Source: an uncultured Nitrosospira sp.
GTDB taxonomy: Bacteria > Nitrospirota > Nitrospiria > Nitrospirales > Nitrospiraceae
Reading direction: 5' to 3'
Assembly (NCBI GenBank): GCA_900696505.1
Contig: CAADGJ010000382.1
Location: 1 to 39,115 of the forward strand
DNA length: 39,115 nucleotides
The notes under the pieces were generated by a model. The model was not told the origin of the DNA, made no database searches, and saw only the letters and a list, made by a program, of their open reading frames with translations. Each line of letters opens with the position of its first letter. The stretch's first letter is position 1. The translations under genes and the position numbers were made by a program. Positions 1 to 39,115 of this stretch are shown here, in pieces.

Positions 1-414
1 ATGAAACCGGACGGCGGCATCCTTGAAGTGCGCCTCGACAATGTCGACCTGACCCAATCGACGAACGCAGAGGACCTTCCCCTTCGCCCTGGCCACTACG
101 TTTGCCTCACAGTGTCTGATACAGGCGAGGAAGTGAGCGCCCAAGACCATCGTCATAAAGTGGGACCGTTGTTCGCCCACCTTCCGGATGGAACCCAGGC
201 CGGGACGGAACTCGCAGGGGTTCAACGCGTCGTGAGTGAGCATGGGGGAACACTTCGCTCGACCAGCACAGTCGGCCAGGGAACGACCATCGAAGTCTAC
301 TTGCCTGCGATACTTCCACCCGGGGCCATCGGCGCACCAGAGCTCCCTCGCGCAGACGCATCAGACATCACAGGACAGAAGGAATTTCTTGCTGAGCGCG
401 ACAAAGAGCGATAG
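1..414 (+). CDS. Sensor histidine kinase C-terminal fragment (HATPase_c-like, degenerate), truncated by the window start
   Basis: ORF open to the window edge. VSDTG...EHGGTLRSTSTVGQGTTIEVYLP resembles the end of an HATPase_c domain. N/G boxes are altered (DTGEEV, GTELAG). Confidence 0.7.
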   Translation: MKPDGGILEVRLDNVDLTQSTNAEDLPLRPGHYVCLTVSDTGEEVSAQDHRHKVGPLFAHLPDGTQAGTELAGVQRVVSEHGGTLRSTSTVGQGTTIEVYLPAILPPGAIGAPELPRADASDITGQKEFLAERDKER

Positions 415-520
415 ATTCGCGATGAGTGCCGGCAACTCATAGAGATCCGAATTACCACCTCTGCAGGGCCGCACCACTTGCCCCCAGAGAGCCATCACGA
501 GAACTCCTGAGAGGAACGTT

Positions 521-892
521 ATGCCATCGGTTTTGATCGTGGACGACGAAGAAGCGATTCGCCGCCTTATCCGTAGCACGCTCGAGCAGGCGGGCTATCG
601 TGTCCAAGAAGCCGCCGACGGCAAAGAAGGTTTGTCGCACTATCGTCAAGCGCCCGCTGATTTGGTGATCATGGATATTCTCATGCCGGACCAGGACGGC
701 GTGGAGAGCATTTTGACCTTGCGGCGAGAATTCCCCAACGCCAAAATCATGGCCATCACCGGCGGAAGCGACATGATCGGCATCCTCAATTTCCTGGATG
801 TCGCCCGCATGCTCGGCGCCCGCCGCACGCTCCAAAAACCCTTCGAGATGCAACAGCTGCTGGATGCCGTTCAGGCAGAGATTGCCGGCTAA
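521..892 (+). CDS. Single-domain response regulator (CheY-like)
   Basis: PSVLIVDDEEAIRRLI, phosphoacceptor DLVIMDILMPDQDG, conserved T and K (AITGGSD, LQKPF). Confidence 0.93.
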   Translation: MPSVLIVDDEEAIRRLIRSTLEQAGYRVQEAADGKEGLSHYRQAPADLVIMDILMPDQDGVESILTLRREFPNAKIMAITGGSDMIGILNFLDVARMLGARRTLQKPFEMQQLLDAVQAEIAG

Positions 893-998
893 CGAAACAC
901 GCCGACTCGATGTTCGCGGCACGGCAGTCCATTGACTTCCGGCCGATCCATCCGCACACTACGCCCGCTTTCGTCTCCTCGTACTCATCAACAAGGCC

Positions 999-1439
999 AT
1001 GATCATGACCTGGTGGAATCCCCAACTGAACGCACTACTGGGCGGCCTGGTGCTTGCCGGCGGCATCTTTGTCATGTGGGACCAGGCAGGACTCGTCTGG
1101 ACGCTGCTTGTCGCCGTTGCCGCAACCGCATTTCTCCTCTGGCGAGGGCGGAGCATCGGGACCGTATGGGCCTGGACAACATTGGGGCTTGGTATCGAAA
1201 GCATGACCTGGCCGATTGTGACCATGGTACGCATCCGGGTGGAAGGGATTCAGCCGACGGAAGAACAGATGGGAACGATTCTGAATGCTGTGCTGTTCGG
1301 CCTTTTCACCTCGGTGTTTTGGGTGACGTTTGCCCTTGGTCTGTTCAAACGGCTGCGGGCACAGCACGCGCCACCGGTTCCGGTGCAGCAGGGACAACAG
1401 GCCACACCAAGAGGCAAGAAGAAACGCTCCCGGAATTGA
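999..1439 (+). CDS. Small multi-pass membrane protein, function unknown
   Basis: Several hydrophobic segments and a basic C-terminus. Start may be the second Met (1005). Confidence 0.6.
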   Translation: MIMTWWNPQLNALLGGLVLAGGIFVMWDQAGLVWTLLVAVAATAFLLWRGRSIGTVWAWTTLGLGIESMTWPIVTMVRIRVEGIQPTEEQMGTILNAVLFGLFTSVFWVTFALGLFKRLRAQHAPPVPVQQGQQATPRGKKKRSRN

Positions 1440-1445
1440 CTCGCC

Positions 1446-3779
1446 TCAGGCCATCGAGACCGGATCGACGTCAATATCATAACGGAGGCCACCACGGCGT
1501 GATTCCCGCTCCACGTCCTCACGCGTTCGCACGGCTATCTCCTTCCCTGCCTCCAGAGACGCGGATTTGATCAGAATCTGCCAGCAGTACCGACCGCGCC
1601 TCAGAACGTGCGGCGCGGGAGATGGGCCCAAGACCACAACCATCGGTTCCCTGCCTGCCGCCTGGGCTTTGAGCAATGCCGCCCAGCGATCGGCGGCTTG
1701 AGATACCATGGCCTCCTGTGTTCCGGACACATCTAACCTGACCAGGCGGGTCCAGGGCGGATACTGAAGCATCTGCCGAAAGGCCTGCTCCTGCCTCACA
1801 AACACCTCTTCGTCACCGCAGGACAGCGCCATAATCGCATGATGGTCTGCCAAGCGCGTTTGTATGAGAAGCCGGCCACCCTCAGAGGCGGGACGGGCCA
1901 GCTCGGCGGCATCTCGAAGGGCATGATACATCCGCTCCGCAGAACGGAAATCGGGAATGTGGAGACCGGCATCCGCGTCGGGAAGCGCGACACACAACGC
2001 CCGCCCCTCGAGACCAAGTCGGAATATCATCTGGGTTCCGATCACGATATCGAGTTCCCCTGCGGCCAACAACCGATTCAAGGCCCGTGCATCGGCTGGA
2101 CGACGAATCGTTTCGCCATCCACACGTCCGACCCGGGCCTGCGGGAACAGACGTCGGACGGCCTCTTCGACACGTTCCGTCCCTGATCCCACCGGTTCCA
2201 ACTTGAGCGACTGACAGCGGGAACAGTGTTCGGGCACAGGTTTGGTTCGACCGCAGTAGTGGCACCGGACATGATTGCTTCGCCTGAAGAACGTCAGCGC
2301 GACACTACAGGCATCACACTGCGGCATCGCCCCGCAATCCCCGCAATGCAGCACACTCGCAAACCCTTTGCGATTCAGGTACAGGATCGATAAGGCGTGC
2401 TGCCGCAACGCCTCTCGTAGTCCTTCGGTGAGAGGAGGCGATAACACCGTCCCTCCTGAGGCGTCTCTGGGATACTCCTTCATGTCGATGACGTGCACAG
2501 CCGGCAGTTCGCCCGCATCGCGATACTTACATGCCGTCATGCGTCCTTCCTGAACCGCCGACAGACTCTCGAGAGATGGATGATTCGAGGCAAGCACGAG
2601 CACCGCGCCGTCGCGGGAAGCCCGATAGTGAGCCACCTCTCGGGCATGATACCGGGGCACCTGCTCTTCTTTGAAAGACGCATCATCCTCACCATCCACC
2701 CACACAAGGCCTAGCCGCCTCAGGGGAGCGAAGACCGCCATGCGGGTGCCAATCAGAATCCTGACCGACCCCTCTTGCGCCGCCTGCCAGACCGCCGCCC
2801 GCGCTGTCATCGATAGACCACTGTGCAGGAGCATCGGCTGTTCGCCTTCTGCGGCGAAGGAATCAGCTAAACGACTCGCATGCTCGACATCACCCGTGAG
2901 AATCAACGCCTGCCTCCCGAGGCGAAGGGTGGCTCGAACCGCTTGCGCCAGACACCACTGTCTGGTGCAGTGGCTACCCTCCAGGAGCAAGGAGACGAAG
3001 GTCTTCTTTGCCAATGCCTGTTCCAGAACCGCTGACCAGGACATGGCTTCCGCATGAGGCAGCTCCAAATTCTCAACAGCCTCCACCGATTCCATAGGAA
3101 GCCCGCCTCCTGACAACTGGCTCTGTTGATTTGCAGGACGGACGCTTTTCTGGGCGGCCCGTTCTTCACAACGACTCACCAGCCCCTTTTGGATCAGTGC
3201 CTGCAAGGCAAGGGTCGTGCGGGACTTGTCGCCCTTCAGAAGAGTCGTCGCCATGATGCCCTGGGGACGCCGGCGTAAGCGGGCGAGCAACTCTGTTTCG
3301 GTTTCTCCCAACGGCTCGACGGACGCGTTCGTCGCAAGGCCCTGCGCTGGCGCCATATATCGCGTCTGGGACGCCCCCACTCGATCGACAGGGGGCAGAA
3401 CGAGCTTGATACATTGCCCCCACGGTGCGGCATACCGTTCCGCAACCCAGTGGCTGAGCCCGATTTGGTCGGCCGTAAGCAGATGATCCGTTGACCCCAC
3501 ACTTAACGAACGAATGGCTTTGAGGCCCTTCTGTGGGGCGCCAGGTGGAAGCCGATGATGCACCGCAATGACAAGGCCGTGAAGGTCTTGCGAGCCAAAC
3601 GGCACCACCACCGAACGTCCAATGGCGACGCGGCCCTTGAGTTCTGAGGGGATGATATAGGTGAACGGTTGATGAAGCCGACGAGGCAATACGACATCAA
3701 CATACGCAGGAGAAGGAGCCGGAATCATCGCACTTGGCTGCTGCAAAGGAGGGTCGAGCATGCGGCATTCTAACAACAC
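1446..3779 (-). CDS. priA: Primosomal protein N' (PriA) homologue with degenerate helicase motifs
   Basis: PriA fold signatures: PRYHAREVAHYRA, eight-Cys zinc region (CGDCG/CDAC/CHYCG/CSRC), DADAGLHIPDFRSAER, YPPWTRL. The exact start is uncertain (several in-frame Met). Confidence 0.88.
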   Translation of the reverse strand: MLLECRMLDPPLQQPSAMIPAPSPAYVDVVLPRRLHQPFTYIIPSELKGRVAIGRSVVVPFGSQDLHGLVIAVHHRLPPGAPQKGLKAIRSLSVGSTDHLLTADQIGLSHWVAERYAAPWGQCIKLVLPPVDRVGASQTRYMAPAQGLATNASVEPLGETETELLARLRRRPQGIMATTLLKGDKSRTTLALQALIQKGLVSRCEERAAQKSVRPANQQSQLSGGGLPMESVEAVENLELPHAEAMSWSAVLEQALAKKTFVSLLLEGSHCTRQWCLAQAVRATLRLGRQALILTGDVEHASRLADSFAAEGEQPMLLHSGLSMTARAAVWQAAQEGSVRILIGTRMAVFAPLRRLGLVWVDGEDDASFKEEQVPRYHAREVAHYRASRDGAVLVLASNHPSLESLSAVQEGRMTACKYRDAGELPAVHVIDMKEYPRDASGGTVLSPPLTEGLREALRQHALSILYLNRKGFASVLHCGDCGAMPQCDACSVALTFFRRSNHVRCHYCGRTKPVPEHCSRCQSLKLEPVGSGTERVEEAVRRLFPQARVGRVDGETIRRPADARALNRLLAAGELDIVIGTQMIFRLGLEGRALCVALPDADAGLHIPDFRSAERMYHALRDAAELARPASEGGRLLIQTRLADHHAIMALSCGDEEVFVRQEQAFRQMLQYPPWTRLVRLDVSGTQEAMVSQAADRWAALLKAQAAGREPMVVVLGPSPAPHVLRRGRYCWQILIKSASLEAGKEIAVRTREDVERESRRGGLRYDIDVDPVSMA

Positions 3780-3883
3780 CGGCCCGGTGCAACAATGACA
3801 ACCGGGATCAACTCGCGCGAGGAATGAGCCCGAACAGGTAATCAGATCAGATAAGGAGAAAGGTTACAGAGAGGGCACTGAAC

Positions 3884-3915
3884 GGCGGCCGGCCTCTTGC
3901 GAGAGACCAGCCGCC
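3884..3915. terminator. Imperfect hairpin between priA and the ompA-like gene (terminator-like, no clear U tract)
   Basis: GGCGGC c GG c CTCT-tgcg-AGAG a CC a GCCGCC. Confidence 0.4.
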
Positions 3916-3922
3916 GCCTCTA

Positions 3923-5488
3923 CTAGGAGCCAGGGGCAGGCGACGGTGGCATCCCATCAGCGGGAGAAGCCGGCACTCCGGCCTCGGGAGCTATCGGGCC
4001 ACGCTCGGGTGTCACATCCGAGGGAGCCGGTCCAGACGGCACCTCCGACACCGGGACGCTCGTCGGATTCACCGGCACGGCATTCATCTGGTTATACGTA
4101 AACTGTGTCGACACCGGTGTCGTTTCATCAACCGAGGCTTTCACCGGTTGCGCTGGAGCCGCCTCTTCGAGGGACTCCAGTACGACTTCAATGCGACGGT
4201 TTCTCTTGCGTCCCTCTTCGGTCCCGTTGCTCGCCACCGGCCGGCTGGCCCCATACCCGACGGCAGACAGCTTCGCGGAATCCATTCCACCCTTCTCGAC
4301 CAAATACCGGACGATCTCTGCCGCCCGGGCCTTCGATAATTCCCAATTGGTGGGAAATACGCCTTTCAAGGACGGGCCGATCTCCATGTTATCGGAATGC
4401 CCTTCGACGCGAACCTGCTGACCAGTGGCCGTAGTCGTTAAATACTCGGTCAATTTGTCAAGGATGGGTATCCCGGCGGGCTTCACTTTGACTTCTCCGG
4501 ACTCGTATTCCAACTGGTCGGCCAGGTCGTCCAGGTTGAGTCGCCGACTTCCACGAGTACGTTCGATTTTCCCTGTGGCGGGCAGACGGCCTCCATTCGC
4601 CTCACGGACGGAAGCATCCGTCTTCGCCACCATCACAGGCTGTACGGTTGCTGCCTGACGATCAATCTCTCCGATCTCAGGCTGCATGGCCTCGACGGGC
4701 ACGCCATGTTTGGAACGAAGACGATCTCCGACGAGGGCGCGGGCCGAAGCCTTGGACAAGACCGCGGTGGCCGTATGAGGTTCCGTGGCAAGCACTCTCA
4801 CTTCGCCGATCTTTCGCTCGGGCAAGCCGCCGCCCGTGCGAAACACCTCCATAGAGTCTCCGGACCGGAGACCATCGTCGCGCCCCTTGTCGAGGTACAC
4901 CACATTGCCCTGCGACACGAGTGACATATGCTTGTCAGCCTGTAACTCAACGATCATCCCTTCCACATCTGGCCCTGAAGAAACAGGCTCGCTGACTTCC
5001 TCCGCGGCCGGAGGCGTAAAGCGCATGACGGGATCACCAGGTGAAAGTGGTGCGTAAGACCGAACAACCTGCACGCCTACGAGCACGGGATCCAGCTGCA
5101 CGACTTTCACAACACCGACCCGATTAATGACATATCCCAGATACTGCTTGGTGATGGGATGGAACACCTTGCGAGACCGCCGATATACGGTGTAGAGGTC
5201 ACCGAGCGCCGCCTCGCCTGGGTTTTTCAGTTTGAGATACAGCGTGTCCGTCCCGGACCAGCCCAACATCATTCGATTCCCGGACAATTGATTGTCGCCA
5301 GTAATGACATTGATGACACCCTCGATCGGCATGTCTTGCCTGATCGACCCGGCGGCATAGGTCAAGGCTGCCTCACCCAGTCGCACGCTTTGCGCATTCT
5401 GAGCGTACACTGGGATGGCCGTTACAGCCATGAGACTGCATGAGAGGATGGTCAGGCTGGCGCGCATAGATAATGTCCTCATATTCAT
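3923..5488 (-). CDS. OmpA-family outer-membrane/peptidoglycan-binding protein
   Basis: C-terminal OmpA domain (VRVEGHSDN...NWELSKARAAEIVRYL...VGYGASRP...RKRNRRIEVVLE). Signal peptide from MNMRTLSMRASLTILSCSLMAVTAIPVYA; start trimmed from the 5554 ORF start. Confidence 0.85.
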   Translation of the reverse strand: MNMRTLSMRASLTILSCSLMAVTAIPVYAQNAQSVRLGEAALTYAAGSIRQDMPIEGVINVITGDNQLSGNRMMLGWSGTDTLYLKLKNPGEAALGDLYTVYRRSRKVFHPITKQYLGYVINRVGVVKVVQLDPVLVGVQVVRSYAPLSPGDPVMRFTPPAAEEVSEPVSSGPDVEGMIVELQADKHMSLVSQGNVVYLDKGRDDGLRSGDSMEVFRTGGGLPERKIGEVRVLATEPHTATAVLSKASARALVGDRLRSKHGVPVEAMQPEIGEIDRQAATVQPVMVAKTDASVREANGGRLPATGKIERTRGSRRLNLDDLADQLEYESGEVKVKPAGIPILDKLTEYLTTTATGQQVRVEGHSDNMEIGPSLKGVFPTNWELSKARAAEIVRYLVEKGGMDSAKLSAVGYGASRPVASNGTEEGRKRNRRIEVVLESLEEAAPAQPVKASVDETTPVSTQFTYNQMNAVPVNPTSVPVSEVPSGPAPSDVTPERGPIAPEAGVPASPADGMPPSPAPGS

Positions 5489-5907
5489 CACACCTAGGAG
5501 GGTTGCCTGTAGCAACCTTAGCAAAGAGCAGAGGGTTGTCAAGAAACCGCCCACAGGCCAAGGGTTTGAATCAGGCCAATCTGGATGTTATCGTGAGATC
5601 GGAACCGAATACGTCCCGGAACCACTATCGAGCGGGTGACCAACGCAATGGACAAACGACGCATCAACACTCAGATGCCCCGCCGAACCAAGGTTCAGCC
5701 ATCGACGCTCATGGCATCTGAGTGGGATATCGGCGCCGGATCTCCTCCGGCTGGTTTGAGAACTCCGGCCAGCCAGATGAAGACCGCCTCCACGCAAGAG
5801 CATTCGACCAGCGATGTTTCAGCGACATCGCGCAAGAAGACATCAAGCAAGCCCCGCGAAGTGTGACAATCGACGCGCGCTCCTAACTCCTGGACAGTAT
5901 TCACTTT

Positions 5908-6010
5908 CTAGGACTATCGGGACTAAAGCCCTAGGTCCTTTGTGCGCTTGCTATTAAAAATGAGCAAGGGCTAAGATTCCGACCTCTTAAATAGCCTTAT
6001 AAGCCCTCAA
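5908..6010 (+). promoter_or_regulatory. Putative structured leader upstream of the nuo operon
   Basis: AGGAC-N4-GGG-N7-CCC-N3-GTCCT hairpin (5910-5939), CTTGCT-N10-AGCAAG hairpin (5947-5968), and alternative AGCCCT/AGGGCT pairings. Confidence 0.35.
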
Positions 6011-6030
6011 ACCCGTTGAGGTTCGAGCTA

Positions 6031-6414
6031 ATGGCCGGTTCCGAGCTCCTCTTAGAGTATCTCAGTCGATATTTTCCGGTACTCGTCTTTGTGTTCATCG
6101 CACTGGCGTTTGGCGCCGGCACGCTGATTATCAGCTATTTTGTTCAACCGAAGTATCCTGAACCAGAGAAGCTATCCACCTATGAGTGCGGATCTGAACC
6201 CTTTTCTGACGCCAGAATGCCGTTTCCCGTGCGTTACTATATCTTCGCGATGTTGTTCGTAATTTTCGATGTGGAAGTTATCTTTCTTTACCCCTGGGCC
6301 ATTGTGTTTAATAAGATCGGCCTCATTGGCTTGATCGAGATGTTGATCTTTATCGGGCTTTTCCTCGTCGCCTATGTCTACGCCTGGCGAAAAGGAGCAT
6401 TGGAATGGGATTAA
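6031..6414 (+). CDS. nuoA: NADH-quinone oxidoreductase subunit A
   Basis: [40 protein letters not shown] is the NuoA signature. ATG at 6031 preferred over TTG at 6016. Confidence 0.95.
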
Positions 6415-6932
6415 TTCAACTCGGTGGCCATGATAAAGACGGCTCTCCCGATGTCATTACCCTCACGGTTGAAAAAGCCGTGAATTGGGCCAGAAAAGGA
6501 TCCTTATGGCCGATGACCTTCGGTCTGGCCTGCTGCGCAATCGAAATGATCGCGGCTGTCTCATCACGCTATGACATGGATCGTTATGGCGCAGGGGTCT
6601 TCCGGGCCTCGCCCCGACAATCCGACCTGATGATCGTCGCAGGTACCGTCTGCCGGCGCATGGCGCCCGTCATTCGCAAAATTTATGACCAGATGCCCGA
6701 ACCGAAGTACGTGATCGCCATGGGCTCCTGCGCAACGTCAGGAAATATATACGACAGTTACAGTGTGGTTCAGGGAGTTGACCGATTCGTGCCGGTAGAC
6801 ATTTATGTGCCGGGATGCCCTCCAACCCCAGAAGCGCTCTTCGATGGCATTCTGAAGTTGCAGGAGCGGATCATGCAGAAGCGCGTCTTCCTCTCCCAGC
6901 CCAAAGAAGTGAAGGACGCGCTGAAGGTCTGA
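6405..6932 (+). CDS. nuoB: NADH-quinone oxidoreductase subunit B
   Basis: [30 protein letters not shown] cluster N2 ligands. Confidence 0.96.
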
Positions 6933-6948
6933 CGGACGGAACGACTTC

Positions 6949-7446
6949 ATGAGCCAACTAGCCCAACGTATCGAGGACACCTTTCCTGGCGCTTGCACAA
7001 AAGTAGTGGAGTGGCGCGGGGACCTCGCCGTGACGGTGAAGCCTGAGACGTTGCACGATGTAGCCAAGTTTCTGCGGGACGATCCTGCATTACGGTTTGA
7101 CTACATCGTCCATGTCAGCTCAGTAGACTGGCCCGACGATGAAGATCGGTTTGAAGTCGTCTACGAGGTCTACTCGATTCGTACACGACAACGGATTCGT
7201 CTGAAAACTCGCGTACCGGAATCCGATTGCATCGTCGATTCCCTGACCGACGTCTGGAAAGGCGCCGATTTTATGGAACGCGAAGTCTATGACATGATGG
7301 GCATCCGGTTCCGTAACCATCCGGATCTTAGACGCATTCTGATGCCGGACGAATACGACGAGGGATATCCGTTGCGTAAAGATTTTCCGCTTCGTGGCAA
7401 GGGTTGGCGAGACACGTTTGAGTTTTTGGATGAACCGACCCGATAG
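6949..7446 (+). CDS. nuoC: NADH-quinone oxidoreductase subunit C
   Basis: EREVYDMMGIRFRNHPDLRRILMPDEYDEGYPLRKDFPLRG. Confidence 0.95.
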   Translation: MSQLAQRIEDTFPGACTKVVEWRGDLAVTVKPETLHDVAKFLRDDPALRFDYIVHVSSVDWPDDEDRFEVVYEVYSIRTRQRIRLKTRVPESDCIVDSLTDVWKGADFMEREVYDMMGIRFRNHPDLRRILMPDEYDEGYPLRKDFPLRGKGWRDTFEFLDEPTR

Positions 7447-7474
7447 GCAACAGGTTTAGCCCCACTGAACGACC

Positions 7475-8722
7475 ATGGCACAGTTCGAAGATCAAAGTAC
7501 TACCGTTTATAAAATTGATCCCGAGCATCCGGAGAGCGAAACGCTTCCAACGCTCAGGACCGAGGAACTCCTGCTCAATATGGGCCCTCAACACCCCAGC
7601 ACCCATGGAGTGTTGAAGGTGATTCTGGAGTTGGAAGGGGAGCGGTTGGTCAAGTCGACTCCGGTTATGGGTTTTCTCCACCGTGGCGTGGAAAAGCTCG
7701 CCGAAGAAGGGACGTATCACCAATTCATCCCGCATACCGATCGGCTCGACTATGTCTGCGCGATGTACAACAACTTCGCATACTGCCGCGCGGTTGAAAA
7801 ATTGATGAACATCACCGTGCCGGATCGTGCTGAGTACCTGCGTACGATCGTCGCGGAGATTCAACGTATCATCGGTCACCAGTTCTGGCTTGGCACGCAA
7901 GCCCTTGATATCGGGGCGATGACCGTATTTTTTTACTGCTTCCGTGATCGGGAAATTCTGTTGGATTGGTTCGATGAGCTCTGTGGTGCCCGCCTGACGA
8001 CCAGCTGGTACCGCATCGGCGGTGTCGAGCGCGACTTCACCCCGTCTCTGTTTGCCAAATTGAAGCAATTCCTCGATTACTTCCCACCGAAGATCGATGA
8101 ATACGTCATTTTCCTCGAGAAGAATCGTATCTGGCTGGCACGCACGAAGGGCGTCGCCGTGATTTCAGCTGAAGATGCATTGAGCTTTGGCTTGAGCGGA
8201 CCAACGTTGAGAGGGTCCGGCGTTGATTTCGATCTTCGCAAATACGAACCCTATTCTGCCTATCCCAAGTGTGAATTCAGCGTCCCTGTCGGCAAGAACG
8301 GCGACACGTATGATCGGTACTGGATCCGCGTGCAAGAGCTCTACGAGAGCGTCAAGATCATCCGCCAGTGTCTCGAACAGATCCAGGATGGCCCTATTAT
8401 GGCGGATGTACCCAGCGTGACGCTGCCTCCCAAAGAGCGCGTATTCACGAACCTGGAATCCATGATTCAGCAATTCAAGCTGTTCTCGCAGGGGTTCAAT
8501 GCACCTCCCGGAGAAATCTACTGCGGGACCGAAGCGCATAAGGGTGAGTTGGGTTTCTACATCGTCAGCACGGGCGGCGGGAAGCCGTACCGACTGAAAA
8601 TCCGCGCCCCCTCGTTTATTCATATGGGGGCATTCGATCATATGTCGAAAGGCTATATGATCTCCGACGCCGTGACGATTTTCGGAACATACGACATCGT
8701 CATGGGAGAGTGTGACAGATAA
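7475..8722 (+). CDS. nuoD: NADH-quinone oxidoreductase subunit D
   Basis: MGPQHPSTHGVLK, MGFLHRGVEKLAE, C-terminal FGTYDIVMGECDR. Confidence 0.96.
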   Translation: MAQFEDQSTTVYKIDPEHPESETLPTLRTEELLLNMGPQHPSTHGVLKVILELEGERLVKSTPVMGFLHRGVEKLAEEGTYHQFIPHTDRLDYVCAMYNNFAYCRAVEKLMNITVPDRAEYLRTIVAEIQRIIGHQFWLGTQALDIGAMTVFFYCFRDREILLDWFDELCGARLTTSWYRIGGVERDFTPSLFAKLKQFLDYFPPKIDEYVIFLEKNRIWLARTKGVAVISAEDALSFGLSGPTLRGSGVDFDLRKYEPYSAYPKCEFSVPVGKNGDTYDRYWIRVQELYESVKIIRQCLEQIQDGPIMADVPSVTLPPKERVFTNLESMIQQFKLFSQGFNAPPGEIYCGTEAHKGELGFYIVSTGGGKPYRLKIRAPSFIHMGAFDHMSKGYMISDAVTIFGTYDIVMGECDR

Positions 8723-8801
8723 GCACATTGAGAGGTGGGTCAAAGAAGTGTGAACTTCTCAGTCCCCTCCAAACACTTATAACTAAGTACTAGGCCAAAG
8801 C

Positions 8802-11501
8802 ATGGGTTTGAAACCAGCGACTAATCCGGACGTTGAAGCCGCGACCATTGAACTGTCGATTGACGGACGAACGGTATCGGCCAAGGACGGCGTTTCGCTT
8901 TACGATGTGATCGCCAGCACCGGCAAGATTATTCCGGCCATGTGCTACCACTACACCTTCGATCCGTTCGGATCGTGCGGCATGTGCCTTGTCATGCAGG
9001 AAGGGAAGAAGGCGCCGGTACGATCCTGCACGGCGAAAGCGGCAGCCGGCATGGTGATCAGGACCGACGGTGATGACCTCTTCGCCGCCCGAAAGAAAGC
9101 GGTTGAGAAGCATCTTTCAGTTCACCCGCTTGATTGTCCCGTCTGTGACGCGGACGGGCACTGCGAACTCCAGGACATGGCCTTCCAGCATGGCGTCACG
9201 AACCTGGCCAACGCCAAACAAAAGTTCATTCCAGAAGACACCCGTAGCCTGGTTTTGGACTTCAACATGAACCGCTGCATCGCCTGTGCGGAATGCATCA
9301 ACGTCTGCAAAGACGTGTTGATGATCGACGCGCTGCAATTCATGAAGAAGGGCGGCTTCAACCAGGTTGTCGCCAAGGGAGACCAGCCACTTGCCTGTGA
9401 ATTCTGCGGGGATTGCTTGGCCGTGTGTCCCGTCGGCGCCATCACGAATAAGTACTCGAAATATCTCTACAAGCCGTGGCAGATGAGGAAGACCACGACG
9501 ACGTGTAACTATTGTGGCGATGGTTGCCAAATGCACCTCGAAACAAAGGACACGGAAGTCGTTCGCGTGACGTCGCCGCTTTCCTGGAAAAACAAATGGG
9601 GCGACCGGTCTGAAACCGCCAAGGGGCACGGCGGACTGTGCGTTCGGGGCCGATTCGGATTTCAATACATCGACAGTCAGCAACGACTCCGGCAACCCCT
9701 GGTTCGCACCGGCGACACTCTGAAAGAGACGCCATGGCTCGATGCGATGCAGACCGTCATCGATCAGTTGTCAGACATCCACCGCAAGCACGGCCCGGAA
9801 TCGATCGCTGGACTCATTACTGCCCGCTGCACCAACGAAGAACTCTACTTGTTTCAGAAGCTCATGCGTGGCGGCCTCAGGACCAATCAACTCGACAGTA
9901 GCGCCCGATACGGCCACTTAAACTACGTGCACGCCGTCCGACATGCCGTCGGGATTGGCCGACCGCTCAATGATTGGGAAGATCTGACCAAGGCCAAGGC
10001 CGTCCTCGTCATCGGTTCCAATATTACAGAAACCAACCCCCTGACCGCGGTCCGCATTAAAGAAGCCATCCGTGTGTATCACGCCCAAGTGATCGTCGTG
10101 GATTCATCGAACACGAATATCGCCCAATTGGCATCGCATCCACTCCTGGTGAAGCCGGGTACCGAAGCACTGCTCATTGATGGTCTCGTCAAAGCCGTCA
10201 TCGAGCAGGATCTGGTCGATGAAACCAGTACGACACAACACCCGCAGGCATTTGCAGCCTTGAAACAAGCAGTCGCTCAAATATCCCTGGACGAGGTATC
10301 CCGGACGACCGGGATCTCAGTGGACCAGATCCGCGAGGTGGCTGCCATTTTTGCGGAAGCGCCGCGGGCCGTGGCTTTGTGCGCGGAAGGGATTGTCCGC
10401 CGTCCCAACGGATACGAGAATGTCCTCAAGCTCGTTGACCTGGCATGGGTGACCGGCAAATTGGGACAACCAGGATGCGGTGTCACTACCGTCACCGAAG
10501 AGGTGAACGAACAGGGTGCCATCGACATGGGTGTTGCTCCAGAGTTCCTTCCGGGGCAGGCCCGCTTCGACGATCCCGGGGCTCGAGAACGGTTCGGGAA
10601 GGCTTGGGAAGTGACCCTTCCGGCAATCGGCACGGGCGCCAATCTTCTGGAGATTTTCACCCGCATTCAGAAAGGCCAAATCAAGGCACTGTATGTCATT
10701 GGGGAAAACCCGTTGGCAACCTTGCCCGCCTCCATGGATGTGAAGGGGGCCCTCGACAAGTTGCAACTCCTGATTGTTCAGGATCCGTTTCTCACGGAAA
10801 CAGGCCGCATGGCTCATGTCGTCCTCCCCGCGGCTACCTATGCGGAAAAAGACGGAACATTCACCAATCTGGAAGGAAAAGTTCTGCGTGTCCGCCAGGC
10901 GCTTGACCAGGTCGGAGAAAGCTTGCCGGATTGGCATATCATGACGGCCTTAGCCAATGGCCTCGGCTACGAATGGCCCTATCAATCACCGCAGGATGTG
11001 CAGAACGAAATTATGAAGCTGCTCCCTGGCTACTACAACTTGGGGCAGCCACGCCGTATTGCTCCCTCCGCTGACGCATACCTCTCTAATGGCTATTCCA
11101 GCGAGGTTGTCACCCGGTATCGCAGACGGCAGGCCATGGACGACACTTCACGGCCATTTACCCTCGTGATGGGACAGGTCCTCTACCATTCCGGGAAAAT
11201 GTCCACGCAGGCGTCAGGGCTCATCAATATTGAGCCCAATAATGGGCGTATACGAATGAATCCGGCTGATGTGGAGAAACTCGGCCTGACCGAGCAATCC
11301 ACTGTCCGCCTGAGCTCGCAGCAAGCATCCGTGCAGGCCGGAGTGAAAGCAGACCCGGATGTCCAGGCCGGATCGTGCTTTTTCCCCGAACATTTTAATG
11401 AGCCTCCAATAAAAGATTTGATGACGACTGAAGTCGATGCTGTAACCGGCGTGCCGTATTTCAAATCAACGCGTGTAAAGATTGAAAAGGTTGGTGCGTA
11501 A
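8802..11501 (+). CDS. nuoG: NADH-quinone oxidoreductase subunit G (2Fe-2S / molybdopterin oxidoreductase family)
   Basis: N-terminal ferredoxin domain, CPVCDADGHCELQD, two CxxCxxCxxxC sets, CNYCGDGC, molybdopterin-oxidoreductase-like C-terminal domain. Confidence 0.9.
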   Translation: MGLKPATNPDVEAATIELSIDGRTVSAKDGVSLYDVIASTGKIIPAMCYHYTFDPFGSCGMCLVMQEGKKAPVRSCTAKAAAGMVIRTDGDDLFAARKKAVEKHLSVHPLDCPVCDADGHCELQDMAFQHGVTNLANAKQKFIPEDTRSLVLDFNMNRCIACAECINVCKDVLMIDALQFMKKGGFNQVVAKGDQPLACEFCGDCLAVCPVGAITNKYSKYLYKPWQMRKTTTTCNYCGDGCQMHLETKDTEVVRVTSPLSWKNKWGDRSETAKGHGGLCVRGRFGFQYIDSQQRLRQPLVRTGDTLKETPWLDAMQTVIDQLSDIHRKHGPESIAGLITARCTNEELYLFQKLMRGGLRTNQLDSSARYGHLNYVHAVRHAVGIGRPLNDWEDLTKAKAVLVIGSNITETNPLTAVRIKEAIRVYHAQVIVVDSSNTNIAQLASHPLLVKPGTEALLIDGLVKAVIEQDLVDETSTTQHPQAFAALKQAVAQISLDEVSRTTGISVDQIREVAAIFAEAPRAVALCAEGIVRRPNGYENVLKLVDLAWVTGKLGQPGCGVTTVTEEVNEQGAIDMGVAPEFLPGQARFDDPGARERFGKAWEVTLPAIGTGANLLEIFTRIQKGQIKALYVIGENPLATLPASMDVKGALDKLQLLIVQDPFLTETGRMAHVVLPAATYAEKDGTFTNLEGKVLRVRQALDQVGESLPDWHIMTALANGLGYEWPYQSPQDVQNEIMKLLPGYYNLGQPRRIAPSADAYLSNGYSSEVVTRYRRRQAMDDTSRPFTLVMGQVLYHSGKMSTQASGLINIEPNNGRIRMNPADVEKLGLTEQSTVRLSSQQASVQAGVKADPDVQAGSCFFPEHFNEPPIKDLMTTEVDAVTGVPYFKSTRVKIEKVGA

Positions 11502-11521
11502 GAGTAAGCTCGTCCGTCTTT

Positions 11522-12133
11522 TTGATGTCGTCAAAGGTGGTGGGAATGAGTGTCGGGGCGTTGACCAAAAAAGTTCTGCAGGCGGCGTTGTTCTATGAAA
11601 TCTGGGACGCCATGAAGGTCACCTTCAAGCACATGTTCCATCGCCCTATTACGTTCCAGTATCCGCGTGAGCAGCGCACCATTCCGGACGGCCATCGGGG
11701 TGCTCTTGGCCTCCTTCGCTATAGCGACGGACGTGATCGCTGCGTCGGATGCGATCTCTGTGAAGCGGCCTGTCCCTCTCGCTGCATCAAGGTGATCAGC
11801 CAGGAAGATCCCGAACGACCGCTGCAGCGATTTGCCAGTGAGTTTTATATCGACATCACCAAGTGCGTCTTTTGCGGATACTGCGTCGAAGCCTGTCCGG
11901 TCAACGCACTGGCGATGACGAAAATGTATGAATATTCCACCCACGACAAGCGGACCCTCCTCTTCGATAAGAAACGGCTCTACGAGGTTGGTGAACGCCA
12001 CCTCGAGGACGCTAAAAAATATTTGTATACCCATAATCAAGAAAAGAATTCGGACGAGAGCCGGGAGTATCGTTACTACTTTCCGCAGTCCGTGCTAAAG
12101 CCCACACAGTCGCAACCCAAACATTTGAGCTGA
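11522..12133 (+). CDS. nuoI: NADH-quinone oxidoreductase subunit I
   Basis: Two 4Fe-4S motifs: CVGCDLCEAACP and CVFCGYCVEACP. Confidence 0.95.
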   Translation: MMSSKVVGMSVGALTKKVLQAALFYEIWDAMKVTFKHMFHRPITFQYPREQRTIPDGHRGALGLLRYSDGRDRCVGCDLCEAACPSRCIKVISQEDPERPLQRFASEFYIDITKCVFCGYCVEACPVNALAMTKMYEYSTHDKRTLLFDKKRLYEVGERHLEDAKKYLYTHNQEKNSDESREYRYYFPQSVLKPTQSQPKHLS

Positions 12134-12144
12134 ATCGTACCGTT

Positions 12145-12669
12145 ATGGCTTTCGTGTTTTTCGCGTATTTCGCAGTGGTCAGTATTGTCGCCGGCATTCT
12201 CACCGTGGCGTTGAAGAATCCTGTGCAATGCGGTTTGGCGCTTCTGGCTCTGTTGCTCCATGTATCAGGGCTGTTTGTGATGCTGAACGCCGAGTTCCTG
12301 TGGGCCGTTCAAGTCATCGTCTACGCAGGCGCCATTCTGGTTCTCTACCTCTTTGTGCTCATGCTATTGAACCTCAAAACTGACGACCGCTATTTCCATG
12401 CGAGAACTCCGTATCTCCTGGCTCCGGCTGTCATCGGGTTGATCTACCTGCTGTTCCTACTCATCCGTTCCCCGTTTAGCGGATCTCGAGGTGATGCATC
12501 TACGGCAGCCGTTCTGTTGAACGGAGATGCTCATGCGGTAGGCATCAAGATGTTCAGCGATTATCTGCTCCAATTTGAAATTATTGGTGTGTTCCTGACA
12601 GGCGCAATCGTCGGCGCGATCGTTCTAGCCAAAGCGCCCAAATCTATCGAAACAAGGCGGGACGCATGA
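12145..12669 (+). CDS. nuoJ: NADH-quinone oxidoreductase subunit J
   Basis: Hydrophobic; AVQVIVYAGAILVLYLFVLMLLNL NuoJ motif. Confidence 0.94.
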   Translation: MAFVFFAYFAVVSIVAGILTVALKNPVQCGLALLALLLHVSGLFVMLNAEFLWAVQVIVYAGAILVLYLFVLMLLNLKTDDRYFHARTPYLLAPAVIGLIYLLFLLIRSPFSGSRGDASTAAVLLNGDAHAVGIKMFSDYLLQFEIIGVFLTGAIVGAIVLAKAPKSIETRRDA

Positions 12670-12968
12670 TTCCTTTATCCGCCTACGTCGCCGTCAGTGC
12701 CATTCTCTTTACGACGGGTTTGCTCGGGGTTCTCATCCGCCGCAACTTTATCATCGTGCTGATGTCCGTCGAAATTATGCTCAATGCGGCCACGATCAAC
12801 CTGGTCGCCTTTTCTCATTACCTCGAATCCATGCAGGGTCAGATCGTGGCGTTGTTTATCATCGCCATCGCAGCGGGTGAAGCCGCCATCGGGCTGGCAA
12901 TCATCATTGTGGTATTCCGAGGCAAGATCTCGACCAATGTGGACGAGATGAACCTATTGAAGTGGTAA
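12666..12968 (+). CDS. nuoK: NADH-quinone oxidoreductase subunit K
   Basis: 100 aa; VEIMLNAATINLVAF and AAGEAAIGLAIIIVVFR; both conserved Glu present. Confidence 0.96.
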   Translation: MIPLSAYVAVSAILFTTGLLGVLIRRNFIIVLMSVEIMLNAATINLVAFSHYLESMQGQIVALFIIAIAAGEAAIGLAIIIVVFRGKISTNVDEMNLLKW

Positions 12969-12969
12969 C

Positions 12970-14973
12970 GTGTCCGACTCCATCGACTTGATCGTAAAAT
13001 TGATTCCGTTGTTTCCGCTGATGGCCGTTATCGTGAACGGTCTCTTCGGGCACCGCTATTCCCGCGACCTGGCTCATCGTTTTGCATGGGGTTCGGTCCT
13101 CATGTCGTTCCTCTGCGTGCTCGCAGTCTTCACGGAAACCTTACGTACCGGAGCGGCTCGCGAAGTCATTGCCTATAAATGGATCTTCGGCGGCGATCTC
13201 ACGATTAATCTCGCCTATCTGATTGACCCCCTAACCTGCATCATGCTGCTCGTCATCACCGGAGTAGGATTCCTCATCCATGTGTACTCCGTGGGGTACA
13301 TGCATGGAGAAGCCGGCTTCACGCGGTTTTTCGTGTACATGAACCTCTTCATGGTGTCGATGCTCCTGCTGGTCATGGGCAACAACTATGTGGTTCTGTT
13401 CATCGGGTGGGAAGGCGTCGGCCTCTGTTCGTATCTGTTGATCGGCTACTACTACGACAAGGTATCGGCGGCCAAAGCGGCGACCAAGGCGTTTGTGGTC
13501 AATCGCATCGGCGATGCAGGCTTTTTGCTGGCCATTTTCCTTGTCTTCGTGAACTTCCGGACACTCGATTACACGCAGGTGATGCAAAACGCGGCGCAGC
13601 TGTCGCCTGAAATGGCCACGGCGATCGCGCTCTGCCTCCTCGTGGGAGCCGTCGGCAAATCAGCCCAATTGCCACTCTACACCTGGCTGCCCGATGCAAT
13701 GGAAGGTCCCACCCCTGTCAGCGCGCTCATCCATGCCGCCACGATGGTGACGGCCGGCGTGTACATGATCGTTCGGAATCACGCCATTTTCGACCTGGCG
13801 CCGATGGCGATGACGACCGTCGCCTGGATCGGCGGATTGACGGCTCTTTTCGCCGCCACCATCGGCCTAGTGCAGACCGACATCAAGCGTGTCCTGGCCT
13901 ATTCCACTGTGAGCCAACTCGGTTACATGTTCCTTGGTTGCGGTCTCGGCGCCTACACAGCCGCCGTATTCCATCTTATGACCCACGCCTTCTTTAAAGC
14001 CCTCCTCTTTTTGTCAGCCGGTTCGGTCATCCATGCTCTTTCAGGCGAGCAGGATATCCGCAAGATGGGCGCCTTGAAGTCGAAAATTCCATGGACCCAT
14101 ACATTGTTCCTGATCGGCACGATCGCGATCGCGGGAATTCCGCCTTTGGCGGGGTTCTGGAGCAAAGACGAAATCATGGGCCATGCCTTCGTCCATCATC
14201 ACTATCTCCTGTACGGCATGGCAGCAGTCGGCGCCTTCCTCACGTCGTTTTACATGTTCCGCCTGACGTATCTGACATTTTATGGAACGTCGCGACTCGA
14301 TCATCATACGGCCGAACACGTGCACGAATCGCCCATGGTCATGATCGGCCCTCTCGTCGTGCTGGCCACGTTGTCCGTCATCGGCGGGTTTCCTGGCGTT
14401 CCACCGGAAAACGGCTGGTTTCACCATTTCCTCCATTCCGTGGCAGGAGTCGCGGGTGAGGAGCATGCGACGCCGCCAGCATTGATGTTCGGGCTCATGG
14501 GGACGGCGACCGTCATCGCGCTGCTCGGATGGGGCCTCGCACACTACTTCTATAGCGGCCCATCAACCGCCGCCGCAGCCCTTGCCGACCGCATGCCCGG
14601 CGCATATACCACCTTGCTCAACAAGTACTATGTCGATGAGCTCTACGACACCCTGTTCGTGGAACCCACCAAACAATTGGGCCGCCTCTGCGATTGGTTC
14701 GACCGCACCATTATTGACGGACTTGTCCGCGGCATTGACCGAGGCACCGACCTCAGCTCTGCGGCGATTACCTGGACGGAAAAACACGTGGTCTATGCCG
14801 GCCTCAATATTATCGGCTATGCGAATCACCTCTTGGCACGCTCCTGTCGCCGCCTGCAAACCGGCATGGTACATCAGTATGCAGCTATCATCGTGGCGGG
14901 ACTATTCATTCTCGTCCACCTCATCTTGTTGATCTGGACCGGAGGCGGTTCGACAGGTTATTCAGCACGCTGA
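12970..14973 (+). CDS. nuoL: NADH-quinone oxidoreductase subunit L
   Basis: GWEGVGLCSYLLIGYYY, GKSAQLPLYTWLPDAMEGPTPVSALIHAATMVTAG. Start GTG at 12970. Confidence 0.96.
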   Translation: MSDSIDLIVKLIPLFPLMAVIVNGLFGHRYSRDLAHRFAWGSVLMSFLCVLAVFTETLRTGAAREVIAYKWIFGGDLTINLAYLIDPLTCIMLLVITGVGFLIHVYSVGYMHGEAGFTRFFVYMNLFMVSMLLLVMGNNYVVLFIGWEGVGLCSYLLIGYYYDKVSAAKAATKAFVVNRIGDAGFLLAIFLVFVNFRTLDYTQVMQNAAQLSPEMATAIALCLLVGAVGKSAQLPLYTWLPDAMEGPTPVSALIHAATMVTAGVYMIVRNHAIFDLAPMAMTTVAWIGGLTALFAATIGLVQTDIKRVLAYSTVSQLGYMFLGCGLGAYTAAVFHLMTHAFFKALLFLSAGSVIHALSGEQDIRKMGALKSKIPWTHTLFLIGTIAIAGIPPLAGFWSKDEIMGHAFVHHHYLLYGMAAVGAFLTSFYMFRLTYLTFYGTSRLDHHTAEHVHESPMVMIGPLVVLATLSVIGGFPGVPPENGWFHHFLHSVAGVAGEEHATPPALMFGLMGTATVIALLGWGLAHYFYSGPSTAAAALADRMPGAYTTLLNKYYVDELYDTLFVEPTKQLGRLCDWFDRTIIDGLVRGIDRGTDLSSAAITWTEKHVVYAGLNIIGYANHLLARSCRRLQTGMVHQYAAIIVAGLFILVHLILLIWTGGGSTGYSAR

Positions 14974-14996
14974 CGCGGCAGATTTTTGGATTTACG

Positions 14997-16556
14997 ATGC
15001 TTGAAGAGTTCAGTTTCGGGTTCCCCATCCTCTCGTACCTGATCTTCCTCCCCCTGGTCGGGGCGGCGGTTCTCTGGCTGATTGACGATGAGGATCTTCT
15101 CAAATCGACGACATTGGGTATTACCCTCGTCGAACTGGCGCTCGCCTGCCTCGTCCTCGTGCGTTTTGTCCCTGATTCGGCGGCCATGCAGTTCGCCGAA
15201 CACGCCCGGTGGATGCCGGCGCTGGGAATCGGATATCACCTCGCCGTCGACGGCATCAGCGTGCTCTTCGTGGGGTTGACGGCCTTTCTGACGGTCTTGG
15301 TAGTGATCTATTCCTGGGACACGATCCGTAATCAGGTGCGCCTCTATTTCATGGCCCTCCTGGCCCTTGAAACCACCACGATCGGCATTTTTGTCTCTAT
15401 CGATCTAATCCTCTTCTTCGTGTTCTGGGAACTCATGCTCATTCCCAGCTACTTCCTGATCAAGCTGTGGGGGGGAGGAGCCGACCGCCATTACGCAGCT
15501 TTGAAATACGTTCTCTATACACTTCTGGGCAGCGTCTTTATGTTGGTCGGCATTGCCTTGCTCGACATTAACTATCACCAGTGGGCCGTGAGCCATCACA
15601 TGGATCACGTGTATTCATTCGACCTGCTTGAGCTGCTCTCCGTTCCAATTCCACTCTCGCAGCAGATTTTGATCTTCTGGCTCATGTTTATGGGGTTTGC
15701 GTTCAAAGCGCCGGTGTTCCCATTTCACACCTGGCTTCCTGATGCCCTCGTCGAAGGTCCGATCGGCATGGCCGTCATGTTGGCCGGCATGAAATTGGGC
15801 ACCTATGGATTCCTCCGCTTCACCTTCCCATTAGTGCCCGATGCATCAAAAAGCGAAGGAGTGGTTGGCATCGTCATGGTATTAGCCCTGTCTGCCATTC
15901 TCTATGGGGCGGTCGTGGCGCTGGTGCAATCAGATTTCAAACGATTACTCGCATTTAGCAGTATCAGTCACCTCGGATTTGTGGTGGTGGGCCTCTTTGC
16001 GTTGAATTTCCAGGGACTCCAGGGCAGCCTGTTGACCATGATCAATCTGGGGTTCAGCACGGCCGGCCTCTTTTTCATGGCCGGGTTCCTGTCAACCCGC
16101 CAACAGAGCTCGCACTTATCGTCCTTCGGAGGTTTTGCCAAGCAGGCTCCGCTCCTGGCGACCTTCCTTCTTTTGATCGGCATGGCGTCGATCGGACTGC
16201 CTGGCACCAACGGATTCGTCGGGGAATTCTTGATTCTTTTGGGTGCCTTCAAAGCGAAATGGTGGTTCGGGGCCGTGGCCGTACTCGGCGTGATCTTCGG
16301 AGCTGCGTATTTTCTGTGGTATTACGAGCGCGCCATGCTCGGCCCGCTCAGCAAACACGTGTCGGCGGCCGTCAAAGATCTCCACATGCGCGAGATCACC
16401 ATTGCCCTCTCGCTCTCCATTATGATTTTGTGGATCGGCCTCTATCCCTCACCCTTCCTCAGAATGATGAATGGATCCATTCAAGCACTCGTCGACCGGC
16501 TTGATCGTGCGAAAGTGGCCTCAGTAGACACTGTTATCCACGTGCCAGCGAAGTAA
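14997..16556 (+). CDS. nuoM: NADH-quinone oxidoreductase subunit M, first copy
   Basis: FWELMLIPSYFLI, FKAPVFPFHTWLPDALVEGP (TM7 Lys present), FVGEFLILLG. Confidence 0.94.
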   Translation: MLEEFSFGFPILSYLIFLPLVGAAVLWLIDDEDLLKSTTLGITLVELALACLVLVRFVPDSAAMQFAEHARWMPALGIGYHLAVDGISVLFVGLTAFLTVLVVIYSWDTIRNQVRLYFMALLALETTTIGIFVSIDLILFFVFWELMLIPSYFLIKLWGGGADRHYAALKYVLYTLLGSVFMLVGIALLDINYHQWAVSHHMDHVYSFDLLELLSVPIPLSQQILIFWLMFMGFAFKAPVFPFHTWLPDALVEGPIGMAVMLAGMKLGTYGFLRFTFPLVPDASKSEGVVGIVMVLALSAILYGAVVALVQSDFKRLLAFSSISHLGFVVVGLFALNFQGLQGSLLTMINLGFSTAGLFFMAGFLSTRQQSSHLSSFGGFAKQAPLLATFLLLIGMASIGLPGTNGFVGEFLILLGAFKAKWWFGAVAVLGVIFGAAYFLWYYERAMLGPLSKHVSAAVKDLHMREITIALSLSIMILWIGLYPSPFLRMMNGSIQALVDRLDRAKVASVDTVIHVPAK

Positions 16557-16559
16557 GAT

Positions 16560-18215
16560 ATGGCTGAATACACGCTGCTCATCATTTTGTTCGCGCCCTT
16601 TCTGGGAGCCCTGGGATTAATTTTCGTCTCCAACCGTCAAGTTTCGCTGGTACGAGGCATTGCCGCCGGTTCGGCGTTTGTCTCGTTGGCCGCCTCCGTC
16701 TATCTCTTTTATGCCTATGATTCAGTGAAGGGCGGCTATCAGTTCATCCAGCGGATTGAGTGGTCCCGACAGCTCGGCATTTCCCTGCATCTCGGCGTCG
16801 ATGGCATTGGCACTCCGCTGGTGCTTGCCTCAGGCATTTTGTTGTTCGCCGGCATCTTCGTCTCCTGGCATATCAAAGACCGGATGAAAGAGTTCTACAT
16901 CTGGATCCTGATTCTCGCTGCCGCGACCATCGGCGTCTTCATGTCGCTCGACTTATTCTTCCTGTACTTCTTCTATGAAATGTCCGTCATCCCCATGTAC
17001 CTACTTTTGGGCATGTGGGGCAGTCATACCAAGAAATACCTTGAAATGACGGACCCCGAAGGCCTGAAACAACGTGACTCCGTCGGCTTTATCTTCAACT
17101 TCGGCGCAAACAGCAAAGAATATGCGGCGATGAAGCTGGTCCTGTTTCTTTCCGCCTTTGCCGTGGCCGCCTTGATGGGGATTCTGCTCATCTACAAATT
17201 TTCCGGACTGAACACGTTCGATATCCTGATCTTGCGCGAGAAAGCCCATTTCTCAGGGCCGTTGGCCACGCTCATCTGGCTCCTGATTTTCTTCGGCTTT
17301 GCGTCCATCGCGCCGATCTGGCCATTGCATTCCTGGTCTCCGGTAGGTCACGCCGCCGCCCCGGCCGCTACCAGCATGTTGCATGCCGGCGTGCTGATGA
17401 AACTCGGCCACTTTTCGATCATTCGCGTGGCGTTCGAAATTCTTCCAGAGACCACCCGAGAACTGATGCCCAGCGCCGCGGTGCTCTGTATCTTCAGCAT
17501 TATTTATGGCGGGCTGGTGGCGTACTATGCGAAGGACACGAAATACGTCATCGGTTATTCAAGCTCAAGTCATATGGGCTATGTCTTCTTGGGCATGGCG
17601 GCCTTGGACTACATCAGCCTCAGCGGAGCCGTCATCTACATGTTCGCGCATGCCATGGCCACCGGCATGCTGTTCGCCATGGCCGGCTGGGTCTACGATC
17701 AAACACACACTCGAGACATCCCGTCCCTGGGAGGGCTCTCCAACCGGATGCCGTTTATCTCTGCGGCCTTCGTCATCGGTTGCATGGCCTCGATCGGAAT
17801 GCCCGGGACCGTCAACTTTATCGCTGAAGTGATGATCATCGTCGGCAGCTGGAATAAATACCCTTTCCAAGTCGTCGTGGCAGTGCTCGGCATCGTGTTG
17901 ACCATGGCCTACCTCTTCAAGATGATGCGCGGCCTCTTCTACGGTTCGATGGCCGAAAAGTATAGCCACTCGCACGACGCCGTGGCAGTGGTCGATCGCA
18001 TGCCCCTGCTCATTATGATTACGGTGAGCATCAGCTTCGGCATTTTCCCGGGACATCTCTACTCCGTGGTCCGATCAGGGGTCGACCCGCTGATCGCGCG
18101 TATTACCAAAGTGGTCCCGGTCGCAGAGCTTCCGATGAACAGTCCACAAGCCAGCTCGCACACCATGCCCGTGCCTGTTCCCGGTGAGGCGATTGCGAAG
18201 GTAACCTCGCGATGA
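16560..18215 (+). CDS. nuoM: NADH-quinone oxidoreductase subunit M-like, second copy (M')
   Basis: FFYEMSVIPMYLLLGMWG, APIWPLHSWSPVGHAAAPAATSMLHAGVLMKLG, FIAEVMIIVGSW. Canonical TM7 Lys replaced; soluble insertion after the EMSVIP helix. Confidence 0.88.
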   Translation: MAEYTLLIILFAPFLGALGLIFVSNRQVSLVRGIAAGSAFVSLAASVYLFYAYDSVKGGYQFIQRIEWSRQLGISLHLGVDGIGTPLVLASGILLFAGIFVSWHIKDRMKEFYIWILILAAATIGVFMSLDLFFLYFFYEMSVIPMYLLLGMWGSHTKKYLEMTDPEGLKQRDSVGFIFNFGANSKEYAAMKLVLFLSAFAVAALMGILLIYKFSGLNTFDILILREKAHFSGPLATLIWLLIFFGFASIAPIWPLHSWSPVGHAAAPAATSMLHAGVLMKLGHFSIIRVAFEILPETTRELMPSAAVLCIFSIIYGGLVAYYAKDTKYVIGYSSSSHMGYVFLGMAALDYISLSGAVIYMFAHAMATGMLFAMAGWVYDQTHTRDIPSLGGLSNRMPFISAAFVIGCMASIGMPGTVNFIAEVMIIVGSWNKYPFQVVVAVLGIVLTMAYLFKMMRGLFYGSMAEKYSHSHDAVAVVDRMPLLIMITVSISFGIFPGHLYSVVRSGVDPLIARITKVVPVAELPMNSPQASSHTMPVPVPGEAIAKVTSR

Positions 18216-19708
18216 CTTTCTCCCTGACGCTTTCAGCCAGCGATCTTCTCCTCCTGCTTCCCGAACTGTTTCTCACGCTCTGGCTGTGCGTCGTCCTGGC
18301 CGTGGATTTTTCGTTCAAACGCATCGTCCAGGAACAATTGGCCTACCTGACCATCTTGGGAGTGATTATCACCCTGGCCTGCCTCGCATGGTTCGACATG
18401 ACCGGCATCACCGGCACCCTGTTCGGGAAGATGTTCGTCGTCGATCGCATGGCGATCTTCTTCAAAGTCATGATCCTCCTGGCCACGATCCTGGTCATTC
18501 TGCTTTCGATCGACTATGTGCATCGCTTCTCGCTCTTTCGAGGCGAATATTATTTCCTCGTCGCGATGTCGGCGTTAGGCATGATGTTCATGGCCTCGGC
18601 CAATGATCTCTTATCGCTCTTCGTCACCCTCGAGTTTGCGACCTTCGGCTTTTACGTGCTGGTCTCCTATCTGCGAGACGACATGGCGTCGAACGAGGCC
18701 GGCCTCAAATTCTTTATCCTCGGAGTCTTTGCGGCAGGATTGCTGGCGTACGGCATCAGCCTCGTCTACGGCGAAACCGGCAAGCTCGTCTTCTCCGACA
18801 TGAGTGGCGCGAACCCGACGACGGGATTAGTCATCGGCTTCCTGCTGATCTTTGCGGCATTAGGATTCAAAATCGGCGCCGTTCCCTTCCATTCCTGGAT
18901 CCCCGATACGTATCACGGCGCACCGACCCCTGTGACGGCGTTCCTGTCCATCGCCCCGAAAGTCGCGGCCTTCGCCATCCTGCTTCGGTTGTTCCTTGTC
19001 GCGCTGGCCACGTTTAAGCCCGCGTGGGCCTTGCTCATCGTCGCCGCATCTATTCTATCGATGACGTACGGCAATATCGTGGCAATCGCCCAACGAAACA
19101 TTAAGCGCCTGCTGGCCTATTCCGGTATCGCGCAGGTCGGAAATGTCCTGATCGGTCTGGCCGCAGGAACCAAGATGGGCACTGACTCAATCTTGTTCTA
19201 CCTGTTGACCTATCTCTTCGCAAACCTCGGCGCCTTTGCGGTCATCATGGCGATCAGCAACTCCGTGGGCAGTGATGAGATCGACGATTATCGCGGACTC
19301 AACCGTCGCTCGCCCTTTCTGGCGTTTGCCATGTTAATTTTCCTGCTCTCACTCGCAGGGGTTCCGCCACTCGCCGGCTTTATTGGGAAACTCTATATCT
19401 TTGTCGCCGCCATCAAAGAAGGCCTCTACATTCTCATTACCGTCGGCCTCGTCAACATCGTTGTCTCGATGTACTACTATCTGATCGTCGTCAAGAAGAT
19501 GTACATCAACGAACCGCTCGACTCCTCTCCCATCAAGACCACGGGTCCGCTGCGAGCAGTGATCTATGTCGGCCTGGCCGGGACGCTCGTAATCGGCATC
19601 TACCCCCAACCGTTCCTCGATTGGGCTGTAGCAGCTACGCTGATGTTTTCCAATCTCATTGGACCCGCTGCTTCCCTGACTCCGCCGGTCACCCCGTTCG
19701 GGGGCTGA
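18212..19708 (+). CDS. nuoN: NADH-quinone oxidoreductase subunit N
   Basis: GFKIGAVPFHSWIPDTYHGAPTPVTAFLSIAPKVAAF; 4-nt overlap with the upstream gene. Confidence 0.95.
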   Translation: MTFSLTLSASDLLLLLPELFLTLWLCVVLAVDFSFKRIVQEQLAYLTILGVIITLACLAWFDMTGITGTLFGKMFVVDRMAIFFKVMILLATILVILLSIDYVHRFSLFRGEYYFLVAMSALGMMFMASANDLLSLFVTLEFATFGFYVLVSYLRDDMASNEAGLKFFILGVFAAGLLAYGISLVYGETGKLVFSDMSGANPTTGLVIGFLLIFAALGFKIGAVPFHSWIPDTYHGAPTPVTAFLSIAPKVAAFAILLRLFLVALATFKPAWALLIVAASILSMTYGNIVAIAQRNIKRLLAYSGIAQVGNVLIGLAAGTKMGTDSILFYLLTYLFANLGAFAVIMAISNSVGSDEIDDYRGLNRRSPFLAFAMLIFLLSLAGVPPLAGFIGKLYIFVAAIKEGLYILITVGLVNIVVSMYYYLIVVKKMYINEPLDSSPIKTTGPLRAVIYVGLAGTLVIGIYPQPFLDWAVAATLMFSNLIGPAASLTPPVTPFGG

Positions 19709-19866
19709 GGATTCGTCCGGCTTCGCTTTTCTCGGCTTCCATCAATTCTCTTCGCATATCAGTACCTTCTGGTACAATGTGCTGTGCAGTCTTCCGACTG
19801 CGTCAACATCATTGACGCGCAATTCCCAGGCTCCAGTCCCCAGATCTCGGAGCTTTCACTGCAGGC

Positions 19867-21363
19867 ATGAACGAACCAAACCGCCATCAACCCGTTGACG
19901 TCGGGCTCGACTCCGCATTTCCTCCTGCCTCACCGGCGGAAGAAAAGAGTTCCGGCCGAGTATCGTTCCTCTCGCCACTGCTTCACACGTTTCAGAAGCG
20001 ATCTATCGAACAGCGCGTCCTGGCTGGATTCGGGTTGGTTTTTGCCGGCATCTTGGTCATTTCCGCCATTTCCTACCGCAACATGACGGTCCTCATTCGG
20101 AATGGCGATTTAGACAAGCGAAGTCACGAGTTCATCCAGTGTCTCGGAGCAACCGGAGAAGCGATTGACGACGCTGAGAACGGGCACCGTCGATTTCTCG
20201 TCACGGGAGACGAGAGTTATCTGGCCGCCTACAACACCTTGCGGGACCGCGCGCCCGAATATATTCGCTATTTGCGGGAGCTCACCGATCCAGGCAGCAC
20301 ACAGCGTGGGCATGTCAGTGATCTCGAACATTTGATCAATCAACAGCTCCAAGAAGAACATGCCGCCATCGAACTCCGCGCCAAGACAGGGTTTGACTCG
20401 GTGCGGGGAATGGCGCTCACGGGGGTCGCCAAGACCGCACTCGATTCAGCGAGACGACTGCAAGCGCAGATGGATCAGGAGGAGACGAAAGCCTTGACCC
20501 AACGGGTCGTTGAATCAACAACCACGACTCGCTCCAGCATCATTCTGTTGACCATTGGGGCGCTCTTGCTGTTCGTGCTCCTCGCGGCCGTGTATTACCT
20601 GATCCGGCACGATATTACCGAACGGCGCCGGATTGCCGACGAACTCCACCGCCGGGGAGAACTTCTTGAAGCCGCCAATAAGGAACTGGAGGCGTTCAGC
20701 TATTCGGTGTCGCACGACTTGCGCGCGCCACTCCGGCACATTGACGGCTATGCCTCGCTGCTCGCGAAAGCCGCGTCTATCTCACTCGACGATAAGGCGA
20801 AACGCTACTTACAGACGATTTCGGAATCCGCCACCCGAATGGGACAACTCATTGACGATCTCCTGGTGTTTTCGCGAATGGGGCGGCAGGAAATGTTGCG
20901 GGGGACAGTCAATTTGAACCAATTAATCGCCGCATTGCGGCACGATCTTCGACATGACTTGCAAGATCGCGCAATCTCATGGACAATCGCTCAACTCCCT
21001 GAGGTCACGGGAGATGCCGCCATGTTGCGGCAGGTTTTCATGAATCTGATGACGAACGCGATTAAATTTACCGGGACCAGGCCACAGGCCACGATCGAAA
21101 TCGGCAGTCTGGACAACGGCCCGGATGAAGCGGTGTTATTCGTACGTGATAATGGGGTAGGATTCGATATGCGTTACGCCAACAAGCTCTTTGGGGTGTT
21201 TCAACGGCTCCATCGAGCGGATGAGTTCGAAGGGACAGGCATTGGATTGGCCAATGTCAGGCGAATTATTCATCGACATGGGGGGAAAACCTGGGCGGAA
21301 GGTGCGCTCGGCGAAGGTGCCACCTTTTACGTCAGCCTCCCGAGAGTGAGGCCCTTGGCATGA
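19867..21363 (+). CDS. Membrane sensor histidine kinase (CHASE3-like sensor, HisKA, HATPase_c)
   Basis: Two TM segments; EAFSYSVSHDLRAPLRHIDGY (H box); DNGVGFDMRYANKLFGVFQRLH; GTGIGLANVRRIIHRHGG. Confidence 0.92.
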   Translation: MNEPNRHQPVDVGLDSAFPPASPAEEKSSGRVSFLSPLLHTFQKRSIEQRVLAGFGLVFAGILVISAISYRNMTVLIRNGDLDKRSHEFIQCLGATGEAIDDAENGHRRFLVTGDESYLAAYNTLRDRAPEYIRYLRELTDPGSTQRGHVSDLEHLINQQLQEEHAAIELRAKTGFDSVRGMALTGVAKTALDSARRLQAQMDQEETKALTQRVVESTTTTRSSIILLTIGALLLFVLLAAVYYLIRHDITERRRIADELHRRGELLEAANKELEAFSYSVSHDLRAPLRHIDGYASLLAKAASISLDDKAKRYLQTISESATRMGQLIDDLLVFSRMGRQEMLRGTVNLNQLIAALRHDLRHDLQDRAISWTIAQLPEVTGDAAMLRQVFMNLMTNAIKFTGTRPQATIEIGSLDNGPDEAVLFVRDNGVGFDMRYANKLFGVFQRLHRADEFEGTGIGLANVRRIIHRHGGKTWAEGALGEGATFYVSLPRVRPLA

Positions 21364-21827
21364 TCGCTTCTAAACCCATTTTGCTCGCTGAAGACAATCC
21401 GCGCGATGCCGAACTGGCGCTGGCTGCGATGGAAGAGCATCATTTGGCCGATAAGGTCATCCTGTGCCATGATGGCGCCGAAGTGCTGGACTACCTCTAT
21501 TGCCGCGGCCATTTCAAAACGCGTCTCCAAGGCAATCCGGCCGTCGTGCTTCTCGATTTGAAAATGCCCAAGGTCGATGGCCTTGAGGTCCTGCGCACGA
21601 TCAAGAACGATGCGGCCCTCAGGCCGATCCCCGTCGTGATGCTCACCTCCTCACGCGAAGAACGCGATTTGGCTGAGAGTTATGCACTCGGAGCCAACGC
21701 CTATGTCGTCAAGCCGGTTGAGTTTCATCAGTTTCTGAAAGCCGTCAAAGAACTGGGCGTGTTCTGGGGCATGATCAACGAACCACCGCCCGAAGGAGCC
21801 AGCCGGTCCGCCGGCCGGTCCAGCTAA
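21360..21827 (+). CDS. Rcp1-like single-domain response regulator
   Basis: ILLAEDNPRDAEL, VVLLDLKMPKVDG, MLTSSREERDL, YVVKPV; ATGA overlap with the kinase. Confidence 0.93.
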   Translation: MIASKPILLAEDNPRDAELALAAMEEHHLADKVILCHDGAEVLDYLYCRGHFKTRLQGNPAVVLLDLKMPKVDGLEVLRTIKNDAALRPIPVVMLTSSREERDLAESYALGANAYVVKPVEFHQFLKAVKELGVFWGMINEPPPEGASRSAGRSS

Positions 21828-21838
21828 TTCCGATCTCG

Positions 21839-23488
21839 ATGCAGATGATGACTCAGCCCCTGCGATTCATCCATCTTGAGAGCAACCCGGCGGACGCGGA
21901 TCTGATCGACTCCACGCTCCGGGAGGGGGGTATTCTGTGCCAACCGAAGCGCGTTCACACGCGTGAAGACTTTCTCGCAGCCCTCCGCCAGGAAAGCTTC
22001 AGCCTCATTCTTTCCGACACCACCGTTCCCGGTTTCGACGGCGCCGCGGCGCTCGGTCTCGCACGAACCCTGCATCCGGATGTGCCGTTCCTCTTTGTCT
22101 CCGCAACGCAGGGGGAAGAATTCGCCATCGATATGATGCAGCGCGGGGCGACGGACTATATCTTTAAACAACGCCTGGGCAGACTTGTCCCATCCATCAA
22201 ACGGACCCTGCGTGAACTTGACGAGCGTCTTGAACGCAGACGGGCCGAAGACGCGTTGCGCATGAGCGAAAAACAGTTTCGGCAGGCGCAGAAAATGGAG
22301 GCCGTCGGCCGCCTTGCAGGAGGACTGGCTCACGACTTCAACAACCTCCTGACGGTCATCATGGGACACAGCCAAGTGCTCCTCGGGGAACTGCCCGCCG
22401 GCAACCCAATTCGTGTAAAGATCGAAGAGATGCAGAAAGCCGGAGAGCGAGCCGCGAGTTTAATTCGCCAACTCATGGCCTTCAGCCGCAAGCAGCCGGT
22501 AGAACCGCAGGTGCTCCCATTAAATGCCATCCTGGCCAATGTAGAGGGCATGCTCCGTCGTCTCATTGGCGAAGATATTCAATTGGTCATCCGTCCCGAC
22601 CCGCATCACGGCCATGTCAAGGCCGATCCGGGGCAACTGGAACAAGTGCTCATGAATTTGGTCGTGAATGCCCGGGATGCAATGCCCAACGGGGGCCTGC
22701 TGGCGATTGAAACATCGCAAACGGAACTGGCCCGCACGCCCATGCATCATCTCCACCCCTTGCCGTTGGGACACTACGTCAAACTCACGGTCACCGACAC
22801 CGGCTGCGGCATGGATGCCGAGGTCCTTGCCCACTTATTCGAACCGTTTTTTACGACGAAAGAAGAACACAAGGGCACGGGCCTCGGACTGTCCACCGTA
22901 TTCGGGATCGTCACCACCTGCGGGGGCGGCATCGATGTCTGGAGTCAGGTCGGACACGGCACCACCTTCGACTTGTATTTCCCGCGTGCAAATCCGCAGA
23001 CATCCGCCGCTCGTGCGGAGAAACCCCAAAGCCGTCCACGCGAAGGATCGGAGACGATCCTGCTGGTCGAAGATGACGGCGGCGTGCGCGACTTGATTCG
23101 TCATGAATTGGTCAAAACCGGGTATCAAGTGATTGAAGCGAAGAATGGCGTCGAAGCCTGCCTGACCGCCACGCAGCAAAGCTATCATGTCGATCTCTTG
23201 CTAACCGATGTGGTCATGCCGGGCATGAACGGCCGCGAGCTCGCGCAGCACCTCTCCGTCATCAAGCCGAACCTGCGAGTGCTGTTCATGTCCGGGTATC
23301 TGGACGATATCAGCGTCAACAGCGGTATGGATCCCCATCGAACCACGTTTTTACAAAAACCGTTCACCCCGGATATTCTGTTACGCACGGTGCGTGCCTT
23401 ACTCGACTCGTCCTCTCCCGCAACGGGCCAGACTCAACACCCGTTCTCTCCACCGGACCAAGCGCCGCGCACCGCTCGCGCCTCCTAA
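21839..23488 (+). CDS. Hybrid sensor kinase (REC-HisKA-HATPase_c-REC)
   Basis: N-terminal REC (LILSDTTVPGFDG), GRLAGGLAHDFNNLLTVIMGH, DTGCGMD...FEPFFTTKEEHKGTGLGLSTV, C-terminal REC (ILLVEDDGGVRD..LLLTDVVMPGMNG). Confidence 0.93.
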   Translation: MQMMTQPLRFIHLESNPADADLIDSTLREGGILCQPKRVHTREDFLAALRQESFSLILSDTTVPGFDGAAALGLARTLHPDVPFLFVSATQGEEFAIDMMQRGATDYIFKQRLGRLVPSIKRTLRELDERLERRRAEDALRMSEKQFRQAQKMEAVGRLAGGLAHDFNNLLTVIMGHSQVLLGELPAGNPIRVKIEEMQKAGERAASLIRQLMAFSRKQPVEPQVLPLNAILANVEGMLRRLIGEDIQLVIRPDPHHGHVKADPGQLEQVLMNLVVNARDAMPNGGLLAIETSQTELARTPMHHLHPLPLGHYVKLTVTDTGCGMDAEVLAHLFEPFFTTKEEHKGTGLGLSTVFGIVTTCGGGIDVWSQVGHGTTFDLYFPRANPQTSAARAEKPQSRPREGSETILLVEDDGGVRDLIRHELVKTGYQVIEAKNGVEACLTATQQSYHVDLLLTDVVMPGMNGRELAQHLSVIKPNLRVLFMSGYLDDISVNSGMDPHRTTFLQKPFTPDILLRTVRALLDSSSPATGQTQHPFSPPDQAPRTARAS

Positions 23489-23524
23489 AGAAACGTGCTC
23501 ATCTGACCGATATTCCCGACGGAA

Positions 23525-23553
23525 TTGACCCCTGCCCCCATCCTTTTTATACT
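23525..23553 (+). promoter_or_regulatory. Sigma70-like promoter upstream of the phosphodiester-glycosidase-like gene
   Basis: TTGACC (23525-23530), 17-bp spacer, TATACT (23548-23553). Confidence 0.55.
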
Positions 23554-23618
23554 GAGCCCGCGCGAGACGTTTCACGCTGCCATGGTTGGCTGATTACCAT
23601 GAAAGACCACGTGCTCCG

Positions 23619-24542
23619 ATGATCAATCCGCACCGATATTTACCAGGATCCCTTCGCAGGTTGATTCCCCTCTGCGTCTGCCTTCTGTCTCTGTGTCATG
23701 GATGGGTTCAGACGGCAGCCGCTTCGGCAGAACCAGTCCCCTGGGAGCGATTAACCGCAGGCATGCACGTGGCGTTGTGGAACCCCATGGAGGCCTGCCC
23801 TCAGGTTCCCTCGCTGCTCATGCTGCAGATCGATCCGGAGCGGTACCGTTTTTCCATCCATCAATTTCGCGATGAAGGGTTGCGGTCGCCAATCTCGATT
23901 CACGACTGGCAGCAACGGACCGATGCATATGTCTTGTTCAATGCGGGCCTGTTTCGGGAGGACTATTCGTATCTGGGCGTGCTATTGAAGGAGGGGCGTT
24001 CGCTCGGCACCAAGAAACACCATTCCTGGCAAGGCCTGTTCGCCGCCGAACCCACCGACGGAACGCTGAAAAAAGCACGCGTGCTGGATCTCGCCTATGA
24101 GGGATTCACCGAAGATCCACCACTGTATCGAGAGGCCGCACAGTCGCTGATGCTATTCGACCGGACTGGCAAGCTTCGGGTCAAGGATAGCGGAAAACGG
24201 GCGTTTCAGACCGTGGTGGCGGAAGACGGGCAGGGAGCCATTCTGGTGATCAAGACAGTGGACATCGTCTCGCTCCACCACCTGGCCGACTGTTTACATC
24301 GCCAACTGCCGGCTCTTCAGCAGGCCATGGCCATGGATGGCGGCGCATCGTCCGATGTCATTGCCAGCCCCGACCTGTTGCACGCGGCCCAGGAAACCTC
24401 CTCGCAGGCCGGATGGCGATCGCTTCTTGCTGGGACGACAGGCGTACACATTCCGCTGCCCACGGTGATCGGCATCACACCACGCACCCCTTCGCGCAGC
24501 ACACCGGCTCACGGGCCGTCACAGTCCACTCGCGCACACTGA
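23619..24542 (+). CDS. Secreted phosphodiester glycosidase (NAGPA-like) domain protein
   Basis: NAGLFRED, QSLMLFDRTGKLRV, AMAMDGGASSDVIA; N-terminal hydrophobic signal. ATG at 23619 preferred over TTG at 23586. Confidence 0.65.
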   Translation: MINPHRYLPGSLRRLIPLCVCLLSLCHGWVQTAAASAEPVPWERLTAGMHVALWNPMEACPQVPSLLMLQIDPERYRFSIHQFRDEGLRSPISIHDWQQRTDAYVLFNAGLFREDYSYLGVLLKEGRSLGTKKHHSWQGLFAAEPTDGTLKKARVLDLAYEGFTEDPPLYREAAQSLMLFDRTGKLRVKDSGKRAFQTVVAEDGQGAILVIKTVDIVSLHHLADCLHRQLPALQQAMAMDGGASSDVIASPDLLHAAQETSSQAGWRSLLAGTTGVHIPLPTVIGITPRTPSRSTPAHGPSQSTRAH

Positions 24543-24543
24543 T

Positions 24544-24975
24544 CTATCGGCCAGGGGAGACTGGAAATCCTGCCTCGGTCCAGGCATTCATGCTTCCGAC
24601 CACATTGTACACATGCGTATAGCCCAGATCGGCCAGAGTCTCCGCGGCAATATTGCTGCGATGACCAGATTGACAGTAGACGACGATATGGTCTTCCAAC
24701 TTCGCCCCGAGCTCACGATGTCGCGCTTTCATCTCGCGAAAATCAATGTTCAGATCGGTGCCGGGAATCATGCCGGACGCATGCTCTTCAGGGGAACGCA
24801 CATCGACCAGAACAAACCCCTTGGCATTCGTAGACGAGGCTTTCATGAGACCGGCCCGCAATTGCTGCACGCTCAACACATAAGAGTGATAGGCGACGGC
24901 CGGCTGGGGTACATCGAGCAGAAAAAGAAGCCCACACAGACAGAGCCCACACATGATAGACGTCAGGTATCGCAT
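24544..24975 (-). CDS. Exported rhodanese-domain protein
   Basis: FVLVDVRSPEEHASGMIPG, VVYCQSGHRSNIAAETLADLGY (active-site Cys). Confidence 0.9.
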   Translation of the reverse strand: MRYLTSIMCGLCLCGLLFLLDVPQPAVAYHSYVLSVQQLRAGLMKASSTNAKGFVLVDVRSPEEHASGMIPGTDLNIDFREMKARHRELGAKLEDHIVVYCQSGHRSNIAAETLADLGYTHVYNVVGSMNAWTEAGFPVSPGR

Positions 24976-25040
24976 GGTTATCTCTCTCCTTTTGGCGAGC
25001 CGGAATAAGTGTGCGACATATGCTGTATGATAAAAGCCCT

Positions 25041-25352
25041 ATGAAAAGGTGGTCAAGCTGCACAGTCCTTACTGTCTCGCTGTTTCTATCAAGCTGCGGC
25101 GAGGGCGCCCTTCTGGTGAAGGACAGTGCCGACGGAGGCGTGGTCGTGTACCCCTACAGAGCAGAACAGGGGACCCTCCTGTCGTCGTTCCGAAAAGAGG
25201 CCGTGCGTCTGATGGAGCAGAAATGCCCGGGCGGCTATGCGATCGTTCGAGAAGGGGAAACGAAGGGTCGCCTACGTCAGGCCAGTCCTGTTGCGGGATC
25301 AAGCGACGTGGTCGAGGAACGGCGGTGGGGCATTCAGTTCCAGTGCAAATAG
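25041..25352 (+). CDS. Small putative lipoprotein, function unknown
   Basis: MKRWSSCTVLTVSLFLSSCGEG has a lipobox-like signal. Confidence 0.6.
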   Translation: MKRWSSCTVLTVSLFLSSCGEGALLVKDSADGGVVVYPYRAEQGTLLSSFRKEAVRLMEQKCPGGYAIVREGETKGRLRQASPVAGSSDVVEERRWGIQFQCK

Positions 25353-25928
25353 TCAGAGAGGAATCGGGCCACCCTTCATCAGATCGTCAATCGTCAACAG
25401 ACTCATGACTTTCACTCCAGTCTGCTCGACCCGGGCGCGGCCATCCTGTTCTTTTCGATCGACGATCACCAGCGCGTCTGTGATTTCCAATCCAGCCTCA
25501 CGAGCCGCGACAATCGCTTTCACCACAGATCCGCCGGACGTCAACACGTCATCCACGATCAAGGCGCGGTCCCCCGTACGCACGACACCTTCGACTAATC
25601 GACCAAGCCCATGGTCCTTTGCCTGCTTCCGCACAAAAAAGGTGCGCCACTCGCGTCGAGGTGCAGCCGAGTAGGCATAATCCGAGATGGACGTGGCGAT
25701 CGAGATCGCGCCGATTTCCAGTCCGCCAAGGCAATCGATCTGCAGGTCCTTGATGACCTCCCAGGCTTTCTTGGCGACTAAGTGGCGGGCGTGGGGGAAC
25801 GCCATTAACGTCCGGCAATCGACATAAAACGGACTGAGCAATCCCGAGGCGAGCTTAAAGCCGCCTTTCGGATCCCATTTGAACGACTGCGTCTTGTGAA
25901 ACGCAGCGATAAGTTCGTCTTGCAGCAT
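25353..25928 (-). CDS. pyrE: Orotate phosphoribosyltransferase
   Basis: LASGLLSPFYVDCRTLM, PRPP motif ALIVDDVLTSGGSV. Confidence 0.92.
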   Translation of the reverse strand: MLQDELIAAFHKTQSFKWDPKGGFKLASGLLSPFYVDCRTLMAFPHARHLVAKKAWEVIKDLQIDCLGGLEIGAISIATSISDYAYSAAPRREWRTFFVRKQAKDHGLGRLVEGVVRTGDRALIVDDVLTSGGSVVKAIVAAREAGLEITDALVIVDRKEQDGRARVEQTGVKVMSLLTIDDLMKGGPIPL

Positions 25929-26113
25929 GATAGGTCCCGCGCTCCCTTGAAGGCCGGTTCATCAAGCCACCGTAGCAGTACCGGCGCCTCCCAACGGCGG
26001 CTGATTGTACACCGGTCTCCACTCAGATGGCATCAAATGATTCACCGACCTGGCAGCCGCAGTCCTGTCCATCAGCTGCGTTCACAAGACCCCGCAACCG
26101 ATTGCGATTCTCC

Positions 26114-26623
26114 TCAAGAGAATCGACGGACCTGTTCAGCCAGCGTCCCGGCGATCATGCCAAGGTCAAACGGCCAGGCATACCGGAGCTCGACGCCAGG
26201 GTACTGAGGCCGGAGATGTTCGAGAATTTCCGGGATCTCCACTTCCGAGTGAGACCCGCCGGGCGTAAACATCGTGGTCGCCACGGTAATGTGGGTCGCA
26301 CCCTGCTTCGCGAGTTGATCGACTGATTCCTCCAACGTCGGCGCACAAAACTCATTATAGGCCACCGCAAACAATACATCCCCCAGCTTGGCGCGCAATT
26401 GCGCGGCCACCGCCTCGAGTCCTGCCTGATAAGGGTCGGTCTCCGCATTCCTCGGCCATTGACGAATCTTGGCGTCCAGCTCCATTTCTTCAGCCGAAGC
26501 CGGTTGCTTCGCGGCACGCCGCTGCGCCTCCAGTCGTTTCAGTTTCGTCACCATGTCTTGAGGACACCCTCTGGGAATCCCGCCATGTCCCACCAGAATC
26601 ACACCTTTACGCACTGTTGCCAT
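26114..26623 (-). CDS. CbiX/SirB-like sirohydrochlorin chelatase family protein
   Basis: GVILVGHGGIPRG, NEFCAPTLEESVDQLAKQGATHITVATTMFTPGGSHSEVEIPEIL. Start set at MATVRKG. Confidence 0.75.
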   Translation of the reverse strand: MATVRKGVILVGHGGIPRGCPQDMVTKLKRLEAQRRAAKQPASAEEMELDAKIRQWPRNAETDPYQAGLEAVAAQLRAKLGDVLFAVAYNEFCAPTLEESVDQLAKQGATHITVATTMFTPGGSHSEVEIPEILEHLRPQYPGVELRYAWPFDLGMIAGTLAEQVRRFS

Positions 26624-26661
26624 TTCGTCAGTCCTCCATTCAATGTCACATCCACCGATAC

Positions 26662-27030
26662 TTACTTCGCAACACTGGCCTCTAAGAATTCCTGCAAATT
26701 GGTCTTGCCATACCGGCTCGCCGGACACACCGTGCGAATAAATTTCGCCACGAGCGCCATCACCCTTTTCACAGCGGCAGTTTTTTCGGGGTCCGTGGCA
26801 GGCAGCAGCCGAACGGTGATGGTGGTGTCATGTTGTTTCAACTGAATAAAAAAGCTCCGTGCCACCCCCTGTTCGATCACCACCGCATCGAGCAGCGCCT
26901 CCCTGCCGCTCTTCGCCAGATAGAACTCCTGGACCTTGAGAATTTCCTCGTCAGCCCGTTGGAGCATCGGGGCGAAATTCTGATAGAGACTTTGAAGGTC
27001 ACCGGCACCCTCGACCACGACATGCGGCAT
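26662..27030 (-). CDS. Conserved-looking hypothetical protein
   Basis: 122-aa ORF in an otherwise gap-free minus-strand array; no family recognised. Confidence 0.6.
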   Translation of the reverse strand: MPHVVVEGAGDLQSLYQNFAPMLQRADEEILKVQEFYLAKSGREALLDAVVIEQGVARSFFIQLKQHDTTITVRLLPATDPEKTAAVKRVMALVAKFIRTVCPASRYGKTNLQEFLEASVAK

Positions 27031-27040
27031 GACGTCCTTT

Positions 27041-27994
27041 CTAGACGTGATTCCTGAGCATCAACTCCTTCGGATGCGGATTCAGATACACCTGCTCGCG
27101 AATATACTCGACATCGAAGAGCTGCACATAATGTTTGATCAGCGTGAGGGGGACGATCAACGGCGTGAGTCCTTGATGGTAATCCCCGATCACTCCCAGT
27201 AACTCCGCCTTTTCTTGCGCATCAAGCCGTTCCTTGAAATGTCCGAGGATATGATGCAGCACATTCACATGTTTGCGCACCGTCGCTCGAACCGCCAGGG
27301 CCTGCATGAACAGTTCGCCATATTGAAGCGCCAGATCCTTAGGGCGATACTCGCTCACCTGTGCCACCAACCGGCCCAGCTGGCGATAGTGCGGCGCGCT
27401 ATGCGCCAGCAGTAGGTACTTATGGATGGTGTGAAACCGCACCACTGCCTGCCTCGTCGCACCGCTGTTCATCAGGTCCCGCCAACGCCGATAGCAGAAT
27501 ACCCGTTCGATAAAATTCTCACGCAGCAATGGATCATTGAGGCGTCCTTCTTCTTCTACGGGTATCAACGGAAAGCGGCCAAGAAACGCCCGCGCGAATA
27601 GCCCCACGCCCTTGCGACCTGGCATGCCGTGCTCGTTGTAGGTCCGAACTCGTTCCACTCCACAACTGGGCGAATCTTTTTTGAACACAAAGCCGGATAA
27701 GTCCGCGCCGGCCAACTCTTCGAGGCGCCTGTCCGCCATGACTTCCAAGGCGCGGGTATGATCCTGGCCGCTCTTGAGCGTGACCAACCGCGGCTGTTGC
27801 GGATTGCCGATCAACCGCATAGCTTCTCTCGGTGTGCCCAGTCCCGCCTCAACCTCAGGGCAGACCGGAACCCATTCCACATAACGGCCTAACACGTCAG
27901 TCAAGAAGGCATCCCGCTTGTGGCCGCCATCGAAGCGGACCTCCTCACCAAGCAAGCACCGGCTGATGCCGAGACGGAGCGTCGCGGCCGTCAC
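27041..27994 (-). CDS. DUF523 + DUF1722 protein (YbgA-like)
   Basis: LGISRCLLGEEVRFDGGHKRD (DUF523); HKYLLLAHSAPHYRQLGRLVA...LPHPKELMLRN-type DUF1722 tail. GTG start at 27994 overlaps the phrB TGA (GTGA). Confidence 0.85.
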   Translation of the reverse strand: MTAATLRLGISRCLLGEEVRFDGGHKRDAFLTDVLGRYVEWVPVCPEVEAGLGTPREAMRLIGNPQQPRLVTLKSGQDHTRALEVMADRRLEELAGADLSGFVFKKDSPSCGVERVRTYNEHGMPGRKGVGLFARAFLGRFPLIPVEEEGRLNDPLLRENFIERVFCYRRWRDLMNSGATRQAVVRFHTIHKYLLLAHSAPHYRQLGRLVAQVSEYRPKDLALQYGELFMQALAVRATVRKHVNVLHHILGHFKERLDAQEKAELLGVIGDYHQGLTPLIVPLTLIKHYVQLFDVEYIREQVYLNPHPKELMLRNHV

Positions 27995-29430
27995 GTTGAG
28001 ACCTTCTGTTTGCCGAGATCCAGATATTCCTGCCGGGCCTGCCGATGATTCACGATAGGCTCCGGATAATCCGATCCGATGCGGCATCCGACGCGGATTT
28101 GTTCTTCTTGCGGCATGAGCTGCGGTTCATGAATCCATTTTGTCGGCACGGAAGTCAATTCCGGCACATAGCTTCGCAGATAATGCCCATCAGGATCGAA
28201 TTTTTCACTTTGGAGCGTCGGGTTAAAGATGCGATACCCCTGCATCGCATCCGTTCCGGTAGAGGCACACCACTGCCAGTTTCCGTTGTTGGCCGCCACA
28301 TCTCCATCCACCAGGTGCTGCATGAAGTATCGCTCGCCGCTTTGCCAATCGATCCGAAGATCCTTGACCAGGAACGACGCCACCACCATACGCACACGAT
28401 TATGCATCCAGCCTGTCTGATTCAATTGGCGCATGCCGGCATCCACAATCGGATATCCGGTACGGCCTTCACACCAGGCCGCAAAGAGCCGGTCGCGCTC
28501 AGGACCGGCAGGACGAGGAGCGGGAAGTCCCGGCTTGACCTTGAACGGCCCTTCGGTGACATGGGGAAAGGCCATCAGCACTTGCTGAAAAAATTCTCGC
28601 CAGACCAATTCGTCCATCCAGGTGAACACGTCGGGGCGGGATACCTGACCGCCTTTGGAGAGGGTCTGTAACGCGGCATGCACCATTGTCCGCGTCGAGA
28701 TCGTTCCGAATCGCAAATGAGGAGAAAGCTTCGACGTCCCGTCTTGCGCTGGAAGATTTCGTCCACTGACATAACTATGGACCGGCTTTTTCAAAAACCA
28801 CTGCAGTCTGGCTCGCGCCGCCTGTTCGCCTGGTTCGATCCACATCGGTACCGATTCGTAACCCAACTCCTGCACCGTGGGCCACGCCGACACCTTCATC
28901 GCTGTAGACGCCGCGGGGGATGACGGCACGGATAGGAGCGGTGGTGCAGCAGACCGCCACTGAGTCCACCAGCGATCACGATAGGCGCTATACCGTTGAA
29001 AGGGGTCACCGGTTAACCCCCGCACTTCTTCGGCTTCGAACACCACGTGGTCTTTGAAGGTCCTCACCAGACGGCCCTGCTGAGCCAGGCGCTGTTGCAC
29101 CGTACGATCGCGCGCGACCGCCGCCGGTTCGTAATCACGATTCCAATAGACGGCATCCACGGCACATTCCTGCACCGTGCGCAGCACCGTGTCAATCGGC
29201 TCACCCATTCGCCAGACAAGTGTCACACCCTGTTCCGCCAAGGAGCGGCGCAAATCCTCAAGACAGCCCAACATGAACCCCACGCAGACGGATCCGAACA
29301 CTTGGCTGGCCAGCAATGGTTCGTCGAACACAAAAAGTGGCACGATCTCTTTGCATTCCTTGCAAGCAGCCGAAAGAGCAGGGTTGTCGTGCAGCCTCAA
29401 GTCACGACGAAACCAGACCAACCCCCTCAT
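27991..29430 (-). CDS. phrB: Deoxyribodipyrimidine photolyase, class I
   Basis: GLVWFRRDLRLHDNPAL, LSPHLRFGTIS, PIVDAGMRQLNQTGWMHNRVRMVVASFLVKDL, DGDVAANNGNWQW. Confidence 0.95.
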   Translation of the reverse strand: MRGLVWFRRDLRLHDNPALSAACKECKEIVPLFVFDEPLLASQVFGSVCVGFMLGCLEDLRRSLAEQGVTLVWRMGEPIDTVLRTVQECAVDAVYWNRDYEPAAVARDRTVQQRLAQQGRLVRTFKDHVVFEAEEVRGLTGDPFQRYSAYRDRWWTQWRSAAPPLLSVPSSPAASTAMKVSAWPTVQELGYESVPMWIEPGEQAARARLQWFLKKPVHSYVSGRNLPAQDGTSKLSPHLRFGTISTRTMVHAALQTLSKGGQVSRPDVFTWMDELVWREFFQQVLMAFPHVTEGPFKVKPGLPAPRPAGPERDRLFAAWCEGRTGYPIVDAGMRQLNQTGWMHNRVRMVVASFLVKDLRIDWQSGERYFMQHLVDGDVAANNGNWQWCASTGTDAMQGYRIFNPTLQSEKFDPDGHYLRSYVPELTSVPTKWIHEPQLMPQEEQIRVGCRIGSDYPEPIVNHRQARQEYLDLGKQKVST

Positions 29431-29858
29431 AAATGAACCTCGCGAGACGAGGACGCTAGCCGCGTGTCCGGCGACAGCGGATCAACGAACAGCACTCGTC
29501 GCCAGGCCACATAGCAGAGAAACAGGGCCGTCGTGGCCATGAAACCCGTGCGCAGTTGGTGGAACCCGAATTGCCATTGATTCATCAGTTCACTGGTGAG
29601 GCCGAACCCCCCGTAGGCCATGGCCAATCCCCAGGCCCAGGGACGCAGAAAGATAAATCCGTAGCCGATCAAAAAATGGGCGGCCGGGGAATGCAGCTTC
29701 ACAACATAGGCCATCGGGCCGGTAATCGTCACGCCGAATAGTTTGAGCGCATAGGCGGGGAACCATTCAATGATGAGTACATCCAGCAGGCCCACCAGCA
29801 AAAAGAGCGCCCCGAATAATTTGATATCGATGCCGCGTTGACTCGTTTGCTGGATCAT
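29427..29858 (-). CDS. Small integral membrane protein, function unknown
   Basis: About four hydrophobic segments; 4-nt overlap with phrB; start set at MIQQTSQRG. Confidence 0.7.
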   Translation of the reverse strand: MIQQTSQRGIDIKLFGALFLLVGLLDVLIIEWFPAYALKLFGVTITGPMAYVVKLHSPAAHFLIGYGFIFLRPWAWGLAMAYGGFGLTSELMNQWQFGFHQLRTGFMATTALFLCYVAWRRVLFVDPLSPDTRLASSSREVHL

Positions 29859-29907
29859 GGTTCCAACCTCCTTACCTGGATACGTCATACCGTCAGGCTC
29901 CATCGCG

Positions 29908-30432
29908 TCACTGCACCCAGGCATCGGGGAATGCCTGCCACCAGGTCGTGGGATGCGCCTGTCGCCACTGAGTCTGTTCCTGCCAGAGGCGATCGGAGGC
30001 CGCCTTGTTCAACCGCACCGCCATCGCGGCGCTGACGTCAGACTGTTGGCGAACGCTGGTTTGGATCATTTCCTTCGCCATGCGTGCGAGACCACCGGGC
30101 GGATCGACGAGATCCTCGGTATGCCGGTACGCCAGGTTCAGATAGAGGTGCTCCACTGCCATCCAGCTTTCATCCTTGGACAGCTGTTCAAGATACGCGT
30201 CAATGGCCTGGTACACATAGGTCAACCGAACATAGGCCTCGACTGACGGGCGCTCCTGTAACGCCTGTTCACAACTCTCCAGCGCGCGACGATAGTCACC
30301 GGCCAGCAGATACAGCCCTGTTTTTTCGACCCCCGATAGCGTCGATGCCGGCGCGGGATTCGCCCGCACCTCGGTGAGGCATGTTCCCGAGACCATGAGA
30401 AGGCATCCGAGCAGGGTGATCATACGTTTCAC
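29908..30432 (-). CDS. Exported TPR-like hypothetical protein
   Basis: Signal peptide; GLYLLAGDYRRALESCEQALQERPS TPR-like. Confidence 0.65.
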   Translation of the reverse strand: MKRMITLLGCLLMVSGTCLTEVRANPAPASTLSGVEKTGLYLLAGDYRRALESCEQALQERPSVEAYVRLTYVYQAIDAYLEQLSKDESWMAVEHLYLNLAYRHTEDLVDPPGGLARMAKEMIQTSVRQQSDVSAAMAVRLNKAASDRLWQEQTQWRQAHPTTWWQAFPDAWVQ

Positions 30433-30439
30433 ACATCAC

Positions 30440-30925
30440 CTATTTGGCAGAGCCGCCATGTGATCCCATCTGCCCCTTGTACAGCGTCTGACCGGCCACC
30501 CGCGTCACGGCCACTTCGCGCACGGCAGTTTCTGCTTTGATTCCCAACCTGACAATCGTCCCCGGTTCGCCTCTCACCATCAAGGCCACCTGCTCATACG
30601 TCTTGCCGGTGACGACCGCACCGTCCACCGTGGTAATTTCATCCCCCGACTTGAGCCCGGCCTTCTCCGCCGGTCCATCCGGCAACACCTGTGCGATGTA
30701 CAACACCGCCGTGTCACCGACTCGCTCCGCTCCGACGTGCAACGAGACGCCGATGACGCCGTCCGGAATCGTGACCTCCAATCCATACGACCCTCCGGGA
30801 GTCCCGGACTTCTCATGTCCCTCCGCGGCCCAAGCCTTGCCGGTTCCCTCGGGCCACTGACTCAAACAGAGGCTCAAGACCCCGAGGGTGATCCATGCCG
30901 CCCTATACGTGTGTTTGCGCATCAT
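30440..30925 (-). CDS. Exported PDZ-domain protein
   Basis: IAQVLPDGPAEKAGLKSGDEITTVDGAVVTGKTYEQVALMVRGEPGT. Confidence 0.88.
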   Translation of the reverse strand: MMRKHTYRAAWITLGVLSLCLSQWPEGTGKAWAAEGHEKSGTPGGSYGLEVTIPDGVIGVSLHVGAERVGDTAVLYIAQVLPDGPAEKAGLKSGDEITTVDGAVVTGKTYEQVALMVRGEPGTIVRLGIKAETAVREVAVTRVAGQTLYKGQMGSHGGSAK

Positions 30926-30949
30926 GCACTCCCTTCTTCAGACCGACCG

Positions 30950-31426
30950 TTAAGAGGCCAACCCTACCAAGCACAGCCCTCCCAGGAGGACGAGCGAATT
31001 CAAATAGAGCGACCGCTGATGCAATCGCTCCCAAGAGGCCTTCAGAACCGGATCCACGGAACCACGACTTTCCTGTTCCTTAAGCTGATCTCTCATCGCA
31101 TTGCTCTGTGGGGTCAGTGGCGACCGGCAATAGGCTTCCGCCAGGAAGATGATCAGCCAGATACCACCCGCTGCCGACAGGCCCGGGCTGGCCCCACGAA
31201 TGACCAGGAGTGCGGTCACCGACACCAAACCACCGGCAGCCGCGCCCATTCCGAGGAGATAGTACGCAGGGAACAATTGCCGCACGACTTTCCCGAACTG
31301 CTCCGGGGCCAACTGCTTTGCCAGAACGGGAGCCACCACAAACGATAACAGCACCACCTTGCCCACCAGTATCGCCGCAGCCAGGCCGTGCAGATACTGC
31401 ATGATCGATTCAACGAGGAGGCTCAT
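30950..31426 (-). CDS. DUF4149-like membrane protein
   Basis: Four hydrophobic segments; family assignment from overall pattern. Confidence 0.6.
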   Translation of the reverse strand: MSLLVESIMQYLHGLAAAILVGKVVLLSFVVAPVLAKQLAPEQFGKVVRQLFPAYYLLGMGAAAGGLVSVTALLVIRGASPGLSAAGGIWLIIFLAEAYCRSPLTPQSNAMRDQLKEQESRGSVDPVLKASWERLHQRSLYLNSLVLLGGLCLVGLAS

Positions 31427-32340
31427 GCCCGCTGTTCCTTTGTCATAATCGCGCGCAAAGCCGGTTCCAGTGTCGGATATCGAAACCTGTAGCCCCCTGC
31501 TTGTGCCTTAGCCGGGTCGACGCGTTGTCCGGTTGTCATCAACGTTCCGAGCTCTCCCAAACCCAGACGCAATGCCAGCCCAGGAACCGGCAACCACGAT
31601 GGCCGGTGCAAGACCTTGCCCAGGATGCCGCAGAAGGCCTTCATCGTTTCCGGCCCAGGCGCAACCGCATTCACGGGACCGGAAACCTCCGGCGACTGCA
31701 GAGCCCACTGCACCAAGCCGATGAGATCGGCCCGGTGAATCCAGGAGACCCACTGCGTCCCAGGCAAGACCGGACCTCCCGCAAACAAACGGAACGGCAG
31801 CATCATTTTCGGCAATGCCCCGCCATCCCGTTCCAGAACCATCCCCGTCCGTAGAAGCACGACCCGGGTGCCGAACTGGCCGGCCCGGAGGGCCTCGGCT
31901 TCCCAGGCTGCGGATAATTGAGCGAGAAATCCCTCACCGAGCGGGGATCGCTCATCTAAGACCCGATCATCCTGGGGGCCGTAGTAGCCGATGCCCGAGG
32001 CGCTGATCAGCACAGGGAGCGGTCGAGGCCTGGTTGCTATCGCATCCACCAGCGATCTGGTGGCGAAAATACGGCTCTCGACGAGAATCCGCTTGCGGGC
32101 GCTTGTCCACCGTCCTTCCGCAATCGGCTCGCCCGCTAAATTGACCACCGCATCCGCCCCAGCGACCGCGTCCTGCCAGGCGCCGACTGACCGCGCATCC
32201 CACTCCACATAGCGTACCTTCGACTGCGTGGGGGAATGTGACTTGCGGCTCAGCACCACGACGTCGTGACCCGCATGCGACATTTCTTCCACGAGCGCAT
32301 GGCCGATGAAGCCTGTCCCTCCGGTGACGACAATGTTCAT
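31423..32340 (-). CDS. TIGR01777 family NAD-dependent epimerase (YfcH-like)
   Basis: MNIVVTGGTGFIGHALVEEM, DAVVNLAGEPIAEGRWT, ISASGIGYYGPQDD, ATG/stop overlap with the DUF4149 gene. Confidence 0.92.
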   Translation of the reverse strand: MNIVVTGGTGFIGHALVEEMSHAGHDVVVLSRKSHSPTQSKVRYVEWDARSVGAWQDAVAGADAVVNLAGEPIAEGRWTSARKRILVESRIFATRSLVDAIATRPRPLPVLISASGIGYYGPQDDRVLDERSPLGEGFLAQLSAAWEAEALRAGQFGTRVVLLRTGMVLERDGGALPKMMLPFRLFAGGPVLPGTQWVSWIHRADLIGLVQWALQSPEVSGPVNAVAPGPETMKAFCGILGKVLHRPSWLPVPGLALRLGLGELGTLMTTGQRVDPAKAQAGGYRFRYPTLEPALRAIMTKEQRA

Positions 32341-32370
32341 GTGGGAGCCTCCAATTCCGGCAGTCGTTCG

Positions 32371-32724
32371 CTACGGGGCGCGATCGGCGCCAGTCTCCGA
32401 GTCCTTTCCTTTATCCGTTGCCGCCTCGCGATGAGACGACTTCTTCGACGCACCGCCATTCGAAACAGCCGTCACACGCTGACTGAACTTCCGCTCTTTC
32501 GTACCATACAGCAAATTGGGAGGCGGACTATGCCGATTCTTGAGGATCACGGGATCCAGCACTTCGCCACACATGGCGCAATGCCACGCCGTAATATCGA
32601 TTTGGCCTGTATCATCCAGGAGATCAATATAATGCTGCGTCAATAATAACCCTCCGCAACGGGGACAGACGTGCTTGCCCGGCTGGGGAGGCATAAATGA
32701 TTCTGGTGTCCCATGTGTGTCCAT
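32371..32724 (-). CDS. Zinc-ribbon protein, paralogue of the 36555 protein
   Basis: CPRCGGLLLTQHYIDLLDDTGQIDITAWHCAMCGEVLDPVILKNRH; start set at MDTHGTPES. Confidence 0.65.
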   Translation of the reverse strand: MDTHGTPESFMPPQPGKHVCPRCGGLLLTQHYIDLLDDTGQIDITAWHCAMCGEVLDPVILKNRHSPPPNLLYGTKERKFSQRVTAVSNGGASKKSSHREAATDKGKDSETGADRAP

Positions 32725-32818
32725 TGGAACCCCCGACTTCGATATAAATAATCGTCCGCACCGTACCTTTCGCTGGTGTGTTGGCATTCCGCTCCGACAT
32801 ACGTGGCCACTCGTGGCA

Positions 32819-32950
32819 CTAGCGGACACGAGGATGCTCCCGGCTCGATCGCCTCACCATGACGTAGGCCGGGCGCCGCAGGCGCACATACAGCACCGCA
32901 CCGATACTGACCACGAAGGCCGCCATACCCAAGATCATTTCCTGTGTCAT
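32819..32950 (-). CDS. Small single-TM protein (43 aa)
   Basis: MTQEMILGMAAFVVSIGAVLYVRLRRPAYVMVRR... preceded by AAGGAGG ribosome-binding site. Confidence 0.5.
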   Translation of the reverse strand: MTQEMILGMAAFVVSIGAVLYVRLRRPAYVMVRRSSREHPRVR

Positions 32951-33134
32951 GCCTACCTCCTTCATCCCGCTGTTCGAAACGCCCGTTCCTGCACCCCTCT
33001 GGTGGTTCGCTGAGGGGACAGGTGCCTCCAAAGGAAGCACCCATCCGCCTCAACGGGAGGCCGCGTGCGGAGTCGCGGTACCTCCATGCTCACCACAGTT
33101 CTCGTTTCAACGAATGCCCCCATGAACCCATCGC

Positions 33135-33998
33135 CTACCTGGCTTTCGGCTCCGCGCCGGATGCGTCCTGGTGAGCCTGATCGTCAAGGCTCCGCACACA
33201 GCGAAACCCTGTCCCGTGTGTTTGAAGCGCGAATCCTCCCCGGCCCCGTGCCGTCGCGGTGATGTCTGAATGCGGGCTGTGCCAGGATCCTCCTCGAATC
33301 ACACGCACGATACCTTTGTCTGGTCCCTGGGGATTTTTTGTCGGAGCATTCGCGTAGTAATCCGGGTCATACCAGTCTTGAACCCACTCCCGGGCGTTGC
33401 CCGACATATCCTTGATCCCGTACGGAGAATCGCCAGCCGGCAAGGCCCCCACAGGGTGAAGCGTCTTGTCCTCCACCCACTCGCGGTCGTAGTTAGCTCG
33501 CTTCGACGTCGGCGTGTCCTCTCCCCACGGAAAGGTCCGGCCATCGGTTCCACGTGCGGCCTTTTCCCACTCCGCTTCCGTGGGCAATCGTTTCTTGGCC
33601 CAGGCGCAATAGGCCTTCGCGTCATACCATGTGACCTGCACGACCGGCAGTTGTTCGATTCCCTTGGCCGACACCAGCACACCGGTTCCGTAGGGATTGG
33701 GCGGACTCCGGTGGCCTGTGGTCGTGACGAATGTCATGTACCGTTCATTCGTGACTTCCACTTCGTCCATGGCGAAGGCATCCACCTGCACAGTGCGTTG
33801 CGGCCATTCGTCGGCCCTCCCTTTCGGGCTCTGCGTGCCCATCAAGAACGGTCCGGCCGGAATGGTTACCATGAGAACCGGATCCAGCTCTTTGACAGCC
33901 GGCGCCGCAAACACAGGGGACAGCGCGAGCGTACAGCCGGCCGCCAACAGGCCCGCATATCCCCATCTGGTACGTCTCCTGGTCACACCTTGTGTCAT
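33135..33998 (-). CDS. SUMF1/FGE-fold exported protein (copy 3, without C-terminal extension)
   Basis: MVTIPAGPFLMGTQ, LPTEAEWEKAARG, GNAREWVQDWYDPDYY, RVIRGGSWHSPHSD, GFRCVRS. Confidence 0.88.
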   Translation of the reverse strand: MTQGVTRRRTRWGYAGLLAAGCTLALSPVFAAPAVKELDPVLMVTIPAGPFLMGTQSPKGRADEWPQRTVQVDAFAMDEVEVTNERYMTFVTTTGHRSPPNPYGTGVLVSAKGIEQLPVVQVTWYDAKAYCAWAKKRLPTEAEWEKAARGTDGRTFPWGEDTPTSKRANYDREWVEDKTLHPVGALPAGDSPYGIKDMSGNAREWVQDWYDPDYYANAPTKNPQGPDKGIVRVIRGGSWHSPHSDITATARGRGGFALQTHGTGFRCVRSLDDQAHQDASGAEPKAR

Positions 33999-34363
33999 TT
34001 CTTCTGCTCCTTGCTCCCCTCTATTGCCCGTTCCGTGTGAGTCTTGATCTGCGCGACGAGCTTTTCCACCGCACCTGCGTCGCCACGGTCGGCCGCTTCC
34101 TGCGCTTTGGTCACGAGGGTTCTCGCTTCATGCAAATGTTGTTCGATTTGTGCTTGCAGATCGGGTGACGCCACGGTTCCCCCCAGCGCCGCACGATGGT
34201 ACACCTCCCAGGCGTGATCCACGCTGTGCTCCGCCTCATGCACCAGTTGCACCTTCTCCGGATGAGTGTGGCGGCTGGCGTCAATCGGCCCTGCCTGAAG
34301 TTCCATCGCGGATAGCAGCGCCGCCAACCCACCGATGATTGTGACAATTGTCCTGTGCCTCAT
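33995..34363 (-). CDS. SmbP-like His-containing periplasmic protein
   Basis: Signal peptide then helical HTHPEKVQLVHEAEHSVDHAWEVYH..IEQHLHEARTLVTKAQEAADRG; resembles SmbP of Nitrosomonas in pattern. ATGA overlap with the downstream SUMF1 gene. Confidence 0.5.
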   Translation of the reverse strand: MRHRTIVTIIGGLAALLSAMELQAGPIDASRHTHPEKVQLVHEAEHSVDHAWEVYHRAALGGTVASPDLQAQIEQHLHEARTLVTKAQEAADRGDAGAVEKLVAQIKTHTERAIEGSKEQKK

Positions 34364-34416
34364 ACCTCTGCCTCCGTCATAGGAAACTCTCGGGTGCGAT
34401 AGACCTCCGTCCGACA

Positions 34417-35475
34417 TTACGGACGTTTCATCGATTGTTCGATGAGGGGTCGCAACTCCAACAGCTCGACATTCACGGGATCCATGGCCAATCCACGGCC
34501 CACTGCTTGTTGCGCCTCGTCGAAACGTTCCCGGCCCATCTCCACCAATGCCGTGATGTAACTATCCCGGATACGCTGCTCCCAGTCTGCTGGCGCCGTC
34601 TTGGCACATCGGAAGCCAAGCCCCACGCCGTAGCTGTTGTTGAGAGGATGGTTCCAGAAGCGATGCGTCGAGCGGATCGTGCCTTCCGGTGCTATCCAGG
34701 AACCGCCGCGAATCACACGCTTCTCGCCAACCGTCAGCCGATCCACATAGGTTCCGGTGCCACCAAGCCACAAGGGTTTTTCCGGGCCAGTGGGGTTCAC
34801 CATCGTTTCCAATCGTCCGTAATATTTCGGGTCGTACCAGTCGGCCACCCACTCAAAGACATTGCCCGCCATGTTGTACACGCCGTAATAGCTGGCGCCC
34901 TCAGGATGGGCATCCACCGGCTGGGTGGCGTTATGGTGCCGATCATAGTTCGCTTTATTCGAGTCGAAGTCGTTGCCCCATGGGTAGAGATTGCCGTTGG
35001 GACCACGAGCCGCCTTTTCCCACTCTGCCTCCGTCGGGAGCCGCTTGCCGCGATACTCGCAATAGGTTTTCGCGTCGATCCAGTTGACCCCGACCACAGG
35101 CTGTTGAGGCTTGTTCAATCGCGGATCGTCCCAATAGGCCGGAGCGGGGTGGCCGGTCGCCTTGATGAATTCGCCGTAGTCTTTATTTGACACCTCGTAC
35201 TTATCGATCAGATAGGAGTCCAGGAATACCGTGTGCGCAGGTCCTTCGTCGTGGAAGGCCTCCGCTGACCACGGCATGCTCATTCGCTTGTCGTACAGGG
35301 AAAGTCGACGGGTCGGTGCGGCCGCTTCCGTCCTGTCCAGTCCCATGATGGATGGGCCTTGTCCCACGTACACCATATCCTTCGGAATCTCGGCCTCGTG
35401 CGCCTGAGCGACAGAAGCCCCTGCGATGATCCCCATGACGAGTCCCGCCCTGACTACCGTTCCCATGACAGTCAT
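34417..35475 (-). CDS. SUMF1/FGE-fold exported protein (copy 2)
   Basis: LPTEAEWEKAARG, GNVFEWVADWYDPKYY, RVIRGGSWIAPEGT, GLGFRCAK; C-terminal helical extension; GGAGGAGG upstream. Confidence 0.9.
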   Translation of the reverse strand: MTVMGTVVRAGLVMGIIAGASVAQAHEAEIPKDMVYVGQGPSIMGLDRTEAAAPTRRLSLYDKRMSMPWSAEAFHDEGPAHTVFLDSYLIDKYEVSNKDYGEFIKATGHPAPAYWDDPRLNKPQQPVVGVNWIDAKTYCEYRGKRLPTEAEWEKAARGPNGNLYPWGNDFDSNKANYDRHHNATQPVDAHPEGASYYGVYNMAGNVFEWVADWYDPKYYGRLETMVNPTGPEKPLWLGGTGTYVDRLTVGEKRVIRGGSWIAPEGTIRSTHRFWNHPLNNSYGVGLGFRCAKTAPADWEQRIRDSYITALVEMGRERFDEAQQAVGRGLAMDPVNVELLELRPLIEQSMKRP

Positions 35476-35541
35476 GCCGCACCTCCTCCTGCTGAAGGTC
35501 CGACAGGGAGGTGGTCATCCCACCTCCTCTGCGGCCAGCAT

Positions 35542-36504
35542 TTACTTCTTCATCGACTTCTGAATAAGCTCACGTGTTGCCAGGTATTCTTTATTGTTCG
35601 GATCCGCAGCCAGGGCCTTCTCGATGGAGGCCATCGCATCTGCGTTCTTCTCCGCACCCATGCCCACGAGTGCCTGAATGAAGGCATCGCGTCCGGCCTG
35701 GGCCGCTTCCTCCGACACCGCGGTCACCGACTTCGCGCAGCGGAAGCCAAGTCCAACGCCGTAGGAGTTATTCTCCGGCTGATTCCAGAATCGATGGCTG
35801 GTGTGCAATGAGGTTTCCGGAGCGAGCCATGATCCGCCACGCAAAACTTTGACCGGGCCTTGATTGGCAAAGTTGTAGCCCTTGTCCGCGCCCTTCGGGT
35901 TCAATGCGTTGCTGGTCTTGTAGTATTTGGGGTCATACCAGTCGTCGACCCACTCAAAGACGTTACCGGCCATGTTGTAGACGCCGTACCCGCTCACGCC
36001 CTCAGGATAGGAATCGACCGGCATCGTGCGGCCCACGTTCTGTCCATAGTTGGCTTTCTTCGGATCGAGGTGATGCCCCCACGGATAATGGTTATCGCCT
36101 TCCGGCCCCTTCGCGGCCTTTTCCCATTCCGCTTCGGTGGGCAAGCGCTTGCCGTCCCACTTGCAGAACGCATTCGCATCCGTCCAGCTCACTCCGACCA
36201 CCGGCTGTTCCGGCTTGCTCAGACGGGGATCATCCCAATAGGCCGGGGCGGGGTGGCCCGTGGCTCGCATGAATTCCTTGTAGCGTGCATTCGAAGCTTC
36301 AAACTTGTCGATCAGGTAGGCATCGAGCACCACCTGGTGCCGCACCTCATCCGAATGTTCATTGCTGCCCATGGTGAATTCACCCTTCGGGACAAGCACC
36401 ATGTCCTTGTTCTCGTTGCTGGCATCTGCGGCAATGGCGAAGGATGTCGCCCCCGCCACCAGCAGCACTCCTATTCCCATCTGAACCTTGATATGACTCC
36501 GCAT
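35542..36504 (-). CDS. SUMF1/FGE-fold exported protein (copy 1)
   Basis: MVLVPKGEFTMGSNEH, LPTEAEWEKAAKG, GNVFEWVDDWYDPKYY, VLRGGSWLAPETS; start set at MRSHIKVQ with AAGGAGG upstream. Confidence 0.9.
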   Translation of the reverse strand: MRSHIKVQMGIGVLLVAGATSFAIAADASNENKDMVLVPKGEFTMGSNEHSDEVRHQVVLDAYLIDKFEASNARYKEFMRATGHPAPAYWDDPRLSKPEQPVVGVSWTDANAFCKWDGKRLPTEAEWEKAAKGPEGDNHYPWGHHLDPKKANYGQNVGRTMPVDSYPEGVSGYGVYNMAGNVFEWVDDWYDPKYYKTSNALNPKGADKGYNFANQGPVKVLRGGSWLAPETSLHTSHRFWNQPENNSYGVGLGFRCAKSVTAVSEEAAQAGRDAFIQALVGMGAEKNADAMASIEKALAADPNNKEYLATRELIQKSMKK

Positions 36505-36554
36505 GTGAAACCTCCTTGGTTGTGAACAGTCGACTCGTGTGACCATGAAGGCCG

Positions 36555-36851
36555 CTACACAGAGGGCTGTCTGTGCAACGCCTGGTTCAGCGCATTCATC
36601 TCCCGGCCTGCGCCAGCCGATTGCTGCAGATGACGATTCCAGCGAATAACCGGGTCGACCACGTCCCCGCATTGCACGCATCGGCGGGTGGGGCAATCGA
36701 GCCCGTCTTTGCCGCTGAGAAGATCCGTGCAGAAATCACGAACCATCAGTCCGCCGCACCGGGTGCAATTCGAGTCCTGCCAAAAGCTCGAACGATCGAT
36801 TCGCCTCTCGTGTTGCTCTGCCTGTCCTTGCAATGCGTTCGTGGTTGCCAT
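36555..36851 (-). CDS. Zinc-ribbon protein, first gene of the minus-strand array
   Basis: CTRCGGLMVRDFCTDLLSGKDGLDCPTRRCVQCGDVVDPVIRWNRH; GGAG six bases before ATG at 36851. Confidence 0.65.
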   Translation of the reverse strand: MATTNALQGQAEQHERRIDRSSFWQDSNCTRCGGLMVRDFCTDLLSGKDGLDCPTRRCVQCGDVVDPVIRWNRHLQQSAGAGREMNALNQALHRQPSV

Positions 36852-36870
36852 GGTCACTCCTGCCTAGTTA

Positions 36871-36964
36871 TGTCCAATGTTTGCATCGACTATGTCTAAT
36901 GTTTAAACTATTCTGTCCAATGTGTCAATAGTTATTATTTAAAATATTTGACAAACATTGGACA
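36871..36964. repeat. Operator-like repeat cluster: three direct and one inverted copy of TGTCCAATGTTT
   Basis: TGTCCAATGTTT 36871-36882; TGTCTAATGTTT 36893-36904; TGTCCAATGTGT 36914-36925; AAACATTGGACA 36953-36964 (perfect reverse complement of copy 1). Confidence 0.85.
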
Positions 36965-36977
36965 TTGAACATATACT
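36948..36977 (+). promoter_or_regulatory. Promoter of the MerR/B12 regulator
   Basis: TTGACA 36948-36953, 18-bp spacer, TATACT 36972-36977. Confidence 0.75.
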
Positions 36978-36988
36978 TAGCCGTACCA

Positions 36989-37906
36989 ATGAATATCCAC
37001 AGAATTCATAGGGTTGCGAAGCTTACCGGCCTAAGCCGCGATGTCATTCGGGTGTGGGAGCGACGATTTGACCTCTTAAAACCAACCAGAGGTGCGAACA
37101 GATATCGTAACTACTCCGATGATGACGTGGCATTGTTGCGATACTTGAAACAGCAATTAGATGGCGGAGCGTCGATCGGCGATCTCGCGCGTCTCGGCCG
37201 TGAAGAATTGATGAATCGTGTGCGGGCCGCTGCTCCCCGAACGATCCCGGTCGACAATACCTTTGAGCGCCTGTTGCGCGAATTACTGTCTGCGCTGGAA
37301 CCACTCGATCGCGTGACGTTTGAAAAACGCTTGAATGGCGCTGTGGCTGTGGTGCCGTTTGAGGAGGCGCTCCACGGAATTTTGCTTCCGCTACAGGAAC
37401 GGGTGGGACAACTGTGGCATACCGGCCGTATCAATGTGGCCGTCGAACACTACGTCACCAGCCAAATCAAACAAAAGCTCTATGCGGCCATGAACCAGCT
37501 GCCCGTGGCGGAGTTCGGCGCCACCGTGGTGATTGCGTGTCCACCGCAAGAAGAGCATGACCTGGCCGCGCTTGCCGTCGCCTATCGATGCCGGGTTCGG
37601 GATTGTCGCGTCTATTACCTCGGCGCGAATGTACCGATCAGTTCATTGAGCAAACTCTGCCGCGAAGTGGCGCCGGACCTCACCATCCTATCCATCACGA
37701 TCGCTCCTTCGGATCCGCTTGCGATCGACCTCGTGCAGGCACTGATTCACGATGTGGCACCGGTTTCTAAAATTATCGCCGGTGGCCGAGGAGCGCTGGC
37801 CATGCGCCAACACTTTGCAGAATCAGGCATCGAACTCCTGGAATCCTTCGGCGATTTGGATGAGACGTTGGAGCGATTCACCCGACGATTTCCGATTCCA
37901 GGATAA
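36989..37906 (+). CDS. MerR-family regulator with B12-binding domain (CarH/LitR-like photoreceptor)
   Basis: MNIHRIHRVAKLTGLSRDVIRVWERRF HTH; W-x9-EH (WHTGRINVAVEH); E-x-H candidate Co ligand (QEEHDLA). ATG 36989 preferred because TTG 36965 lies between -35 and -10. Confidence 0.88.
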   Translation: MNIHRIHRVAKLTGLSRDVIRVWERRFDLLKPTRGANRYRNYSDDDVALLRYLKQQLDGGASIGDLARLGREELMNRVRAAAPRTIPVDNTFERLLRELLSALEPLDRVTFEKRLNGAVAVVPFEEALHGILLPLQERVGQLWHTGRINVAVEHYVTSQIKQKLYAAMNQLPVAEFGATVVIACPPQEEHDLAALAVAYRCRVRDCRVYYLGANVPISSLSKLCREVAPDLTILSITIAPSDPLAIDLVQALIHDVAPVSKIIAGGRGALAMRQHFAESGIELLESFGDLDETLERFTRRFPIPG

Positions 37907-37923
37907 CGAAGGGAGCTCTTCTG

Positions 37924-38340
37924 ATGGTTGGGTATCCCCTCACCGTTTGGTATGACGGCGCCTGCCCTCTGTGCTCTCGCGAAATGGCCTTCATGAAACG
38001 ACTCGACAGAAAACGGAGACTCCAGTTCTGCGACTTCTCCGATCCCGACTACGATGTCGCCGCCAGCGGAATTCCTCTATCCGAGCTCGGCGCCGTGATT
38101 CACGCGCAATGGGAAGATGGGACAGTCATCAGGGGTGTCGAAGTATTTCGCGCGATCTGGCAGGCTGTCGGTCTGGGATTTCTCACTCGAATGAGCCGCC
38201 TGCCGCTCATCGATCCGCTTGTGGTACAGGCCTATGCCTGGTTTGCAAGAAATCGGCTCTGGCTCACCGGCCGCACGGTTTGCACTGGAGGTCAGTGCCG
38301 GAACAAATCTGCCGCCAACGCGGCACCTCCGTCTGCATAA
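37924..38340 (+). CDS. DCC-family thiol-disulfide oxidoreductase-like protein (DUF393)
   Basis: LTVWYDGACPLCSREMAFMKRLDRKRRLQFCDFSD. Confidence 0.88.
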   Translation: MVGYPLTVWYDGACPLCSREMAFMKRLDRKRRLQFCDFSDPDYDVAASGIPLSELGAVIHAQWEDGTVIRGVEVFRAIWQAVGLGFLTRMSRLPLIDPLVVQAYAWFARNRLWLTGRTVCTGGQCRNKSAANAAPPSA

Positions 38341-38568
38341 CCGCTAGGTGAAGCAACCACGTTCCGCCTCCGTACGGTTGCCCCGAACCCGCGTAGCTTC
38401 CTCGCACTCCAGTTCTTGCACATAGCCCGTCATACGATCTGTCTTCCCACACGCTTCTTACCCATGGCGGCTTGATGTAAGACGCCTCCGACATTCACCG
38501 CAATCCTATTGATTTCACGCGGCGAGAATTGTCTTACAGCAGAACCAGCCGACGCCTTGATTATGTTG

Positions 38569-38582
38569 AATGCCTAGGCATT
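38569..38582. repeat. 14-bp perfect palindrome AATGCCTAGGCATT
   Basis: Directly read from sequence. Confidence 0.8.
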
Positions 38583-38730
38583 TTCCCAGCCAAACGGACA
38601 CGCTCGACTACGTACAGACATATAGGAAATAGGTGGTACCATTGTCCAGAACGTCGGCAGGGGTGAAAGACGATTTCAGATCGTACCCCTTCGTCCACAT
38701 CCGGTTGCTCCAACGTTCATTCAGAGGATT

Positions 38731-39115
38731 ATGTCATTACGCGTCGGCATCGCGGTCTTCCTCATCACCGCCAGCATTCTGATCATGGTGGGCTATCTCG
38801 GAGGCATCTCTTATTCGGACCTCATGCCGCGCACATTTTCCATCAAAGACGCGCCGGTCGAGCCACAACAAAAATCGGCAGGCCTTGTGATCAACCTGCC
38901 GCCCATCATCGCGCCGGTCGATGACGGGCAGCGGTTCTACTATGTTCAGGCAAACCTGGCCGTCGAGATCGACCGTCCGGCAACCAGCACCGTCATCAGA
39001 GACCGCCACGACACGATCGATCGATACATCATGGAGATGCTGCACAATTATCCGATTCAAGATTTGCGAACGCCTGGCCGCTCAGTGACATTACGAGACG
39101 ATCTCAAGCAGACGG
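38731..39115 (+). CDS. FliL-like membrane protein, truncated by the window end
   Basis: N-terminal TM, then VINLPPIIAPVDDGQRFYYVQANLAVEIDR...VIRDRHDTIDRYIMEML resembles FliL. Confidence 0.5.
   Translation, partial: MSLRVGIAVFLITASILIMVGYLGGISYSDLMPRTFSIKDAPVEPQQKSAGLVINLPPIIAPVDDGQRFYYVQANLAVEIDRPATSTVIRDRHDTIDRYIMEMLHNYPIQDLRTPGRSVTLRDDLKQT

Follow-up and report, generated by a model that had tools for sequence, protein, structure and literature searches.

A candidate CarH-type light switch and its divergent photorepair and envelope gene array in Nitrospira

What does a MerR-type regulator with a B12-binding domain control in a member of the Nitrospira lineage, and is light its likely signal? 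The question was raised by an earlier note on the window analysed here (one contig, 39,115 nucleotides), which read the regulator and its surroundings as a light-stress regulon. The regulator gene (merR) diverges from a minus-strand array of 16 genes (36851-26114) and is followed by a gene for a DCC1-like thiol-disulfide oxidoreductase, which lies next to merR in nearly all loci of the genus whose sequence extends that far (Table 1). We consider it probable that a CarH-type, adenosylcobalamin (AdoCbl)-dependent light switch controls both its own gene and the divergent photorepair and envelope array.

Table 1. Genes, promoters and predicted operator repeats of the locus (positions in the window)
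Feature	Position	Strand	Evidence or remark
CbiX-family chelatase-like protein, last conserved block gene	26114..26623	-	PF01903 6.5e-13
122-aa protein	26662..27030	-	no family match
RudS, start maybe internal near 28000	27041..28087	-	PF04463 5.5e-40, PF08349 7e-43
DNA photolyase	27991..29430	-	PF03441+PF00875
m165, membrane-type protein	29427..29924	-	no family match
TPR-like protein, apparently exported	29908..30432	-	TPR matches under cut-off
PDZ-domain protein, apparently exported	30440..30925	-	
DUF4149 membrane protein	30950..31426	-	PF13664 5e-13
TIGR01777-family oxidoreductase (epimerase)	31423..32340	-	329 bits, over the 207 cut-off
znB, second zinc-ribbon-like ORF, start probably internal	32371..32829	-	Zn_Ribbon_TF 2e-4, under cut-off
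s73, short poorly conserved ORF	32819..33040	-	
fge3, SUMF1-fold, apparently exported	33135..33998	-	PF03781 5.8e-58
Small His-rich protein, apparently exported, start probably internal	33995..34417	-	between fge2 and fge3
fge2, SUMF1-fold, apparently exported	34417..35475	-	PF03781 3.5e-48
fge1, SUMF1/FGE-fold, apparently exported	35542..36501	-	PF03781 2e-53
znA, zinc-ribbon-like ORF, first array gene	36555..36851	-	weak Zn matches under cut-off
Predicted operator copy 1	36871..36880	-	downstream of array -10
Predicted operator copy 2	36893..36902	-	overlaps array -10
Predicted operator copy 3	36914..36923	-	touches array -35
Array promoter, -35 TTGACA 36928-36923, 17 bp, -10 TAAACA 36905-36900	36900..36928	-	read from sequence
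Regulator promoter, TTGACA-18-TATACT	36948..36977	+	11/12 consensus
Predicted operator copy 4 (ACATTGGACA)	36955..36964	+	in merR promoter spacer
merR/carH-like regulator, 305 aa	36989..37906	+	PF13411+PF02607+PF02310 (MerR_1, B12-binding_2, B12-binding)
DCC1-like thiol-disulfide oxidoreductase, 3' of regulator	37924..38340	+	PF04134 6e-27

Gene content and conservation of the block

Family matches confirmed most of the genes that the earlier note had named, and their coordinates: the divergent regulator, the DCC-family gene, and, in the array, the photolyase, DUF523/DUF1722, TIGR01777, CbiX-like, membrane and three SUMF1-fold proteins. Other parts of that description changed. Its "many" 4-nt overlaps came down to three, between the His-rich gene and fge3 (33998/33995), the epimerase and DUF4149 genes (31426/31423), and m165 and the photolyase gene (29430/29427); the other overlaps in the list probably reflect start codons placed too far upstream. 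The paired zinc ribbons persist as two zinc-ribbon-like open reading frames, both scoring under Pfam cut-offs, and the SmbP-like identity of the His-rich protein found no support in NCBIfam or in Pfam, where a match was sought at E 0.1. The protein described as ybgA-like keeps its domains and was reassigned to RudS by architecture: TudS (DUF523) and DUF1722 both score over cut-off in one reading frame, a fusion that defines the tRNA 4-thiouridine desulfidase RudS (PMC11417400). The nearest solved structures to the photolyase are class I CPD photolyases (1tez/1owl, 8e-102). The m165 gene is conserved across the genus and much of the family, and a model of the 122-aa protein (pLDDT 79) gave no PDB fold match at E<=0.001.

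The SUMF1 cassette, earlier counted as an unfamiliar payload, is no odd add-on: the three SUMF1-fold proteins and the His-rich protein, all apparently exported, are the most constant partner of merR; the place of the His-rich gene between fge2 and fge3 is conserved in the genus and family. The fold is common to the FGE/SUMF1, EgtB, PvdO and GldK family, and PDB alignment placed human and bacterial FGE closest to fge1. Unlike FGE, fge1 is apparently exported, has GGSWLAPETSLHTSHRFW in place of the cysteine pair and carries a class-conserved pocket of its own. The catalytic, copper-binding cysteine pair of FGE was absent from fge1 in 17 of 17 aligned sequences and, judged from their translations alone, from fge2 and fge3.

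A comparison of gene neighbourhoods across relatives, which the earlier note had proposed, showed the whole block (merR and znA through cbiX) to be syntenic in about 24 same-genus genomes and widely kept across the family, records of N. moscoviensis and N. defluvii among them. The immediate left recognised neighbour of merR was znA in 61 of 79 loci. At the left edge of the block, cbiX stays while pyrE and a rhodanese gene are not always adjacent; fortuitous synteny was rejected because the block outlasts these changing neighbours and the operator positions are kept. Regulators of a second clade, B (e.g., N. moscoviensis), head the same kind of array as those of clade A. A UV/light theme persists across the class despite replaced parts. 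In one family (f6), a Pyr_excise-DUF1722 protein (pyrimidine-dimer glycosylase) replaces photolyase and RudS at three loci and sits at the end of the SUMF1 cassette; in another, a BLUF gene lies beside merR with an amine oxidase gene downstream. One 3-kb database record with this locus carries the label Pyrinomonadaceae, which we take as mis-binning.

These variants bear on how far the regulon extends. The regulator could be local to the SUMF1 cassette, with photolyase, RudS and the rest forming a separate adjacent unit with internal promoters, a reading that can coexist with the light switch and that we regard as unlikely. It would account for family f6, where the cassette stays with merR and both photolyase and RudS are missing, for the 94-bp gap after fge3, and for terminator-like sites in the array, though these were no commoner than in shuffled sequences. 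Against it, one genome has lost the whole cassette and kept merR, the operators, znA and the photorepair genes, and in f6 itself the dimer glycosylase-DUF1722 protein closes the cassette. We infer a single transcript from the array start through cbiX, within which internal promoters or terminators may occur.

Promoters and repeats in the divergent gap

The gap between merR and the array contains four copies of ACATTRGACA, placed around two divergent promoters. The regulator start was set at ATG 36989 and not at TTG 36965 because the sequence MN[IT]HRIHRVAKL is conserved there, and the regulator mRNA is predicted to be near-leaderless, with 10-13 nt from the -10 to the ATG in 24 of 24 loci. Over the same number of loci, the -35 and -10 were 100% and 98.6% conserved at the regulator promoter and 99.3% and 97.2% at the array promoter. 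The latter was not called by the promoter scan, and its -10, TAAACA, is a poor consensus match.

The CarH repeat is an 11-bp nnnnTnnACAn with an embedded -35 (PMC9304148). The copies found here fit it as ACATTRGACAn, and the -35 TTGACA is itself a TnnACA. At merR only, TnnACA cores lie 11 bp apart: the one at 36948 is the -35 itself, and the other is at 36959. The array-side repeats are spaced by 21-22 bp, whereas CarH has three or four tandem 11-bp repeats; this wider spacing matches the CarH DR1-DR3 distance, which is bridged by one head-to-tail dimer.

Operator columns were 96-98% identical among 24 same-genus loci, compared with 72% for the remaining gap, and two or more copies of the motif arose in 2 of 100,000 first-order shuffles. 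The motif also lies upstream of most clade B regulators; 18 of 79 database homologues had no exact copy within 400 bp. Within the genus, TTGACAN{0,2}CATTRGACA occurred at this locus only (reversed-pattern control, 0), and we therefore read the system as a one-locus switch. No second operator target is claimed because -35-plus-repeat sites with up to three mismatches occurred at roughly the frequency of the reversed control in most of eight genomes, and a genome-wide regulon was rejected. A squalene/phytoene synthase family gene is present in 29 of 29 genus genomes; carotenoid genes were rejected as a target, the exact operator sitting solely at the merR/array locus.

Regulator and cofactor site

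The best PDB sequence match of the regulator was Thermus CarH (phmmer 1.4e-28, about 29% identity). A CarH fold is predicted, as the top 12 PDB fold matches of the model (pLDDT 88) were all full-length CarH (best E 2.9e-18). Domain order, fold and AdoCbl-contact residues resemble those of Thermus thermophilus and Bacillus megaterium CarH (class I LitR). In the alignment, W143, H144, E153, H154 and H190 equal Thermus W131, H132, E141, H142 and H177; these residues were kept in 46-47 of 47 readable homologues and are conserved across the class. H144, the semi-conserved His that follows the Trp (bis-His light state), is Arg in one relative. The classical B12 motif, D/ExHx2G/Px41SxT/Vx22-27GG, is matched by EEH190 (axial His), x41, SIT, x27 and GG, with A193 where G or P is expected. 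Of the light signature GxxW, EH, GxxH and GxxxP (SignatureFinder; PMC11796333), three elements are present (GQLW, EH, GANVP); QEEH takes the place of GxxH, with Q187 where most same-genus relatives carry G. The recognition helix, RVWERRF (RVWERRY in many relatives), fits CarH RxWERRY. The regulator is labelled CarH-type, not a CarH equivalog, because it scored 128 bits against the NCBIfam model NF052513, far under the cut-off of 400.

An AdoCbl-making PduO-type transferase was present in eight of eight genomes tried. The regulator might instead report AdoCbl supply or oxidation, the array being derepressed as AdoCbl falls and light being incidental; this we find quite improbable. Reliance on salvaged B12 is possible for Nitrospira (N. 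marina, a B12 auxotroph, has RNR, MetH and methylmalonyl-CoA mutase in cobalamin-dependent form only; PMC8115632) and a CbiX-family gene ends the block, but the array encodes photolyase and RudS and not cobalamin transport, BLUF and dimer glycosylase genes are the partners in relatives, and the Trp-His pair (131-132 in Thermus) is conserved. The two readings are not exclusive because derepression at low AdoCbl is inherent to CarH. Least probable of all is a CarA-like or ROS-driven regulator that binds the operators and answers another signal than bound AdoCbl, such as the singlet oxygen or redox signal proposed for Vibrio cholerae MerR (PMC5241685): Myxococcus CarA works without B12 despite its B12 motif, class II LitR does not bind B12, and positions 187 and 193 deviate here, but CarA lacks the Trp of Wx9EH, the motif whose integrity distinguishes CarH from B12-independent CarA (PMC9304148), and class II lacks a recognisable Rossmann B12 domain, whereas this regulator retains both Wx9EH (W143, E153 H154) and the domain.

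The proposed switch and nitrifier biology

In the CarH-type switch that we favour, the AdoCbl-loaded (class I LitR) repressor would bind the repeats on the -35 and -10 of both promoters in the dark and silence merR, the DCC gene along with it, and the array opposite. Blue-green light would break the Co-C bond, the repressor would release the DNA and the array would be made. The products would include CPD photolyase, RudS, which would remove near-UV-reactive 4-thiouridine from tRNA, a thiol oxidoreductase, and an envelope/periplasm set of three SUMF1-fold proteins with His-rich, PDZ, TPR and membrane proteins. Of the light-stress regulon first proposed, cofactor residues, predicted fold, promoter repeats, a single-locus operator, synteny and light/UV partners in relatives support the core, a CarH/LitR-type AdoCbl regulator that controls a divergent photorepair array; on this reading the locus would respond to light or B12. 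The SmbP and odd-payload parts were revised.

Thermus and Bacillus CarH share the -35-embedded TnnACA repeats and presumed dark repression, but target carotenoid genes and lack the divergent, predictedly autoregulated layout. Light-inducible genes of the Pseudomonas class II LitR proteins PplR and PmlR are phrB, litR, rudS, ufaM, folE and cryB; what the two systems share is a light regulator of the MerR type close to the photolyase and RudS genes, whereas class II LitR acts via LOV proteins and has no B12 Rossmann domain, and the passages considered here name no SUMF1 cassette. Light-responsive RudS operons likewise combine TudS-DUF1722, photolyase and a MerR regulator (PMC11417400); Nitrospira does not appear in the main text of that paper, and RudS here lies within a 16-gene array. 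Tentatively, the SUMF1-fold trio and its His-rich partner might serve the class Nitrospiria as a hitherto unrecognised system of periplasmic photoprotection or photorepair, placed under a B12 light switch and protecting the light-sensitive electron-transfer machinery located outside the inner membrane.

Nitrifiers are strongly photoinhibited, and N. inopinata is affected by light below 550 nm and little by longer wavelengths (PMC9797979). That the source organism is a nitrite oxidizer rests on kinship, its genus holding a Nitrospira defluvii record; an AMO family search gave no match, but none in the control genomes either. The literature searched contained no description of a light regulator in Nitrospira. 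For the light response of nitrite oxidizers the locus offers a candidate sensor, predicted operators resolved to the base and a list of target genes, all widely conserved in the family, so that a single reporter and a single qPCR set would suffice to test that response. Beyond carotenoids, CarH-type control would then take in photodamage to DNA and tRNA as well as an uncharacterised SUMF1 cassette.

Gene content of the merR locus

The window is the complete contig C382 of a 3.25 Mb draft genome, and family scans bore out the genes named in the earlier note; the start of the regulator gene merR was corrected to the ATG at 36989. The minus-strand array facing merR contains three genuine 4-nt overlaps rather than many. 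The SmbP-like assignment found no family support, and the paired zinc ribbons are present as ORFs (znA and znB) but match only below threshold. The DUF523/DUF1722 domains are present, and the protein is RudS, a tRNA 4-thiouridine desulfidase (PMC11417400). A single transcript from the array through cbiX is moderately favored. Elsewhere in the genome, a second photolyase-family gene lies outside the merR locus (C288:8620-9099). The Complex I genes (6016-19708) include two consecutive NuoM-like ORFs (14997-16556 and 16560-18215).

Regulator and predicted operators

Thermus CarH/LitR were the best solved relatives of the merR product in a sequence search against the PDB (1e-28), and the top twelve PDB hits of its AlphaFold2 model (pLDDT 88) were full-length CarH chains, with a TM of ~0.85 for the cobalamin-binding domain, normalised by target length. 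The CarH residues that hold AdoCbl and perform the switch (W131, H132, E141, H142 and H177) correspond to W143, H144, E153, H154 and H190, kept in 46-47 of 47 readable homologues (two further rows were left out as unreadable; the CarH row was taken from the PDB sequence match, with placeholders for N-terminal residues). By a published rule, an intact Wx9EH denotes CarH, not CarA (PMC9304148). Because the regulator deviates at A193 in the B12 motif, has Q187 in place of G in the SignatureFinder GxxH (PMC11796333) and scores well below the cut-off of the NCBIfam CarH model, it is called CarH-type here and not a CarH equivalog.

Predicted operators and light-related genes in relatives
Feature	Sequence	Position	Strand	Context
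Predicted operator copy 1	TGTCCAATGT	36871		gap between znA (ATG 36851) and merR
Predicted operator copy 2	TGTCTAATGT	36893		gap znA/merR
Predicted operator copy 3	TGTCCAATGT	36914		gap znA/merR
Predicted operator copy 4	ACATTGGACA	36955		inverted, gap znA/merR
Pyr_excise-DUF1722 fusion		L144:7213-7908	+	also L141, L214
BLUF gene		L149:15119-15574	+	directly beside CarH-type regulator
Second, divergent MerR/B12 gene		L149:3780-4739		start overlaps rudS end; also L209, L210, L212, L219

All four operator copies read ACATTRGACA on the appropriate strand, which fits the CarH repeat nnnnTnnACAn (PMC9304148); at least two copies occurred in 2 of 100,000 first-order shuffles. The -35 of the merR promoter (TTGACA-18-TATACT) and the repeat have TnnACA cores precisely 11 bp apart. 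Since the -10 lies 10-13 nt from the ATG in 24/24 loci, the merR mRNA is predicted to be near-leaderless (36977-36989). At the array promoter, copies spaced 21-22 bp apart cover the -35, the -10 and downstream sequence. One head-to-tail dimer of Thermus CarH bridges the non-contiguous DR1 and DR3 (PMC9304148), which in a tandem row of 11-mers makes a distance of 22 bp; the array spacing would therefore be compatible with CarH geometry. Identity across 24 same-genus loci was 96-98% in operator columns, 97-100% in promoter hexamers and 72% in the rest of the gap. Control of the array by this regulator through these operators is predicted with high confidence.

The pattern TTGACAN{0,2}CATTRGACA occurred in 24 of 29 same-genus genomes, at the merR locus only (reversed-pattern control, zero matches), and with up to three mismatches the genome-wide site count resembled the control in most of 8 genomes; hence the operators look like a local, self-regulating switch. 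The window's own genome also carries the pattern on two 4 kb contigs (C20 and C45). Both start on the merR side of the operators, and their fge1 matches the window copy at 85-86%. They are strain variants of the locus, and the draft is a strain mixture.

Conservation of the array

Neighborhood comparison, proposed in the earlier note, revealed a conserved genus-wide order: merR-dcc, then divergently znA-fge1-fge2-smbP-fge3-s73-znB-epimerase-DUF4149-PDZ-TPR-m165-phr-rudS-h122-cbiX, with h122 and s73 least constant. One genome (G013) lacks the SUMF1 cassette and keeps the switch and photorepair genes; another (G016) lacks fge2. A deletion in G028 removed the operators, znA, fge1 and fge2 and reduced merR to 57 residues; phr and rudS were kept. 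The complete genome G022 had no match to merR, phr or fge1. Homologues (E<=1e-30) were detected in 68 of 296 genomes of the phylum sample, all of the same class. The regulators of the family form two clades with 100/100 support each: clade A includes those of the window and the N. defluvii record, clade B that of N. moscoviensis. Both clades head the same kind of array, mostly with the same motif upstream. Among 79 named loci, where short flanks undercount tail genes, znA was the immediate left recognised neighbor of merR in 61 and fge1 lay to its left in 67. Some family members (L134, L135, L136 and L138) hold regulators of both clades within ~4-10 kb of each other; the second regulator has operator copies of its own, and another SUMF1 gene lies close by.

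Signal and function

At the end of the cassette, the three loci of family f6 carry a pyrimidine-dimer glycosylase (Pyr_excise) fused to DUF1722; in the genus, photolyase and RudS come later in the array. DUF1722 otherwise pairs with a TudS tRNA desulfidase, and the fusion possibly links dimer repair with RNA. In one f2 genome of the same order, a BLUF blue-light sensor gene adjoins the regulator; f2 arrays carry an amine oxidase and RudS overlapping a second MerR/B12 gene, with Gln in place of H142 in the L149 copy. That non-homologous parts share a theme argues for UV/visible-light damage as the array's predicted job.

Light is the probable main signal to the switch. The main rival signal is cobalamin status, to which the sensor could also respond, since N. 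marina requires exogenous B12 and its RNR, MetH and methylmalonyl-CoA mutase are cobalamin-dependent only (PMC8115632). A PduO-type adenosyltransferase was found in 8/8 genomes tried.

FGE1 sequences of the class sample share 57-97% identity with the window copy, and the N-terminus, judged by eye, resembles a signal peptide. FGE has a cysteine pair where FGE1 has GGSWLAPETSLHTSHRFW, which makes FGE activity unlikely. Our guess is that the SUMF1 cassette photoprotects periplasmic machinery. The overall prediction is a CarH-type switch that governs a photorepair/envelope array within a genus of nitrifiers.
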